Of a stretch of 64,000 nucleotides of DNA, positions 1-64,000 are shown in pieces (the first letter of the stretch is position 1; the number at the start of each line of letters is the position of its first letter). The position numbers were made by a program, and so were the translations under genes. Origin of the DNA: Myxococcota bacterium (GTDB lineage Bacteria > Myxococcota_A > Bradymonadia > UBA7976 > UBA1532). The DNA is taken from assembly GCA_963169045.1 (NCBI GenBank), contig CAUJDF010000044.1, forward strand, positions 124,001-188,000, written 5' to 3'. The notes under the pieces are model-generated. The model was given only the letters and a program-made list of their open reading frames with translations. It was not told where the DNA came from and searched no databases.

Positions 1-408
1 CGGCATGGCCAGCGGCACGCCGTCGAGCGCGCTCTCGCGGCCCTCCCGACGTTTGAGCTCGTGCCAGCGACGCTGCGTGCCGTCGGCCTCGGCGGCGTCG
101 CCAAAGACGTGCGGGTGGCGCCGAACGAGCTTGTCGGTGATGGCGTCGGCCACGCCGGCGACGTCGAAGGCGCCGGCCTCCTCGCGCAGGCGCGCCTGAA
201 ACACGATCTGCATGAGCAGATCGCCGAGCTCGACGCGGTGATCCTCGGGCGTCCCCGCGTCGATGGCCTCGAGCACCTCGTACGTCTCTTCGACGAGGTA
301 CGGGCGCATCGACTCGAGCGTCTGCGCCCGGTCCCAGGGGCACCCGTCGGGGCCCCGCAGCCGCGCGATCACGGCGACGAGACGTTCGAACGCTTCTCCG
401 GCCAGCAT
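1..408 (-). CDS. mazG: MazG nucleotide pyrophosphohydrolase, N-terminal part
   Basis: The gene runs off the left edge; the 136 residues visible from an ATG at 408 are the N-terminal MazG fold. MazG enzymes hydrolyse (d)NTPs to NMP and pyrophosphate in the cytoplasm and limit aberrant or signalling nucleotides. Visible hallmarks are CPWDRAQT near residue 25, the metal-binding LVEETYEVLEAI helix, the ELGDLLMQIVFQA helix and RRHPHVFG with the downstream W-x-x-LK. This spacing is that of full-length MazG (about 260 residues), so roughly the second half is probably missing. It is transcribed away from the TSP3/OmpA gene across a 137-bp gap. Identification is firm; the C-terminal domain cannot be checked. 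Confidence 0.93.
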   Translation of the reverse strand, partial: MLAGEAFERLVAVIARLRGPDGCPWDRAQTLESMRPYLVEETYEVLEAIDAGTPEDHRVELGDLLMQIVFQARLREEAGAFDVAGVADAITDKLVRRHPHVFGDAAEADGTQRRWHELKRREGRESALDGVPLAMP

Positions 409-545
409 CGCGTGCTCCCTTATCCGGCGTGAGTTTTCGACCCGCAGCCTCGTTCCTCGGGCCTTTTCGTCAAGCGGTTTCTTTGCTTGCGGGCCGTTTC
501 GGTTGAATCATCGGGCCTGCCATCCATCCGGCGGAGACACGATCC

Positions 546-3500
546 GTGAGGCGTCTCGTCCTGCTGTCGCTGCTCCTGCTCGGCCCCGCCGTCGCGCGCA
601 GCCAGGGGGTCGAAGCGGATACGGACGGAGGCGGCACCTCCGACGTCCAGGAGGTCCGCGACGGCACCGACCCCGCCGATCCGCGCGATGACTTCGACGC
701 GGATCCCGACGCCGACGGGCTGAGCACGCGCGACGAACGACGCATCGGCACGAACCCGATCGACCCCGACACCGACGTCGACGGGCTGAGCGACGGCCTC
801 GAGGCGAACAACGCCACCAGTCCGCTGCGCGCCGACACCGACGCCGACGGCCTGCTCGACGGCGACGAGGACGCCGACCGCGACGGCATGCGCGACCCGG
901 GGGAGACCGATCCGACACGCCGCGACACCGACGGCGGCGGCACGCCCGACGGCCGTGAGCGCACCGACGGCACCGACCCGCTCGCCGCCCGCGACGATCT
1001 CGACGCAGATCCCGACGGGGACGGCTTCACGTCTCGCGTCGAGCGGATGCACGGCCTCGACCCGTTCGACGCCGACAGCGACGACGACGGTGTCCCGGAT
1101 GGCGACGACCCCGGCGCCCTTCTCGACGGCGACGGGGACGGGCTCGTCGGCGCCCTCGACCCCGACGGCGACGACGACGGCCTGCCCGACGGCCTCGAGC
1201 TCGGCGTCAGCCAGCCCGGCCCCGACACCGACCGCGGCGCGGGCCGCTTCCGCGCCGATGCCGATCCGTTCACACGCACGGATCCGACGCGGGCCGACAC
1301 CGACGGCGGCGGCACGCACGACGGCGCCGAGGACGTGGACGCCAACGGCGCCGTGGACCTCGGCGAGACGGATCCCCGCGACGGCAGCGACGACGGCCGC
1401 CCGACGGACACGGACGGCGACGGCCTGACCGACCTCGTCGAGATGGCGCTGGGCCTCGACCCGCGCGACGCCGACAGCGACGACGACGGTCTGTCCGACG
1501 GCGCCGAGCCCAACTACAACGTCGACCACGACCTCGACGGGCGCGTGAACGCGCTCGACCCCGACTCCGACCAGGACGGCCTGCCCGACGGGCTCGAGTC
1601 GGGCATCACGCGGGCCGGTCCCGGAACCGATGCGGCTGCCGGACACTTCTTCCCCGACGCCGATCCCGCCACGCGCACGAGCCCGCTGTTGTCCGACACG
1701 GACCACGGCGGCCTCTCCGACGGCGTCGAGGACCGAGACCGCAACGGCCGCCTCGATCCCGGCGAGCTGGACCCCACCGATCCGACCGACGACCTCGCGC
1801 CCGACCTGGACGGCGACGGCCTCCCCGACGCCGTCGAGGAGTGGGCCGGCACGCGCCGCGACGACCGGGACTCCGACGACGACGGCCTGGAGGACGGCGC
1901 GGACGGCATCGGCGACGCGGACGGCGACGGGGTGGTGGACGCGCTCGACATCGACGCCGACGACGATGGCCTCGGCGACGGCACCGAGGCCGGCGTGGGC
2001 AGCGCCCCGCGCGACACCGATCCCGCGCGGGGCGCCTTCGTGCCCGACCGCGATCCGGCGACGCGCACCGACCACCGCAACCCCGACACCGACGGCGACG
2101 GGGCGCGCGACGGCGACGAGGACGCGAACCGCAACGGGCGCGTCGACCACGGCGAGACCGATCCCAATCGGGCCGAGGCCGAGCCCGACGCGGCGCCGCC
2201 GCCCGACGCCGCCGTCGACGCCGCGCAGGAGGCCGACGCGGCGCCGCCGCCTGATGCCGCGCTCGACGCTGCGCCGATCGACGGCGACGCGACGCCGGAC
2301 GTGGGTGCGGCGCCACGGATCCACGCCCGCGGCGGCGCGGGCTGCGCGGCGACCCCGGGCTCCGGCGCGCCGCTGCTCCTCCTGATCCTCCTGGCGCTCG
2401 CGTGGCGGCGGCGGCGCGCACCGGTCGTGGCGCTGTTCGCGGCGCTGCTCCCGATCCGCGCGAACGCCTTCGATGTCAACCGGTTCCGGACGGCCATCGG
2501 CGCCGGCGGCCTGCTCGCGACCGAGTCGGCGCAGGTCGCCGCGCCGCCCGGACCGCGCTTCGGCTTGACGCTGCACTACGCGCGCGCCCCCTTCGTCGCC
2601 GAGGACGAGACGGAAACGCGGCTGGGCGAGCCGGTGCAGGCCCTGTCGATGGCGGAGCTCACGGCGGCGTTCGCCCCGCTCGAGCGACTCGAGCTGGGCG
2701 TCGGGCTGCCGATCGTCTTCACGTTGGACGGCGAAGCGGTCCAAGGCCTGTCCGACGAGACGCGTCTGCGCGGCGTCGGGCTGGGGGATGCGCGCCTCTT
2801 CGTCAAGGGCGCGTTGTTGCCGAGGCCCGAACGGGGCGTCGGTGTCGCGTTCGCGATGGCGGCGACGGCGCCGTTCGGCGACGAGGACCGCTGGCTCGGC
2901 GACGCCGGTCCGACGTTCGAGCCCATGATCCTGGTGGAGGGCGCCCGGCGGCCGTTCCGGCTGTTGGCCAACCTCGGCTACCGGATCCGGCCCGAGGAGC
3001 GCATCGCCGATGTGGAGCTCGACGACGAGATCGCCGCCCGCGTCGGCTTCGACTACCTCACGCCGTTCGGCATGCACGTCCTCGCCGAGATCGACGGCGC
3101 CACGCGCGCCGAGGCGCCGCTCGGGGACGCCGGCGCGACGCGGTTCGAGTTTCTCGGCGGCCTGCGCTGGGGCGGTCTTCAGTGCTTCGGGTTCACCGCC
3201 GGCGCCGGGGCGGGGATCGGCTCGGGCATCGGCGCGCCCACGTGGCGTGCGATCGGCGGCCTGATCTACGAGTGCGAGGCGGGCGCGACGCCGGTCGTGG
3301 TCGAGGCGCCCGAGCGCGTCGCGAAGGCGGTCGATGCCGACGGCGACGGTATCGTCGAGGGCGACGCCTGCCCCGACGTCGCCGAGGACCGCGACGGTCG
3401 CGAGGACGACGACGGCTGCCCCGAAGCGGATCCGCCGGTGGACACCGATGGCGACGGCCTCGCGGACCGCGCCGACCGTTGCCCGGGCGAGGCCGAGGAC

Positions 3501-4037
3501 CGCGACGGCTTCGCCGACGCCGACGGCTGTCCCGATCCGGACAACGACGCCGACGGCTTCGCCGACGCCGTCGACAAGTGCCCCGACCAGGCGGAGACGC
3601 CCGGAGATGCCGGCCCCGAGGACGGCTGTCCCGACCCGAAGATCCGCCGGCTCCGCTCTGGCGCCGCCGCGGTCGAGGGCCGCATGGTGCGCCTCGACGA
3701 GAAGGTGCGATTCGACGCGGACTCGGCGCGCATGATGCCGAGCGCGCGCGCGCTCCTTGCCGACGTCGCGCGGCTGATGATCGACCACCCCGAGCTCGGG
3801 ATCGTGCGCATCGAAGCCCACACCGACAGCCGGGGCGACGACGAACGCAACCTGCGGCTCTCGTGGCAACAGGCCGAGGCGGTACGCGACTACCTCGTCG
3901 ACCTCGGCGTCCCGTCGGCGCGCCTGGAGGTGCGGGGGATGGGCGAGAGCGCCCCGATCGAGTCGAACGCCAGCGATGCCGGCCGCGAGGCCAACCGCCG
4001 CGTCGAGCTCCACGTCGTGGGCCCGGCGGGCGGCTGA
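546..4037 (+). CDS. TSP3-repeat/MYXO-CTERM-like/OmpA fusion outer-membrane protein
   Basis: A 1163-residue envelope protein starting at GTG 546. In order: a signal peptide (hydrophobic LVLLSLLLLGPAVA); about 550 residues of Asp-rich calcium-binding-type repeats (DxDxDG) with DTDGGGT spacers; an alanine/proline linker; Cys600 in GGAGCAA followed by a hydrophobic stretch and RRRR (621-624), which resembles a MYXO-CTERM sorting signal; a second signal-like segment ending ANA before FDVNRFR (642); a beta-barrel-like domain; TSP3 repeats with DxCP motifs; and a C-terminal OmpA peptidoglycan-binding domain (EAHTDSRGDD, NRRVELHV). FDVNRFR is the usual mature start of myxobacterial OmpA-family barrels, so this looks like two adjacent genes joined in one frame. 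The role is presumably outer-membrane anchoring of a calcium-binding surface region. Confidence 0.88.
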   Translation: MRRLVLLSLLLLGPAVARSQGVEADTDGGGTSDVQEVRDGTDPADPRDDFDADPDADGLSTRDERRIGTNPIDPDTDVDGLSDGLEANNATSPLRADTDADGLLDGDEDADRDGMRDPGETDPTRRDTDGGGTPDGRERTDGTDPLAARDDLDADPDGDGFTSRVERMHGLDPFDADSDDDGVPDGDDPGALLDGDGDGLVGALDPDGDDDGLPDGLELGVSQPGPDTDRGAGRFRADADPFTRTDPTRADTDGGGTHDGAEDVDANGAVDLGETDPRDGSDDGRPTDTDGDGLTDLVEMALGLDPRDADSDDDGLSDGAEPNYNVDHDLDGRVNALDPDSDQDGLPDGLESGITRAGPGTDAAAGHFFPDADPATRTSPLLSDTDHGGLSDGVEDRDRNGRLDPGELDPTDPTDDLAPDLDGDGLPDAVEEWAGTRRDDRDSDDDGLEDGADGIGDADGDGVVDALDIDADDDGLGDGTEAGVGSAPRDTDPARGAFVPDRDPATRTDHRNPDTDGDGARDGDEDANRNGRVDHGETDPNRAEAEPDAAPPPDAAVDAAQEADAAPPPDAALDAAPIDGDATPDVGAAPRIHARGGAGCAATPGSGAPLLLLILLALAWRRRRAPVVALFAALLPIRANAFDVNRFRTAIGAGGLLATESAQVAAPPGPRFGLTLHYARAPFVAEDETETRLGEPVQALSMAELTAAFAPLERLELGVGLPIVFTLDGEAVQGLSDETRLRGVGLGDARLFVKGALLPRPERGVGVAFAMAATAPFGDEDRWLGDAGPTFEPMILVEGARRPFRLLANLGYRIRPEERIADVELDDEIAARVGFDYLTPFGMHVLAEIDGATRAEAPLGDAGATRFEFLGGLRWGGLQCFGFTAGAGAGIGSGIGAPTWRAIGGLIYECEAGATPVVVEAPERVAKAVDADGDGIVEGDACPDVAEDRDGREDDDGCPEADPPVDTDGDGLADRADRCPGEAEDRDGFADADGCPDPDNDADGFADAVDKCPDQAETPGDAGPEDGCPDPKIRRLRSGAAAVEGRMVRLDEKVRFDADSARMMPSARALLADVARLMIDHPELGIVRIEAHTDSRGDDERNLRLSWQQAEAVRDYLVDLGVPSARLEVRGMGESAPIESNASDAGREANRRVELHVVGPAGG
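612..2170 (+). repeat. Asp-rich calcium-binding-type repeat region
   Basis: Degenerate tandem coding repeats built on gac/gcc/ggc codons, giving DTDGGGT, DSDDDGL and DxDGDGL units, each spaced like EF-hand/TSP3 loops. The low-complexity codons also open long antisense frames across the same bases, which I treat as artefacts. Confidence 0.8.
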
Positions 4038-4041
4038 GCGA

Positions 4042-4584
4042 CTACGCCTCTTCCCACCGGCGGCGGCGGGCGTCGGCGGCCGACGCCACGTCCCGGCGCT
4101 CGGCCTGCTGCGCCGTGCCGGCTCGACGGGCCAGCGTCTTCCAGTAGCTGCGCGTCAGGACGGGCAGGCTCTCGCCGTCGATGAAGCGCACGGGGAGCCG
4201 CCACGCGGGGGCGGGCTCGTCGGCGTGCCCGAGCTCGGCGAGCAGCGCGGCGAGGCGACGCTCCGCATCGGTCATCGCCTCGGCGACGGTTGGATGGGCG
4301 CTGATGGGTGGCTCCGCGGTCTCCGGACGCCTCGCCGTCGTCCAGACGGCATCGGCCGCGAGACGATCGCCCAAGGCCGCCGACGCCTCGCTGGCGGCGG
4401 CGCGCGTGCGGGCCTTGAGCCGTCTCAGATCGTCGTCCGTGGGCTCGGCGCCGGGCGCCCGCACGAAGCGCTCCCGCACCGTCTCGACGAAATATGTCTC
4501 GAGATCGGCCGCGAGCAGTGCGCGAATCCGCCGGCCGAGGTCCACGAGCCGGGCGTCGATCGCCTGCAACGCTGTTTCGTCCAT
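4042..4584 (-). CDS. hypothetical protein, 180 aa
   Basis: I do not recognise this family. The protein is 180 residues, soluble, without signal peptide or membrane segment. The N-terminal half is helical and charged (ALQAIDARLVDLGRRIRALL; LKARTRAAASEASAALGDR). The C-terminal half carries a compact aromatic patch, PVRFIDGESLPVLTRSYWK, followed by a basic-Ala helix ending RRRRWEEA. It converges on the OmpA fusion gene with a 4-bp gap and is divergent from the receiver-DUF4388 gene, whose start is 81 bp away. Coding is supported by a full-length frame with normal codon bias and flanking genes that fit tightly around it. Function unknown. Confidence 0.6.
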   Translation of the reverse strand: MDETALQAIDARLVDLGRRIRALLAADLETYFVETVRERFVRAPGAEPTDDDLRRLKARTRAAASEASAALGDRLAADAVWTTARRPETAEPPISAHPTVAEAMTDAERRLAALLAELGHADEPAPAWRLPVRFIDGESLPVLTRSYWKTLARRAGTAQQAERRDVASAADARRRRWEEA

Positions 4585-4665
4585 CGTCGTCTCCCGCCGG
4601 GTTGTCCGTCACATTGCCCTAGACTACTTTGAGCAGGTCCGGTTCTCGACCACAGGAAGCGCTCC

Positions 4666-6963
4666 ATGCATGGAATCCGGATTCTCCTGGTCGAGGACCA
4701 GGAGAAGATTCGCGTCGTGATGGCTCGGTTCCTCGAGGGCCAGGGCCACGAGGTGCTGGTCGCCGACGAGGCCGAGTACGCCTACTCGGTGTTCACGACG
4801 TGGAGCCCGGGCCTCGCCCTGATCGACGCGAGCCTGCCCGACGCGCCGGGGACGGAGCTCTGCCGCCGGCTGCGCGAAGTGGCGCCCGACGTGTCGCTCG
4901 TCCTGCTGGGGACGGCGGACGAGCTGGCCGCCGCCGAGGGCCGATTCTCGCCGCCGCCGTGGAAGACGCGACTGGCCAAGCCGTTCTCCGGCGCCCAGCT
5001 CCTCGAGGCGGTCGCCGTCGCGCTCGCGGTCGAGGCGCCCCCGGTGGTGTTCGAGAGCCCCGTCCACCTCACCTCCGAGATCCAGGGGCTGACGCTCCCC
5101 GCCGCACCCGACCTGACGCCGGCGCGGACGATGCCCGCCGAGATCGGCGTCGTCCCGGAATCGGCGCCGCCGCCGTCGACGCCCCCGACGCCGGTGGCGG
5201 GTGAGTCCGTCGGGCCGCCGCCGGGTGTGGACGGCCTCGAGGCGCTCGACTCGGAAACGACGACGGACGAGGAGCGTTACATCCTGTCGCCGATGGTGCC
5301 CCGCTCGCCGACCGATCCTCAGGGCGTCTACGGCGAGGTGACCCTGCCGCAACTGCTCTACAACGTGTTCCGCGACATCTTCACGGGTCGCCTGCGGCTG
5401 CAGCGGGGGCGCGTCACCAAGGAAGTTTTCCTGCTCAACGGCTATCCGATCTTCGCCGAGAGCAACGTCCGCTCCGAGAACTTGAGCTACCAGCTCCTGC
5501 TGGCCGGCGTACTGGACGAAGAGACGCACCGGCGGAGCATCGAGCTCGTGAACGCGGAGGGCATTCGGCAGGGCGAAGCGCTGCTTCGCATGGGCGTGCT
5601 CGACCGCGAGCAGCTCGAGTCGTTCTTGCGCCGGCAGGTTCGCGAGCGCCTGCTCAACTGCTTCGGCTGGACGGGCGCCTCCTACGGCCTCACCTACGAC
5701 CTGGGCGTCGCCGCGCTGCAGCAGCGGTTCGAGGTCAATCCGCTCGTCCTGATCTTCGAGGGCATCAAGTCGGCGTTCCCGATCGCGCCGCTCGTCACGC
5801 ACTTCGACGCCTACCCGCGACGCGTGCCCCGGGTGACGCCGAAGTTCCACGACTACGGGACGCTGCTGAAGGAGTTCACCGACGACCTCCGCGTCGCCCG
5901 TCTCTGCGACGGCAGGGCCACCGTCGGCGAGGTCATCGCGCAGAGCCCCTTCGGCCTGATCGACACGCTGCGCATCCTGCGCGCGCTCGAGGTGACCCAG
6001 TGCGTGGAGTTCGGGGCCGCCGAGGCCGCGCGCACGCCTGCGCCGACCGCGCGGCCGAGCACGCCAACGACACCGCCTCGCGACACGGGCGCCCTGCGGC
6101 CGGTGGCCGTGGCGCCCCGCGATCGTCCCAGCCTGTCATCCATGCCCGCGAACCGACCGGCGACGACGAGCGGAAGCTACCGCGCCGTCGCCCAGGCGCC
6201 GGCGGACGTGGCGCCCGAGTTGGCGGAGACGCGAACGCGCCTCGAAGAGAAGCTCGCCGCCGCCCGAACGGCCACGCACTACGAGTGCCTCGAGGTGCCG
6301 ACGACGGCGACGGGGGCGCAAATCCGCAATGCTTTCGATAAGTTGTCTCGGACGTGGCACCCGGATCGGCTGGGGGCGCTCGGCGACGCGGAGCTGACAC
6401 AGAAGGCGCGGTCGCTCTATGAACGCCTGAGCGCCGCGTACGAGACGCTGGTCGACGACCGCCGACGTCAGCAGTACGACGCGCTGACCCTGGCGGTGCC
6501 CACCCAGCCGGCGGGCAGCAGGCCGGACATCCTCGAGGCCGAGGTGAACTTCAACAAGGGGCGCGCCTGCCTGGCCCAGAACGACGTCGTCAAGGCCGGC
6601 GAGTTCTTCGACGTGGCGAGCCGCCAGGACCCCCACCAGGCACGCTATCGGCAGTTCCGAGCCTACGCGCGCTTCCGCGTCGCCGATCCGAAGGACCGAA
6701 AGGCGCGCACCGACGCGCTCGACGAGCTCAAGGCGACGCTCGCGGACACCGTAGCCAGCGACGAGGCCCTCGTGCTGCTCGGTCTGCTGCACCGCGAGAA
6801 CGGCAACCCCGAACTCGCCGAGCAGGCCTTTCGCAAGGCTCTCGAGCTGAACCGGCGCAACGCGGAAGCGCGGCGCGAGCTCGAGCAGCTCGAGGCCGCG
6901 CGGAGTGGCGACAAGAAGGCGAAGGACGCCGGCCTCTTCGGCAAGCTCTTCACCAAGAGGTAG
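4666..6963 (+). CDS. response regulator with DUF4388 (PATAN), J and TPR domains
   Basis: A 765-residue cytoplasmic signalling protein. Residues 5-120 are a CheY-like receiver with the acidic pair E10/D11, phosphoacceptor D54 (ALIDASLPD) and K105 (LAKPF), so it should be phosphorylatable. A Pro-rich linker leads to a DUF4388/PATAN domain (about 222-360, TGRLRLQRGRVTKEVFLLNG). A second Pro-rich linker precedes a J domain with an intact HPD at 565-567, then TPR-like helices (FNKGRACLAQNDVVKAGEFFDVA) to the end (GLFGKLFTKR). J domains stimulate DnaK-type chaperones, so phosphorylation may steer an Hsp70 activity; that is inference. The same GLFGK C-terminus ends the gene at 18839, marking a family. 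No cognate histidine kinase lies nearby. Confidence 0.9.
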   Translation: MHGIRILLVEDQEKIRVVMARFLEGQGHEVLVADEAEYAYSVFTTWSPGLALIDASLPDAPGTELCRRLREVAPDVSLVLLGTADELAAAEGRFSPPPWKTRLAKPFSGAQLLEAVAVALAVEAPPVVFESPVHLTSEIQGLTLPAAPDLTPARTMPAEIGVVPESAPPPSTPPTPVAGESVGPPPGVDGLEALDSETTTDEERYILSPMVPRSPTDPQGVYGEVTLPQLLYNVFRDIFTGRLRLQRGRVTKEVFLLNGYPIFAESNVRSENLSYQLLLAGVLDEETHRRSIELVNAEGIRQGEALLRMGVLDREQLESFLRRQVRERLLNCFGWTGASYGLTYDLGVAALQQRFEVNPLVLIFEGIKSAFPIAPLVTHFDAYPRRVPRVTPKFHDYGTLLKEFTDDLRVARLCDGRATVGEVIAQSPFGLIDTLRILRALEVTQCVEFGAAEAARTPAPTARPSTPTTPPRDTGALRPVAVAPRDRPSLSSMPANRPATTSGSYRAVAQAPADVAPELAETRTRLEEKLAAARTATHYECLEVPTTATGAQIRNAFDKLSRTWHPDRLGALGDAELTQKARSLYERLSAAYETLVDDRRRQQYDALTLAVPTQPAGSRPDILEAEVNFNKGRACLAQNDVVKAGEFFDVASRQDPHQARYRQFRAYARFRVADPKDRKARTDALDELKATLADTVASDEALVLLGLLHRENGNPELAEQAFRKALELNRRNAEARRELEQLEAARSGDKKAKDAGLFGKLFTKR

Positions 6964-6966
6964 GTG

Positions 6967-7863
6967 TCACCCGCGACCGAGGCGCGCCTTGAAGACGCGC
7001 TTTCCGTCTTCGTCCGGGCAGCGGAAGAGGCGCATGACACCGAGGTGCAGGTCGACGAGGCGACCCGCGGGCAGGCGCACCTTGATCTTCTCGTCGTCGC
7101 CCGCCTTGGCGACCCGGCAGCGACCGAAGTGCGGATGGATGAGCACGTCACCGGGCGCGAGGTCGGGCTCGTCGACCTCGACCCCGTCGGGGTCGCCGCC
7201 ACCGCTCGTGACGGGACGGCTGCTGGCGGCGACCGCCGCGGCCCACCCGGAGGCCGCCGGCGGCGTCGGCTGCTTTGACGGCACAGACGGCTCCGGACGA
7301 CTCGCCGCCGGACGCGCGGTGGGCGTCACCGCCGGGTCTGCCGGTCGCGGCGGCGTGAGACGGGGCGCCTCTGCGGCGGGCGCGGGGACCCGCGGCACGC
7401 TCACCGGCGGCTGAAGATCAGGCTCGGGCTTGCGGGGCCGGGTCGTCGCGGTGCGCGCGTGCGCGGGCTCACCGGTCGCGACACCTTCGTCCGCCGGGGC
7501 CCACGCCTCCATCACCACCTCGACGCCGTCCGCGACTGCTTGCTCCAGCACGCCCGCCGCCATGCGCGGGATGCCCTGATCGGCCCACGCGAGGACGACG
7601 CGGATCCGCGTCGCGCCGTCGACCGAGAAGCGCGCTTCGCCGCTCACCAGCGTGAGCGGACCGAGGAGCGAGAAGGGGGCCGCAGCGCCTTCGCAACGCA
7701 GCACGACGTCGCTCACGCGGCCGGCCAGGCGCGCCTGGCCGGCTTCGGCGCCCAGGCGGACCCGCAGCGCGTCCAGCCCGACGGGCAGCGGCGCCTTCGC
7801 GGGCAGCGTCGTCACCGTGCGGCGCTCCACCCGCCACGTCTCGTCTTGCATGTCGCCTCGCAT
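6967..7863 (-). CDS. hypothetical protein with C-terminal HPxFG beta module
   Basis: A 298-residue soluble protein of unknown function. Residues 1-135 form a beta-rich domain (LRVRLGAEAGQARLAGRV, GEARFSVDGATRIRVVLAW) that resembles PilZ-type or related small beta-barrels only in general pattern. A long Pro/Ala/Arg-rich linker (about 140-225) follows. The C-terminal about 65 residues carry PGDVLIHPHFGRCRV, then KIKVRLPAGRLVDLHLGVMRLF, a compact beta module like those starting CarD- or SH3-like domains. It converges on the receiver-DUF4388 gene with a 3-bp gap and lies 8 bp downstream of the DsbD-like gene, so it probably belongs to that operon. Confidence 0.6.
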   Translation of the reverse strand: MRGDMQDETWRVERRTVTTLPAKAPLPVGLDALRVRLGAEAGQARLAGRVSDVVLRCEGAAAPFSLLGPLTLVSGEARFSVDGATRIRVVLAWADQGIPRMAAGVLEQAVADGVEVVMEAWAPADEGVATGEPAHARTATTRPRKPEPDLQPPVSVPRVPAPAAEAPRLTPPRPADPAVTPTARPAASRPEPSVPSKQPTPPAASGWAAAVAASSRPVTSGGGDPDGVEVDEPDLAPGDVLIHPHFGRCRVAKAGDDEKIKVRLPAGRLVDLHLGVMRLFRCPDEDGKRVFKARLGRG

Positions 7864-7871
7864 CGAGAAGG

Positions 7872-9140
7872 TCAGGCGCTCAGGGGCAGCACGTCGAAGA
7901 GGTACACCGCCCCCACGACCAACATGACGATGCCCAACGTGCCCTTGACGGCCTCCATCCAGCCACCGCTCTTCGGCATGCGCGCGAGGAGCTGCGTGAA
8001 CGTGCCGAGCACGATGAACAACAGGCCCATGCCGAGGGAGTAGACCGAGAGCAGCCGGATGCCGAGCATCACGTCCGCTCGCTGGCCGACCACCGTCAGC
8101 GCCGCCACCAGCGGCGGACCGACGCAGGGGGCGGCGATCACGCCGGCCACGCTACCCATCGTGAAGGCGCCGAGGAACCGCCGGCCCTGGCCGCTGCCGA
8201 CCTGATTGAGACGCGTGCCGAGCACCGCAGGGATGCGGATCTCGAACACCCCCAGCATCGAGAGCCCCATCGCAACGAAGATCAGCGCGACCGTGCCGAC
8301 GACCCACACCGACTGAAGCGCGTTGCCGAACACCTTTCCGGAGTTGGCGGCGAGCGCGCCGAGCAGCGAGTAGGTGAAGGTGATGCCGAGCACGTAGACG
8401 AGAGAGAGGACGAAGCCGTGAAGCCGCGACGGCGCGTCCCTGGCGCCAAAGAGGCTGATCGTGATCGGAATCAGGGGGTAGACGCACGGCGAGAGTGAAC
8501 CGGCGATGCCGGCGAGGAACATGAGCGCATAGACCCAGAGCGAACCCGACGCCAGGGCGGCGCTGATGCGGCTGGCCAGCGATGTGTCGCCGGCCGCGCC
8601 CGCCTCGACGCGGTCGAGCCGCTCGAGGAAGGCGTCCGGCTTCTCGAAGCCGGTCAGCGTCTGCACGGACTGCAGCTCTCCCCGGGCATTCACGAACGCC
8701 ACTGTCGGCAGGCCGACGACGCCGTACTTCTCCTGCAGCGGGCGCATCTCGGGGCGATCCTCGGTGAGGTCGATCCGGACCGTCACCCAGCCTTGCAGCC
8801 GTTCGGCCACCTTGGGCTCGACGAAGGTCTCGGCTTCGAGCTCCTTGCAGGCCTTGCACCACTCGGCCGAGAAGTCGAGCAACATCGGGCGCTTCTGCTC
8901 TGTCGCCAGCCGCTCGGCCTCCACCGGGTCCGAAAGCCAGCGCACACCGCCGTCACCGTGCGGCGCCGGCATGCCGAGCAACCCGGCGGCCCGCATGAGC
9001 AGCAGGCAGCCGGCGACGACGGCGGTCACGCCCAGCGTCTTTCGGACCTTGCCGCGACCGTCGAGCGACCAATTGGCGGCGAACACCTTGCCGAACAACA
9101 GGCCGGCCGCCAGGAGCATCCCGCCGATCCACCACAGCAT
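7872..9140 (-). CDS. DsbD-like thiol:disulfide interchange protein with N-terminal thioredoxin domain
   Basis: A 422-residue membrane protein. Two N-terminal hydrophobic segments (1-20, 36-56) precede a periplasmic thioredoxin domain (about 68-180) with active site WCKAC (C95/C98) and the cis-Pro motif GLPTVAF. The C-terminal half is a DsbD/CcdA membrane domain with the paired cysteines in SPCVYPL (C219) and APCVGPP (C339). These proteins pass electrons from cytoplasmic thioredoxin across the membrane to periplasmic thiols. E. coli DsbD has its thioredoxin domain after the membrane domain; here the order is reversed. It lies 24 bp downstream of the thioredoxin-fold lipoprotein gene, its likely partner. 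The family call is firm; the downstream target (cytochrome c maturation or isomerase reduction) is not visible. Confidence 0.9.
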   Translation of the reverse strand: MLWWIGGMLLAAGLLFGKVFAANWSLDGRGKVRKTLGVTAVVAGCLLLMRAAGLLGMPAPHGDGGVRWLSDPVEAERLATEQKRPMLLDFSAEWCKACKELEAETFVEPKVAERLQGWVTVRIDLTEDRPEMRPLQEKYGVVGLPTVAFVNARGELQSVQTLTGFEKPDAFLERLDRVEAGAAGDTSLASRISAALASGSLWVYALMFLAGIAGSLSPCVYPLIPITISLFGARDAPSRLHGFVLSLVYVLGITFTYSLLGALAANSGKVFGNALQSVWVVGTVALIFVAMGLSMLGVFEIRIPAVLGTRLNQVGSGQGRRFLGAFTMGSVAGVIAAPCVGPPLVAALTVVGQRADVMLGIRLLSVYSLGMGLLFIVLGTFTQLLARMPKSGGWMEAVKGTLGIVMLVVGAVYLFDVLPLSA

Positions 9141-9164
9141 TCGGGTACGACCTTCCTGTTCCCG

Positions 9165-9812
9165 TCAGCCCCCGCGCACGGCGCGCATCAGGCCGTCGGG
9201 GTCGAAGCCGCTCATGAGGTGGCCGCCGACGTCGAACACCGGGACGCCGCTGACGTTGACGCCGGCGGCGCGGGCCTTGCGAGCGAGCTCGTCCGCGGCG
9301 CCCGCGTCCTTCTCGACGTCCTTCTCGACGAAGGCGATGCCCTGCTTGTCGAGGAAACTCCGGGCCTTGCGGCAGACGCCGCACCACGAAGCCGAGTACA
9401 TCGTCACCGAAGCCTGCTTCGGCGTCTCGGCGCGGGCGGCGAGCGCCTGCTCGAGCTCGGCCCGCGGGACGACCTTGCCCGGGAAGCGCCCGTCGGCTCC
9501 CGGGTGCCGCAGGTCGAAGATCTGCACGTACCTCGACGACGCACGCTCGTCGGGCGACTTCGCGAGGTCGACCACCTGCACCGCGCCACGTGCCGCGTCG
9601 GGCACCTCGCCGACGGACGTCGCCGTGGCAAAGGTGCCGTCCTCGGCGCGGTAACGGAAGAGCAGATCCTGGCGGTCGGAGGTGACGACCGTCAGTGGTG
9701 GCGCGCCGGCGTCCGCGGCGGGCGCGGCATCCCGCGCCGAACACGACGTCACCATCGCGCTCGCGAGGAGCAACGGCGCGACTGCGCGCCGGATCGTCGT
9801 CATGGCGTTCAT
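9165..9812 (-). CDS. glutaredoxin/thioredoxin-fold lipoprotein
   Basis: A 215-residue exported protein. The N-terminus has a signal peptide with a lipobox ending VTSC, putting the lipidated cysteine at C24 (C21 from the alternative ATG three codons in). Residues 40-125 are a divergent domain; 134-215 form a glutaredoxin-like fold with CGVC (C144/C147), the cis-Pro motif SGVPVFDVGG and the closing helix GFDPDGLMRAV. It probably reduces or isomerises periplasmic disulfides and receives electrons from the DsbD-like protein encoded 24 bp downstream. The pair therefore forms a small envelope redox operon transcribed away from era. Confidence 0.85.
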   Translation of the reverse strand: MNAMTTIRRAVAPLLLASAMVTSCSARDAAPAADAGAPPLTVVTSDRQDLLFRYRAEDGTFATATSVGEVPDAARGAVQVVDLAKSPDERASSRYVQIFDLRHPGADGRFPGKVVPRAELEQALAARAETPKQASVTMYSASWCGVCRKARSFLDKQGIAFVEKDVEKDAGAADELARKARAAGVNVSGVPVFDVGGHLMSGFDPDGLMRAVRGG

Positions 9813-9861
9813 GGAGCGATGCGCATGCTACGGCCCCCCCGAGGCCGAATCAATCCGCTGC

Positions 9862-9890
9862 TTTGCAACCAGAGGTCCCGTGTGTAGACT
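9862..9890 (+). promoter_or_regulatory. candidate sigma-70 promoter for era operon
   Basis: TTTGCA (9862-9867), 17-bp spacer, TAGACT (9885-9890), each 4/6 to consensus. Expected start about 9897, 35 bp before the era ATG, in the divergent gap with the redox operon. Confidence 0.45.
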
Positions 9891-9931
9891 TCCGCGCCCC
9901 AAACCGGGAGCGGCGCGCGCCAGGGCGGATC

Positions 9932-10852
9932 ATGTCGGAGACTCCGAGACCTCATCGCTGCGGCTTCGTGACGCTGATCGGGCGCCCGAACGTCGGCAAG
10001 TCGACCCTACTGAACCGCCTGCTCGGCGAGAAGGTCGCCGCCGTTTCGCCGCGTCCGCAGACGACGCGCAATCGAATCCCTGGTGTCCTCACGCGGCCCG
10101 ACGCCCAGATTGTGCTGGTCGATACGCCGGGCATCCACCGCGCGAAGGGCGCGCTCAATCGCTACATGGTCGACGTGGCCGAGGAGGCCATGCGCACCAA
10201 TGACGCGGTGGCCCTCTTGATCGAAGCGGGCATCGGCCCGAACGGGCAGGTCGGCATCAGCGACATCGATCGGGAGATCCTCGAGCAGCTCGGCGCCGTC
10301 AAGGTGCCGGTCTTCCTCGTGATCAACAAGATCGACCGCATCGAGAAGCCGATCCTGCTGCCGGTCATCGACGCTTGGCGCCAGCAGTTCGACTTCGCCC
10401 AGATCCATCCCGTCAGCGCGCTCAAGGGAGACGGCGTCGATGCGCTCGTCGACGGATTCGTCGAGGTCCTGCCCGAAGCGCCCGCCATCTACCCTCCCGA
10501 CGTCTTCACCGACCTGCCCGAGCGCTTCATCGGCGCCGAGCTCATTCGCGAGAAGCTCTTTCAGCTGTTGGAGCAGGAGCTTCCGTACGCAGTGGCGGTG
10601 ACGATCGAGCGGTGGCAGGAGCGGTCGCACGACAACCTCGTGGTCATCGAGGCCGTCGTCCACGTCGAGCGCGATTCCCAGAAGGCGATCGTCATCGGCA
10701 AGGGCGGCACGATGATCAAGAGGGTCGGCGAGGCGGCCCGCCACGATCTCGAAGGCCTCCTCGGCACCCGCGTCCACTTGAGCCTGTTCGTCCGCGTCGA
10801 ACGCGGCTGGACGAAGTCTCCCGACGGCCTGCGCAAGCTGGGCTACGAGTAG
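9932..10852 (+). CDS. era: GTPase Era
   Basis: Era is an essential GTPase that binds the 3' end of 16S rRNA and checks 30S subunit maturation. The 306-residue product has G1 GRPNVGKST, G3 DTPG and G4 NKID, plus a C-terminal KH domain with the typical VIGKGGTMIKRVGEAAR followed by DLEGLLGTRVHLSLFVRV. The frame is open further upstream, but ATG 9932 puts the G1 motif at the usual distance (about residue 18) and matches family length (about 300). It is the first gene of a tight cluster era-der-mutM-DUF488 with gaps of 6, 3 and 40 bp. Confidence 0.97.
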   Translation: MSETPRPHRCGFVTLIGRPNVGKSTLLNRLLGEKVAAVSPRPQTTRNRIPGVLTRPDAQIVLVDTPGIHRAKGALNRYMVDVAEEAMRTNDAVALLIEAGIGPNGQVGISDIDREILEQLGAVKVPVFLVINKIDRIEKPILLPVIDAWRQQFDFAQIHPVSALKGDGVDALVDGFVEVLPEAPAIYPPDVFTDLPERFIGAELIREKLFQLLEQELPYAVAVTIERWQERSHDNLVVIEAVVHVERDSQKAIVIGKGGTMIKRVGEAARHDLEGLLGTRVHLSLFVRVERGWTKSPDGLRKLGYE

Positions 10853-10858
10853 CGCGCC

Positions 10859-12193
10859 ATGAAGCCCATCGTCGCCATTGTCGGTCGCCCGAACGTGGGC
10901 AAGTCGACCCTCTTCAACCGCATCATCGGAGAGCGAAGGGCCATCGTGCTCGATACGCCGGGCGTCACCCGCGACCGCAACTACGGCGACGTCGAGTGGG
11001 AAGGGCGGCAGCTCACCGTCGTCGACACCGGCGGCTTCGAGCCCGCCGCCGAGGAGACCGTCGTCGTCCGCATGCGCGACCAGGCGATGCTGGCCATCGA
11101 GGAGGCCGAAGTGGTCGTCTTTGTGATGGACGGTGCCGCGGGGCCGCTGCCGGCCGACAGCGAGGTCGTCGATCTGCTGCGCCGCTCCGGCCGTCGCATC
11201 CTCTACGCTGTGAACAAGATCGACAATCCCAAGCGCAAGGCCGAGATGGCCGAGTTCTACGCGCTCGGCATCGATCCTCTGTACCCGATCTCCGCCGAGC
11301 ACGGCCTCGGGGTCGACGATCTCATGGACGCGATCGCCGACCTGCTGCCGGACACGGAGGCCGAGCCGGAAGGCGAGGAGGGCACCACCCGCGTCGCGCT
11401 CCTCGGCCGCCCGAACGTGGGCAAGTCGACGCTCGCGAACCGGCTGCTCGGCGAAGACCGCATGATCGTCGACTCGACGCCGGGCACGACCCGCGACGCG
11501 ATCGACTCGCCGCTGCAGGTCGGCGGCCGCGACTACCTGCTCATCGACACCGCCGGCCTCCGGCGCCGCCGCGGCATCGACCGCGCGAGCGCCGAGGGCC
11601 ACAGCGTCATGCGCACGCTGCGCGCGATCGAGCGTTGCCACGTGGCGGTCGTGTTGCTGGACGCCACCGAGGGCGTCACCGACCAGGACGCGAAGCTCGC
11701 CGGCATCACCGAAGAGAAGGGCCGGGCCCTCGTCCTGCTCGTGAACAAGTGGGATGCCGTCGACAAGGATCCGAAGGCGATGGAGAGGTTCCTCGATGAG
11801 GTCCGCCGGGCGCTGCCCTTCGCGACCTACGCGCCGGTGCTGTTCACCTCGGGTCTCACCGGACTGCGCGTCAACCGCATCATGGATCTCGTCGACCAGG
11901 TGCGCGCCGCCCATACCTTCCGCGCGACGACCGGCCCGCTCAACCGGTGGCTGACCCGCTGCCAGGAGCGCCACTCGCCGCCGGTGGTGCGGGGCCGCAG
12001 GCTGAAGCTCTACTACGCCACGCAGGTGAGCATCGCCCCGCCGACGGTCATGGTGTCGTGCAACTACCCCGACGCCATCCACTTCAGCTACGAGCGCTTC
12101 CTCGTCAACCAGTTCCGAGAGGAGTTCCCGGTCGAGGGCACGCCCATCCGCCTCGTCTTCCGTGCCCGCGGCGAGAAGTCCGAAGAAGCCTGA
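10859..12193 (+). CDS. der: GTPase Der (EngA)
   Basis: Der is a double-GTPase needed for 50S ribosome assembly. The 444-residue protein has two G domains: the first with GRPNVGKST at residue 9, DTGG and NKID; the second with GRPNVGKST near 185, DTAG and NKWD. The C-terminal KH-like domain (FRATTGPLNRWL... to the end) contacts rRNA. Length and domain order match the family exactly. It lies 6 bp after era and 3 bp before mutM. In E. coli der sits behind bamB; here the bamB/yfgM pair is about 10 kb away on the other strand. Confidence 0.98.
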   Translation: MKPIVAIVGRPNVGKSTLFNRIIGERRAIVLDTPGVTRDRNYGDVEWEGRQLTVVDTGGFEPAAEETVVVRMRDQAMLAIEEAEVVVFVMDGAAGPLPADSEVVDLLRRSGRRILYAVNKIDNPKRKAEMAEFYALGIDPLYPISAEHGLGVDDLMDAIADLLPDTEAEPEGEEGTTRVALLGRPNVGKSTLANRLLGEDRMIVDSTPGTTRDAIDSPLQVGGRDYLLIDTAGLRRRRGIDRASAEGHSVMRTLRAIERCHVAVVLLDATEGVTDQDAKLAGITEEKGRALVLLVNKWDAVDKDPKAMERFLDEVRRALPFATYAPVLFTSGLTGLRVNRIMDLVDQVRAAHTFRATTGPLNRWLTRCQERHSPPVVRGRRLKLYYATQVSIAPPTVMVSCNYPDAIHFSYERFLVNQFREEFPVEGTPIRLVFRARGEKSEEA

Positions 12194-12196
12194 CCG

Positions 12197-13006
12197 GTGC
12201 CCGAGCTTCCCGAGGTCGAGTTCTGCGCGCGCCGGTTGCGCGAGTGGACCACGGGCCGCCGCATCGTCGACGCACAGGCACAGGCCGGCCCTCCGCTGCG
12301 CGACTTGACGCCCGAGGCGTTCGCCGTCGGGTTGCGCGATCGGCGCATCGACGGTGTCGAGCGTCTCGGCAAGCAGCTCTTCGTGCGCCTCGACGGCGAC
12401 GCCACGCTCCTCGTTCATCTCGGGATGACCGGCAAGTTCGTCCGGGAACATCGCGACGCCGCCGATCGGGCGGGCGAACGCGCCCGGCTCGCGCTCGACG
12501 ACGGACGCTCGTTGCGCTTCGTCGATCCACGGCGCTTCGGCCGCCTGCGCCTGCTGGCGACACCGGACGTCCCGCTCCACCCAGAGATCGCGTCCCTGGG
12601 CGAGGATGCCCTCGCCGTGTGCGCCCGGCCCGGGGGGCTCGCCGCCATCCTGCGCGGGCGTCGCCCGATCAAGGTGGCGCTGATGGACCAGTCGGTCCTC
12701 GCCGGCGTCGGCAACATCTACGCGAGCGAGGCCCTGTTCGCCGCCGGCATCTCGCCCGACGCCCCCGCCGGCTCGCTGACGCCCGACCGCGCCGACGCGC
12801 TCGCGCTGCATCTCCGCGCCTGCATGCTCGAGAGCCTCGAGCGAGAAAAGGACAGCGAGATCGCGTATCTGCACGAAGGTGGCGCCGAGAACCCCTTTCG
12901 GATCTACGGCCGCAAGGGTGAGCCGTGCCCCGCGTGCGGCGATCCGGTTCGCCGCGTCGAGCACGCGGGACGCGGCACGTACTTCTGCCCGCGCTGCCAG
13001 ACCTGA
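12197..13006 (+). CDS. mutM: formamidopyrimidine-DNA glycosylase
   Basis: A bifunctional DNA glycosylase/AP lyase that removes 8-oxoguanine and formamidopyrimidines. The 269-residue protein starts at GTG 12197 with PELPEVE, giving the catalytic N-terminal proline and adjacent glutamate after Met removal. Also visible are RLGKQLFVRL (the phosphate-binding lysine), HLGMTGKF, a helix-two-turn-helix (LLDQSVLAGVGNIYASE-like) and the C-terminal zinc finger with cysteine pairs CPAC and CPRC. The PELPEVE start and zinc finger favour MutM over Nei. It is 3 bp after der, so it is probably cotranscribed with the GTPases. Confidence 0.96.
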   Translation: MPELPEVEFCARRLREWTTGRRIVDAQAQAGPPLRDLTPEAFAVGLRDRRIDGVERLGKQLFVRLDGDATLLVHLGMTGKFVREHRDAADRAGERARLALDDGRSLRFVDPRRFGRLRLLATPDVPLHPEIASLGEDALAVCARPGGLAAILRGRRPIKVALMDQSVLAGVGNIYASEALFAAGISPDAPAGSLTPDRADALALHLRACMLESLEREKDSEIAYLHEGGAENPFRIYGRKGEPCPACGDPVRRVEHAGRGTYFCPRCQT

Positions 13007-13046
13007 ACGTGCGACGGCCCCCTGCGGCGCGCCATCTGTCGATCGC

Positions 13047-13412
13047 ATGAGCATCCACGTCAAACGCGTCTACGCGCCGGCGGAGGCGTCCGACGGCTAC
13101 CGTATCCTCGTCGACCGGCTCTGGCCGCGCGGCTTGAGCAAGGATGCCGCCCGCGTGGACCTGTGGTTGAAGGACGTGGCGCCCAGCGACGCTCTGCGCC
13201 GCTGGTTCGGCCACGACCCGGAGAAGTGGGCGGCGTTTCGCGAACGCTACGCCGCCGAGCTTGCGGCCGCGCCGACGGCGTTCGACGTCATCCGCCGTGC
13301 GCACGCCGAGTATGGCCGCGTCACGCTCTGCTTCGCCGCGAAGGACGAGGCGCACAACAACGCCGTCGTCCTCCGCGAGCTGCTCGTCACGCCGCCTGGG
13401 TCTCCTCGCTGA
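13047..13412 (+). CDS. DUF488 family protein (YeaO-like)
   Basis: A 121-residue cytoplasmic protein of the DUF488 family, related to E. coli YeaO. Diagnostic stretches are [41 protein letters not shown] and [15 protein letters not shown]. The biochemical function of the family is not established. The ATG at 13047 gives the standard N-terminus (IHVKRVYAP). It follows mutM by 40 bp on the same strand, and its last 26 bp overlap the 3' end of recA on the other strand. Confidence 0.9.
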
Positions 13413-14439
13413 CGGTGGCGGATGACGCCGGCGCCCGCGCCCGATCCGCCAGCAGCCTGCCCCGGAGCGCCGCCGCGGTCTCCTTGCGCTCGCGCAGCGC
13501 TTCACAGGCCTGGTCGCGCCCCTGCCCGAGCCGTTCGTCGCCGAAGGCGTACCAGGACCCGCTCTTGTCCACCATGCCCGCGGCCACGGCCTCGTCCAGG
13601 AGGTCGCCCTCCCTGTTGATCCCCGTGCCGTAGAGGATGTCGAACTCCGCCTCCTGGAAGGGCGGCGCGAGCTTGTTCTTCACCACCTTCACCCGCGTCC
13701 GGTTGCCCACGGCCGTGTCGCCCTTCTTGATCGCGCCGATGCGCCGGATGTCGATGCGCATGCTGGCGTAGAACTTCAGCGCGTTCCCGCCGGTCGTCGT
13801 CTCCGGCGAGCCGAACGTCACGCCGATCTTCTGCCGCAGCTGGTTGATGAAGACCACGCAGGTGTTGTGGCGCGCGGCCACGCTCGTGAGCTTGCGCAGC
13901 GCCTGCGACATGAGCCGCGCCTGCAGGCCGACGTGCTGGTCGCCCATGTCGCCCTCGAGCTCCGCCTTGGGCACCAGCGCCGCCACCGAGTCGACCACGA
14001 CGATGTCGACGGCGCCCGATCGCACCAGCGCGTCGGCGATCTCGAGCGCCTGCTCGCCATTGTCCGGCTGCGAGATCAGCAGCCCCGCCGGGTCGACGCC
14101 CAGCGCCCGCGCATAGCCGAGGTCGAGCGCGTGCTCCGCGTCGACGTAGGCCGCGACGCCGCCGCGCGCCTGCACGCCGGCGATGACTTCGAGCATGAGC
14201 GTCGTCTTGCCGGACGCCTCGGGACCGTAGATCTCGACGACGCGGCCCGCCGGGAGCCCGCCGATGCCGAGGGCCCGGTCGAGCGACAGACATCCGGTGG
14301 CGTGCACCGGCACCTGTTGCACGGCCTGTCCCTCCTCCATGCGCCAGATGGCGCCCTTGCCGAACTGCTTCTCGATGCCGCCGATCGCCGCGCCGAGCGC
14401 CTTCATCCGCTCGGCCAGGGCCTTCTTCGCGTCCGACAT
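13387..14439 (-). CDS. recA: recombinase RecA
   Basis: RecA forms filaments on single-stranded DNA, drives strand exchange and triggers LexA self-cleavage. The 350-residue product has Walker [10 protein letters not shown], the multimerisation/ATPase segment, [48 protein letters not shown] (loop L2 region) and the C-terminal KNKLAPPFQ...ILYGTGI. The C-terminus is only mildly acidic. Start ATG 14439 has GAGGAG nine bases upstream. The frame stays open for another 38 codons to a GTG that overlaps the comM stop, but that extension encodes a hydrophobic segment foreign to RecA. I see no recognisable SOS box in the 110-bp upstream gap. Its 3' end overlaps the DUF488 gene by 26 bp. Confidence 0.98.
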
Positions 14440-14549
14440 GCGGAACGCTCCTCTCGTTGGGGGGCGGTCGCGCCGCCCGGTGGAATCACGAAACGCCGGC
14501 GCGAGGCAGACGGCCATCGCGACGGAGACGAGGGCCGCGAGCAGCCAGC

Positions 14550-16073
<1,524 letters not shown>

Positions 16074-16172
16074 CGCGCCTCCGTTCCGGGCCGACGAAGG
16101 AGCGAAGCCCGTGCCAGGCCTCTGTCTCGAACGATCTCGCGGAGTTGCGCCGAATTGCCGTCCTTCGGGAGC

Positions 16173-16205
16173 GTCCACGATCTGGACGCCGTCCGGAAAC
16201 TGGAC
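16173..16205. promoter_or_regulatory. tandem GTCCA-N5-TGGAC inverted repeats
   Basis: GTCCA-CGATC-TGGAC at 16173-16187 is a perfect 5-bp-arm inverted repeat; 18 bp on, GTCC-N7-GGAC recurs at 16191-16205. The block lies in the 191-bp divergent gap between comM and manA, about 60 bp before the manA start. The same 10-base pattern occurs before the ArgA-like gene (38481-38495). It is a candidate operator; the regulator is unknown. Confidence 0.4.
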
Positions 16206-16264
16206 GGAGACGCGGCTTGCGAGGGCGCCGCGACATCCCCGATGTTGGAGAGCTGGAGGCGCGC

Positions 16265-17308
16265 ATGGTCCGGCCGGAGCGACTGCGACCCGACAACTTC
16301 ACCCCGCTGCGGCGCACGCCCTGGGCGGGACGCCGTCTCCTCGAGCGGTACAAGCCGGGCGTGATGTGGGGCGAGCCGGTCGGAGAGTCCTGGGAAGTCT
16401 CGGTCGATCCCGCGTTCCCGAGCCGCCTCGAGCGCGATGGCCGCCTGCTGCACGAGGTGATCGCCGTCGCCCCGGTCGCGTGGCTCGGGGGCGCCGTGGC
16501 GGAGCGTTGGGGAGGGCAGAGCCCGCTCCTCGTCAAGCTGCTCGACAGCGCGGAGAACCTCTCCGTACAGGTCCATCCCCACGACGACGACCCGGACCTG
16601 GGCCCCGGCGAGGGCGGCAAGCCGGAGAGCTGGCTCGTCCTCGACGCCGATCCCGGCGCCGGCCTGTTTCTCGGCTTGCGCGAGGGCGTCGATCGCGACG
16701 TCGTCGAGGCGTGCCTCCGCGCAGGCGAGAACCTCAGTCAGTACCTGAACTTCGTGCCCGTATCGTCCGGAGACGCTTTCGTCATCGACCCTGGCACCGT
16801 GCACGCGATCGGCGCTGGGGTCACCTTGGCCGAGCCCCAGCACGTCGCGCCGGGGCGCGAGGGCGTGACGTACCGCTTCTGGGACTGGAATCGGCGCTAT
16901 GACGCCCACGGCCGCCCGGACCCGGACGGCCTCCCCCGCGCGCTCCACGTGGATCGGTCGCTGGCAGTCACCGACTGGTCGGCCCCCCGGGGGCGGGCGT
17001 TCGTGGAGACCTGCCGCCGCCGACCCGTGCCGGTCGGCAACGGCCGCGCTCTCGTCGTCGACACCGCCCACTTCGGCGCCGAGCTGTGGAGCGGAGGCCG
17101 GCCCTTCGGAGTCGCTCTCGACACCATGCTGGCCGTCACGTGTCTCGCGGGCGAGGTGCGCCTCGACGGAGAGGTCGTGCTCACGACTGGTCGGAGCGCC
17201 GTCGTGCCTGCGTCGCTCGCGACGCTCCATGTCGACGCGAGGGGCGGGAGCGCGATGGCGTGCTGGACTGCGCCTGGACGCGCTGCGGGCGCCCTTCGCC
17301 CGGCGTGA
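16265..17308 (+). CDS. manA: mannose-6-phosphate isomerase, class I
   Basis: A zinc cupin enzyme interconverting mannose-6-P and fructose-6-P, feeding GDP-mannose and glycan synthesis. The 347-residue protein shows the class I order: PWAGRRL at the start, GESWEVS, LVKLLDSAENLSVQVHPHD with the metal-binding Gln and His, KPESWLVLDA (metal Glu region), PGTVHAIG with the third ligand His, and the C-terminal cupin with RFWDWNRRYDAHGRPDP. Start ATG 16265 has GGAG six bases upstream. It is divergent from comM and followed by a TPR gene after 182 bp. The assignment of substrate rests on family similarity only. Confidence 0.88.
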   Translation: MVRPERLRPDNFTPLRRTPWAGRRLLERYKPGVMWGEPVGESWEVSVDPAFPSRLERDGRLLHEVIAVAPVAWLGGAVAERWGGQSPLLVKLLDSAENLSVQVHPHDDDPDLGPGEGGKPESWLVLDADPGAGLFLGLREGVDRDVVEACLRAGENLSQYLNFVPVSSGDAFVIDPGTVHAIGAGVTLAEPQHVAPGREGVTYRFWDWNRRYDAHGRPDPDGLPRALHVDRSLAVTDWSAPRGRAFVETCRRRPVPVGNGRALVVDTAHFGAELWSGGRPFGVALDTMLAVTCLAGEVRLDGEVVLTTGRSAVVPASLATLHVDARGGSAMACWTAPGRAAGALRPA

Positions 17309-17361
17309 CGGCCTGTCGCGAACGGTTCATTTACGAGGCAGTGGTGCGACGCTATGGTTTT

Positions 17362-17373
17362 GAAACGCGTTTC
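17362..17373. promoter_or_regulatory. perfect palindrome GAAACGCGTTTC
   Basis: A 12-bp perfect palindrome in the 182-bp gap between manA and the TPR gene, 117 bp before the latter's start. It sits in a locally AT-richer patch. It could be an operator, but the centre (GC) is not the usual LacI-family centre (CG). Confidence 0.3.
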
Positions 17374-17490
17374 GATGGAACTTTTCCGAAGGCGACGCGT
17401 TCCAGAACGGGCGGAGGGGTCGCACGAGGCGACTCGAGCCGCAGGCATTCGGGAGGGGCGGGTGCCCCGGGATTCTGGGAGGTGACCGAG

Positions 17491-18738
17491 ATGGAGCATC
17501 GGAAGTGGCAGGGCCGGATCCGGAGCGGGGTCGTCGCGCTGACGCTGGCCGCGTTCGGGGCCACGCCGGCGGCGGCGGCGCCCAAGGGGCGCGACGCGGC
17601 GCTCGCCGCGGAGCCGAGCATCACCAAGACCCTCCGGGCCGGCAAGCTCCCCAAGCCGATCGCGGTCCGCAGCGTGGCGAAGGATTGGCGCGCCGAAGGT
17701 GACCGCCTCCTCGCCAACGGCGACCACAGAGGCGCCCTGTCGGCGTACGAGAAGGCGCTGCGCGGGCGGAGTGACGACCTCGACCTCGCCCGTGTGGTCG
17801 GCGACCTCCACTACCAGCTCGGCCATCCGGTGGAGGCCGTGCGGGCGTGGGTCCGCGCGCTCGAGCTGGCGCCGCGCCACCCCGAGCTTCTCGACCGCGT
17901 CGCCCGAGGAGCCTCCGAGGTTGGCGACTTCGAGCTCGCCACACAGGCCGAGGGCCGCCTCGTCGACGTGCTCGCCGAGTTCGTCGAGAACCAGGGCGTC
18001 ACCGAGGGCAAGATGGCGCGCCAGTTCCGCAACCACCTCGCCATCCACGCCGAGCTCGCGGCGCTGGCCGGCGACTTCACCACCGCCGAAGAGTCCGCCC
18101 GTCGCCTGATCCGCTTTGCCCCCAACGGCGTCGATGGCCGCCTGGCGCTGGCCTATGTGCAGCTGCACGGCGCCGAGTACGACGAGGCCGAGGGCCTGTA
18201 TCGCGAAGTGCTCGAGGCCCAGCCCGACAACACGGTCGCGCTGAACAACCTCGGCAACATCGTGTACATGTACCGCGACTTCGACACCGCTTCGGACCTG
18301 TTCGAGAAGATCCTCGCCGTCGACGGCGTTCGCGCCTACAGCGAGAGCATCGCCCTGGCGAACCTGGGCGAGCTCCTGCAGATCCAGGGCTCGCGCACCG
18401 ACGCCGAATTCCTCTACAAGCAGGCCATCGAGACCCAGCCGCAGGGTGCCTGGGGCTACATGGGCCTCGCCTCGCTGTACGACCAGCTCGGCAAGTACGA
18501 CGAGGCGGTCGCGGCGATGATCGAGGGCTGGGAGCGGGACCAGAACCGCCTCACCCGCCTGAACATGCGCTTCTACACCGAGGAGTGGGCCTGGCAGCGT
18601 GACGCGCTGATCGCCGAGATCGAGGGCGACGTCGACTTCGCGCGCACCCTGTGGACGCGCATCCTCCAGGGCGACGTCGAGGTGCTCCACAAGTCCGCCA
18701 GCCATCACCTCCACTCGTTGAGCCTCGCCGCCGAGTGA
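17491..18738 (+). CDS. secreted/periplasmic TPR protein
   Basis: A 415-residue protein with an N-terminal signal peptide (VVALTLAAFGATPAAAA) and tetratricopeptide repeats from about residue 65 to 350 (GDRLLANGDHRGALSAYEKAL; AVRAWVRALELAPRHPEL; NNLGNIVYMYRDFDTASDLFEKIL; GLASLYDQLGKYDEAVAAMI). TPRs bind partner proteins, so it is probably an envelope scaffold. ATG 17491 is preceded by GGGAGG at a good distance. It stands alone between manA and the DUF4388 pair. No enzymatic motif is visible; the partner is unknown. Confidence 0.8.
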   Translation: MEHRKWQGRIRSGVVALTLAAFGATPAAAAPKGRDAALAAEPSITKTLRAGKLPKPIAVRSVAKDWRAEGDRLLANGDHRGALSAYEKALRGRSDDLDLARVVGDLHYQLGHPVEAVRAWVRALELAPRHPELLDRVARGASEVGDFELATQAEGRLVDVLAEFVENQGVTEGKMARQFRNHLAIHAELAALAGDFTTAEESARRLIRFAPNGVDGRLALAYVQLHGAEYDEAEGLYREVLEAQPDNTVALNNLGNIVYMYRDFDTASDLFEKILAVDGVRAYSESIALANLGELLQIQGSRTDAEFLYKQAIETQPQGAWGYMGLASLYDQLGKYDEAVAAMIEGWERDQNRLTRLNMRFYTEEWAWQRDALIAEIEGDVDFARTLWTRILQGDVEVLHKSASHHLHSLSLAAE

Positions 18739-18838
18739 TGGGGCGCCGCGCGCGCCGGGGCCCTCGGCGTGCGCAGGTAGCCAGCCGAGGCGTTCCCGTC
18801 TAGAATGCGCCTCACTCGATCGTCGCCAACGTGTTTGA

Positions 18839-20749
18839 ATGTCCGTGAAGAGCGGCCCGCTCGAACCACTGAAACTCTTCAAGATTTTCCGCAACCTGCT
18901 GGAGCGGAAGACCAGCGGCGAGCTCACGCTCACTCGCGGTCAGATCGTGAAGAAGGCACGCCTCGCTGGTGGTCGCCCGACGCGGGTGGTCTCCAACGTA
19001 CGGCGTGAGTCGGTCGTCGGCGCACTACAGGAGCAGGGCGTCCTCGACGACGCCCGCCTCCAGGCCGTCCAGCGGCTGCGCGAGGAGCGGGGTCTCAGCG
19101 CCGAGCGCGCGCTCGTCGAGCTCAACCTGCTGACGGCGGCCAGGCTCCAGGCCATCGAGGGGCAGCTCGCGCGACGCCGTTTGCTCGAGAGCTTCGGTTG
19201 GCGCGACGGACAGTACACCTTCGCCGAGAGCGCCGCCGAAGGCGAGGGGACGCCCGAGGCCATCGACACGATCGAGCTTCTCCTCGAAGCCAGCGCGCGC
19301 GTGATCAAGCACGAGGATTGCCTGGCCTTTCTCGCCGCCTATCCCGGTCAGACGGTGCGCCTGACGGACTGGAACCGTACCTACGGCGCCTTCTTCGACC
19401 GCTTGTTCGGACAGTCCAACGTTCGCCTGCTCCTCGTCCGACCGATGACGTTCGACGACCTCGTCCGCGAGATCGGCGACGAGCAGAAGACGGCCCGGCA
19501 GATCTTCGGCCTGATCATGGGCGGCCTCGGCGTGTTCGGCACCGCCTCGGCGTCGCCCGTCGTTGCCGCACGCCCTTCGCCCCCGGCACAAGTCGCGCCG
19601 TCGACGCCGGTCAGCGTCTCGCGTGCCGCGCCGCCGCCGGTCACCGTGTCTCGCGTCCCCGACTCGCCAGCAGTAAGCGTCTCGCGCGTCGCGTCGCCGA
19701 CAGTCGGCGCGACCGGTCCCGCTGCACGAACGGTGGGCATGCACGCCGAGGTCTCCGTCGCGACGCCGGTTCCCGACACTGGACCGCTGCCGCCGCCAGT
19801 CGTGCGCCAACGCGGACAGCCGGTTGCTCGGGCCGCCGAGGTGACCGTCGCCACCCCGGTTCCCGACCTTCAGGTGCGTCCACGCCCGGTCGCTGCGGCG
19901 CCGCGTCCCACGACGCCGCCGCAGATCGAGGCGAAGCCGGCGCGTCCGGCGACGCCCCCCGCGGAGGTGCCCGAGCGCCAGCGGAAGATCCTCGCTGATA
20001 TCGACGTCCTCTTCCGAGGCCTCCAGACGAAGAACCACTACGAGCTGCTCGGCGTCGACCCGAAGACCGACGCCGAGCGGATCCGGGCGCGATTCCGTCA
20101 GCTCGCGCGCGACTTCCACGTCGATCGCTTCGCGCGCTATGGGCTGACCGAAGAGGTCATGAAGAGGATCCAGAAGGTCTTCATGGCCATCAATCGCGCC
20201 CACGAGGTGCTCGTCGATCCGGCGCAACGCAAGGAGTACGACCTGGGCCTCGAGATGGCGGCGCGCGGCCAGGCCGTCGCGCCCGGCGGCGGCTTCGACG
20301 CGGCGGGCGTCTTCAAGTCCGAGCAGCTCGTCCGCGATGGCACGCTCGCGATCAAGAACGGCAATCCCAAGCTCGCCAAAGCCAAGTTCGAGCAGGCGCT
20401 CGAGAAGAACGCCGATGATCCGGTCGCCCGTGCGGGCGTGGCCTACGCCGACCTTCTCATCACACAGGGCCAGGGCGGATCGCTGACGTTCGCCGCGAAG
20501 ACCCGCGACATCATTGAAAAGCTCGTCTCCCCGGACCTCTCGCGGGAGGAGCCGTTCCTGTACTTGGGCCGCGTGTACCGCATCCTCGGCGACGCCGACA
20601 AGGCGATGCGGGCGTTCGAGAAGGCCATCGAGATCAACAAGCACTGCGCCGAGGCGGCCAGCGAGCTGCGGCACCTCCAGCGCAAGAGCGAGGACGCCGC
20701 GGCGGCGAAGAAGAGCCCCGGCCTCGGTCTCTTCGGCAAGAAGAAATGA
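18839..20749 (+). CDS. DUF4388 (PATAN)-J-TPR protein with variant HVD motif
   Basis: A 636-residue cytoplasmic protein with a DUF4388/PATAN domain (about 8-140: TSGELTLTRGQIVKKARLAGG then helix-rich ARLQAIEGQLARRRLLESFGW). A long Pro/Val/Ser-rich linker (about 240-375) contains repeated VSVSRA and ATPVPD units. The J domain is near 395-465, and TPR-like helices continue to the C-terminal LGLFGKKK. The J domain reads HVD at 427-429 instead of HPD, the tripeptide known to be needed to stimulate DnaK, so chaperone stimulation may be lost. The architecture and C-terminus match the receiver protein at 4666. A TAGAAT hexamer lies at 18801 without a clear -35; no good ribosome-binding site is seen. 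Its stop overlaps the next gene's start (ATGA). Confidence 0.85.
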   Translation: MSVKSGPLEPLKLFKIFRNLLERKTSGELTLTRGQIVKKARLAGGRPTRVVSNVRRESVVGALQEQGVLDDARLQAVQRLREERGLSAERALVELNLLTAARLQAIEGQLARRRLLESFGWRDGQYTFAESAAEGEGTPEAIDTIELLLEASARVIKHEDCLAFLAAYPGQTVRLTDWNRTYGAFFDRLFGQSNVRLLLVRPMTFDDLVREIGDEQKTARQIFGLIMGGLGVFGTASASPVVAARPSPPAQVAPSTPVSVSRAAPPPVTVSRVPDSPAVSVSRVASPTVGATGPAARTVGMHAEVSVATPVPDTGPLPPPVVRQRGQPVARAAEVTVATPVPDLQVRPRPVAAAPRPTTPPQIEAKPARPATPPAEVPERQRKILADIDVLFRGLQTKNHYELLGVDPKTDAERIRARFRQLARDFHVDRFARYGLTEEVMKRIQKVFMAINRAHEVLVDPAQRKEYDLGLEMAARGQAVAPGGGFDAAGVFKSEQLVRDGTLAIKNGNPKLAKAKFEQALEKNADDPVARAGVAYADLLITQGQGGSLTFAAKTRDIIEKLVSPDLSREEPFLYLGRVYRILGDADKAMRAFEKAIEINKHCAEAASELRHLQRKSEDAAAAKKSPGLGLFGKKK

Positions 20750-22032
20750 CGATGGCCCGACGGGACGACGCCAAGGGCTTCCTGCTCGTCGACGAGCGAG
20801 GCCGCGTGACGGTCATCGGCGAGGAGCTGCGCGAGCGGCTCCGGTCACGCGCCGGATACTACTCGCTGCTCCCGTCCGAGAAGACGCTGCTCCACTTCCA
20901 GAAGTCGGGCACCGTGCCAACGCTCGAGGAGTTCAACGATCCGATCGTGCTCTCCGGCGACATCGCAGGCATGGGCTCGACCATCGAGATCATCAACTTC
21001 ATCAACGCGTCGCAGCTGTCCGGGAATCTCGTCTTCATCAGCGGCGACTCGCGCAAGTCCCTGTATTTCAAGAAGGGCGAGGTGCGGAGCGCCTCATCGA
21101 ATCGGGTCGAGGACCGCCTCGGTGAGATCCTCTTCCGTTTCGGGGCCTTGTCCCGCGATCAGCTCGACAACGCGATCCGTCAGGCGCGCAAGCTGCGCCG
21201 TCCGCTCGGCAACTTCCTGCTCGAGGAGAAGCTGCTCACGCAGCAGGAGCTGTACGGCTTCGTCATGCGCCAGGTCGAGGAAATCTTCTACTCGATCCTG
21301 CTCATCAAAGAGGGTGACTTCTATCTGACCCGCTTTGACGTGGATTCGCTCCCGAGGCCGCTGTCCTTGAACACGCAGACGCTGCTCATGGAAGGCCTCC
21401 GGCGGATGGACGAGATGGCGTATTTCCGCCAGCGAATTCCGCACGAGAACGTGCGGTTCGCGCGGACGGAGCTCGCCGTCGCGAGTGAGGGCACGCCGCG
21501 GGAGCGCAACGTCATCGAGCAGCTGGACGAGCCGCGTGGGCTTGAGGAGCTGACGTACCGGAGCCGCCTCGGCGAGTTCGAGACCCTGAAAGTGCTGCAT
21601 CACCTGATGGAACGCGGCACCGTGCGCATTTTGCGGGACCTGCCGCAGGGCAACGGCGACGGCTCGGCCATCACTGGCGAGATGTCGAGCCTCGTCGACA
21701 CCTTCAACTCGGTGTTCCGGCGCATCTACCAGGCAGTTTCGAAGCACGGCCGCCAGGACGCCCTTGAGTCCGGACTCGAGACCTTCCTGCAGTTCTATGG
21801 CTTCGTCGAGCTCTTTCAGGACGTCCGCTTCGACGAGGACGGCGCGCTCGACAAGGAGACGCTGCTCGCGAACCTCCAGAAGAACCAGATCGACAATCGG
21901 CTGAGCTTTCTGTCCCAAGCCCTCAACGAGCTGCTCTTTTTCGAGATGTTCGCGGCCCGCGAGTGGCTCGAGCGCGACGAGCAGCAGGATCTCCAGAAGA
22001 TCATCAACCAGCTGTTCATCGAGATCGGCTGA
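20746..22032 (+). CDS. DUF4388 (PATAN) domain protein
   Basis: A 428-residue cytoplasmic protein whose centre (about 60-200) is a DUF4388/PATAN domain: DIAGMGSTIEIINFINAS, SGNLVFISGDSRKSLYFKKG, then helical RLGEILFRFGALSRDQLDNAI and PLGNFLLEEKLLTQQEL. A C-terminal helical region (about 280-428) has aromatic, acidic helices (FLQFYGFVELFQDVRF; NELLFFEMFAAREWL). DUF4388 proteins are common in myxobacteria-like genomes and are thought to act in signalling, but no reaction is known. Start ATG 20746 overlaps the stop of the preceding DUF4388-J gene in an ATGA, so the two products are probably made in fixed ratio and may act together. The alternative ATG is 20752. Confidence 0.85.
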   Translation: MTMARRDDAKGFLLVDERGRVTVIGEELRERLRSRAGYYSLLPSEKTLLHFQKSGTVPTLEEFNDPIVLSGDIAGMGSTIEIINFINASQLSGNLVFISGDSRKSLYFKKGEVRSASSNRVEDRLGEILFRFGALSRDQLDNAIRQARKLRRPLGNFLLEEKLLTQQELYGFVMRQVEEIFYSILLIKEGDFYLTRFDVDSLPRPLSLNTQTLLMEGLRRMDEMAYFRQRIPHENVRFARTELAVASEGTPRERNVIEQLDEPRGLEELTYRSRLGEFETLKVLHHLMERGTVRILRDLPQGNGDGSAITGEMSSLVDTFNSVFRRIYQAVSKHGRQDALESGLETFLQFYGFVELFQDVRFDEDGALDKETLLANLQKNQIDNRLSFLSQALNELLFFEMFAAREWLERDEQQDLQKIINQLFIEIG

Positions 22033-22158
22033 AGCGCCCGAGCCGACCGGCAAAGACGGACGCTCGCGCCCCTGCCCGCGCCGGTCGCGTGCGTCGCACA
22101 ATCCACATTATGTCAACTAGCAGACTTGCACGCCCCCAGCCGCCGGAGCGCCTCGCGG

Positions 22159-23331
22159 TCAGCGCGCGCCGTTGCGGAACGCGTATAGGACGCCGCCATT
22201 GCTCAAGACGGACACCGCCCCGTCACTGCCGCCGGCAGGCGCGCTGAAGCCCTGCCCGCTGGCGAAGCGGCGCAGGACGCGCCCGGAGGTCGGATCGATG
22301 AAGTACATCGAGCCGCGGGACAGCCCGACGAGCACGACGCCGGCGGCCACCGTCGGCGCCGACGGCGCCCCCTCGGACTGGAAGCGCACCTGCCACACGA
22401 CCTTGGCCGTGCTCGGGTCGACGCGCAGCAACAGGCCGCGGTCGCTGCTCACGATGAGATCGCCTTCGTACGTCGCGAGGCCCGTGATGCCCGGTTGCGG
22501 CAGCATCCAGCGAACGTCGCCGGACGCCGGGTCCATCGCGTACAGCCCGGCGGCTGCGCTCGCCGCGTAGAGCGTGCCGTCGATGACCTGCGGCGTCGCG
22601 TCGACATCCTGGAAGCGCTCGTGCTCGGGCGCGAGATCCTTCGTCCAGAGAACCGCGCCGTCTTCGGCGGCCAGCGCGGCCAGTACGCCGTCGGAGAACC
22701 CGGCGAAGACGCGACTCCCGTCGACCGTCGGCCGCGCCTCGCCGACGAGCGCAAACTCGGCGGGCACTTCGCGCCGATACTGCCAGCGCCACTCGCCGGA
22801 GCTGCGGTCGATGGCGTAGAGCGTGTTCGTGGCGTCGACGAAGTAGATCAGCCCGCCGGACACGGTCGGCGCCTGGGTCACGTCCCCCTTGCCACGGAAT
22901 GACCAGACGCGGCGGCCGGACGCGGCGTCGAGCGCCAGCAGCTCGCCATCGTCGGTGCCCGTGAGCACCCGCCCCTGGTCGAAGATCGCGTGCGCGCTGA
23001 CCCCGCCAGGCACCGGCACACGCCAGATGACGTCGCCGCCACCAAGCGTCATGGCCTGGAACCAGCCGCCGACGGTGCCGACGGCCACCCGGCCGGTCCC
23101 CGGATCAATCGCCGCGACGGCGCGTTCGGTGGGTTTCTCCCGAAAGACAGGCCCTTCGTTGAGGACCTTACGCCACGCCGGCTGCAACGCCAACGGTTGT
23201 AGCGTGGGCCCCTGCCCGGTCAGCGGCGACTCCTGGCTCTCGAAACCGATGCCGCCGCAGCCCGCGAGCACCAGGGCGACCAGCGAGGCGAGCGCGGACG
23301 GACGGCGCCGGCGCGCCCGCGGCAGGCTCAC
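22159..23331 (-). CDS. bamB: BamB-like beta-propeller lipoprotein
   Basis: A 390-residue outer-membrane lipoprotein with signal peptide and lipobox LAGC (C25), then a PQQ-type eight-bladed propeller with repeated blade motifs (VYAIDxxSGxxxW-like: LLALDAASGRRVWSFRG, LYAIDRSSGEWRWQYR, LYAMDPASGDVRWML, YFIDPTSGRVLRRF). BamB assists the BAM complex in inserting beta-barrel proteins. The start is GTG 23331 in a GTGA overlap with the upstream YfgM-like gene. In E. coli yfgM and bamB are also neighbours, which supports the assignment over other PQQ-like propellers. Confidence 0.82.
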   Translation of the reverse strand: MSLPRARRRRPSALASLVALVLAGCGGIGFESQESPLTGQGPTLQPLALQPAWRKVLNEGPVFREKPTERAVAAIDPGTGRVAVGTVGGWFQAMTLGGGDVIWRVPVPGGVSAHAIFDQGRVLTGTDDGELLALDAASGRRVWSFRGKGDVTQAPTVSGGLIYFVDATNTLYAIDRSSGEWRWQYRREVPAEFALVGEARPTVDGSRVFAGFSDGVLAALAAEDGAVLWTKDLAPEHERFQDVDATPQVIDGTLYAASAAAGLYAMDPASGDVRWMLPQPGITGLATYEGDLIVSSDRGLLLRVDPSTAKVVWQVRFQSEGAPSAPTVAAGVVLVGLSRGSMYFIDPTSGRVLRRFASGQGFSAPAGGSDGAVSVLSNGGVLYAFRNGAR

Positions 23332-24170
23332 GCATCGCTCCCCAGTCGGCCCAGGCGCCGCTCGATCTCGGCTTTGTGGGGCCGGTTCGCCGCCTGGTCG
23401 ATGACGTCCGCAAAGTCCTTCTGCGCCTGCTGGTAGGTCTGGCGGGCGCCGGCGAGGTCGCCCTTGGCCTCGAGGATTCGACCCGTGGCCACGCGCGCCA
23501 GCAGGCCGTAGCTGGCCTTGTCGACCGCCTCCACGTCCTTCCAGACCTTCAGCGCATCCTCAAGCTTGCCGGCGGTCTCGAGCGCCGCCGCCTTCGCCTG
23601 GAGAACGACGGCCTTGGTGAACGGATCGAGATCGGACCTGGCCAGGACCTGGTCGTAGCGCGAGAGGGCCTCCGCCGGCTTGCCGAGCTCGAAGTCGACG
23701 CTCGCGAGGCCAAGCGTCGCCAGGCCGCTGACCGGCCGGTCGCCGTGCTCCTTGACGACCGTCTCGAAGGCGGTGCGCGCCTTCTCGAGGTTTGCCTGTC
23801 GGGCCTGGGGATCGGCCTTCGGTTCGGCGGGCTTCTCGGGATCGAGTGAGGGGGTGGCCGGCTCGATGGCGTTGCCGTAGGCGGTCGCCGCCTCCTGGAA
23901 GGCCGCCGATGCCTGTTCGACGCCCTCTTCGCGGCGGCTGGACACGAAGCCGATGGCACCGATGAGGGCGACGCCACCAAACAGCACCACGAGGATGGCC
24001 ACGCGGTGGTGGACCACCCACTTGAACACGTCCGCGGTGTACTGCGTGAACTTGTCTTCGGCGAGGTCGTCGAGCTGCTCGTCGATGTTCTCGGACGCAT
24101 CGACCTGCGCCGCCGGATCGATTGCCGGCGTCTCTTCCTTCGGGATGCGCTTCTTGATCCGCTTGACCAC
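23328..24170 (-). CDS. YfgM-like membrane-anchored TPR protein
   Basis: A 280-residue protein with a short cytoplasmic N-terminus (KRIKKRIPKEE), one membrane helix (about 60-80, VAILVVLFGGVALIGAIGFV) and a periplasmic helical TPR region (ASAAFQEAATAYGNAI; KARTAFETVVKEHGDRPVSGLATLGLASV; ALSRYDQVLARSDLDPF). This is the layout of YfgM, a partner of the SecYEG translocon and periplasmic chaperones, and TPR_21-type proteins. GTG 24170 is chosen because AGGAG lies eight bases upstream; an open frame continues further but has no family features. It is coupled to bamB (GTGA). A -35/-10 pair lies at 24274-24245. Confidence 0.78.
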   Translation of the reverse strand: MVKRIKKRIPKEETPAIDPAAQVDASENIDEQLDDLAEDKFTQYTADVFKWVVHHRVAILVVLFGGVALIGAIGFVSSRREEGVEQASAAFQEAATAYGNAIEPATPSLDPEKPAEPKADPQARQANLEKARTAFETVVKEHGDRPVSGLATLGLASVDFELGKPAEALSRYDQVLARSDLDPFTKAVVLQAKAAALETAGKLEDALKVWKDVEAVDKASYGLLARVATGRILEAKGDLAGARQTYQQAQKDFADVIDQAANRPHKAEIERRLGRLGSDA

Positions 24171-24244
24171 GAATGACTCCTGGACCCGCGCGCGGGCGCG
24201 TGCTCGCCGGGCGGCGCCGCATGGGGGGGCCGAATCGGCCGCGG

Positions 24245-24274
24245 AAGCTACCACCGCGCGGTCCGGAGTGTCAA
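24245..24274 (-). promoter_or_regulatory. candidate promoter for yfgM-like/bamB operon
   Basis: On the minus strand TTGACA (24274-24269, perfect -35), 18-bp spacer, TAGCTT (24250-24245, 3/6). It gives a leader of about 68 nt before GTG 24170. Confidence 0.45.
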
Positions 24275-24285
24275 CGCGCGGCGCC

Positions 24286-24314
24286 TTGACCGAGGGCGCT
24301 GAGTCCCCTACCGT
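24286..24314 (+). promoter_or_regulatory. candidate leaderless promoter for beta-barrel gene
   Basis: TTGACC (24286-24291), 17-bp spacer, TACCGT (24309-24314). The -10 ends seven bases before ATG 24322, so transcription would start at or next to the start codon; no ribosome-binding site is present. Confidence 0.4.
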
Positions 24315-24321
24315 CCCCCAC

Positions 24322-24867
24322 ATGCGCGCCGTCGCCCTGGTCCTGCTCGTCTCGACGCTGCCGGCCGGGCCTGCCGGCGCCGCCGACGCGCTCGCCATCG
24401 ACTCCGAAGTCGGGATCGCGCTCGAGGCCGGCTACGCCCGCTTCCTCGACGACGCCGATCGCGTTCATCACGGCATCGCCGGCGGCCTCGAGGGCACGTA
24501 CGTCTTCGCGCCGTTCTGGGCCGTTCGCGGCGGCTATTCCTACGCGGACCACCACGCCAAGGGCGAAAACTTCCAGATTCACCAGATCTCCGCGGGCGCC
24601 CGGTACCGGCTCGACGTGTTCGAGTACGTCCCGTGGCTCGAGATCTCACCGGCGGTGTTCTTCTCGAGCGGCGGCTCTGGACCCTCGGCCGTCGACGCGG
24701 GCGTCGAGGCGGGCCTCGGCATCGACTGGCTGCTCGGCGCGACCTGGTCCGTCGGCATGGGCGCCCGCTATTTCCGGCTGTTCGGCGAGGAGAAGTTCCC
24801 CGCCTACCTGCTCGCGGGCCTCCGCCTCGGCTACCGCTGGACGCTCGGCGACCCTTTCGCGCCTTGA
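24322..24867 (+). CDS. small outer-membrane beta-barrel protein
   Basis: A 181-residue exported protein: signal peptide ending AGPAGAA, then alternating amphipathic strands typical of an eight-stranded barrel (ALEAGYARF, IAGGLEGTYVFAPFWAVRGGYSYADHH, QISAGARYRLDVF, PWLEISPAVFFSS, WSVGMGARYFRLF, PAYLLAGLRLGYRWTL) ending with a hydrophobic strand. It resembles OmpW/OmpX-like barrels in size and strand pattern, but no specific family motif is visible. It is divergent from the yfgM-like gene (151 bp apart) and precedes lon by 124 bp. Confidence 0.72.
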   Translation: MRAVALVLLVSTLPAGPAGAADALAIDSEVGIALEAGYARFLDDADRVHHGIAGGLEGTYVFAPFWAVRGGYSYADHHAKGENFQIHQISAGARYRLDVFEYVPWLEISPAVFFSSGGSGPSAVDAGVEAGLGIDWLLGATWSVGMGARYFRLFGEEKFPAYLLAGLRLGYRWTLGDPFAP

Positions 24868-24875
24868 CCGCTTGA

Positions 24876-24893
24876 GTCGGGTCTTCCCCCGAC
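24876..24893 (+). terminator. hairpin after beta-barrel gene
   Basis: GTCGGG (24876-24881), six-base loop, CCCGAC (24888-24893): a perfect 6-bp stem starting 9 bp after the stop codon. No T-tract follows, so termination strength is doubtful. Confidence 0.3.
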
Positions 24894-24991
24894 CGCTATC
24901 CTGTCCAACGGGGTGACTGCGCGCTTGCGACCGGTGCCGTCGTGTACAGGTTCGCGGAGTCGCCCAGACGATCAGACAAGGACTCGACCCC

Positions 24992-27421
24992 ATGTCCGAC
25001 TCGATGGAATTGGTGCCCGCCCGCCGTGTCCCGCCGGAGCTCCCGGCGATTGCGGTCAAGAACGCGGTCATCTTCCCGGTCTCCAACCTCCCGGTCCCGC
25101 TGGCGATCGGGCGCCGCAAGACGCTGAAGGCGGTCGAGCGCGCGGCCGAGGAGGAGGGCCTGATCCTCGTCGTCGCCCAGCGGGACGCCAACCTCGAGGA
25201 CCCGCGGCCCAACGACCTCTACCGCTTCGGCACCGTCGCCCGCATCCTCCGCCTCTCGAAGGCGATGGATGGCACTCATGAGCTGCTCATCGAGGGCGTG
25301 TGCCGGGCCCGGATCGACGAATTCATCACGTCTTCCGAGTACTTGCGCGTCCGCATCTCGCCGGTCGAGGATCGCGTCCCCCGCGACACCGAGGTCGACG
25401 CGCTCGTGCGCAACCTGCGCGAGCTGGCGGTCCGCGTCATCGAGCTCTCGCCGCGCATCCCCGACGAGGCGCGCGCGATCGTCGAGGGCGTCGAGGACCC
25501 GAGCCAGCTCGCCGACCTCGTCGCTTCGCAGCTGCAGCTGTCCGTGCCGGAGAAGCAGAGCCTGCTCGAGGTCGTCGACGTCAAGACGCGCCTGAACCGC
25601 GTCGTCGAGCAGATCGCTCGCGAGGCCGAGGTCCTCGAGATCTCGGGCCGCATCCGCAGCGAGGTTCGGGACAGCATCGACAAGCACCAGCGCGAGGCCT
25701 ACCTGCGCGAACAGCTGAAGGCCATCAAGCGCCAGCTCGGCGACGACGAGGCCGACGACGAGGACGTCGAGGAGCTGCGCGACCGCGTCGAGCGCTCCGG
25801 CATGCCCGAGGCAGCCCTGAAGGCGGCACGGCGCGAGCTGCGGCGGCTCGAGCGCATGAACGCGCAGAGCGCGGAGTACACCGTCGCGCGGACCTACCTC
25901 GACTGGCTGCTCGACATCCCCTGGAACAAGCGCACTTCGGACACGATCGACATCAAGGCCGCCGAGGCCATCCTCGACGAGGACCACTTCGGTCTCGAGA
26001 AGGTGAAGAAGCGCATCGTCGAGTTCCTCGCCGTGCGCAAGCTGAAGGGCGACCTCAAGGGCCCCATCCTTTGCCTCGTCGGCCCCCCCGGCGTCGGCAA
26101 GACGTCTCTCGGCAAGTCGGTGGCGCGCGCGCTCGGCCGGGAGTTCGTGCGCATCAGCCTGGGTGGCGTGCGCGACGAGGCCGAGATCCGCGGTCACCGG
26201 CGCACATACGTCGGGGCCCTGCCCGGCCGCATCGTCCAGGGCATGAAGAAGGCGGGGACGATCAACCCCGTGTTCGTGCTCGACGAGATCGACAAGCTCA
26301 GCAGCGACTTCCGCGGTGACCCCTCGTCGGCGCTGCTCGAGGTGCTCGATCCCGAGCAGAACGACACCTTCAGCGACCACTACCTCGAAGTGCCGCTCGA
26401 CCTCTCCCAGGTGCTGTTCTTCGCGACGGCGAACCGCAGCGACACCATCCCGCCGGCGCTGCTCGACCGCATGGAGCTGCTCGAGATTCCGGGCTACATC
26501 ATGGAGGAGAAGGAGGCGATCGCTCGTCGCCACCTCATCCCCCGTCAGCTCGCGAACCATGGCCTGAAGGACAGCGAGGTCGATTTCACGGACGAGGGCC
26601 TGAGCAACGTCGTGACGCGCTACACGCGCGAAGCTGGCGTTCGCAACCTCGACCGCGAGATCGCGGGCGTCATGCGCTCCATCGCCAAAGACGTCGCGGC
26701 CGGCGACGCCAACATCCCGGTCGTCGTCGACAAGCCCCGCATTCGCGCCGCCCTCGGCCCGGAGAAATACTTCCTCGAGGTCAAGGAGGACATCGCGACG
26801 CCCGGTGTCGCCGTGGGTCTGGCCTGGACGCCCGTCGGCGGCGATATCCTCTTCATCGAGGCCACCGACATGAAGGGCGGTGGCAAGCTGACGCTCACCG
26901 GCAAGCTCGGCGAGGTCATGAAGGAGTCGGCGCACGCGGCGATGTCCTACATCCACGCGCGCGCCGAAGCGCTCGGCATCCCCGAGGAGACCTTCGCCGA
27001 GCGCAACATCCACCTGCACGTCCCGAGCGGCGCCATCCCCAAGGACGGTCCGAGCGCCGGCGTCACCATCGTGACCGCCCTCGCCTCGCTGCTCATGAAC
27101 AAGCGGGTGCGCGACGGCATTGCCATGACCGGCGAGATGACGCTGCGCGGCGTGGTGCTGCCGGTGGGCGGCATCAAGGAGAAGGTCCTGGCGGCGCAGC
27201 GCGCGGGTCTGAAGGAGATCATCCTCCCCCGCCGCAACGCCGGGGATCTCGAGGAGATCCCCGAGCACCTGCGCTCCGAGATGACGTTCCACCTGGTCGA
27301 CCGCCTCGACGAGGTCATCGAGCTGGCGCTGGGCGTCCGCCCCCGCAGGAGCCCGCCGAAGCGCAAGAAGCCGAAGAGCGGCGACGAGCGTACCGCCACC
27401 GGTCCCAAAGCGGTCAGCTGA
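24992..27421 (+). CDS. lon: ATP-dependent Lon protease
   Basis: Lon is a cytoplasmic AAA+ serine protease that degrades misfolded and regulatory proteins. The 809-residue product has the N-terminal LON substrate-binding domain ([21 protein letters not shown]), a coiled segment, Walker [10 protein letters not shown] near 364, Walker [10 protein letters not shown], sensor and arginine-finger regions, and the C-terminal protease domain with catalytic Ser in PKDGPSAG near 688 and the Lys in [10 protein letters not shown]. The C-terminus is basic ([10 protein letters not shown]). Start ATG 24992 has AGGA upstream. Length matches the family; no heat-shock promoter is obvious in the upstream 124 bp. 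Confidence 0.98.
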
Positions 27422-27430
27422 CCCCGCGGC

Positions 27431-27459
27431 GCGGGCGCTCCCTTGACAGGGGCGCCCGC
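27431..27459 (+). terminator. GC-rich hairpin after lon with -35 box in its loop
   Basis: GCGGGCGC (27431-27438) pairs with GCGCCCGC (27452-27459); after a bulged T, CCC pairs with GGG, leaving loop TTGACA (27443-27448). It starts 9 bp after the lon stop. There is no T-tract, so the terminator role is inferred from position and strength. Confidence 0.4.
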
Positions 27460-27472
27460 GCGCGCATCTACT
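27443..27472 (+). promoter_or_regulatory. sigma-70 promoter for acyl-CoA dehydrogenase
   Basis: Perfect -35 TTGACA (27443-27448), 18-bp spacer, TCTACT (27467-27472, 4/6). The -10 overlaps the left end of the 27471-27490 palindrome, the usual position for repressor control. Confidence 0.55.
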
Positions 27473-27490
27473 GAATGAACATTCATTCAG
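27471..27490. promoter_or_regulatory. FadR (TetR-type)-like operator
   Basis: CTGAATGAACATTCATTCAG is an inverted repeat with 9-bp perfect arms around a CA centre. Its core matches 17 of 18 positions of the Bacillus subtilis FadR consensus TGAATGAMTANTCATTCA as I recall it. It overlaps the -10/start region of a fatty-acid beta-oxidation gene, so a TetR-family repressor released by acyl-CoA is the obvious model. No tetR gene is in the window. Confidence 0.6.
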
Positions 27491-27504
27491 AGAGGCGCGG
27501 TCCG

Positions 27505-29301
27505 ATGAACAGCCCCATCCGGCATCCCGTCGCCCCGCCCGTCGGCGGCGGCTTCCTGCTCGAGCCCGCTGGCTCGCGCGCCATCTTCACCCCCGAGCGC
27601 TTCAGCGAAGAGCAGCGCATGTTCCTGCGCACGGCCTACGAGTTCATGGAGCGCACCGTGCTCCCCGTGAACGAGCGCATCGAGCACATGGAGCCGGGGC
27701 TCATGCGCTCGCTGGTCCAGAAGGCCGGCGAGATGGGGATGCTGGGCGTCGACGTGCCGGAGGCCTACGGCGGCCTCGGCCTCGACAAGACCACGTCCGC
27801 GCTGATCGCCGAGGCGTTCTCGACACAGGGAAGCTTCGGGGTGGCGCACGGCGCCCAGGTGGGCATCGGCTCGCTGCCGATCGTGATCTTCGGCACCGAG
27901 GAGCAGAAGCAGCGGTACCTGCCTTCGGTCGTCACCGGCGAGAAGATCTTCGCCTATTGCCTCAGCGAGCCGGGCAGCGGATCCGACGCGCTGGGCGCCC
28001 GCACCACGGCGGTGCTCGACGGCGACCACTACGTGCTCGACGGCACCAAGGCGTGGATCTCGAACGCCGGCTTCGCCGACGTATTCATCATCTTCGCGCA
28101 GGTCGACGGCAAGCGCTTCACCGGCTTCATCGTGGACCGCGAGACCCCCGGCCTGTCCCTCGGCGCCGAAGAGAAGAAGCTCGGCATCAAGGGATCGTCG
28201 ACGCGGCAGGTCATCCTCGACAACGCGCGCGTGCCGGTGACGAACGTGTTGGGTGAGGTCGGCCGCGGGCACGTCATCGCCTTCAACATCCTCAACATCG
28301 GCCGGTACAAGCTCGGCGTCGGCGTCAACGGCTCGGCGAAGCGCGCGATCAAGCAGTCGATCGACTACGCCGCGGAGCGGAAGCAGTTCAAGACGCGCAT
28401 CCTCGACTTCCCCGCCATTCGCGAGAAGCTCGCGCGCATGGCCACGTTCGTCTTCACCAACGAATCCATGGGCTGGCGCCTCGTGGGCGCGCTCGACGAG
28501 CGCATCGAGGCCCTGGACAAGGGCGATCCGAACCACTGGAAGCTGGCGGCCGAGGCCATCGAGGAGTACGCCGTCGAGTGCTCCATCCTGAAGGTCTTCG
28601 GGACGGAGGGCGTCGGCTACTGCCACGACGAAGCGATCCAAATCTACGGCGGCGCAGGCTTCACGACCGAGTACCCCGTCGAGCAGCCCTGGCGTGACTC
28701 GCGCGTGAACCGGATCTTCGAGGGTACCAACGAGATCAACCGCATGTTGATCCCCGGCACGCTCCTCAAGCGCGCCATGCACGGGCGACTGGCGCTGATG
28801 CCGCTGGTGGCCGAAGTGCAGGCTCGGCTCGCGAGCGGAGAGCGGACGCCGCCGCCCGCCGACGACGCGCCACTGGCCGTCGAGAGGTTCCTCGCCGAGC
28901 AGAGCAAGCAGGTGTTGGGCCTCGCGGCGGGGGCCGCCGTCCAGAAGTTCGCGTTCAACCTGCAAGAACAGCAGGAGGTGTTGCTCGCGCTCGCCGACAT
29001 TGTGATCGACGTCTACGCCGCCGACAGCGTGGTCGCCCGCGTCGCGCAGTTCGTCGACGAGCACGGGCCCGAGAGGTCGGGTACACGGCTCGATCTGGCC
29101 CGGGTCGTCTGCTTCGAGGCGAGTCGACGCGTGTCGGCCCGCGCCCGCGACCTGGCGGGCCACCTGGCCTCCGATCCGGCGGCTGCGGCGGCGCTCGTCG
29201 ACGGCGTGGAGCGCCTTGTCCCGTTCGTCTCGGCGGACCTGGTCGGCGCGCGGCGCCGCATTGCAGCCGCGCTCGTCGAGGCCGGTCGCTACTGTTATTG
29301 A
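27505..29301 (+). CDS. acyl-CoA dehydrogenase (VLCAD/ACAD9-like, long form)
   Basis: An FAD enzyme making the alpha,beta double bond of acyl-CoAs in beta-oxidation. It has 598 residues against about 380 for the short ACADs; the extra about 170 C-terminal residues resemble the VLCAD/ACAD9 type. Visible are the substrate/FAD segments YCLSEPGSGSDALG and WISNAGFADVFIIFAQV, RKQFKTRILDF, IYGGAGFTTEYPVE and the catalytic Glu in IFEGTNEIN (E406), where VLCAD carries it. ATG 27505 is preferred over the in-frame ATG 27475 because that one lies inside the operator, whereas 27505 has AGAGAGG nine bases upstream. The promoter and operator upstream suggest fatty-acid-responsive control. Confidence 0.93.
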   Translation: MNSPIRHPVAPPVGGGFLLEPAGSRAIFTPERFSEEQRMFLRTAYEFMERTVLPVNERIEHMEPGLMRSLVQKAGEMGMLGVDVPEAYGGLGLDKTTSALIAEAFSTQGSFGVAHGAQVGIGSLPIVIFGTEEQKQRYLPSVVTGEKIFAYCLSEPGSGSDALGARTTAVLDGDHYVLDGTKAWISNAGFADVFIIFAQVDGKRFTGFIVDRETPGLSLGAEEKKLGIKGSSTRQVILDNARVPVTNVLGEVGRGHVIAFNILNIGRYKLGVGVNGSAKRAIKQSIDYAAERKQFKTRILDFPAIREKLARMATFVFTNESMGWRLVGALDERIEALDKGDPNHWKLAAEAIEEYAVECSILKVFGTEGVGYCHDEAIQIYGGAGFTTEYPVEQPWRDSRVNRIFEGTNEINRMLIPGTLLKRAMHGRLALMPLVAEVQARLASGERTPPPADDAPLAVERFLAEQSKQVLGLAAGAAVQKFAFNLQEQQEVLLALADIVIDVYAADSVVARVAQFVDEHGPERSGTRLDLARVVCFEASRRVSARARDLAGHLASDPAAAAALVDGVERLVPFVSADLVGARRRIAAALVEAGRYCY

Positions 29302-29336
29302 CGGGCGCCGGCCGGACTGTGAGCATCGGCCGGTTG

Positions 29337-30485
29337 ATGAGCGTCTCCTCTGTCCTCTGCTGCTATCGGGATTGCGGGCGCGCCGTTTGGGAGACCCGCG
29401 CGGACGCGCTGTGCGTCGTCGCCAGCAGCGGCACCTGCATCGACTGCCGACGCGTCGTCCTCTGCCTCGAGCACCTCGAACGTGTGCGAGAGGCACGGGG
29501 CGACGCGGCCTGTCCAGGCTGCGCCGGAAGACGCTGGCACGCCGTGGTGTTCGAGCCGGCCTTCCTGTCGCCCGAGCGACGGCGCGAGATCGAGCTGGCG
29601 GGCGGACGCGTCGAGGTGCGCCTCGTCCCTGCCGCGTCAGTGCACCGCATCGCGGTGGCGCGCCCCACCGCAACACCGTCCGATCCGCCGCGACGCCCGC
29701 TTCCTGCCGGGCTGATGTTGATCCGCGCGGGCGGCGGGCGCCGGACGCTGGTGCCCGGCCTCGTTGCGGATGGCGATGGGCGAGTGCTCCGTCTCGATCC
29801 GGGCCGTTCATTGCGCCTCGACGCCCCTGCTCGGAGCGCTGCGGTCACCGAGGGTGGCGCCGTGGCGGTCACCGACGACCTCGGGCGTCTGTTCTGGTTC
29901 ACACGCGACGACCGCGCGCTCCACCTCCCGAACCCTCATGGCGGCGCCTGCGACGGAGCGTCTTTCGTCGACGAGGAGCAGCTGGCGTATCTCGCCGACC
30001 TGCCCGATGGCCGGAGCGAGGTGCGGATCTCACGACGAACGAGCGCGGATCGCGCGGAGTGTCGCCGCGTCGGAGCGGCTTTCGACTCGCTCCCGGGGAT
30101 CGCGCCCGTCGTGATCGACGGCGGGCGGACGCTGATCGCGCTGCGGCGCACGCCCGAAGGGTTCGCGCAGCCGTTCGCCATCGATCTGATGAGCGGGGAA
30201 ACGACCGACCTGGACACCCAGCAGCTCACACCGCGGCGCCTCGCCGGCGCCCGGCGATCTCCACTGGCCTGCTGGATCTCGGCCGACGGACGCGTTCGAT
30301 GCGCTGGACCGGGCCGGGCGGCCATGACGCTTGGCCACAGCGACGCCGACAGCCTCGCTGTGGCGCCCGACGGGAGCAGCGTGGCGTGGAGGTTGGGCGG
30401 CGAGATCGTCGTCGGCGGCGCCCAGGGCGAAGCGCCCGTCCGCCACCCCTCGCCATCGGATCTCGTCGGTCTCGACTGGCGCTGA
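29337..30485 (+). CDS. Cys-rich zinc-finger plus propeller-like protein
   Basis: I do not recognise this family. The first about 65 residues hold ten closely spaced Cys/His (CC-x3-C, C-x2-C, C-x2-H, C-x2-C), suggesting a B-box- or treble-clef-like zinc module. From about residue 130 on there are beta-rich repeats of WD/TolB type (AVTDDLGRLFWFTRDDRAL; ASFVDEEQLAYLADLPDG; LAVAPDGSSVAWRLGGEIVV). No signal peptide, so it is probably cytoplasmic. The start is uncertain: ATG 29337, GTG 29319, or TTG 29298 overlapping the dehydrogenase stop. It follows the acyl-CoA dehydrogenase closely and may be cotranscribed. It ends 1 bp from the convergent HD gene. Confidence 0.6.
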   Translation: MSVSSVLCCYRDCGRAVWETRADALCVVASSGTCIDCRRVVLCLEHLERVREARGDAACPGCAGRRWHAVVFEPAFLSPERRREIELAGGRVEVRLVPAASVHRIAVARPTATPSDPPRRPLPAGLMLIRAGGGRRTLVPGLVADGDGRVLRLDPGRSLRLDAPARSAAVTEGGAVAVTDDLGRLFWFTRDDRALHLPNPHGGACDGASFVDEEQLAYLADLPDGRSEVRISRRTSADRAECRRVGAAFDSLPGIAPVVIDGGRTLIALRRTPEGFAQPFAIDLMSGETTDLDTQQLTPRRLAGARRSPLACWISADGRVRCAGPGRAAMTLGHSDADSLAVAPDGSSVAWRLGGEIVVGGAQGEAPVRHPSPSDLVGLDWR

Positions 30486-30486
30486 T

Positions 30487-31779
30487 TCAGCTTTCGGCGC
30501 GCGTGAAGCCCTTGAGGAGGCGGCGGGCTTCCTCGGCCTGGTCCGGGCGGCAATAGATCCGGAACAAGCGCGCCGGCTGCGCATAGCGCTCATAGATGCG
30601 AGAATAGACGTCCATTCGCATCGCGCGGCCGATCGCGTTGTTCAGCACGTACATCGGCCGCTTCACGCCCTCCGGGCCGTAGTAGTTCGACAACACGCCT
30701 TTGTCGATGCTCGTGAAGTGCTCGATGCCGTTGGCCTCGAGAGCCTTGAGGACGCCGTCGACGTCGAACGGCTCCGTGTCCGGGTCGAGCTCGAGCACGC
30801 GCCGAAACGCCTGGCGGTAGGCGATGCGGCGCGCCCAGCGGTTCGACGACCCGCGAAGCGCCGACCACAGCGCCACGTCGTCCGTGCTGGCGTAGGCGTC
30901 GGCGTCGGTCGGCAGCGAGAAGTCTCCCGGCGCTTCACGGTAGAAGCGCACGAGCATCGAGTCGAAGCCCACCGGAATGTAGTGATAATAGACGCTGACG
31001 AACATGTGGTAGCGGCTCAGCAGGAAGTCTTCGAAGGCGAAGACCGCCTGATGTGAGAGCGCCATGGCCGCGCGGTCGTCGACGATGTGGAAACGAAGGT
31101 TCTCGAGCAGCCAGCGCTCGTCGAACTTTCCGTAGGACACTCCTGCGTAGAACGAGTCCCGCTGCAGGTAGTCCATACGGTCGGCGTCCATCTCGCCGCT
31201 GACGATCTGACTCAACAGAGGGTACCAGTCGACGCCGCCGACCTGGAAGGACGCGGAACGTTCGGGGAATCGACCGGAGATCAGGTGCCCGATGTCTTCG
31301 GGCGCGATGCCCAATCCGCCAAAACCGCGTTCGAGGACGGCGCGGAGCTCGGAGCGCAGCAGGAGCAACAAGGTGTAGTCCTCATGGCTGGCTCGCTCGC
31401 TGGATTCCTCGGCGGTGAAGCACGGCAGGTCGAGCGCGCTGCGCGCTGGCATCAGCGACTCGCTCGCGTGCGAGGCCGGCGCGTGGCCGATGTCGTGGAG
31501 CAGCACCGCAAGGCGAACGAGCTGGCGAAGCCGCGATCGCTCGCCGGTCGGCAGCGCCGACTTCTCCGCCGGGAAGAGCGTCTCGAACATGCGCGTCGCG
31601 ACGTCCATCGCGCCGACACAGTGGGCGTAGCGCGTGTGGGTCGCGCCGGGAAACGCCTGATCGGTGAAGCCGAGCTGCTTGATGCCGCGCAGCCGCTGAT
31701 AGACCCGTGAGTCGATGACCGGCAGCTCGTCGTAGCTCACCGAGACGGTGCCGTGGATGGGATCACGGATCCGAATCAT
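30487..31779 (-). CDS. HD-domain phosphohydrolase (dNTPase/SAMHD1-like)
   Basis: A 430-residue HD-superfamily metal-dependent phosphohydrolase. It starts with IRDPIHGTVSVSYDELPVID and QRLRGIKQLGFTDQAFPGATHTRYAHCVGAM, then the HD pair LLHDIGHAPASHASE and later GEMDADRMDYLQRDSFYAGVSYG, all typical of the dGTPase/SAMHD1-like group of about 400-450 residues. The likely reaction is removal of phosphate groups from (d)NTPs or related nucleotides; the exact substrate is not fixed. The start ATG 31779 overlaps the miaB stop (ATGA), so it is translationally coupled to miaB. Confidence 0.88.
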   Translation of the reverse strand: MIRIRDPIHGTVSVSYDELPVIDSRVYQRLRGIKQLGFTDQAFPGATHTRYAHCVGAMDVATRMFETLFPAEKSALPTGERSRLRQLVRLAVLLHDIGHAPASHASESLMPARSALDLPCFTAEESSERASHEDYTLLLLLRSELRAVLERGFGGLGIAPEDIGHLISGRFPERSASFQVGGVDWYPLLSQIVSGEMDADRMDYLQRDSFYAGVSYGKFDERWLLENLRFHIVDDRAAMALSHQAVFAFEDFLLSRYHMFVSVYYHYIPVGFDSMLVRFYREAPGDFSLPTDADAYASTDDVALWSALRGSSNRWARRIAYRQAFRRVLELDPDTEPFDVDGVLKALEANGIEHFTSIDKGVLSNYYGPEGVKRPMYVLNNAIGRAMRMDVYSRIYERYAQPARLFRIYCRPDQAEEARRLLKGFTRAES

Positions 31780-33092
31780 CCGCCCATGGCCTCCGCGAAC
31801 AGCGTGTGGCTGGTGGCGTCTACGACCCGGGCTCGCACGAGCGAGCCGGCCCCATGGTGGCCGCCTTGCAGCACCGTCGACTTGAAGCAGCTCGTGCGGC
31901 CGACCGCCCGCGACTCGTCCTTCTTGCTGCGCCCGTGCACCAGGATCTCGACCTCGCGGCCGATCATGGCCCGATAGATGCCGAGGCTGATGGCTTCCTG
32001 CACCGCGATCAGACGCTCGAGGCGTTCGCGCTTGACCTCGTCGGGGACGTCGTCGGGGCGGTTGCGGGCGGCGAAGGTGCCGGCACGCTCGCTGTAGCGA
32101 AACATGAACGCGCTGTCGAAGCCGGCTTCGCGCACGAGGTCGAGCGTGGCGGCGAAGTCCTCTTCGGTCTCGCCCGGATAACCGACGATGACGTCTGTGG
32201 TCAGCGCGAAGTCGGGGAGCTCGGCGCGGATCGCGCGCAGGAGCTCCAGGTAGCCCTCGGCGGTGTAGCCACGCTTCATGTCGCGCAGCATGCGCGTGCT
32301 GCCGCTCTGGACCGGCAGGTGGATGTGGCGACCCACCCGCGGGAGCTCCGCGAGCGCCGCACGCAGGCGCGGCGAGAAGTCGTTGGGGTACGGCGAGGTG
32401 TAACGAATGCGGGCGAGCCCTTCGACCGCGTGCACCGACCGCAAAAGATCGGCGAAGTCGGTGCCGCGCTCGTAGTAGCTCGACACCGTCTGGCCGAGCA
32501 GTGTGACTTCGCGGTAGCCCGCTTCCGCCATGCGCCGAGCCTCGTCGACCACGTCGGCGGGCGGCAGGCTCCGCTCGCGACCGCGCACGAAGGGCACGAT
32601 GCAGAACGTGCAGAACTTGTCGCAGCCCCGCTGGACGGTGATCCATCCGCTGATGCCGGGCGCGCGGTCGACGTCGACACCCTGGTAGAGCTCGGTGCGG
32701 TCGAGGCGCACGTCGACGAGCGGATCGGCGTCGTCCTCGTCCACGGCCTGCTCGATGAGCGTGGGCAGGCGTCGGTAGGCGTCGGGACCGATGACGAGGT
32801 CGACGTAGGGCGCGCGCTTCGTCAGATCGTCGCGCATGCGCTCGGCCATGCAGCCGGTGATGCCGAGCAACATGCCCGGCCTCGATGCCTTCAGCGACTT
32901 CAGCCAGCCCAGGCGGCCGAAGATGCGCTCCTCGGCGCGCTCGCGCACCGCGCAGGTGTTGAGGAGAACGACGTCTGCCGCCTCGGCGGACTCGGCCACT
33001 TCGTAGCCGGCGCGGCGCAGCAGCCCCGCCATCAGCTCCGAGTCGGCCTCGTTCATCTGGCAGCCGTACGTTTCGATGAAGACGCGTGGCAT
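31776..33092 (-). CDS. miaB: tRNA-2-methylthio-N6-isopentenyladenosine synthase MiaB
   Basis: A radical-SAM methylthiotransferase that adds the 2-methylthio group to i6A37 of tRNAs. The 438-residue product has the N-terminal UPF0004 domain with three cluster cysteines (TYGCQMN, LLNTCAVRE, ITGCMAE), the radical-SAM motif CDKFCTFC, HLPVQSGSTRMLRDMKRGYT, TDVIVGYPGETEEDF and a C-terminal TRAM domain (GREVEILVHGRSKKD). TYGCQMNEADSE at the start favours MiaB over RimO and MtaB. ATG 33092 sits next to the palindrome CCGGGATCCCGG (33093-33104). A minus-strand promoter lies at 33152-33123. It is coupled to the HD gene. Confidence 0.96.
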   Translation of the reverse strand: MPRVFIETYGCQMNEADSELMAGLLRRAGYEVAESAEAADVVLLNTCAVRERAEERIFGRLGWLKSLKASRPGMLLGITGCMAERMRDDLTKRAPYVDLVIGPDAYRRLPTLIEQAVDEDDADPLVDVRLDRTELYQGVDVDRAPGISGWITVQRGCDKFCTFCIVPFVRGRERSLPPADVVDEARRMAEAGYREVTLLGQTVSSYYERGTDFADLLRSVHAVEGLARIRYTSPYPNDFSPRLRAALAELPRVGRHIHLPVQSGSTRMLRDMKRGYTAEGYLELLRAIRAELPDFALTTDVIVGYPGETEEDFAATLDLVREAGFDSAFMFRYSERAGTFAARNRPDDVPDEVKRERLERLIAVQEAISLGIYRAMIGREVEILVHGRSKKDESRAVGRTSCFKSTVLQGGHHGAGSLVRARVVDATSHTLFAEAMGG

Positions 33093-33104
33093 CCGGGATC
33101 CCGG
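33093..33104. promoter_or_regulatory. CCGGGATCCCGG palindrome abutting the miaB start
   Basis: A 12-bp perfect palindrome immediately upstream of the miaB ATG (33092), covering the ribosome-binding region. In RNA it could affect initiation, or it may be chance in GC-rich DNA. Confidence 0.3.
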
Positions 33105-33122
33105 GGGATGGAGAAGCGTCGC

Positions 33123-33152
33123 AAGATATCGGTCGGATCGAGCGAGCGTCAA
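33123..33152 (-). promoter_or_regulatory. candidate promoter for miaB-HD operon
   Basis: Minus strand: TTGACG (33152-33147, 5/6), 18-bp spacer, TATCTT (33128-33123, 4/6); start expected about 33116, giving a leader of about 24 nt. Confidence 0.5.
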
Positions 33153-33191
33153 GGCGAACGCGCCCCTCGCATCCGCAAGAGTTGTGGTAGC

Positions 33192-35243
33192 ATGCCGACC
33201 CCGATGGACTCCTTGCGCTGCCCTCGCTGCGGCGGCTCGCCACCGACGCCCGGCATCCGTGTCTGCCCGGCCTGCGGCGATGCCGTGTACCTCGACACGG
33301 CGGGCATCGACGCATCCCGCGGCGATCCATTCGTCGGTCGCCTGCTCGACCGCCGCTTCGCACTGCTTCGTCGCATCGCGGTCGGCGGAATGGGCGCGCT
33401 CTATGAGGCGCTGCAACTGCCGGTCGAACGCGCGGTCGCGGTCAAGCTCATCCGACCGGAGCTCCTCGGCCCCGACGGCGACGCAGTGCGGGCCCGCTTC
33501 CGCCGCGAAGCGCGCGCGGTGAGCCGCCTGAAGCACCCGAACACGGTCACGCTCTTCGACTTCGGGGAGACCGCCTCGGGCGAGCTCTTCATGGCGATGG
33601 AGTACATCGAGGGGCAAAATCTCGAGCAGGCCCTCCGCGACGGGCCAATCGCGGCGGAGAGGGCCATCGCGCTCGTCTCGCAGGCGGCGCAGGCCCTCGA
33701 GGAGGCGCACCGTCTGGGCGTCGTGCATCGCGATCTCAAGCCGGCGAACATCATGCTGGCGCAGCACGGTGACAACGTCGAGCGGGTCAAGGTCGTCGAC
33801 TTCGGCATCGCCCGTCTGCTCGATGGCCTCCCCGACCAGAACTACACACTCACCGGGAAGATCAGCGGCACGCCCCAATACATGAGCCCTGAGGTGGTCC
33901 GGGGCGGCGCCGCCGACCATCGCTCCGACATCTACGCGCTCGGTCTGATCCTCTTTCGCGCGGTCACGGGACGCCCCCCGTTCGAGGGCACGCCCATCCA
34001 GGTGGTGCTCGCACAGATGAACGATCCCCCTCCCCGCCTGACCGACGTCGTGCCCGGCGTGGACCTGCCTTCCGGCCTTCAGTCCGTGATCGACCGCGCG
34101 CTCGAGAAGCGTCCCGACGACCGATACGCGAGCGCCACCGAGCTCCGGCGCGACCTCGACGCCGTCGGGCGGCGCGGGGAGCTCGGCGCGCTCTGGGCCG
34201 AGCTCGGCGAAGGCGCTGGCGATCTCTTCGCGATCTTGCGCGCCCAGGGCGACCGACTCGTCGAGCTGGTCGTCGACGAGGTGCGTACGAATGTTGCCGT
34301 ATACAGGTTCGTCCCCCCTTCGATGTTGATCGAGCGGGTTCGCTTCTACGTGCAGTGGTGCCTCGTGCCCATGCCGGATGAGGACGAGCTCGTGCGCTAC
34401 CTCGATCTTCGCTGGCGTGGCCAGCGACAGTTCTTCGCGCGCCTGCCCGATCTTCTCGCTGCGTTCTCGTCGTGGTTCCCCGGCCTCCGCCGGCTTGTCC
34501 GTGAGCTCGGGCCCGAGGCGCGCACGACGGTCGAACGGCACATGGCGACGCTCGAGCGGCATGTCTGGCTGCTGCTGCGGCTCGTCGGGGCGCGGTACGA
34601 GGAGCTGCGGATGGAGGGCGGCGAGGCGGGCACGCCGTCGGGGCGCTTGATCGAGTCGCTGCAACGGGCCGCCGGTCCGGTGTTGATCGACGACATGCTG
34701 GCCACCGACTCCTTCGCCGCGCTCTCCCCACGGGCAGCGGTCGTCACCGTCGTCGGCGCGCGGCTCGTCACTGCAGATACCAGCGCGCCGGCATCCGCCG
34801 AGCCCGCCGGCGATCCAGCGCAGTTCCTCGGCGCTCTGCGGCGGCGTCGCGCCGTCCTGCGCGAGGTGCTGACCCGACGAGGTGGCCTCGTCCAGTGTCA
34901 CGACGCCGACAACATCGTCGCGGTGTTCGGCGCGCCGTTCGCCCACGACGACGATGCGGCGATGGCCGTGCGCGCGGGGCTCGAGGCCGTCGCCGAGATC
35001 GATCGGCTGGCCGCAGAGCTGCCCGGGAGGGTGCGCCTGCAGGTTGGCGTCGCAACGGGGACGGCGATCGCCGGCAATGTGGGCACGGACGAGCGCCCGG
35101 AGTACATCGCGACCGGCCCTGTGGTCGTTCGCGCCTGCCTCTTGCGCGACGCCGCCTCGCCCGGCGAGGTCCTGGCCGACGTGGACAGTGGCGCTCGAGC
35201 CGCCGTCGCCCCCTGCGGCGCCTTCCGGGTGGCGGACGGCTGA
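33192..35243 (+). CDS. Ser/Thr protein kinase with N-terminal zinc ribbon and degenerate cyclase domain
   Basis: A 683-residue cytoplasmic protein. A zinc ribbon (CPRCGG...CPACG, residues 9-32) precedes a Hanks-type kinase with glycine loop RIAVGGMGALYEA, K85 (VAVKLI), HRDLKPAN (H179, D181), DFG (D203) and GTPQYMSPE, all intact. A helical middle follows, then a C-terminal class III nucleotide-cyclase-like domain (about 515-683: GGLVQCHDADNIVAVFGAPFAHDDD, GVATGTAIAGNVG). In that domain the first metal Asp of the usual FADIVGFT is replaced (VGAR) and the GDAVNLAAR signature reads GPVVVRACL, so catalysis is unlikely. It is 6 bp upstream of a sigma-54 activator, a common myxobacterial kinase/activator pairing. 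ATG 33204 is an alternative start. Confidence 0.9.
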   Translation: MPTPMDSLRCPRCGGSPPTPGIRVCPACGDAVYLDTAGIDASRGDPFVGRLLDRRFALLRRIAVGGMGALYEALQLPVERAVAVKLIRPELLGPDGDAVRARFRREARAVSRLKHPNTVTLFDFGETASGELFMAMEYIEGQNLEQALRDGPIAAERAIALVSQAAQALEEAHRLGVVHRDLKPANIMLAQHGDNVERVKVVDFGIARLLDGLPDQNYTLTGKISGTPQYMSPEVVRGGAADHRSDIYALGLILFRAVTGRPPFEGTPIQVVLAQMNDPPPRLTDVVPGVDLPSGLQSVIDRALEKRPDDRYASATELRRDLDAVGRRGELGALWAELGEGAGDLFAILRAQGDRLVELVVDEVRTNVAVYRFVPPSMLIERVRFYVQWCLVPMPDEDELVRYLDLRWRGQRQFFARLPDLLAAFSSWFPGLRRLVRELGPEARTTVERHMATLERHVWLLLRLVGARYEELRMEGGEAGTPSGRLIESLQRAAGPVLIDDMLATDSFAALSPRAAVVTVVGARLVTADTSAPASAEPAGDPAQFLGALRRRRAVLREVLTRRGGLVQCHDADNIVAVFGAPFAHDDDAAMAVRAGLEAVAEIDRLAAELPGRVRLQVGVATGTAIAGNVGTDERPEYIATGPVVVRACLLRDAASPGEVLADVDSGARAAVAPCGAFRVADG

Positions 35244-35249
35244 CGACGG

Positions 35250-36935
35250 ATGGAGTCCCAGACGCGCATCGCCCGGCTCGAGCGGCTCCTGGCGTTGAAC
35301 AAGCGCATCGTGGCCGAAGAGGACATCGGCCGCCTTCTGGAGCTCGCCCTCGAAGCGGCAATGAGCTTCATTGATGCCGACCGCGGCTTCGTGCTGCTGC
35401 GCGAGCCGGATGCTTCGGTGCGCGTCCGAGCCGCACGCAATCTCGACCGCGACACCGTCCGCAGCAAGCACTTCGGTCCGAGCCGCCACATCGCCGACCT
35501 CGTGCTCCGCGACGGCGAAGCCGTCCTGAGCGATAACGTCGCCGCCGACGAGCGCTTCGCCGGCAGCGACTCGCTCACGGAGATGGCGGTCAAGGCGGTG
35601 ATGTGCATCCCGATCCGATCGCGGGAGCAGGTCGTGGGCGCCATCTACCTCGACAAGCGCCGTGCCGTCGGCGGGTTCGGCGCCGAAGATCTGCGACTGC
35701 TGCAGGATGTCGGCGACGTGGCCGCCGTGGCCGTCGAGATGCGTCGGCTCGTCCGACGACTTGAGGTCCAGGGCGACGAGCTGCTTCGGGCAAAGGACGA
35801 GCTCGAACGTCTCACGCTGGCCCTGCAGGAGGACGTCGCGGCCAAGTCGGTGGAGATCGCCCGCGCTGGACGTGATCTCGATGCGATGACGCGCGCGCTC
35901 GGGAGGCGCTACTCGTTCCAGAACATCGTGGGGCGCAGCCCCGTGATGCAGCGCATCTTCGACGTCCTCAACCAGGTGATCGAGTACCCCGTCCCGGTGC
36001 TCATCACCGGCGAGAGCGGCACGGGCAAGGAGCTGATCGCCCGCGCCCTGCACCACGGTGGTCCCCGGGCGGAGCGTCCGTTCATGGCGATCAACTGCGC
36101 CGCCATCCCCGAGAACCTGCTCGAGAGCGAGCTGTTCGGCTACAAGCGCGGCGCATTCACCGGCGCCAACACCGACAAGGAAGGCCTCTTCCGGGCGGCT
36201 CGCGACGGCACCGTCTTCCTCGACGAGATCGGCGAGATGCCGCTCGCGCTCCAGACGAAGCTCCTGCGGGTGTTGCAGGAGAAGGAGGTGCGGCCGATCG
36301 GTGGTCGGGAGTCGGAGCCGATCGCCGCGCGCATCGTCGCAGCGACCAACCGGTCGCTGGGCCACGAGGTGAAGGCGGGACGATTTCGCGAAGACCTGTA
36401 CTACCGGCTGAATGTGGTCGAGGTGCGGGTGCCGCCCCTGCGGGAGCGCCTCGAGGACGTGCCGGTGCTGGCGGAGCACTTCCTGGCGCAATTCTCGGCG
36501 GAGATGGGCCTGCCGGCACGCCGCTTCGGTCCCGACGCCATGCGAGCGCTGATGACCGCGCCCTGGCCCGGCAACGTGCGCCAGCTGGAGAACGCCGTGA
36601 AGTCCAGCGCAATCCTGTCGCGAGGCGACGTGATCGGCGTTGCGGACCTGCGGCTTCCAGCCTCGGCGCCGGCGCCCCCGGTCGAACCTCCGGTCGCCGG
36701 TCCGCCGCATCCGCGCGCCGCCGCGTCCCCGGCCGTCGCCGGGGCCAATGTCGCCGCGCCGCCGCACGGCATCGCCACCCGGGACGACTGGGAACAGCAC
36801 GAGAAGACGTCGATCCTCGACGCGCTCGTCCGGAGCCAGTGGAACAAGACGCGCGCGGCGAAGTTGCTCGGATTCTCGCGACGCAACCTGTACCGGAAGC
36901 TCGAGCGCTACGGCATCGAGGGCGGCGAAGACTGA
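35250..36935 (+). CDS. GAF-AAA+-Fis sigma-54-dependent activator
   Basis: A 561-residue enhancer-binding protein. Order: N-terminal GAF domain (about 20-160, ADRGFVLLREPD...MCIPIRSREQVVGAIYLD), a coiled coil, the sigma-54 AAA+ domain with Walker A GESGTGKE near 254, the sigma-54-contacting GAFTGA near 301, Walker B VFLDEIGEMP and the R-finger region, then a Pro/Ala linker and a C-terminal Fis-type helix-turn-helix (NKTRAAKLLGFSRRNLYRKLERYGI). It should activate sigma-54 promoters when the GAF domain or the upstream kinase signals. It lies 6 bp after the kinase gene and 30 bp before an SDR gene, indicating one operon. A sigma-54-like promoter lies 1.5 kb downstream (38406-38391). Confidence 0.95.
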   Translation: MESQTRIARLERLLALNKRIVAEEDIGRLLELALEAAMSFIDADRGFVLLREPDASVRVRAARNLDRDTVRSKHFGPSRHIADLVLRDGEAVLSDNVAADERFAGSDSLTEMAVKAVMCIPIRSREQVVGAIYLDKRRAVGGFGAEDLRLLQDVGDVAAVAVEMRRLVRRLEVQGDELLRAKDELERLTLALQEDVAAKSVEIARAGRDLDAMTRALGRRYSFQNIVGRSPVMQRIFDVLNQVIEYPVPVLITGESGTGKELIARALHHGGPRAERPFMAINCAAIPENLLESELFGYKRGAFTGANTDKEGLFRAARDGTVFLDEIGEMPLALQTKLLRVLQEKEVRPIGGRESEPIAARIVAATNRSLGHEVKAGRFREDLYYRLNVVEVRVPPLRERLEDVPVLAEHFLAQFSAEMGLPARRFGPDAMRALMTAPWPGNVRQLENAVKSSAILSRGDVIGVADLRLPASAPAPPVEPPVAGPPHPRAAASPAVAGANVAAPPHGIATRDDWEQHEKTSILDALVRSQWNKTRAAKLLGFSRRNLYRKLERYGIEGGED

Positions 36936-36965
36936 CGACGCCGCGCCCGACGGAGACTGTCGACC

Positions 36966-37940
36966 ATGCGCATCCTCGTGACTGGCGCCACCGGCTTCAT
37001 CGGCTGGCACCTCTGCCGTGCGCTGCGCGTGCGCGGGCACGAGGTCCGCGCGCTCGTGCGTCCTGGCGCCGCCATCTCGGATCTGGAGGCGCTCGGCGTC
37101 GAGCGCCGGACCGGCGACGTCACCGTCCCCGCGTCGCTGCCCCATGCGCTCGAAGGCATCGAGGCAGTCGCCCACCTCGCCGGCGTGCTGAACGCCAGTC
37201 GCGACAGCACCTACGACCGGGTGAACCGCGAAGGCACGATGCACCTGGCCGTGGCCTGCCACGATCAGGCGCTGAGGCGATTCGCCTTCGTCAGCAGCCT
37301 CGCGGCCCAGGGGCCGTCGGCGCCCGGACACCCGCACCGCCACGCCGGCGACGAGCACCCGTACAACGCCTATGGCCGCAGTAAGTTGGCGGCTGAAGCG
37401 ATCCTGCGTCGAGAAGCCGCGGAGCACGGCCTGCCGGTCACCATCTTGCGACCCGCGACGGTCTACGGCCCGCGGGACCCCGAGGTGGCCGCCTGGGGCC
37501 GTCTGGCCCGCCTCCGTCTGCTGCCGATCGTTGACGGGATGGAGATGTGCTTCCTTCATGTCGAGGACCTCGTGTCTCTGGTGGCCGACGTGCTCGAGCG
37601 CGACGACGCGCCCGTCGGGCCATTCTTCGTGAGCGACGGCGAGTGCCATCGCATGGAGCGTGTGGCCGATCTCGTCGAGCGACTCGCGGGCGCGCCCCCG
37701 GCGCTCCGCCTCCCGCTCTCGCCCGGCCTGCTGGAGCTCGTCGGCACCGCGGCCGAGAGGCTGGCCCGCGCGACGGGCATCGGCGCCCTCGCCGCCCGCT
37801 CGCTCGGCGAGCTGCGCGCCTCCGGGTGGGCATGCGTTCCGGACGAGGCCCGGGAGGCCCTGGGCTTCGAACCTCGCCACCACCTCGCCGACGGCCTCCC
37901 CGAGGTGTTCGCCTGGTACCGGGCGCACGGCTGGATCTGA
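36966..37940 (+). CDS. NAD(P)-dependent epimerase/dehydratase (extended SDR)
   Basis: A 324-residue Rossmann-fold enzyme with VTGATGFIG at residue 5, the YNAYGRSK active-site pair (Tyr/Lys), VSSLAAQGPS and LRPATVYGP, all typical of extended short-chain dehydrogenases acting on nucleotide sugars, sterols or flavonoid-like substrates. The substrate cannot be told. It follows the sigma-54 activator by 30 bp and may be in the same transcript. Its stop is 2 bp from that of the convergent PPC-domain gene. Confidence 0.88.
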   Translation: MRILVTGATGFIGWHLCRALRVRGHEVRALVRPGAAISDLEALGVERRTGDVTVPASLPHALEGIEAVAHLAGVLNASRDSTYDRVNREGTMHLAVACHDQALRRFAFVSSLAAQGPSAPGHPHRHAGDEHPYNAYGRSKLAAEAILRREAAEHGLPVTILRPATVYGPRDPEVAAWGRLARLRLLPIVDGMEMCFLHVEDLVSLVADVLERDDAPVGPFFVSDGECHRMERVADLVERLAGAPPALRLPLSPGLLELVGTAAERLARATGIGALAARSLGELRASGWACVPDEAREALGFEPRHHLADGLPEVFAWYRAHGWI

Positions 37941-37942
37941 CT

Positions 37943-38356
37943 TCACGGATCCTCCGTCCAGTACCGCAATCGGTACGCCGTTCCGCCGGCCTCGCCGCCG
38001 CGGACGCGGACCCGGAACGGTCCCGCGGCGGGGCTCACGAATCGGCGCCCCACCTCACCGTCGCTCCGGAAGGCGCGCCCGATCGGACGCCGCCGTCGTC
38101 CCGGCGTGAAGACGTCTGGCGGCTCGATCCGTGCCCCAGCTGCGTGACGGACGGTGATCTCCACCCCCACGCCGGCAGGCAAGCGGACCTGGAACCAATC
38201 CTCATCGCCGGGACAGACCGAGGCCGTGAGCGGCCGGGCACCGAGCCGGCGCGCGCGGTTCGGCCGGTCGTTGGGCTCGAATCGATCGAGGCCGCACGGG
38301 GGGCCGGCGGCGAACGCGATCAGGGCGGGCAGACAGAGCAGCCACAGCGAAGTCAT
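37943..38356 (-). CDS. small secreted PPC-domain-like protein
   Basis: A 137-residue exported protein: signal peptide (LWLLCLPALIAFAAG), then a domain resembling bacterial pre-peptidase C-terminal (PPC) domains: DRFEPNDRPNRARRL, SVCPGDEDWFQVRLPAGVGVEITV and a closing strand AYRLRYWTED. Such domains usually sit beside secreted proteases; here it is alone. ATG 38356 is the only start giving a signal peptide without extension. It is convergent with the SDR gene and has a sigma-54-like motif 35 bp upstream. A role beyond extracellular binding is unknown. Confidence 0.68.
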   Translation of the reverse strand: MTSLWLLCLPALIAFAAGPPCGLDRFEPNDRPNRARRLGARPLTASVCPGDEDWFQVRLPAGVGVEITVRHAAGARIEPPDVFTPGRRRRPIGRAFRSDGEVGRRFVSPAAGPFRVRVRGGEAGGTAYRLRYWTEDP

Positions 38357-38390
38357 GGGGACCACCTCCGAGCTCACTGAGCCCGCGATG

Positions 38391-38406
38391 AGCGAAGCGC
38401 GTGCCA
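38391..38406 (-). promoter_or_regulatory. candidate sigma-54 promoter for PPC-domain gene
   Basis: On the minus strand TGGCACGCGCTTCGCT fits TGGCACG-N4-TTGCW with one mismatch (TC for TT) and the correct GG-N10-GC spacing. It lies 35 bp before ATG 38356. A sigma-54 activator is encoded nearby. Confidence 0.45.
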
Positions 38407-38462
38407 ACGCACAACCACCTGGAAGTACTGGACTTCTCGTCCGAGCGAGCGACCCGCCGGGC

Positions 38463-38495
38463 GTCCAAGACGTCCACGGTGTCCAGTCTCTGGAC
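38463..38495. promoter_or_regulatory. GTCCA direct repeats and GTCCA-N5-TGGAC inverted repeat
   Basis: GTCCA occurs at 38463, 38472 and 38481 (exact 9-bp steps), and the last copy forms GTCCA-GTCTC-TGGAC (38481-38495). It shares GTCCA-N3-TCTGGACG with the site at 16173. It lies 41-73 bp before the ArgA-like start: candidate operator. Confidence 0.4.
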
Positions 38496-38535
38496 GGGTT
38501 TGCTGCGCGGGGCCGCTTCTGCGAGCATCCCGCGC

Positions 38536-39630
38536 ATGCAGACCATCCGGGAGCTCCAGCGCGCGCTCGAGCTGGCGCACTACGCGCGCCGCCATCGCGG
38601 GACGCTCCACGTCATCGCCGTGGCCGAGCCGCTGCCGCTCGCCGACTTCCTGCTGGACCTCGAGCTGCTCGACGCCTATGGCCTGCGTGGGCTCGTCGTC
38701 GCGCGCGGCCCTGGCGCCGATCAGTACGCGCGCATGGCGGCCACCTGGCAGCGCCGCGCAGGCATCGTGGTGGTCGACGCCGACACCGACGTACAGGCGA
38801 TGGTCGCCGCAGCCCGTCCGCTCCTCGATCGCGGACAGACACCGCTGCTGCTGCTGCCCGGCCGCGGCTCGGCTGGGCGGCCAGGCGACGTCGAGCGCCT
38901 CGCTGGCGAGCTGGCGCTCTCCCTGCGCGCTCGCCGTCTGCTCATGCTCGCCCCCGCGTCTCTCGAGGGCTCGGCGTCACGCCCCCACCTCACGCGCGAG
39001 GAGGCGCGCACGGCGGCCCTGGAGACCACGGACGAAGGTTCGCGCTGGCTCCGCTTTGGCGTGCAGCTCGTGGACCGCGGCCTTCCGGGCCTGGTCCTGC
39101 TCCCGGGCGAGACCGGCTGCATCTTCGAGGAGCTGTTCACGCACCACGGTGCCGGAACGCTGATCGGCGATCCGGTCGCCGAGGGCGTCCGACCCGCGGG
39201 CCTCGCGGACGTCGACGACGTGCGCCTGCTCCTGCGGGGCGAGATGAGCCGCGGCGTGGTTCGCCCCGTCTCGGACGAGGACCTGCAGCGGACCATCGGC
39301 GATCACGTGGTCTACACCATCGACGGCGTGGTCGTCGGCACGGCGCGCCTCGCCCCCTGGGGCGATGCTGCCGAGCTCGCACGCTTTGCCACCCTGCCCC
39401 GCTACCGGGGAAGAGGCCGCGCGCGGGTCATCTGCCAGGACCTCATCGAACGCGCCCGAGCCCGCGGCTTCAAGCGCCTCTTCGCGCTCTCCATCGACGA
39501 GCGGATGTGGCGGTTCTTCGAGTCGATGGGTTTCATCGCCACCGAACGCGCCATGTTGCCGGCGGCCTGGCAGGCTGGCTACGACTTCTCGCGCCCGAGC
39601 CGGGCGTTCTCGCGGGCGCTCACGCCTTGA
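38536..39630 (+). CDS. N-acetylglutamate synthase-like protein (ArgA type)
   Basis: A 364-residue protein with ArgA architecture: an N-terminal amino-acid-kinase-like domain (about 20-215) lacking clear kinase nucleotide motifs, and a C-terminal GNAT acetyltransferase domain. The joining region GAGTLIGDPVAEGVRPAGLAD, then AELARFATLPRYRGRGRARV (acetyl-CoA loop), FFESMGFIA and the ending LPAAWQAGYDFSRPSR closely follow ArgA. It probably makes N-acetylglutamate from glutamate and acetyl-CoA, the first step of arginine synthesis. ATG 38536 fits the family N-terminus; the frame is open 45 codons further, across the repeat-rich upstream region. It overlaps the convergent lgt gene by 11 bp. No other arg genes are here. 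Confidence 0.8.
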   Translation: MQTIRELQRALELAHYARRHRGTLHVIAVAEPLPLADFLLDLELLDAYGLRGLVVARGPGADQYARMAATWQRRAGIVVVDADTDVQAMVAAARPLLDRGQTPLLLLPGRGSAGRPGDVERLAGELALSLRARRLLMLAPASLEGSASRPHLTREEARTAALETTDEGSRWLRFGVQLVDRGLPGLVLLPGETGCIFEELFTHHGAGTLIGDPVAEGVRPAGLADVDDVRLLLRGEMSRGVVRPVSDEDLQRTIGDHVVYTIDGVVVGTARLAPWGDAAELARFATLPRYRGRGRARVICQDLIERARARGFKRLFALSIDERMWRFFESMGFIATERAMLPAAWQAGYDFSRPSRAFSRALTP

Positions 39631-40480
39631 CCGGCGACGCCGGGTCGGTGGAGCGCTTGTGGGTGAGCGTCCAGATGAGGCCGATCAGACCGGTGGCCAT
39701 GAACGGGAGCGAGAGGTACTGACCCATCGTCAGGCCGCCGCTCTCGAACTCCGACTGGTACTCCTTGATGTACTCCACGAAGAAACGCCCGGTGAAGTAC
39801 AGCAGGAAGAAGAGGAACGTCAGGAGGCCGAGCGGACGCTTCTCGCCGAACTTACGATCGACGAGCCAGAGCGTGCCGAGGACGAAGAGCCCGAGCGCCA
39901 CCTCGACGAGCTGGCTCGGGTAGCGCCAGGGAACGTTGACCAACGCCGCCTGCTTCTCGGCGTCGCTGAACTTCAGGTACTTCATGCCGACGTCGTGGAT
40001 CGGGAACTTCACCGCCCACTTCGGGCTGTCGGCGATGCGCCCGACGATCTCGGAATTCGTGAAGTTGCCGATGCGGATGAGCGTGGAGCCAAGCGCCGCA
40101 GACATTGCGAAGCGGTCGATCACTTCGAGCACGCGCATCTTCTCGCGCCACGCGAAGTAGATGAGCACGAGCACAAGGGTGATCGTGGAGCCGTGGCTGG
40201 CGAGGCCTCCCTTCCAGAAGTAGAGGATCTGGATGGGGTCCTTCAGATAGCGCTCCGGCTCGTAGAAGAAGACGTGGCCGAGGCGCGCGCCGAGCAGGAC
40301 GCCGATGACACCGAGCCAGAGAAACCGCTCCGCCTGCTGCTCGGTGTGGCCGCCTCGCAGCATCTGCCAGCGCCACAGATAGAACCCGCCCATGAACACG
40401 AAGGCGTAGAGCAGGCCGTACCACCGGATCTCGAACGAACCGATGTGGAGAATGGCCGGATCGAATTCCCAGACGAACAC
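39620..40480 (-). CDS. lgt: prolipoprotein diacylglyceryl transferase
   Basis: An inner-membrane enzyme that moves diacylglycerol from phosphatidylglycerol to the lipobox cysteine, the first step of lipoprotein maturation. The 286-residue product has seven or so hydrophobic segments and the Lgt signatures: PAILHIGSFEIRWYGLLYA, GARLGHVFFYEP, KGGLASHGS (catalytic His region) and RIGNFTNSEIVGR. GTG 40480 is chosen because GGGAG precedes it and it gives the standard N-terminus. At least four lipoproteins encoded in this window would be its substrates. It converges on the ArgA-like gene with an 11-bp overlap. Confidence 0.96.
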   Translation of the reverse strand: MFVWEFDPAILHIGSFEIRWYGLLYAFVFMGGFYLWRWQMLRGGHTEQQAERFLWLGVIGVLLGARLGHVFFYEPERYLKDPIQILYFWKGGLASHGSTITLVLVLIYFAWREKMRVLEVIDRFAMSAALGSTLIRIGNFTNSEIVGRIADSPKWAVKFPIHDVGMKYLKFSDAEKQAALVNVPWRYPSQLVEVALGLFVLGTLWLVDRKFGEKRPLGLLTFLFFLLYFTGRFFVEYIKEYQSEFESGGLTMGQYLSLPFMATGLIGLIWTLTHKRSTDPASPVKA

Positions 40481-40551
40481 GGTCGCTCCCGGGCCGAGGG
40501 GATTGGGGGCCGAGAGGATTGCACACGGACCGCGTGCGCGAAAGCCCGACC

Positions 40552-40581
40552 TTGTCTCCTTCCGATCCCGGTGCATAGGAT
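40552..40581 (+). promoter_or_regulatory. candidate leaderless promoter for TPR lipoprotein
   Basis: TTGTCT (40552-40557), 18-bp spacer, TAGGAT (40576-40581). Six bases separate the -10 from ATG 40588, so the transcript would begin at the start codon. Confidence 0.4.
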
Positions 40582-40587
40582 GCGGTG

Positions 40588-41886
40588 ATGAAACGCGGGC
40601 TCACGCTTTCTGTGGTCGTCGGCGGCGCGCTCGCGACGGCCTGCGGCGCCGAAGCGCCGCGGCCCGCGGCGCCCGCGTCGGCGCTCGACCGCACGGGCTC
40701 GCGTCCGGTGCCCGTCGTCCAGCGCTTGCGCGTCGTGGCGCTCGCGGACGACGCGTACCGCCGCCTCCCGAATCACGAGGCACGCATCGGCGATCGCGTC
40801 GACGCCTCATCGGACCACCTCGCGGCACTGTTCGGGCTGCCGCTCGATCTTCGGCGGGTTGTGCCGTGGACCCCCTCGAAGGCGGTTTTCGACCTCGAGG
40901 GTCTGCTGGCGCTCGTCGAGGAAGGCGAGGATCCGGCGCCGGACGCGGACCTCATCCTCCTCTTCACCGCCCAGCCGCCGCCCGACGCGGCCCGCATGGA
41001 CGATCTCGTGCGCAGTCGTTACGCCGGCCGCATGGTCGTGGCGCGCAGCCTCACGACGCTGTTCGAAGACGGCGGCGGTGACGCGCTGCACCGCGCCGAG
41101 GCGCTGGCGCTCCTGCACGGAATCGCCAATGTTTTCGGAGCCTTGCCTGCGTGCGGCAACCACGTGATGGCCGACAGGCCGGCGTTCCGGCTGGCCGACC
41201 CCGAAGCCGGCGCCGCAGGCTGGACCGATCTGAACCTCGCGCTCGTGCGCGCCCATGCGACGCTGGATCTGCGGACGCGCAAGGGGCATCGACGGCTGCC
41301 TGCCGATGTCGCACGGAAGGCGGCGGCGCTGCTCGCTCCGGATGCGCCGGGGCTGCCCGCCTGCGCCGCGGATGCCGTGATGGCGCGGCGCCTCCTGCTG
41401 GAGACATCCGCGGCGCCCCTCGGGCCAGTGCCGCCGAAGCCCGGCGAGGCCGACCTCGCTTCTGGGCTCGCGGCGCTGGCCGCGGGACGCACGGAGGAGG
41501 CGCTCCGTCGATGCGCAGCCGCGGCGGAGGCCGATCCCTCGAGCGAGGCATCGCGTTGCGCGGGCCTGGCCGCCGAGAAGCTGGGTCGAAGTGACGATGG
41601 GGAGCGCCACCTGCGCGCCTGGCTGCTGCACCACGAGGGCGACCGGGACGCGACGCTGGCGCTTGCGCGGCTCGTCGGCCGCAACGGCGACGACGCAGCC
41701 GCCCGCGCGGTGCTCGCGGCCTGGGTCGATGCACACGCCGATGACGCGGACGCCTGGCTCAATCTCGGCATCGCCCACGCGCGGCTCGGCGACGTCGCGG
41801 CGGCACGGCGGGCCTGGGAGACCGTCCTGCAGCTTCGTCCCGACGACGCCGACGGCAAGAAGCTGCTCCGCCAGCTCCCGCGCTGA
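40588..41886 (+). CDS. TPR lipoprotein with possible metallopeptidase remnant
   Basis: A 432-residue exported protein with signal peptide and lipobox-like ATAC (C19). Residues 40-250 form an alpha/beta domain that includes ALALLHGIANVFGALPACGNHVM; the pattern is like the zinc helix HExxHxxGxxH of metzincins, but the Glu and second His are missing, so any peptidase activity would be lost. Residues 290-430 are TPR repeats (GLAALAAGRTEEALRRCAAAAEADP; AWLNLGIAHARLGDVAAARRAWETVL). It is divergent from lgt. GTG 40585 is an alternative start. The remnant idea is inference from one motif; the lipoprotein and TPR calls are firm. Confidence 0.75.
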   Translation: MKRGLTLSVVVGGALATACGAEAPRPAAPASALDRTGSRPVPVVQRLRVVALADDAYRRLPNHEARIGDRVDASSDHLAALFGLPLDLRRVVPWTPSKAVFDLEGLLALVEEGEDPAPDADLILLFTAQPPPDAARMDDLVRSRYAGRMVVARSLTTLFEDGGGDALHRAEALALLHGIANVFGALPACGNHVMADRPAFRLADPEAGAAGWTDLNLALVRAHATLDLRTRKGHRRLPADVARKAAALLAPDAPGLPACAADAVMARRLLLETSAAPLGPVPPKPGEADLASGLAALAAGRTEEALRRCAAAAEADPSSEASRCAGLAAEKLGRSDDGERHLRAWLLHHEGDRDATLALARLVGRNGDDAAARAVLAAWVDAHADDADAWLNLGIAHARLGDVAAARRAWETVLQLRPDDADGKKLLRQLPR

Positions 41887-41930
41887 CGAAGGCGCGTGCC
41901 AACGCGTCGCTTCCCGTCGTCGCTCCCGAG

Positions 41931-42875
41931 CTAAACGGCGCCCGAGGTGCGCTCGATCGGGGCCGGAGCCCCATGGCGGGTCGCCGCCCGCGCCGGCTTC
42001 CAGCGTCGGTGGATCCACAGCCACTGCTCGGGCGCGCGTCGGATCGCCGCTTCGATGCGGGCCGTGCAGAGCGCGGTGCCGGCGACGACGTCTTCGCGCG
42101 CGTCGCCACTGGTGGGGACCGGCACGGGCGGCTCGATGACGACGAGGTGCCGGTCTCCACAGCGGCGCGTGAAGATGGGCACGACGGGCGCGCCGGCGAG
42201 GCGGGCGAGACGCACCAGATCGGGCGACGTGGCCGCCGGACGGCCGAAGAAAGGCACGCGGACCGCTCGGCGCGAGGGCGAGTGCTGGTCGAGCACGAAG
42301 GCCACGAGGCCGTTCTCGCGAAGCACGGTCAACATCGCGCGAGCTGAACCGCCCGCCGGCAGAAGGATCGGGCCGCCCCGCCGCAGGTGGCGCCACGCCC
42401 GCTCCGCGGGCGCCCATGCGAAGCGGCGGGTCACGACGGCCGACGGCCTCCCCGCAAGGGCGCCGAGGCGAACGAGCAGCTCGAAGTTGCCGAGGTGCGC
42501 CGCGAGGATGAGGGCGCCCCGGCCGGCGGTGAGCGCACGTTCGAGGTGCTCGCGGCCCTCGACTTCGATCGTGCCGCTGGCCAGGAGACGCGCCGCGGGG
42601 CGGCCGGCGAAGCGCAGGAACTCCACGAAGCTGCGGCCGAGGTGCGCGAAGTGGGCGGCCACGAGCGCCTCGCGATCTGCGGGCGACAGGGTCTCGCCGA
42701 ACGCGAGTGCGACGTTCGCGCGGGCGACGCGCCGGCGGATGGGCACGAGGCGGTACCAGCCCCAGCCAAGCAGCCGACCGAGGTCGTCCGCCAGGCGCGT
42801 CGGGAGCGCGGAGGCCAGGGCCGCCAGCGCTCGCAGACCAGCGCCGAACAGCAGGGCGAGCGCGCCGCTCAGCAC
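41931..42875 (-). CDS. lipid A acyltransferase (LpxL/HtrB family)
   Basis: A 314-residue inner-membrane lysophospholipid-type acyltransferase. An N-terminal hydrophobic segment is followed by RRVARANVALAFGE, the catalytic HxxxxD/E-type motif AAHLGNFELL, a substrate segment with VFVLDQHSPSRRAVRVPFFGRPAATSPDLVRLA, and the ending PEQWLWIHRRWKP, characteristic of LpxL/LpxM enzymes that add secondary acyl chains to lipid A. The start is GTG 42875, overlapping the lpxK stop by 7 bp, which ties both to lipid A assembly. LpxL versus LpxM cannot be settled. Confidence 0.9.
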   Translation of the reverse strand: MLSGALALLFGAGLRALAALASALPTRLADDLGRLLGWGWYRLVPIRRRVARANVALAFGETLSPADREALVAAHFAHLGRSFVEFLRFAGRPAARLLASGTIEVEGREHLERALTAGRGALILAAHLGNFELLVRLGALAGRPSAVVTRRFAWAPAERAWRHLRRGGPILLPAGGSARAMLTVLRENGLVAFVLDQHSPSRRAVRVPFFGRPAATSPDLVRLARLAGAPVVPIFTRRCGDRHLVVIEPPVPVPTSGDAREDVVAGTALCTARIEAAIRRAPEQWLWIHRRWKPARAATRHGAPAPIERTSGAV

Positions 42876-43837
42876 GACAGCACGCGCGCGAGCAAGGCCT
42901 CGACGGACGGCCAGCCGCGCCGAACCTCGACGTCGACCTCGAGGACGTGCGCGGCGAAGCCAGCCGGTAGGCGTTCACGATCTTTCGTCGTGGTCACGAC
43001 CGGCAGCCCCGTCCGCTCGAGGCCGCGGAGCACGCGCGGAGAAAACCGTTCATGATCGGCCACTTCCACGGCCACTCCCACGCGCGCACCGAGCCGATCC
43101 AACGTACTTCGAAAGGAAGCAGGGCGCCCGATGCCGGCGAGGCTGGCCACGGATCTCCCCGACAACCACGCAGTCGGGAGCCGTTCGCCATCGGGGGTCA
43201 CGAGGACTCGCGCCGCGACGACGCTCTCGACATCCGTCTTGCGACCGGCCGGCGCGCGCGCGCCCGGCTCGTCCACCTTGTGGAGCCAGACGAGGTCAGC
43301 GCGGCCAAGGGCCTCGAGCGGCTCGCGCAAGGGGCCCGCCGGCATCACGCCCGCGGGCGCCGTCGCGTCCATGACGACGAGATCGGCGGAGCGCGGCAAC
43401 GTCGGATCCTGGAACCCGTCGTCCACCAGCACGACATCGGCGGACGCGAGCCTGAGCCCGTCGCGCAACCGAGGGGACGCCCAGACCTGCACCGCCGCGG
43501 GCAGGGCGCGGCGCAGCAACGCGGCCTCGTCACCGAACGCCGCCCCGTCGGGCCGCTCGACCAACGTCGGCGTGCGGGCGCGACCGCCATGACCCCGGGT
43601 GACGACGGCCACCCCCAGGCCCCGCGCCGCCAGGTGGCGCGCCAACAGGGCGACGACCGGGGTCTTGCCGGCGCCGCCGACGGTGAGCGCGCCGACCACG
43701 AGGGTCGGACTGGCGGCCCGGGGTCTCGTGCGGCGGGCGCGCCAGGCAGCGACGCCACGCGTCGCCTCGCCCGCCAGTCGCATCGCCGCCCCCGGCGACT
43801 CGCGATACAGCCACGCCTGAAGGGCGCCGCGCAGCAT
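42869..43837 (-). CDS. lpxK: tetraacyldisaccharide 4'-kinase LpxK
   Basis: LpxK phosphorylates the 4' position of the lipid A disaccharide at the inner membrane. The 322-residue protein has an N-terminal amphipathic/membrane helix, the diagnostic P-loop VVGALTVGGAGKTPVV, VVTRGHGGRA, DEAALLRR, VLVDDGFQDPTL and MPAGPLREPL, all LpxK-specific. ATG 43837 is preceded by GGAGGGGG. It overlaps the LpxL-like gene by 7 bp and is divergent from the GAF gene. It is the last cytosolic-face step before Kdo addition; kdtA is not in the window. Confidence 0.95.
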   Translation of the reverse strand: MLRGALQAWLYRESPGAAMRLAGEATRGVAAWRARRTRPRAASPTLVVGALTVGGAGKTPVVALLARHLAARGLGVAVVTRGHGGRARTPTLVERPDGAAFGDEAALLRRALPAAVQVWASPRLRDGLRLASADVVLVDDGFQDPTLPRSADLVVMDATAPAGVMPAGPLREPLEALGRADLVWLHKVDEPGARAPAGRKTDVESVVAARVLVTPDGERLPTAWLSGRSVASLAGIGRPASFRSTLDRLGARVGVAVEVADHERFSPRVLRGLERTGLPVVTTTKDRERLPAGFAAHVLEVDVEVRRGWPSVEALLARVLSC

Positions 43838-43873
43838 CGCCCCCTCCGTCGTCCCGATCCACCGCCCGGTCGA

Positions 43874-43903
43874 TTGACCCTCGATCGGCGGCGACTCTAT
43901 CAT
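43874..43903 (+). promoter_or_regulatory. sigma-70 promoter for GAF-domain gene
   Basis: TTGACC (43874-43879, 5/6), 18-bp spacer, TATCAT (43898-43903, 5/6). Start expected about 43910, 16 bp before ATG 43926, with AGGGG as ribosome-binding site between. One of the best promoter matches in the window. Confidence 0.6.
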
Positions 43904-43925
43904 CGGCCTGTCGAAACAGGGGCCG

Positions 43926-45059
43926 ATGCTTTACGAAATCCAAATGCCCCAAGCGGGTGCCGAAGCCCCGAGGATCGAGCACGTCCACGGGGACAACTGG
44001 CTCGACGCCCTCCGGCGCGGGCTGGCGGCGGCGGGGATGCCGGCGCCGACCCGCAACCTCTCGTGCGACCTGCAGGACGACGAATCGGTGATCATCACCG
44101 ACACCGGATCGGGGCAGGTCTTCCGAGTGGCGCCGGTGAAGCGCGGCAACGCGAGCATCCGTCCCCGACCCAGCGCCGATCAGTTGCCGATGATCCGCGT
44201 GCACACGCCGGCAGGCGACCGGGGCACGCTCGACGTCGAGGCGAGCGACGCCCCGTTCGACGCCGAGCACGGCGGCGCGCGCGACATGGCCGATCCGTTC
44301 GGCGAGGAGCCCGACGACGGCCTCCCTTCGGGCGTGGCGCCGATGCTGCTGCAGCCCGGCCGCACGCAGGGGCCCGGCGCGGGCGCCGACACGATGCCGG
44401 CGGTGCCGCCCGTCCACGGCGAGGTCGCCGACGACGTCCGCCGCGTCACGCCGCCGACGGCGCCGGCGTCGCCGACAACGAAGCCGATGGGCGCGGCACG
44501 CCCCACGGACCCCCGGCGGGAGGAGCATCTCCGGCGGCGCCGGGATGCGATCGAGCGCGAGATGAGCGAGCTCGAGCATCTCGGCCGCGACATCCACGAC
44601 GCGTGCAACTTCACGCTCGACGTCGCGCGCGCCCACGTTCCGTGCGGCGCCGGCTCGGTGCTGCTGATCGACGCCCGGGACCGATGCCTCTACTTCGCGG
44701 CGGCCCGCGGCTCGAAGGCGGCGGTCATTGCCAATCGGCGCATCCCGCTCGAGGTGGGCATCGCCGGCGCTTCCATCCGAGAGCGGCGGCCGCTCAACAT
44801 CGTCGATCCGCGGCACGACCGACGATTCGCGAGCAACTTCGCGGACACAATCGGCTATCACCCGCGATCGCTCGTGTGTGCGCCGATATTCGCCGGCCGC
44901 AAGGCGTTCGGCGTGATCGAGCTGCTCGATCGCGAACAGAACGACGCATTCACCGACGATGACATCGAGGTGCTCGCGATGCTGGCCCGGCGGCTCGGCG
45001 CGCACTTCGCGTCGCTCCTACCGGGCGGCGTGCCCTCTCCGACTCAGAGGCCTTCGTAG
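43926..45059 (+). CDS. GAF-domain protein with novel N-terminal region
   Basis: A 377-residue cytoplasmic protein. The first about 80 residues ([44 protein letters not shown]) form a small unrecognised alpha/beta domain. A disordered Pro/Asp/Ala-rich linker (80-200) and a short charged helix follow. Residues 220-365 are a GAF domain ([67 protein letters not shown]). GAF domains sense small ligands or light, but no output domain is attached. It has its own strong promoter and ends with a 16-bp overlap into rpoD on the other strand. Confidence 0.8.
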
Positions 45060-46660
45060 TACGCGCGCAGCGACGCGTTTCGGTGGGTCTGGCGCAGCTT
45101 GCGGATGGCCTGCGCCTCGATCTGGCGGATACGCTCGCGGGTGAGGTCGAACACCTGGCCGACCTCTTCGAGGGTGTGATCGCTGCGCACGCCGATGCCG
45201 AAACGCAGTCGCAGCACCTTCGCCTCGCGGGGTGTCAGCGTCTGCAGGACCTTGTCGGTCTCCTCGGTCATGAGGTGCTTGAACGTGGTCTCCGAAGGCG
45301 AGACCTGGTTCGGATCCTCGATGAAGTCCCCGAGGTGGCTGTCGTCGTCGCCGACGGGCGTCTCGAGTGAGACCGGCGCGCGGCTGATCTTCAGCGCACG
45401 GCGCACCTGATCCGGCGTCATCTCCAGGCGGACGGCGATCTCCTCGGGCAGCGCCGGCCGCTCGAGCTCCTGCTCCATCTGCCTCGCCACCCGGGTGATC
45501 TTGTTGATCGTCTCGATGAGGTGGACCGGGATGCGGATGGTGCGCGCCTGATCGGCGATGGCGCGGGTGATGGCCTGGCGGATCCACCAGGTCGCGTAGG
45601 TGCTGAACTTGTGCCCGCGGCGGTACTCGAACTTGTCGACCGCGCGCATCAGGCCGATGTTGCCTTCCTGAATGAGATCGAGGAAGTGCAGGCCGTGATT
45701 GAGGTAGCGCTTCGCGATGCTGACCACGAGCCGCAGGTTCGCGAGGATCATCTCGCTCTTGGCCTGTTCGAGCTCGCGGGCGCTGCGCCGAATGTCCGAC
45801 ACGCACTCCGTCAGCTCGTCGGCGGGCAACCCGACGCGCGTCTCGCGCTCCTCGATCGCCTTCACGGCGCGCTCGACGGTCTTGCGGAGCTCGACGGTCG
45901 CCGTCTCGTCGAGGCCGCTCTCGGCCTTGGGGGCATTGCCCTTCAGCAGCGCCTTTGCCGTGACGCCGGCCATCACCTCGCACTCGCGGATGACGTGCTG
46001 CCACTCGCGGATCTCGTCACGGGCGCGCTTCAGCTCGTCCGCGATGGAGATGACGACGTTCCAGCTGACGTTCATCTTCGCGACGAGGTCCTGGAGCTCG
46101 CCGTCGTAGTCGCGGTTCTTGCGGCGGTCGGTCTTGGTGGCGCGGCGGGAGCTGCGGAGCCGGGCGCGGGCGATGCCCTTGAGCTCCTCGGCGAGGCTCT
46201 CGAGTTTCTCGAGGCCGGCGAGGCCGGTCTCTTCGTCGGGCTCCTGGTTGCTCGAGCCGTCGAGGATGTCGCGCAGGCTGACGCGGCCCTTGCGCACCTG
46301 CCGGGGCAGGTCGACGAAGGCGTTCACGCCGGCGTTCGTGCTGAGGATGCCGGCGAGCACCCCCTGGCGCGCCGACTCGATGCGCTTGGCGATGTCGACT
46401 TCCTGCTCGCGGGTGAGGAGGTCGACGCAGCCGATCTTCGAGAGGTACATGCGGACGGAGTCGAGGTCACCACCCCCCTCACCCTGGCCCGCCTTCTTGC
46501 CGCCGCGCTCGCCCTTCTCACGACGGTCCCGCTCCTCGGCGCCGCCGTTGCCTGCGGCCTCCTCGGCGAAGACCCGCTCGGCGTCGAAGCTGAACTCGTC
46601 CTCCTCCGGTCGGCGGAGGAACTCGCGGGCGTCGGACCGGGTGACCTTCTTCATCGACAT
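45044..46660 (-). CDS. rpoD: RNA polymerase primary sigma factor RpoD
   Basis: The housekeeping sigma-70 factor. The 538-residue product begins with a short acidic N-terminus in place of a full region 1.1, then region 1.2 ([29 protein letters not shown]), a non-conserved helical insert, region 2 ([58 protein letters not shown]), region 3, and region 4 with [28 protein letters not shown]. Start ATG 46660 has a perfect AGGAGG six bases upstream; a second ATG lies two codons in. It is preceded by a 229-bp non-coding gap. The intact region 2.4/4.2 fits recognition of TTGACA/TATAAT-type promoters seen here. Confidence 0.97.
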
Positions 46661-46889
46661 CGACGTCCTCCTGTGACCCGCGTGCGGGCTCGGGGCCGTT
46701 GGAGTGCAATCCTCACACCAAGTGACTTCGGAGATGTCCCCGAGCGCGCTTGAGTCGCGCGGAGACTGGCCGGCGACGAGCGCCGACGCCCTCGAAGCGG
46801 GTCGTCGGGTCGGGGTCATCCATGACATTCCTGTCAGAGGGCGCCGGGCCGGCGACGCGGAAGCCCTGGTGACGCCTCGACAATTTTCG
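46661..46889 (-). promoter_or_regulatory. rpoD upstream non-coding region
   Basis: This is the longest intergenic stretch in the window (229 bp). It holds an AT-richer patch right after the heptosyltransferase stop, a short 20-codon frame I reject, and the inverted repeat TGACATTCCTGTCA at 46823-46836. No convincing -35/-10 pair was found; the rpoD promoter is presumably here. Confidence 0.4.
46823..46836. repeat. inverted repeat TGACA-N4-TGTCA
   Basis: Perfect 5-bp arms around TTCC, 163 bp upstream of the rpoD start. Could be an operator; equally could be chance. Confidence 0.3.
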
Positions 46890-47846
46890 TCATCCCCGCA
46901 AAGTTTTCTGAGTGTCGCGCAAACACGACAACGCCGCGTCCACGACCGGAGCGGCGGTCAGGTCGTCGAGGCAGAAGCGGCGCGGTTGTCGGCACGGCCG
47001 GGCGCCGTGATCGCTGCAGGGACCGCACGGCGGATCGAGCGTCACCACGACGTCCCCCCCGTGCGCGGGTGCCCACCGACCCGGCGGGGTCGGTCCGAAC
47101 ACCGCCACGGTGGGCGTGCCGACGGCGGCGGCGAGGTGGAGCAGGCCGGAGTCGTTGCCGACGGCGACCGCGGCCCTTGCCAGCACTGCGGCGACCGCGC
47201 CGAGTGACCGATCGCAGGGGAGCACGGGTGCGCCGACCGCCGCAAGGCGCGCCTCGTCCCCAGCACCGCCGATCGCCAGCGACGGCACGCCGCGCGCGCG
47301 GAGCGCCGCGGCCACCTCGGCGAACCGCTCCGGGGGCCACGCCTTGACGGCACGCGACGCGCCCGGCAGCAGCGCCACCCAGCGACCTTCCGGGGCATCC
47401 GCCGCCGCCCGAGCGGTCCAGGGCTCCGCGAGATGCACGCGGGGCGGACGTGAAGGTGGCAGCTCGAGAGCGGCAGCGAGTCGGTCGAGCTGGTGCGGCC
47501 CGGCGCGATACCCGACGTGCAGGGGGCGGCCACGCACCGCGCGCCAAAGGGCCGCCGCGTCCCGCTTGCGCCAATGCCGACGGGCGCGGCCTCGCAGCGC
47601 AAGCAGGCGCGTCGCCACGCGGTTCTGCAGGTCGTACACGAGGTCCGGGCGCGGCAGCCGACGCGCCTGCTCGGGCGTGACCACCCCGGCGACCGCCGGG
47701 TGGTGGCGAAAGAGGTCGGCGTAGGCCGCACGGGTCACGACCGTGACCCCCATGTCGGGGTGCCGCGCTGCGAGCGCGGCCACCGCAGGCTCGCAGAGCA
47801 CGAGGTCACCGAGGGCGGAGAGCCGGATCACCCAGAGGGAACGCAC
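46890..47846 (-). CDS. LPS heptosyltransferase family glycosyltransferase (GT9)
   Basis: A 318-residue GT9 enzyme that transfers heptose (or a similar sugar) to the LPS inner core at the cytoplasmic face. It begins [24 protein letters not shown], the classic heptosyltransferase N-terminus, and carries [24 protein letters not shown] and [32 protein letters not shown], the donor-binding C-terminal domain. GTG 47846 gives the exact family start; GTG 47831 would give a tidy GTGA overlap but cuts that start. It is last in the MsbA-DUF374-heptosyltransferase group, overlapping DUF374 by 19 bp. Confidence 0.9.
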
Positions 47847-48448
47847 GACGCCTCCAGGCGCTGGCGCGCTTCGGCCTGTAGCGCGGCGAGCGTCCGCTCG
47901 AGCTCCGCGCGGCACGATTCGGGATCGGTCTCGGGGCTCACGCGGAGCGGCTCACCGACCAGCACGAGCGCGCGCGCGAACGGCCGCGGCAGGAGGTAGG
48001 CGTCCCAGGCGCGGCGCAGGCGATGACCACCACCGACGGCGACCCCCACCGGCCAGATGGGCACGCCCGAGCGGCGCGCCAGAAAGACGACGCCGGGCTT
48101 GACGCGGCCTGGAGGGCCGCGCGGGCCGTCCACGGCGACGAGCGCCACGCTGCCGGCTGCGAGGGCGCGCAGGAGCCCCCGCGCCGCTCGGGCGCCGCCG
48201 CGGCTGCTGGACCCGTCCACCGACCCGATGCCGAGGCGGGCGAGGATGCGCGCCTGAAGGCGACCATCCTTGCTGAGGCTGACCGGCGCCACGAGCGCCA
48301 TGCGGCGCGGCCGGACGCCCAACAGCGGCAGCTGGTCGCCATGCAGGAAGGCGAGCACCCCCGGTCCGGTCACCGGCGCCCCCTCGATTCGGTAACGCAA
48401 CGTCGCCGTCCACAGGCGGATCACGAGGGCCGCGAGCCAGGGAAGCAC
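47828..48448 (-). CDS. DUF374 lysophospholipid acyltransferase-like protein
   Basis: A 206-residue DUF374-family protein of the LPLAT superfamily. Visible are GVLAFLHGDQLPLLG with the catalytic His-x4-Asp-like pair (HGDQ), VSLSKDGRLQARILARLGIGSVDGSSSRGGARAAR and VDGPRGPPGRVKPGVVFLARRSGVPIWPVGVAV. DUF374 genes often accompany lipid A and Kdo genes, and the protein probably acylates a lipid A-related substrate; the exact step is not established. Start GTG 48448, 3 bp after the MsbA-like stop. Confidence 0.85.
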   Translation of the reverse strand: MLPWLAALVIRLWTATLRYRIEGAPVTGPGVLAFLHGDQLPLLGVRPRRMALVAPVSLSKDGRLQARILARLGIGSVDGSSSRGGARAARGLLRALAAGSVALVAVDGPRGPPGRVKPGVVFLARRSGVPIWPVGVAVGGGHRLRRAWDAYLLPRPFARALVLVGEPLRVSPETDPESCRAELERTLAALQAEARQRLEASCVPSG

Positions 48449-48451
48449 GGG

Positions 48452-50152
48452 TCAGGCGGCGACGGCCCGCGCTTCGGCGCGCGGGGCGAGAGCGACGACG
48501 CGATCCGCCAACTCGAGCAGGGCCGCGTCGTGGGTGATGAGGAGGACCGTGCGCGCGCGCGCCACCTCGGCGAGGGCATCCCGGAAGGCGGCGGCGGCGG
48601 CGACGTCGAGGTGCGCCGTGGGTTCGTCGAGGATGAGCACCGCCGGACGCCGCACCAGCGCCCTGGCGAGCGCGACGCGCTGTTGCTCACCGCCGGAGAG
48701 TCCGGCGCCACCGTCGCCCAGCGGCGTCTCCCAGCCGAGAGGCAGCCGCGCGACGATCGGCGCCAGTCCCGCCAGAGCGGCCGCTTCGTCCAACCCGGCG
48801 GCGTCACCGGCACCGAAGAGCACGTTCTCCCGCAGGGTCCCCCGGCCGAGCAGCGGCGCTTGCGTCACCCAGCCGAGGGAGCGTCGCCAGGCGGTGACGT
48901 CCAGACTCACGAGTGGCCGCCCGTCGACGCACACGTCGCCCGCCGAGGGGTCGACCAGCCTCGCCACCAGCCAGGCCACCGTCGTCTTGCCGGCACCGTT
49001 CGGTCCTGTGAGCGCGGTGATGCGCCCGGCGGGCAGCTCCAGGTCGAGGCCGGCCAGGACCTCGCGACCACCCCGGCTGACCGACACCGCCCGCAGCGCG
49101 AGCGAGGGCGCCGTCGACGGGGGCGGCTCCCCTCGCCCACCTCCTGGTAGCTGCTCAGCGAGGGTCAGGACCGCGACGATCCGGTCGAGGGCGGCGCGCC
49201 CCGGCGCGAGGAGGCCTTGGGCGCGCGCGAGCCCCTTCGCCGGCTGGTAGAGCATCATCAGCGTCGCGAAGAAGCTCATCACCGTCTCGGGTGAGAGCGC
49301 GCCGTCCCTCACGCGGCCCGCCGCATAGAGGAGGGTCGCAGCGAGCGCGGCGGCGCCCAGCACCTCAGCCACCGGGGACGCCGCGGCTCGCAACGCCACA
49401 CCGTGTACGGTAGCGCGCGCGGCGGCGGCGGCGGCGGCCTCGAACTCGGAGGCGGCGCGGGCTTCGGCTGCGCTGAGCTGAATGAGCGGGAGGCGTGCGA
49501 GATGCTCGTGGGCGACGGTCGCCAGGGCGCCGCGCCGCGCGTGCTGTGATGCCGCCTCGCGCCGGAGACGGCGCCCGAAACGCAAAATCGGCCAGAATCC
49601 AACGGGATACAGCCCAATCGCGAGGAGCGCGAGCATGGGGTCGAGCGCGATGCAGCAGGCGACGAGCGCCACCGCGGTGAGGCCGTCGCGGACGACGGCG
49701 GCGAGCCCCCCCGTGAACAGACGTTCGGCGGCGTCGGCATCGTGGGTCAGACGGCTGTGCAGGTCGCCGGCGCCGAATGCGTGCGCCGCGTCCGGTGGAA
49801 GGGCCAGCAGCCGCCCGTGCAGGCGAGCGCGCAGGTCGAGGACGACCGCCTGACCCAGACGCGCCATGCCCACCTCCTGCCGATGAAACGCGAGCCCCTT
49901 CAGGACCGCCACCGAGAGGATCAGCCCAGGCAGCCAGCGCCGCAGGGTCTCCACGTCGGGCGGAGTTGGGAGGACCCCGCCGAGGGCGGCGGGCCACTGC
50001 AACGCCTCCCCACCGAAGAGCGCGCGCAGCGCGGGACCGGCCAGCAGACCGTAAGCGCTCGTACACGCGGCCAGCACGGCCATCCAGCCGAAGGAGGCGA
50101 CCATCGCGCCGACATGGCGTCGGACGAGCGCTCTGACCGAGGGGCCGATCAC
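48452..50152 (-). CDS. MsbA-like ABC transporter (fused permease-ATPase)
   Basis: A 566-residue half-transporter. The N-terminal six-helix ABC exporter domain (about 10-320) includes VVLDLRARLHGRLLALPPDAAHAFGAGDLHSRLTHDADAAE, the typical exporter coupling region. The ATPase domain has Walker A GPNGAGKTT, the Q-loop VTQAPLLGRGTL, signature LSGGEQQR, Walker B VLILDEPT and H-loop ITHDAAL. Place in a group with DUF374 and heptosyltransferase genes argues for MsbA, the flippase of core-lipid A, though CydCD-type or peptide exporters look similar. Start GTG 50152; divergent from the PilZ-J gene by 56 bp. Confidence 0.85.
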   Translation of the reverse strand: MIGPSVRALVRRHVGAMVASFGWMAVLAACTSAYGLLAGPALRALFGGEALQWPAALGGVLPTPPDVETLRRWLPGLILSVAVLKGLAFHRQEVGMARLGQAVVLDLRARLHGRLLALPPDAAHAFGAGDLHSRLTHDADAAERLFTGGLAAVVRDGLTAVALVACCIALDPMLALLAIGLYPVGFWPILRFGRRLRREAASQHARRGALATVAHEHLARLPLIQLSAAEARAASEFEAAAAAAARATVHGVALRAAASPVAEVLGAAALAATLLYAAGRVRDGALSPETVMSFFATLMMLYQPAKGLARAQGLLAPGRAALDRIVAVLTLAEQLPGGGRGEPPPSTAPSLALRAVSVSRGGREVLAGLDLELPAGRITALTGPNGAGKTTVAWLVARLVDPSAGDVCVDGRPLVSLDVTAWRRSLGWVTQAPLLGRGTLRENVLFGAGDAAGLDEAAALAGLAPIVARLPLGWETPLGDGGAGLSGGEQQRVALARALVRRPAVLILDEPTAHLDVAAAAAFRDALAEVARARTVLLITHDAALLELADRVVALAPRAEARAVAA

Positions 50153-50172
50153 GGCATCCCGAGCGTGGCAGC

Positions 50173-50201
50173 TTGCGGCCCCCAGCCCCCCCGATTACGA
50201 T
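50173..50201 (+). promoter_or_regulatory. candidate leaderless promoter for PilZ-J gene
   Basis: TTGCGG (50173-50178), 17-bp spacer, TACGAT (50196-50201). Seven bases separate the -10 from GTG 50209, so the transcript would start at the start codon. The -35 match is only 3/6. Confidence 0.35.
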
Positions 50202-50208
50202 CGACGCT

Positions 50209-51165
50209 GTGACGTCCCCACACACGACCGCGGAGCCCGCGCCGCCGGCGCGCATCGCCGCCCGCATGCGCTTCGAGGATCCCGCCAAGTTCGTGGAATT
50301 CTACGAGAAGCAGCTCTCGCAAGGGGTCGTCGGCCTGCGACACCCGGAGCCTCTCGCCCAAGGGACGAGCATCCAGGTTCTCGTGAGCCCGCCCGGCGCG
50401 GCAGACCGGCTGCGGCTCGAGGGCCGCGTCACCCGAGGCACGCCGCGGGCTGACGGCACAGTTCGCCTGCGCGTCGAGGTTCGCCTCGACGACGCGGACC
50501 GCCAATGGCTCGAGGCCTACCTGACGGGTCTGCGCGTCGCGCGTGCCCAGGCCGCCGACGTGCCGACCCCTGACGAGTCGACGGAGTGGCAGTCGCACCA
50601 GGGGGGCGAGTCCGTGGCCGCGCCAGAAGCGTTGGCGCTCTCGGCCCGCCTCGACACCATCAGCTACTACCAGCTGCTCCGGGTTCCGGTGGACGTAGAG
50701 CCGCGCCAGTTGCAGCACCGGTTCCACGAGTTGACGCGTCGCTATCACCCCGACCTCTACTTCGCGCTGCCGGACGGGGAGCTCCGGTCGGCGATCGACC
50801 GCATCTACCGCCGCATGAACGAGGCATACGGCGTCTTGCGCGATCCGCGCCGGCGCCGGATGTATGAGCGCGGGCTGCAGGGTGCGCCGCACACGTGGCG
50901 GCTCCGGTTGAGCGAAGAGGACGAGCAGGCGGCGCAGCGTTTGGCGCGCACGCGACGCGGGAGCACGGGACCGGGCCACTACTACTGGACGATGGCGCGC
51001 GACGTCCTGGAGCGCGCGCGTCAGCTCGACAACGGCATCCGCCCGGCGTTGCGCGAGTCGGCGCGTCTCCTGCGCACGGCCATGGTCTTCGAGCCCGACA
51101 ACGAGCATTTCAGGCACGCGCTCGAGCACGTCAGCGACCGGCTCGCCATGCCGGAGGACGACTGA
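50209..51165 (+). CDS. PilZ-like domain fused to J domain
   Basis: A 318-residue cytoplasmic protein. Residues 15-115 resemble a PilZ domain of the myxobacterial type (MRFEDPAKFVEFYEKQLSQGVVGLRHPE, GTSIQVLVSPPG, LRLEGRVTRGTPR), which in some proteins binds c-di-GMP; the canonical RxxxR and D/NxSxxG motifs are not evident, so ligand binding is uncertain. Residues 150-215 are a J domain with intact HPD (180-182, RRYHPDLYF), followed by helical TPR-like repeats (YYWTMARDVLERARQL, LLRTAMVFEPDNEHFRHALEHV). GTG 50209 is used; ATG further in would cut the PilZ-like domain. It is a third J-domain fusion in the window. Confidence 0.78.
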   Translation: MTSPHTTAEPAPPARIAARMRFEDPAKFVEFYEKQLSQGVVGLRHPEPLAQGTSIQVLVSPPGAADRLRLEGRVTRGTPRADGTVRLRVEVRLDDADRQWLEAYLTGLRVARAQAADVPTPDESTEWQSHQGGESVAAPEALALSARLDTISYYQLLRVPVDVEPRQLQHRFHELTRRYHPDLYFALPDGELRSAIDRIYRRMNEAYGVLRDPRRRRMYERGLQGAPHTWRLRLSEEDEQAAQRLARTRRGSTGPGHYYWTMARDVLERARQLDNGIRPALRESARLLRTAMVFEPDNEHFRHALEHVSDRLAMPEDD

Positions 51166-51200
51166 ATCGGCCGCCGGAAGCAGACTGCGCGCCTCGGCCG

Positions 51201-51974
51201 TCAGAAGGCCCCGCCCCACCCGACGCCAACCCCGATGCCAGGAACGACCCCGATTTCGACGTGCGGCTCGGCGGTCGCCGTCGCGTCGGCCTGCCACCAA
51301 AGGTAGACGGCGGCGGCGGCGGCCAGAGCGCTCACGCCGAAGGAGATGTCGGCGACGAGCGCCTTCCCCTCGGCGGCGTCCTTGTGCTTCGTGGCCACGG
51401 CGCGGGTGTCCGCGGAGCGGGCCGACGAGGCCTCTTCGAGGGCCTGCAGTCCGAGAACGGTACCCGCTGCCAGCGCAGCGAGGGAGGTGCCCGCCGCAAC
51501 CCAGGGCCAGGGGCCCGGTCCCTCCTCGACCACGCGCGGGCCCTCGACGAACGGGTTCTGCGCGGGCGCGCCGGTAGGCTCGGCCGGGCCGGCAGGCTCG
51601 CCGCCGAGCTGGCGAATGTGGTGGATGACCGCCGTCTCGTCGGCGGGCTTGGTCGCCAGGTAGGCCTGGTACCACTGAATGGCGCCAGGCTTGTCACCGA
51701 GGCGCTCGCGGCTGCGCGCCACGTTGAAGAGCAGATCGCGGTGCTTCGTGAGGACGTAGGCCCCCTGGAAGGCGACCGCCGCCTGTTCGAAGCGCCCGGC
51801 ACGATAGTGCCCGAGCCCCTGAAAGAACTGCGCCTCGGCACGGTCGAGCGAGGCCTGGTCCAGGCGGGCGATCTCCGGCGTCTCCGCCTCGACCTCGCCG
51901 GACTCCTGCCCGCGCGCGCCGAGCGGTGCGAGGCCCACTGCCAGCGAGAGGAGCACGCTGCCACGCATCGTCAC
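51201..51974 (-). CDS. exported TPR protein with two C-terminal hydrophobic segments
   Basis: A 257-residue protein with signal peptide (SVLLSLAVGLAPLGARG), a TPR-like region (QFFQGLGHYRAGRFEQAAVAFQGAYVLTKHRDLLFNVARSRERLGDKPGAIQWYQAYLA), a proline-rich linker and two hydrophobic segments near the C-terminus (WVAAGTSLAALAAGTVLGLQ, FGVSALAAAAAVYLWW), ending in a glycine/valine-rich tail. It is the last gene of the minus-strand run. Start GTG 51974 overlaps the MopE-type gene's stop (GTGA); ATG 51968 is possible. Function unknown, probably membrane-associated with the preceding gene product. Confidence 0.68.
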   Translation of the reverse strand: MTMRGSVLLSLAVGLAPLGARGQESGEVEAETPEIARLDQASLDRAEAQFFQGLGHYRAGRFEQAAVAFQGAYVLTKHRDLLFNVARSRERLGDKPGAIQWYQAYLATKPADETAVIHHIRQLGGEPAGPAEPTGAPAQNPFVEGPRVVEEGPGPWPWVAAGTSLAALAAGTVLGLQALEEASSARSADTRAVATKHKDAAEGKALVADISFGVSALAAAAAVYLWWQADATATAEPHVEIGVVPGIGVGVGWGGAF

Positions 51975-54900
51975 TGCACCGCGCAGACGGTGAGATCACC
52001 GCAGTCCGGCGAAGGCGGCCCAGCGCGGCAGCAGCCCTCGAGCCCGCCGTAGCCATCGTTGCCGGCGCGAGCCGGCATGCCACACCCCTCGACGTCGGCG
52101 CCACCGCCAGCCCCGCCGCGGCCGGGTTGGCCGGCGCGGAGCGTTCGCGTTGCCGCGTTGCCCTGGTTCGCCTCGACCTGACCGGCGGCGTTCTCATAGA
52201 CCACGGTCGAGCGAGCGAGGTTCGCCGCCAGCTGATTCGTCGAGACGCGGAAGATGGCGAAGCTCGGTCCACCCGCGCCGCCGCCCGAATTGCCTCCGCA
52301 GCCGCCGCGACCGCCGTCCCCGCCGGTGCCGCCCTGACCGCAGGTCTGGCAGTTCCCGCGAGCCCCACCATCGTTGCCGGAAGTCCCCGGTCGGCCCGCG
52401 CCGCCGGAGCCGCCCTCTCCACCCTGCCCGCCCTGGCCCGCCACGAGCTCGCTGTCGCGCAGGTGGACGTTCCCGCCGACGATCTGGAGGGCGAACGATC
52501 CGCCGCCCCCGCTCGCGCCGCGGCCGCCGGTGCCGGCGCACCCGCCCGCACCGCCGCCGCCGCCGCCGCCGCCGACCCCGTTCGTGCTGTTCACCGAGCC
52601 GCCGCCGCCGCCGCCGCCGCCGCCGCTCCCCGGCGTGCCCGCCGTCGCGTCGCCTCCCTGGCGCGGAACCCAGAGCAGGCGCGGGCTGCCCATCGGCTGG
52701 TCATCGATGCGACCCTCGGGGCGCGCCGCAGACGCGTTGATGCCGTGGGCGCCGTCATCGCCCGCATCACCGTCGCCGCCGCTCATCATCTGAGCGCCGA
52801 GAGCGCCGCCGTCGCCGCCGCCATCACCGGCGCCGGGGTCGCCGGCCCGCGCAGGCAGGTTGTCCATGCGCCGTGCACGCCCGCCGTCTCCGCCGCGCCC
52901 GCCAGCCGTACCGTTGGGACAGCCGTTGTTGGTGCCGCCGTTGCCGCCGCAGCCGAGACAGACGGCTTCCTCGCCCGGCGAACCGGGCTGCCCCGGCGTC
53001 GCCTCCGCCGAGCCGGCGCGGCCATCCGGGCCGTCGCTCCCACGTCCACCTTCACCCGCTTCGGCGCGGACGTTCCGCAGCACGAGGTGCTCACCGACAT
53101 TCACCGCCAGGATCGCGACCGAGCTCTCGTCCGCCTCGGCGTCGTCGGCGCGCACCAGGACGTTGTCGAGCATCGTCGCCGCGTTCAGGTTCTCGTACCG
53201 CAGGACGACGGACGCGCCGGTGATCACCGAAGCGTTCACGTCACGCGTCCCGCGGCTCCACGTATCGCCGATCGGGTCATAGCGATAGCCGCCGTGGATG
53301 CTGACGCCAGTCGGCACGACGAGGGTGTCGCCGTCGAGGTCGTAGGTACCCGCGTCGAGGTAGACTGCGGCGCCAACGAGGCGCGCCACCGAGACGCCCT
53401 GCTGAAGCGTGCGGTATGGCCCGTCGATGCGACCGGTGCCGGACTGATCGTTGCCCCCCGTGATCGACACGAAGACGGCGCGCTCGGCGTCACCATCGAC
53501 GCCGTCACAGTTCGTATCGGTGAACAGCGGTCCCGGATCGGGCGCGTCGGGCGAATCCGGATTGCACTCGCAGCCGTTCTCGACGACCCCGTCCTGGTCG
53601 AGGAAGCCACCGAAGCAGTCGATCGGCAGCAGCGTGCACTCACCCGACTCGCAACGGGGCCGCGCGTTGGGCAGATTGCAGGGGTTTCCGCAGCGCCCGC
53701 AGTGGAGCGCGTCGGTCATCAGGTCGAAGGTCTCGTCTGTCTGGCCGTCGCAGTCGTTGTCTCTGAGGTCGCACGTTTCATCTTCGGCCGGGAGGGGCTG
53801 CCGGTCGCACGTCGTCCGGGTGCCGTCCGCCGGGTGACAGACGAGACGACCGGTCTGCTCACAAGCGCCCACGCCGACGGTGCAGGCCTCGCCGAGCTCG
53901 GGGAAGCCTTCGTCGGCGGTGCCGTCGCAGTTGTTGTCGATGTTGTCACCGCACAGCTCGTCGCGCGGCTCCGCCGCCTGCGCGTTGCACGTGGCGGAGC
54001 CGTCGGCCGCGCACACGATGACCCCCTCACGGCGGCATCCGCCGACGCCATCGAAGCAGGCGTCGCCCTTTCCGAGGCCCTCGTCGGTGGCGCCATCACA
54101 GTCGTTGTCGAGCATGTCGCAACGCTCGGCGCTCGCCTCGCCGGCGACAGCGTCGCAGCCGGCGGTGCCGTCGTCGTTACAGACCGTACGGCCGGTGCTC
54201 CGACAGACGCCCTGCCCGACGCTGCACTCACGGCCGAGGGCGAAGTCCTCGTCCGTCGCGTCATCGCAGTCGTCGTCCTTCTCGTTGCAGACATCGGGAT
54301 GCTCGCCGGGACGCGGCACTTCGGTGCCCTGCTCGTCGAGGCAGGGCCCGAAGCTGCCTTGCTGCTGGCCGTCCTCGACGGCGCAGCGCTGAAGGCCGGT
54401 GATGCAGATGCCCTTGCCCGCGCCGCACTGCCGCACCTGGCCCACCCTACAGGTGTTGCCGCCGCAGTCGGGGAGACCCTCGTCGGTGCGACCGTCGCAG
54501 TCATTGTCGACCTGGTCGCAGGCCTCGCTCTCGGCGGGAGCGCCGGCGGTCGCGTCGCATGCGGTGCCGTCGCCCCCGCAGACGAACGTGCCCGTGCGCT
54601 GACACGCGCCGACGCCGACCTCGCACTGCCGGCCGAGGTCGGAGAACGTCTGGTCGACGCGGCCGTCGCAGTCGTTGTCCTTGCCGTCGCAGACCTCACG
54701 GGCCTCGCCCACGGCGGACGTCCAGACGGCGTTGCAGCCCTGCTGCGCGGCGAAGTCGATCTTCGCCGATCCATCGCCGGCGACCGTGATGTCGTTGTTG
54801 GTCAGCTTGAGGACACAGAACGTCGCCTCGCTGCACGGGCTCCCGAACGAGAGGCCGCCCTCGTCGCACTTCGATGGCGTGAAGCCGTCCCCGTGCAGGT

Positions 54901-55255
54901 AGAGCTCGGCGCGGATGCGCTTGCCCGACTCCAGCGGAATCTCAGGAATTTCGTCGATCGGGACGAGGCGCTTCTCCTGCCAGCGGAACGGCACGTGGTA
55001 CACGCGGCCGGCGCCATCGTCGGCTTCCTGGACCAGCAGGCAGGCGTTGACGCCGTCACCCGCGACGAGGCCGTCCAGGCGTTCGCGGCAGGTGGTCTCC
55101 TTCCCGTCGGACAGCTTGCCGGTGTTGGCGTCGCCGAGACACCGGGTCAGATCGAGCGACAGGTCGACCGTCTCGCGCTTCACGCCGGGGTCGCAACCGA
55201 CGGCGACCAGCGCGAGCGCCAGGCCGAGCAGCCGGCGGTCGTTCCGCCTCGACAT
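51971..55255 (-). CDS. MopE-type metal-binding, glycine-rich lipoprotein
   Basis: A 1094-residue exported protein with lipobox-like VAVGC (C21). Residues 190-500 hold at least six MopE-type motifs (CDGxDNDCDGxxDE; for example DNDCDGRVDQ, DNNCDGTADE) separated by Cys-rich units. A middle domain (about 590-740) has a parallel-beta-helix feel (TGGNDQSGTGRIDGPYRTLQQG, ASVVLRYENLNAATMLDNVLV), and the last about 330 residues are extremely glycine-rich, with runs of nine and eight glycines coded by trinucleotide repeats, ending CCRAGPPSPDC. Such proteins occur on myxobacterial surfaces. ATG 55255 has GGAGGAGGG upstream. Its stop overlaps the next gene's start. Confidence 0.85.
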   Translation of the reverse strand: MSRRNDRRLLGLALALVAVGCDPGVKRETVDLSLDLTRCLGDANTGKLSDGKETTCRERLDGLVAGDGVNACLLVQEADDGAGRVYHVPFRWQEKRLVPIDEIPEIPLESGKRIRAELYLHGDGFTPSKCDEGGLSFGSPCSEATFCVLKLTNNDITVAGDGSAKIDFAAQQGCNAVWTSAVGEAREVCDGKDNDCDGRVDQTFSDLGRQCEVGVGACQRTGTFVCGGDGTACDATAGAPAESEACDQVDNDCDGRTDEGLPDCGGNTCRVGQVRQCGAGKGICITGLQRCAVEDGQQQGSFGPCLDEQGTEVPRPGEHPDVCNEKDDDCDDATDEDFALGRECSVGQGVCRSTGRTVCNDDGTAGCDAVAGEASAERCDMLDNDCDGATDEGLGKGDACFDGVGGCRREGVIVCAADGSATCNAQAAEPRDELCGDNIDNNCDGTADEGFPELGEACTVGVGACEQTGRLVCHPADGTRTTCDRQPLPAEDETCDLRDNDCDGQTDETFDLMTDALHCGRCGNPCNLPNARPRCESGECTLLPIDCFGGFLDQDGVVENGCECNPDSPDAPDPGPLFTDTNCDGVDGDAERAVFVSITGGNDQSGTGRIDGPYRTLQQGVSVARLVGAAVYLDAGTYDLDGDTLVVPTGVSIHGGYRYDPIGDTWSRGTRDVNASVITGASVVLRYENLNAATMLDNVLVRADDAEADESSVAILAVNVGEHLVLRNVRAEAGEGGRGSDGPDGRAGSAEATPGQPGSPGEEAVCLGCGGNGGTNNGCPNGTAGGRGGDGGRARRMDNLPARAGDPGAGDGGGDGGALGAQMMSGGDGDAGDDGAHGINASAARPEGRIDDQPMGSPRLLWVPRQGGDATAGTPGSGGGGGGGGGSVNSTNGVGGGGGGGGAGGCAGTGGRGASGGGGSFALQIVGGNVHLRDSELVAGQGGQGGEGGSGGAGRPGTSGNDGGARGNCQTCGQGGTGGDGGRGGCGGNSGGGAGGPSFAIFRVSTNQLAANLARSTVVYENAAGQVEANQGNAATRTLRAGQPGRGGAGGGADVEGCGMPARAGNDGYGGLEGCCRAGPPSPDCGDLTVCAVQ
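52551..52574 (+). repeat. (CCG)8 trinucleotide repeat
   Basis: Eight perfect CCG copies, coding for eight consecutive Gly on the minus strand in the glycine-rich lipoprotein. Confidence 0.9.
52599..52625 (+). repeat. (CCG)9 trinucleotide repeat
   Basis: Nine perfect CCG copies, coding for nine consecutive Gly on the minus strand. Copy-number changes would keep frame. Confidence 0.9.
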
Positions 55256-55269
55256 GCGCCCTCCTCCCC

Positions 55270-56394
55270 TCATTCCACCTTGAACAACGTCGGCGCGAAG
55301 CGGTCCGCCGCGGGCAACGCGTCGGCCGGATTCAATGCCCGACCGTATCGCGAACGCCAGTATTGAGTCAGCGCGGGACGATGGCCGTCGATGCCGGCGC
55401 CGACGTTGAGGTCGTCCCGCGACACGCCGTCGGCGCTCTGCGTGAAGATCGTCAGGGCGCCACCGGGCTCGAGGTATCCGACCACCAGCATGGCGACGCC
55501 GAACCGGTCGCTCATCTGGAAGAACAGATCGGAGATGTACGCCTCTCCGAAGGCGTCGTCGCCCTTGAAAACGAGGTCTGCGAGCGGATCGAAGTCCTCG
55601 CTTCGGTTCCTGGCCGGCTCGAGGCTCGCCTTCAGGGCCTCGCTCTTGCCGTTCTTCAGGTTGACCAGCGTCCCCCACCGGACGAAGCCCGCCTTGCGCA
55701 CCTCGACCATGTGCGGGCCTGCCGGCAAGAACGGATCGATGTAAGGCAGGTCACGGCCCACCACGCCCACGGGGTGATAGTCGATGAAGACGTGCCCGCC
55801 ATCCACGTTCGCCGTGACACGGAGCTCGGCTGTGCCCGCGACGGCCGCCGAGCCGCATTCGGCGGCGAGCGGTTCGAACTGCTCGATGGGTCCGACGCTG
55901 CCGGCGAGCGCCCGAGCGAGCGCCACGTAGCCGCAATACGCCTCCCGCGCCTCTTGCTCCTGGCCGGCCGCCTTCTTGGCCTGGTAGTAGGCATAGAAGA
56001 TGCCGCGCAGCAAGGCGGGCTCCGACGCGTACGGGATGGCCTTGTTGTAGAAGCGTTCGGCGCGGAAGAGCTGCTCGAGCGCCTCTTCGGCCTCACCCTT
56101 CTCGAGCGCGCGTTGGGCGTCGTTGAAGTGGCGCCGCGCCTTGTCGATGTCGGCCTTGCTGATCTTGCCGACGTCGAAGCGTGGTTCGATCGAACGGCTG
56201 CCCGGCACTTTGCTGCCCTGCTTGCGCTCGTGATCGAACATCAAGCGCAGATCGCGCTCGATGCGAATGGCCTGGTTGGCGTCGGCGCCCTTCCGTGCGA
56301 AGACGAGCGCCGCGACACCGCTCTTCTCGTCGGCGCCGGCGATCGCCGGCAGCAGCACGGCGACGGCGGCCAGAAGGCGCGCGAGACGTCTCAA
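55270..56394 (-). CDS. exported TPR/PEGA-domain protein
   Basis: A 374-residue protein with signal peptide (LLAAVAVLLPAIAGA). Helical repeats (ARRHFNDAQRALEKGEAEEALEQLFRAERFYNKAI; LLRGIFYAYYQAKKAAG) precede a PEGA domain (about 190-260: GTAELRVTANVDGGHVFIDYHPVGVVG, FLPAGPHMVEVRKAGFVRW), common in surface proteins of myxobacteria. A C-terminal conserved region ends ALPAADRFAPTLFKVE. The start is TTG 56394, chosen because it is the only start codon that precedes the complete signal peptide and forms a TTGA overlap with the TolB-like gene. A rare TTG start is a caution. Confidence 0.75.
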   Translation of the reverse strand: MRRLARLLAAVAVLLPAIAGADEKSGVAALVFARKGADANQAIRIERDLRLMFDHERKQGSKVPGSRSIEPRFDVGKISKADIDKARRHFNDAQRALEKGEAEEALEQLFRAERFYNKAIPYASEPALLRGIFYAYYQAKKAAGQEQEAREAYCGYVALARALAGSVGPIEQFEPLAAECGSAAVAGTAELRVTANVDGGHVFIDYHPVGVVGRDLPYIDPFLPAGPHMVEVRKAGFVRWGTLVNLKNGKSEALKASLEPARNRSEDFDPLADLVFKGDDAFGEAYISDLFFQMSDRFGVAMLVVGYLEPGGALTIFTQSADGVSRDDLNVGAGIDGHRPALTQYWRSRYGRALNPADALPAADRFAPTLFKVE

Positions 56395-57536
56395 GGCGCC
56401 TTCGCCTCCGCCTTCGGCTTCAGGTCGTCGGTCGAGAACGTCACGACGTACAGGCGCTCCCAGGTCTTTTCGCTCGAGCCGCGCTGACCGAGCGCCTTGA
56501 AGGCCAACGACATCATGCCGCCGCTCGCCCACACGGCCAGATCGGAGTTGAGCTGCGTGCCGGTGTCGAGCGTCCCGCTCGCGGAACCGTCGGCGCGCGC
56601 CCACTGCACCGGATTGTCGTTCTTGAAGTCGTGCTTCACGAACAGGACCGTCTGGCCGTCGGGGGCCCAGGCGGGGCCCAGGTGGTCGTCGACGACGACG
56701 TTGGTCGCGAGCTTCTTGGCGTTCTCGCCGGTGATGTCGATGACCCAGAGGTCGAAGACCTTGTCGCTCGTATTGCCATTGTTCGAGTAGAACGCGATGC
56801 GCTTGCCGTCGGGCGACCACGACGGACGGAGCTCGTCGCCGGGCCAGCCGGTGAGCATGCGCGTCGTGTCGCGCGGCTGGCGCACGTCCATGACGAGGCC
56901 GATGTCCTGACCCTTCGAGGCGCTTTCCGAGCGGGTGAAGATCACGCTCGGCGACTTCGGCGAGAAGCGCGGAAGAAACTCCGTCGCATTCGGCCAGAAA
57001 GTCAAGCGCGTCGACTTCGCATCGTTCTGCAGGTCGATGACGTACAGATCGCCGGAGTCTTCGCGCTGCGAGGTGTAGACGATGTACCGGCCATCGCGCG
57101 ACCAGGCCGGCTGACCGTCGTTGCCGTTGTTCTCCTCGGTCATCCAGTTGCCGTCGGCGAAGAGGTCGAAGTTCTTCTTGGCGCCGCGGCTGCTGAACAC
57201 GAACGGATCGTTCAGCAGCTTCATGTCGGGCGCCCACTCGAACTCGACCACCGGCGGCTTCTTGCCACCGAGCAGTGCCGCCGCGCCCATCCGCCCCGCG
57301 GCCACTTCTCGCTGACCCTTCTGGCGGCCGTCCGACGTGAACTCGACGATCCAGGTCTCGCGCGTGTCTTCCTTCGGGTTGTAGACCTCATAGGCGAGCT
57401 GCTTGCCGTCGGGCGACCACTTGGGCGCCTGACAGTGCGCGGCGGGGCGGTCGGCCACCTGCCGCGGGGTGCTGACCTCGGCGGACGCGCCACCGGCGAG
57501 CAGCAGGATCGCCGCCGTCAAATGTCGATTCTTCAC
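56391..57536 (-). CDS. TolB-like PD40 propeller protein, exported
   Basis: A 381-residue protein with signal peptide (TAAILLLAGGASA) followed by at least five PD40/WD40-like blades with the typical W-S-x-DG motif (PKWSPDGKQLAYEVYN; PAWSRDGRYIVYTSQ; PRFSPKSPSVIFTR; PSWSPDGKRIAFYSNN; PAWAPDGQTVLFVKHD). TolB propellers lie in the periplasm and bind Pal or other partners; there is no N-terminal TolB domain, so it is only TolB-like. Start GTG 57536 overlaps the upstream stop (GTGA) and its stop overlaps the PEGA gene start (TTGA). Confidence 0.85.
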   Translation of the reverse strand: MKNRHLTAAILLLAGGASAEVSTPRQVADRPAAHCQAPKWSPDGKQLAYEVYNPKEDTRETWIVEFTSDGRQKGQREVAAGRMGAAALLGGKKPPVVEFEWAPDMKLLNDPFVFSSRGAKKNFDLFADGNWMTEENNGNDGQPAWSRDGRYIVYTSQREDSGDLYVIDLQNDAKSTRLTFWPNATEFLPRFSPKSPSVIFTRSESASKGQDIGLVMDVRQPRDTTRMLTGWPGDELRPSWSPDGKRIAFYSNNGNTSDKVFDLWVIDITGENAKKLATNVVVDDHLGPAWAPDGQTVLFVKHDFKNDNPVQWARADGSASGTLDTGTQLNSDLAVWASGGMMSLAFKALGQRGSSEKTWERLYVVTFSTDDLKPKAEAKAP

Positions 57537-58300
57537 GGGCGCACCCTCAGTCCACTGGCCGAGTTGATGACGGGGATCCGGACCGACTCTTCGGTCCGCG
57601 GCGTGTCGTCGCGCAGCAAGAAGAAGGCGGCCACGCCGGCCGCTGCCGCCACCCCGGCGCCGATGCCCACGTACATCCACGTGTTCGATTCCTCGGGCGT
57701 CTCGTCGCGCACAACCTGGAGATACAGCTCCACCGTCGGCGTCGACTCCCCCTGGACGATCGAGAAGGGCACGTTGTTCGCCAGGTAATCGCCGTACGGC
57801 AGGTAGATCGTGGTCGGCAGACGCACGTTCACCGAGCGGAAGCGCTCGCGAATGGACATGAACGTCTGCTTCTTCTCCTTGTTGATGATGCCGGTCTTGG
57901 CCTCGAGGAAGATGCGGCCTTCGGTGTTCGTCTCGCCCTTCGCCGGTGTGATGGTCACCCCGCCATAGAGGTTCGACATCTCCTGGACGAACGCCTCGAC
58001 CTTCTCGCGTTTGCCCTTGTCCTCGCCGGCGATCTGCTTCGCCTTCTCCGCCATCTCGAAGGCGACTTCGAGGAGCAGCAGCTTGTAGCCGGCCTGGGCG
58101 CGGTAGAAGACCGTCGCGAAGTCCTTGTCGCCGCCGGGGAGCCTGTAGGCCTTGTCCAGCTGGTCCTTGGCCGGCCGGAAGCGCTCCTTCTTGAAGTAGA
58201 GGATGCCCTGGTCGCGGGTCTCCTCGAGCGACTGGGCCGACGCACGCGCAGGCGTGAGCAGGGCGAGCACGAGCAGCCACGCGAGCGGCAAGGCTCTCAT
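57533..58300 (-). CDS. exported helical protein with C-terminal membrane anchor
   Basis: A 255-residue protein with signal peptide (PLAWLLVLALLTPARASA), a helical/TPR-like domain (RDQGILYFKKERFRPAKDQLDKAYRL), a beta domain with EGRIFLEAKTGIINKEKKQTF and FRSVNVRLPTTIYLPYGDYLANNVPF (PEGA-like spacing), and one C-terminal membrane helix (YVGIGAGVAAAAGVAAFFLL) followed by a periplasm-unlike basic/acidic tail. I do not recognise a named family. ATG 58300 overlaps the OppF stop (ATGA), and its own stop overlaps the TolB-like start. It is the first envelope gene behind the transporter. Confidence 0.72.
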   Translation of the reverse strand: MRALPLAWLLVLALLTPARASAQSLEETRDQGILYFKKERFRPAKDQLDKAYRLPGGDKDFATVFYRAQAGYKLLLLEVAFEMAEKAKQIAGEDKGKREKVEAFVQEMSNLYGGVTITPAKGETNTEGRIFLEAKTGIINKEKKQTFMSIRERFRSVNVRLPTTIYLPYGDYLANNVPFSIVQGESTPTVELYLQVVRDETPEESNTWMYVGIGAGVAAAAGVAAFFLLRDDTPRTEESVRIPVINSASGLRVRP

Positions 58301-59307
58301 CGGACATCCTCCACGGGCGTTTCGGCTGCGAAACAGGCTACCCGGTGCCCCGGGGCCAACGCCACGAGCGCTGGCCTCCGGGTCGAGCACCGCTCCAAGA
58401 TGCCCAATCGCGCCGCGAGTTGGCAATCCGCTGCGAACACACAACCGACCGGCGCCGCGGCACCGGTCGACGGCGCGTCCGGATCGAACGTCGACGCCTT
58501 CGCCTGCAGCGGATCGCGGTCTTCGAGGAACTCGGCCGCACGCGCCAGCTTCTGCGTGTACGGATGGTGAAAGGCGCTGCTGCCGAGCTCGGCGACGGGC
58601 ACCTCCTCGATGATGCGCCCCTTCAGCATCACGAGGACGCGATCGGCGATTCGCCGCACCAGGCCCAGATCGTGGCTGATGACGAGATACGTCAGCTCGG
58701 GATCCTTCAGGTTCCTGAGGAGGTCGATGATCTGGAGCTTGATGGCCGCGTCGAGGCCGCTCGTCGGCTCGTCGGCGACAACCAACTTGGGACGCGTCGC
58801 GAGGATGCGGGCGAGGCCGGCGCGGCGGCGCTCGCCACCGGAGAGGCTGCCCGGCCGCTGGTCTGCGCGGGCGCCGAGGCCGACGCGATCCAGCAGTTCC
58901 TGTGTGCGCCGCCCTCGACCGGCGGCGTCGAGATCGGGCCGATGCAGCCGCAACGACTCGTCCATCATCTCGCGGACGGTCATCGCCGGATGCAGGTTCG
59001 CCGCCTGATTCTGGAAGACCATCTGGAAGTCGCGGCGTCGATGGCGCAGCGCGCCGCGGCCGAGCGCGAACAAGTCGTCGCCCTCGAAGCGCACGCTGCC
59101 GCCCTCGATCGACGTGAGGCGCAGCAGGACCTTGCCGAGAGTCGTCTTGCCGCTACCGGACTCCCCAATCAAAGCAACGACTTCGCCCCGATAGAGGTCA
59201 AAGTCGACGGCGTCGAGCGCGCGTGTCTCGGCGCGACCGCGCAGCAGGCTGCCGGCGCGGAACGTCTTCACGACGCCGCGGGCCTGGGCGAGGAGAGCGC
59301 CGCTCAT
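58297..59307 (-). CDS. oppF: oligopeptide/dipeptide ABC transporter ATP-binding protein (OppF/DppF type)
   Basis: A 336-residue ABC ATPase: Walker A GESGSGKTT, Q-loop VFQNQAANLHP, signature LSGGERRRAGLARIL, Walker B LVVADEPTSGLD, H-loop VISHDLGLV. The C-terminal HPYTQKL plus a Cys-containing extension (GCVFAADCQLAARLGILERCSTRRPAL...HRVACF) is the Opp/Dpp-specific iron-sulfur-like tail. It pairs with the OppD-type ATPase to power peptide import. Start ATG 59307 overlaps the preceding stop (ATGA). Substrate could be dipeptides, oligopeptides, nickel or other; not decidable. Confidence 0.93.
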   Translation of the reverse strand: MSGALLAQARGVVKTFRAGSLLRGRAETRALDAVDFDLYRGEVVALIGESGSGKTTLGKVLLRLTSIEGGSVRFEGDDLFALGRGALRHRRRDFQMVFQNQAANLHPAMTVREMMDESLRLHRPDLDAAGRGRRTQELLDRVGLGARADQRPGSLSGGERRRAGLARILATRPKLVVADEPTSGLDAAIKLQIIDLLRNLKDPELTYLVISHDLGLVRRIADRVLVMLKGRIIEEVPVAELGSSAFHHPYTQKLARAAEFLEDRDPLQAKASTFDPDAPSTGAAAPVGCVFAADCQLAARLGILERCSTRRPALVALAPGHRVACFAAETPVEDVR

Positions 59308-60203
59308 GCCGCGTCCCCCTGCCCGACGGCGAGGCCGGACGCCGCCAGCAGCGAAGCCGTGTACTCGGCCCGCGTCCCGATGCCGTCGCGCAATGCCGCC
59401 GAGCTCGCCGTCTCGAGAACGCGCCCGTGGCGCATCACGATCACGCGGTCGGCCAGGTGGAGCACCTCGCGGATGTCGTGGGAGATGTACAGCATCGAAC
59501 GCCGCCGATCGGCCATCAACTCACGGAAGAGCGCGACGATCTCGGCGCGGACCGTCGAGTCGAGGCCGGTCGTCGGCTCGTCGGCGATCAGCAACCGCGG
59601 CTGGCACGCCAGCGCGATCGCGATCATCGCCCGCTGGCACATGCCGCCCGATAGCTCGTGCGGGTAGCTGGCGAACACGCGGGCCGGATCGTTCATGTGC
59701 ACGCGCTCGAGCCACTCGAGCGCTCGTCGCCGGACCTCCGTCTTCGCGAGCGTTGGCTCGGCCACGCGGACCGACTCGGTGAGCTGCTCGCCGATGCTCA
59801 TCAGCGGGTCGAGGGACTGGCGAGGGTTCTGGAAGACGGCAGTCGCGACACGTCCCCACAGCGGCCGCATACGGCGGTGGACGAGACGCTGCCACCGACG
59901 ATCGTCCTTGCGGACCGGACCGTCGTCGCGACGCCGGAGGACAGTCGGCAGCGCCTCGAGGAGCGCGTGCGTCGACGTCCCGTCGTGGAGGCGGATCTCG
60001 CCGCCGACGATGCCCGGCCGCCCCGCGACGAGCCCGAGCACCGACAGCGTAGTCATCGTCTTGCCGCTGCCCGACTCCCCCAAGATGCCGAGCACCTCGC
60101 CCTCGGCGAGCTCGAGGGTGACACCGTCGACCACGCGTCGACGACCCGTCGGCGTGTCGAACTCGATGACGAGGTCTCGGATCTCGAGGAGATTCGCGCT
60201 CAT
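59304..60203 (-). CDS. oppD: oligopeptide/dipeptide ABC transporter ATP-binding protein (OppD/DppD type)
   Basis: A 299-residue ABC ATPase with Walker A GESGSGKTM, Q-loop VFQNPRQSLDPLMSIGEQL, signature LSGGMCQRAMIAIAL, Walker B LLIADEPTTGLD and H-loop ISHDIREVL. An insert of about 35 residues after GGEIRLHDGT (HALLEALPTVLRRRDDGPVRKDDRRW) is longer than usual. It lacks the long Cys-rich C-terminus, consistent with the OppD side of the heterodimer. Start ATG 60203 overlaps the OppC stop (ATGA). Confidence 0.92.
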   Translation of the reverse strand: MSANLLEIRDLVIEFDTPTGRRRVVDGVTLELAEGEVLGILGESGSGKTMTTLSVLGLVAGRPGIVGGEIRLHDGTSTHALLEALPTVLRRRDDGPVRKDDRRWQRLVHRRMRPLWGRVATAVFQNPRQSLDPLMSIGEQLTESVRVAEPTLAKTEVRRRALEWLERVHMNDPARVFASYPHELSGGMCQRAMIAIALACQPRLLIADEPTTGLDSTVRAEIVALFRELMADRRRSMLYISHDIREVLHLADRVIVMRHGRVLETASSAALRDGIGTRAEYTASLLAASGLAVGQGDAA

Positions 60204-61018
60204 CGCGTCTCCTCGGCGCGGCGGGCCACCAGATTGCCGAACGCGAGGAAGCTCGCGATGGTAATCACGATCGCGACGGCGGGGAAGAGCCAGGGCCACG
60301 CGCCGATGCCGAAGAGCTCCTTGGCCTGCGCCACCATGTTGCCCCAGGACGGCGCGGGCTCCTGGACACCGTAGTCCCCCAGATACGCCAGCGCCGTCTC
60401 GACGAACAACACGTATCCGAACACGTACATCGCCTGGCGAATCAGAAGCGGTCGGCACTGCAGCCAGAGGATGTGGTAGACCAGAATGCGCGCCGGCCGG
60501 AAGCCGTGGGCCACGTGCGCCAGGATGTAGTCCTCGCTGGCGAGCGCTTCCACCTTGCGGCGGATGACGGTCGCGTTGGCGGGAATGAACAGAATGGCCG
60601 CGACGAAGGCAATCAGAAGAATCGACGGGTTCAGGATGGTGCAAACGAGAATGATGAAGACCAGCCGCGGGAGCGTGTCGAGGAGCTGCAGCACGCCGAG
60701 CACGGCGCTGCGGATCGGACCCTGGAAGTAGCCGGCGACGGCACCCGCCACGGCGCCGAACAGTGTCGCGAGCGCTGCCGCCATCAACCCCGGCAGGAAG
60801 AAGGCTTCCGTCCCCTTGAGGAGGCGCATCGCCACGTCGCGGCCCTGTGCGTCGGTGCCGAAGAGGTGGTCTCCCGAGGGCGGCGCGAGCGCTCCGTCGA
60901 GGTTCACGTCGGCCACCGGATCGTACGGGATCATCGGCGCCGCCAGGCCGGCGAGGATGACGAGCGCGACGATGCAGCCGCTCACCCAGAGACCGAGGCG
61001 TCCCGTGCTAGCCCCCAC
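60200..61018 (-). CDS. oppC: peptide ABC transporter permease (OppC/DppC type)
   Basis: A 272-residue inner-membrane permease: N-terminal TM helix (LGLWVSGCIVALVILAGLAAPMI), the conserved PYDPVADVNLDGALAPPSGDHLFGTDAQGRDVAMRLL segment of OppC-type permeases, several further TM helices and a coupling loop ILAHVAHGFRPARILVYHILW. GTG 61018 is chosen because GAGGTGG lies six bases upstream; GTG 61030 is also possible. It overlaps oppB by 11 bp (or 23) and oppD by 4. The call is firm, the start is not. Confidence 0.9.
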   Translation of the reverse strand: MGASTGRLGLWVSGCIVALVILAGLAAPMIPYDPVADVNLDGALAPPSGDHLFGTDAQGRDVAMRLLKGTEAFFLPGLMAAALATLFGAVAGAVAGYFQGPIRSAVLGVLQLLDTLPRLVFIILVCTILNPSILLIAFVAAILFIPANATVIRRKVEALASEDYILAHVAHGFRPARILVYHILWLQCRPLLIRQAMYVFGYVLFVETALAYLGDYGVQEPAPSWGNMVAQAKELFGIGAWPWLFPAVAIVITIASFLAFGNLVARRAEETR

Positions 61019-61985
61019 GAGCCACCTCACGTGGATCGACGATCGCCCGCACCACATCGGCCAGCAGCCCGACGGCGATGATGGTGACCGTGAACAGCAC
61101 GCTCAACCCGACGACCACGGGGAAGTCGCGCTCGCGGGCAGCCTCGAGCAGCAGATAACCGGCGCCCTCGAGCGTGAAGACGTACTCCACGATGACCGCG
61201 CCGCCGAGCACGATGGGCAGGCGCGAGGCGAACGCCGACACGAACGGCACGACGAGGTTGCGTGCGATGTGTCGCACGACGCCGGCGCCCTTCGCGCGCA
61301 CCGCAGCGATGAACTGGGCGTTGCGGAGGGCGTTCAGCTCGGCGCGAACCGTGTTCAAGTAGTCCATGTAGAGGCCGTCGCCCGCCAGCAGGACCAGGCC
61401 GGCGAACACGTACGGCATCGCCGAGTCAGACGCGATCGGGATCGGGTACCAGACGGGGGTCTCGTAACCGCCCTGCTCGACGAACGCGTGGACGAACCAG
61501 TTCATCCCTTGCGTGAAGAGCACCGCGACGACGTACGACGGCGCGGCCGTACCGAAGTAGAGCGGGCCGGTGAGCCACTGCTGGCGGGCGCTCGGATCGC
61601 CGAGGAGCATGGCGCCGAGGAGGGCCAGCAGTCCGGCGGCGAGCAGCGAGACACCGGCGAGGGCGAGCGTCTTCACGAACGCCGGTCCGGCGACCGCCAT
61701 GACCGGCTCCCCTGCGGCGACCACCAGCGATTCGCCGAAGTCGCCGGTCGCCGACCGCCCGAGCCATGTCACGTAGCCCGAGAGCGGGTCGCGATCGAGA
61801 CCGAACTCCGCCGCCAGCTTCTGCTTCAAGTCGTCGGGCGTGCCCATCGGTGTGATGGCGTCGACGGCATCGCCGGGCGCCGAGCGGATGGTCACATAGA
61901 TGATGAAGCTCGCGCCGACGAGCAGGAGGAGGCCCGCCGCCGCGCGCCGCAGCGCGACGAGCAGCAGGCCTGTGACCCGGTTCAC
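61008..61985 (-). CDS. oppB: peptide ABC transporter permease (OppB/DppB type)
   Basis: A 325-residue inner-membrane permease of the binding-protein-dependent transport family. The N-terminal TM helix ends GASFIIYVTIRSAPGDAVD, the FGLDRDPLSGYVTWLGR periplasmic segment follows, and the coupling loop reads AAVRAKGAGVVRHIARNLVVPFVSAFASRLPIVLGGAVIVEYVF, all OppB-type. GTG 61985 overlaps the binding-protein stop (GTGA), so expression of the two is coupled. Confidence 0.92.
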   Translation of the reverse strand: MNRVTGLLLVALRRAAAGLLLLVGASFIIYVTIRSAPGDAVDAITPMGTPDDLKQKLAAEFGLDRDPLSGYVTWLGRSATGDFGESLVVAAGEPVMAVAGPAFVKTLALAGVSLLAAGLLALLGAMLLGDPSARQQWLTGPLYFGTAAPSYVVAVLFTQGMNWFVHAFVEQGGYETPVWYPIPIASDSAMPYVFAGLVLLAGDGLYMDYLNTVRAELNALRNAQFIAAVRAKGAGVVRHIARNLVVPFVSAFASRLPIVLGGAVIVEYVFTLEGAGYLLLEAARERDFPVVVGLSVLFTVTIIAVGLLADVVRAIVDPREVARGG

Positions 61986-63529
61986 GGCTGCAGCTCCCAC
62001 TCCTCGAACGACGTGAAGTAGTAGTACGGCTGGATGAAGACGCCCTTCACCTTGCGGCTGATGCCCGAGTACACGTCGAGCGACCACAGGAAGTCGTACG
62101 GCAGGTCCTTGGCGAGGACCTCGTGGAGCTTCTTCATGAACTCCTTGTACTTCTTGTAGTCGCGCGTCGCCTTCGCCGTGTCGAGCAGCGTGTCGACCTC
62201 GGCGTTGTTGTAGTTGATGAAGTTCATCACCCCCTTGCTGTGGAACAGCGGGTAGACGTCCTCCACCTCTTCGAAGGACCAGACGTTCATCGTCAGGTCG
62301 AACTTCTTGCGGCTGAACACCTGGTCGCGGTACCGGGCGTGGTCGACGTACTCGGGACGCACGGTCACGCCAATCTTCTGCAGCTGCGCCTGCATGCCGA
62401 GGAACAGCGCCTGACCGCTGGCGAGCTCCTTGTCCATCACGAACATCAGGTCGAGCTTGTTCTTGCCCTTCTTGCGCACGTTGCCTTGCAGCTTGTAGCC
62501 CGCCTGGTCCAATAGCTGGTTCGCGCGCTCGATGTCCTGCGCACGGGGCTCGACCTGGAAGTTGTAGAACGGGCTCGACTCGGTGAAGGGTCCGCTGAGG
62601 ATGTCGCCGCGCCCCAAGTGGGCCTCGAGCAGCTCCTCGCGGTTCAGCGCGAGCGAGATGGCCTCGCGGACGGCCTGATCCTTGAGGGGACCGCTGCTGT
62701 GATTGAAGGCCATGTACCACCAGGAGACCGTGTGGTACGGCTCGAGCACGACCGAGTCGCTGTTCTCGAACAACGGAATGTTCTTGGGCGGGAGGAAGAT
62801 GACCGCCTGGACGCCAGCCTTGCCGCCGGAGTACTGCAGCAGGTTCACTTGCGCCGACTTGTCGGGCGTGTGCTGCATGAGGATCTCGCCGACCTTCGGC
62901 GGGTTCCAGTAGTCGGGATTCGCTTCGAGCGCCACCGAGCGGATGCTGAATCCGCCCTTCTTCACCATGTACGGGCCCGTACCGACCGGGTTCCGGTTGA
63001 AGTTGTCCTTGTGGCTGAGCGCCGTGCCCTTGAACTGCGCCTTGGGCAGGATCTTGAAAAGGAAGCGGCGCTCCGGGTCGGGAATCTGCCGGTCGAAGGC
63101 GACGTGCACTGCGAACTGGCCTTCGACGGTCGCCTCCCTGATGAACGAGAACTTGCTCTTGGCGTTGAAGACCGTCTTCGGATCCTTCGCCGCGTTGATC
63201 GTGAAGGCGACGTCATCGGCGGTGAAGGCCGAGCCGTCGTGCCACTTCACGCCCTCACGCAGGACGAACCGGATGCCGCCGTTGTCGGGGTCCACCTTCC
63301 ACGAGGTGGCCAAGGCGCCTTCGACATCGCCGCGCTTGTTGATGACCACCAGCGAGTCGAAGATCAGCTCGACCATGCGCACCGAGCTCATGTCCTCCGC
63401 GAAGAAGGGCAGAAGCGAAGTGGGCCGGGTGTCCTCCGGGTAGCGGAACGTCTGCTGCGCGTGCGCCGACGGCACCGCGCCTGCGACGAGCGCCAGGAGC
63501 GCCAGGCTCATGAGGCCACGGTTGGTCAT
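61982..63529 (-). CDS. oppA: peptide-binding ABC transporter substrate-binding protein (SBP family 5)
   Basis: A 515-residue periplasmic binding protein, signal peptide ending PSAHA with a soluble mature form starting QQTFRYPEDTRPTSLLPFF. Family 5 signatures: LFDSLVVINKRGDVEGALATSW, FVLREGVKWHDGSAFTADDVAFTI, NPVGTGPYMV and a C-terminal segment with a helical KKLHEVLAKDLPYDFLW. It would capture oligo- or dipeptides (or a similar ligand) for OppBCDF. ATG 63529 has AAGGAG 11 bases upstream, a little far. It is the second gene of the minus-strand run, with a 49-bp gap to the first. Confidence 0.92.
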   Translation of the reverse strand: MTNRGLMSLALLALVAGAVPSAHAQQTFRYPEDTRPTSLLPFFAEDMSSVRMVELIFDSLVVINKRGDVEGALATSWKVDPDNGGIRFVLREGVKWHDGSAFTADDVAFTINAAKDPKTVFNAKSKFSFIREATVEGQFAVHVAFDRQIPDPERRFLFKILPKAQFKGTALSHKDNFNRNPVGTGPYMVKKGGFSIRSVALEANPDYWNPPKVGEILMQHTPDKSAQVNLLQYSGGKAGVQAVIFLPPKNIPLFENSDSVVLEPYHTVSWWYMAFNHSSGPLKDQAVREAISLALNREELLEAHLGRGDILSGPFTESSPFYNFQVEPRAQDIERANQLLDQAGYKLQGNVRKKGKNKLDLMFVMDKELASGQALFLGMQAQLQKIGVTVRPEYVDHARYRDQVFSRKKFDLTMNVWSFEEVEDVYPLFHSKGVMNFINYNNAEVDTLLDTAKATRDYKKYKEFMKKLHEVLAKDLPYDFLWSLDVYSGISRKVKGVFIQPYYYFTSFEEWELQP

Positions 63530-63578
63530 TGTCGGTCTGGCTCCTTCAACTGCTGACGCGGGGCCGTCGCCCCCACTC

Positions 63579-64000
63579 TCACTGCCCCGCGGCGGCGCTG
63601 CCGGCCTGGTCCATGGCACGCGCCGTGAGAAGGTCACGAAGCATGTCGGACGGGCCGGCCACGTCGGGGAGCTTCTCCGCAAGGCGGCTCAGATACTTGA
63701 GGGCGACGCGTGGGCGGCCGAGCCCGACGTTGTCGCGGGCGGCGCACGCCAAGGCGGGCAGCCGGTTTCGCGGCGAAGGGCTGAAGGCGTTCGCCTTGTC
63801 TTCGGCCTCTTCGCGCATTTTGACGCCGAGCGCTTCATTCCCACCTCGGGAGAGCGCCTCGGCAAACCGAATCTGAACCTGGTCGGCGTATCGGTCGACC
63901 AGCCCGAGGGCCGCCACGTCGGCCGTCCCCTTCGCCGCCTGCCCCAGCGCCGCAAGCTCGTCTCCGAGAGCGCGCGTGAGCACGCCGCGGTCGTCGGGGA
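63579..64000 (-). CDS. C-terminal part of TPR-like protein
   Basis: The frame is open to the right edge, so only the last about 140 residues are visible, and the true start may lie outside. The piece is helical with TPR-like spacing (ALGLVDRYADQVQIRFAEALSRGGNEALGVKM; ALACAARDNVGLGRPRVALKYLSRLAEKLPDVAGPSDML) and no membrane helix. It is upstream of the peptide-binding protein by 49 bp on the same strand, so it is probably the first visible gene of the transporter-envelope run. Function unknown. Confidence 0.55.
   Translation of the reverse strand, partial: PDDRGVLTRALGDELAALGQAAKGTADVAALGLVDRYADQVQIRFAEALSRGGNEALGVKMREEAEDKANAFSPSPRNRLPALACAARDNVGLGRPRVALKYLSRLAEKLPDVAGPSDMLRDLLTARAMDQAGSAAAGQ

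Follow-up and report, generated by a model that had tools for sequence, protein, structure and literature searches.

A conserved and apparently undescribed gene block joining an Opp-type importer with envelope proteins and a Ser/Thr kinase

The gene run at the locus

The stretch of DNA analysed here (64,000 nt, referred to as the window) covers positions 124001-188000 of contig C44 in a draft genome of 9.0 Mb and holds part of a run of 15 genes, all on the minus strand. An earlier note had described a TPR protein, a family 5 solute-binding protein (SBP), OppB, OppC, OppD and OppF, followed by five exported proteins on the same strand, and this succession was confirmed. The limits first drawn for the block were too narrow: the first TPR gene is not complete in the window, and beyond the window end the run goes on with four same-strand genes that precede it. 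Coordinates above 64000 are window-based and are counted on into this upstream flank.

The four genes outside the window encode, from the head of the run, a Ser/Thr kinase with a transmembrane (TM) helix and a C-terminal PEGA domain (67861-70212), a small exported protein (67317-67778), a carboxypeptidase-regulatory (CR) protein (66883-67317) and a lipoprotein named CR2 (65173-66882). They are followed by a TPR-type lipoprotein of 529 aa (63579-65168, with 63579-64000 inside the window), a homologue of which precedes oppA in distant relatives. The importer genes come next, encoding an OppA-type SBP (61982-63529), which is exported and has no lipobox, the OppB-type (61008-61985) and OppC-type (60200-61018) permeases, and the OppD-type (59304-60203) and OppF-type (58297-59307) ATPases. 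The five exported proteins are an "anchor" protein (57533-58300), a TolB-like periplasmic beta-propeller (56391-57536), a helical-repeat/PEGA-like protein of 374 aa (55270-56394), a glycine-rich lipoprotein of 1094 aa with MopE motifs (51971-55255) and, as the final gene product, a TPR protein with one TM helix (51201-51974). The run is bounded by a convergent DnaJ/PilZ gene ending at 51165, next to the last run gene, which reaches 51201, and at the other end by a divergent gene that starts near 70400.

Gene junctions and packing

The seven 4-bp stop/start overlaps described in the earlier note, together with a larger oppB/oppC overlap and gaps of 49 and 14 bp, were all found again. OppA and OppB overlap by GTGA (61985/61982); the OppC/OppD, OppD/OppF and OppF/anchor junctions are each an ATGA overlap, and the anchor/TolB-like, TolB-like/PEGA and MopE/TPR junctions are GTGA, TTGA and GTGA, respectively. 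The OppB/OppC overlap is 11-50 bp, depending on which OppC start is chosen (61018, 61030 or 61057). The 49-bp gap lies between the TPR lipoprotein and OppA genes, and the 14-bp gap lies between PEGA and MopE, where an alternative ATGA overlap is possible at 55273. Further upstream, the gaps are 4 bp (TPR/CR2), 0 (CR2/CR), -1 (CR/small protein) and 82 bp (small protein/kinase). A promoter scan of the block gave one promoter-like site, on the plus strand and divergent from the kinase gene; none was found in the part of the block inside the window, and terminator counts were near chance.

Overlaps of 4 bp prove little for this run because they are common in the host genome, where a sample of 67 same-strand neighbour pairs from other places contained 18 such overlaps, and the judgement of coupling from such overlaps alone was dropped. 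The same figure would suit the view that a dense genome simply makes unrelated genes overlap and that the block has no meaning. However, the gene order is conserved in two families of the window's order and the same core is found in 10 more; with the core thus present in some twelve bacterial families, a chance arrangement is highly improbable and can be regarded as refuted by conservation.

Conservation within the order and class

The gene order recurs throughout the order to which the window genome belongs (12-13 of 16 genomes), and an anchor-type protein is present in all 16. The loci of this order run kinase, small protein, CR, CR2, TPR lipoprotein, OppABCDF, anchor, TolB-like protein, PEGA, MopE and TPR, an arrangement that was seen in full wherever the contig was long enough. 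A second family of the order (f2) has the same gene set with no detectable MopE. In a class-wide search, 13 genomes of the order were found to have both the PEGA and the TolB-like protein, and 12 of them also have OppA; in the thirteenth (G008), the contig runs out in OppD. At the thresholds used, neither a TolB-like protein nor OppA was detected in the remaining genomes of the class, and one class genome outside the order gave a marginal PEGA match (E=5.9e-9). OppA, the TolB-like protein and PEGA are present together and absent together across genomes. Moreover, two loci in the window's own family (L125 and L126), which represent a second, paralogous cluster, carry the anchor and propeller genes between oppA and oppB.

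PEGA (PF08308) reached 18.3 bits in the 374-aa protein, under the Pfam cut-off of 20.8, and within the class this protein is confined to the window's order. TPR_2 stood at threshold in the final TPR protein (27.1 versus 27). In the 1094-aa lipoprotein, which has a lipobox, five Cu-binding_MopE motifs were above cut-off. MopE, PEGA and the last TPR protein were considered as core members and rejected, being restricted to the window's order, with MopE missing in f2; they are additions specific to this order.

Distribution beyond the order

Two metagenome-assembled genomes from lakes encode an OppA that is 33-34% identical to that of the window, with the gene order kept, and their loci include CR, CR2-like, TPR lipoprotein, anchor-like and TolB-like propeller genes. 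Across the phylum, a profile search (E<=1e-90) detected the OppA clade in 65 of 379 genomes, 55 of them outside the window's order and distributed over 10 families (f11, f15, f16, f19, f22, f24, f27, f29, f44 and f50). A TolB-like gene lies in the cluster at 34 of the 41 distinct loci outside the order (one of the 34 is cut by a contig end), and in most of these the anchor and CR genes, together with those for the CR2-type and TPR lipoproteins, are likewise present and keep their order. Among the other seven, two are cut by contig ends (L186 and L196) and one nearly so (L190), one has no TolB-like gene (L201), and three show a lone binding protein (L180, L184 and L202). The core recurring beyond the order thus comprises the CR protein, the lipoproteins, OppABCDF, the TPR/PEGA-like anchor and the TolB-like propeller.

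The outside loci were divided into two sets. In set I (L163-L179), the kinase is upstream and divergent in most loci, and divergent or remote across the set; in set II (L181-L200 and L204), it is on the same strand or fused. Variation in gene order was also observed: the anchor and propeller genes are placed between oppA and oppB in L191 (family f16), and the anchor-like gene comes after the propeller, not before it, in L197-L199. L182 is without OppD/OppF. No partner genes were found at the four other SBP family 5 regions of the host genome (five proteins), where the opp genes are arranged conventionally or the binding protein stands alone, or at 77 more distant loci of this family in other phyla.

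These results support the claim of the earlier note that the transporter and envelope genes belong together. Relatives keep both joined, in 10 further families and hence farther than expected, although the envelope set had to be redrawn: the anchor and propeller are deeply conserved, PEGA, MopE and the final TPR protein are restricted to the order, and the upstream lipoproteins are deep partners as well. Because the partner set persists while the gene order changes, it is likely to be functional. It might be argued that the importer and envelope proteins merely share a regulon, being co-expressed for the same life-style (e.g., feeding on prey or debris) and acting independently. The confinement of PEGA, MopE and TPR to one order would fit this, as would the anchor-like paralogues that adjoin MopE-type genes elsewhere in the window's family without opp genes, implying that modules can be recruited separately. 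On the other hand, the anchor/propeller/lipoprotein set stays with one SBP clade over the 10 further families, rearrangements put the partners inside the opp genes, and other SBP family 5 loci are without them, so that co-expression alone appears unlikely. In general, a conserved neighbourhood can mean a shared regulon without physical contact, which counts against a single machine.

Anchor and propeller

No Pfam family was matched by the anchor. In its AlphaFold2 model (pLDDT 82), TPR helices are combined with a PEGA-like beta domain, and the C-terminus forms a TM helix (residues 207-229); a PDB fold search for the window protein returned TPR matches only, none at E<=0.001. The model of a set II homologue (L200; pLDDT 86) is alike over the first 190 residues and then has about eight strands, which match 8-stranded outer-membrane proteins such as NspA, OmpA and OmpX, plus other barrels. 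The anchor family is thus predicted to reach the outer membrane by a barrel in relatives and to be held by a helix in the window genome. The presence of a TM helix, not a barrel, in the window anchor counts against the proposed trans-envelope machine. Profile comparison (hhalign) joined the anchors of the window's order with those of set II (E=1.5e-24), and the likeness to set I was weak (probability 51%).

The propeller was recognized by PD40 (93 bits, Pfam). Its identity with TolB itself was rejected, the TIGR02800 score being 97.5 versus a cut-off of 343.15 bits. The propellers of the window's order and those of the distant partners are related (hhalign E=7.8e-72, with a target profile built from set II and set I members).

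Upstream lipoproteins and kinase

The upstream genes could also be connected with their counterparts in set II. The TPR lipoprotein matches the gene preceding oppA in these relatives (hhalign E=1.4e-27), and profile-profile comparison gave E=1.2e-10 for the CR protein and E=4e-15 for the C-terminal domain of CR2.

The kinase of the window run scored 153 bits with Pkinase and has the GEGGMG, HRDLKPDN and DFG motifs that characterize it as Hanks-type. In six relatives (L183, L188, L190, L193, L195 and L204), a single protein combines the kinase with the C-terminal domain of CR2, and a TM helix parts the two in the full sequences examined (L188, L193 and L194). Fusion in relatives of what are separate cluster genes in the window is good evidence that the kinase and CR2 act together. 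The fused kinase of L188 has HMGLKPES in place of HRDLKPxN; it may be a pseudokinase and, from its motifs, looks catalytically dead.

The importer and its ligand

The transporter part itself is of an already known kind. SBP_bac_5 scored 231.4 bits in OppA (cut-off 32.4) and BPD_transp_1 scored 50 and 44.9 bits in OppB and OppC (cut-off 26.4). ABC_tran scored 85.5 and 111.6 bits in the OppD and OppF ATPases, both of which have a Walker A motif (GESGSGKT) and LSGG. The oligo_HPY C-terminal region is absent in OppD and just under cut-off in OppF (25.2 versus 27.1 bits). The best scores with the NCBIfam equivalogs (Opp1-5, Dpp, Nik and Gsi) all lie far under their cut-offs. The OppA clade has near-invariant motifs of its own (SWW[YF], SGP[FY], W[STV]F and FLW.L); in the tree, the window sequence falls in an order-specific clade, with deeper joins on long branches that are unreliable.

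For the ligand of the window OppA, a peptide is most likely, judging from distant resemblance: the nearest solved relative is AppA of Bacillus subtilis, an oligopeptide binder (1xoc, 188 bits). This relationship argues against an AppA/NikA-like binder that would serve a metal chelate, a glycan fragment or another small molecule with the same partners. Such a ligand is nevertheless quite possible, if less probable, in that SBP family 5 proteins bind many ligands and the best NCBIfam scores, all far under cut-off, are divided between nickel-type and Opp4-type models. Furthermore, the W+3 position, which in E. coli OppA/DppA corresponds to the Asp binding the N-terminus of the peptide, varies: it is D in set II, but the window, f2 and set I have E, N or G there.

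Proposed function

What was observed directly is the content and order of the genes, their homology, the folds predicted for their products and the conservation of their co-occurrence; together, these define a gene system that is real and conserved and has apparently not been described before. Our best reading is that the system is dedicated to trans-envelope uptake, and probably also sensing, of a peptide-class ligand, in which the importer, anchor, propeller and lipoproteins probably form one trans-envelope machine. In the periplasm, the binding protein would be loaded with a small ligand, probably of the peptide class, and hand it to OppBC, powered by OppDF; both this step and the inward direction of transport by OppABCDF are taken from what is known of the family. 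The anchor, propeller and lipoproteins may build a periplasmic scaffold, by which the importer would be docked at the outer membrane and ligand capture aided. The kinase plausibly reads the state of the importer: it would sense loading or flux and signal inside, its periplasmic part being joined to the lipoprotein TPR domain in relatives.

We assign a probability of roughly 0.65 to the reading that the 15-gene run is one gene system with a conserved core and a kinase at or near the head, working as the proposed trans-envelope uptake machine. That it represents a class of uptake-and-signalling machines, with an SBP family 5 importer permanently docked via anchor and propeller and a kinase reading its loading through a shared periplasmic TPR domain, is proposed only tentatively and is somewhat improbable. 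Several observations from the relatives count against one machine, including the weak likeness of the set I anchor, the divergent or remote kinase of set I, the L188 kinase and the L182 locus with its missing ATPases.

If the proposed machine is real, some bacteria make peptide-type uptake a two-membrane machine wired to eukaryotic-like kinase signalling, and several protein families now without a function would gain one. It may also provide a handle on food sensing or mutual sensing by myxobacteria-like cells.

Comparison with known systems

The earlier note knew of no described system of such composition, and this holds within the open-access literature searched, where no published account of the block was found. 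A survey of transporters in Myxococcus xanthus listed just 3 members of the peptide/opine/nickel ABC family (PMC3924187).

The individual components do have known counterparts. The copper-binding surface protein MopE of Methylococcus has only the short repeated metal-binding motif in common with the window lipoprotein, which differs in its glycine-rich C-terminal part and is order-specific. TolB of the Tol-Pal system shares the PD40 beta-propeller and periplasmic export, whereas the window propeller adjoins an importer, not tolQRA/pal, and remains under the TIGR02800 cut-off. Hanks-type Ser/Thr kinases that sit in the membrane and have PEGA or TPR sensor regions are common in myxobacteria-like genomes, and the cluster kinase resembles them in its kinase domain, TM helix and PEGA domain; unlike them, it is tied to a specific importer, and relatives fuse the kinase to a domain of the cluster lipoprotein. 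Opp-type importers are usually regarded as self-contained five-gene units. With the Opp/Dpp/App importers (TC 3.A.1.5), such as B. subtilis AppA and E. coli OppABCDF, the window system shares the SBP, two permeases, two ATPases and the ABCDF order, but its OppD is without oligo_HPY, its NCBIfam Opp/Dpp/Nik scores are far under the cut-offs, its binding protein belongs to a clade with motifs of its own, and it adds conserved envelope partners and a kinase.

Genes bordering the cluster

The gene cluster that joins oppABCDF to the anchor (an exported TPR and PEGA-like protein), propeller, PEGA and MopE genes on the minus strand is flanked on both sides by genes that recur at related loci. A plus-strand gene for a protein with PilZ and DnaJ domains (window 50173-51165) converges on the end of the cluster, and its position is kept in L022, L023, L024, and L031. 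Next to a DUF374 acyltransferase-like gene lies a minus-strand gene (window 47828-50152) for an ABC exporter-type protein with ABC_membrane and ABC_tran domains. On the other side, in the upstream flank beyond the window (L010), a plus-strand gene for a cysteine-rich lipoprotein (L010:8400-10460, or 70400-72460 in window-based coordinates) starts divergently from the kinase gene. In L041 the corresponding position is taken by a homologue of this lipoprotein, and L028 and L130 also have homologues upstream of the cluster.

Variant loci and additional uses of the components

The cluster is also present on contig CAMASI010000031.1 (L042) of a metagenome-assembled genome publicly titled Klebsiella pneumoniae, a name that looks wrong. 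Several variants were observed among loci carrying binding proteins of the OppA clade (SBP family 5 proteins related to the window OppA). Solitary members without permease genes occur in L180, L184, and L202, with a kinase gene close by in the latter two. The L182 cluster (genome G194) has OppA, OppB, OppC, anchor, and propeller with no ATPase genes nearby, and L167 and L170 each contain a tandem pair of OppA-type binding proteins within one cluster.

The L188 kinase (L188:15292-17967), which is fused to the C-terminal domain of the upstream lipoprotein CR2, has degenerate catalytic motifs (HMGLKPES) and is possibly a pseudokinase. In the window's own genome, PEGA-domain matches are unusually numerous (n=70).

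Within the window's family, anchor paralogues are located beside or near MopE-motif proteins at five loci without any opp genes (L026, L027, L029, L036, and L037), which represents a second use of the anchor.
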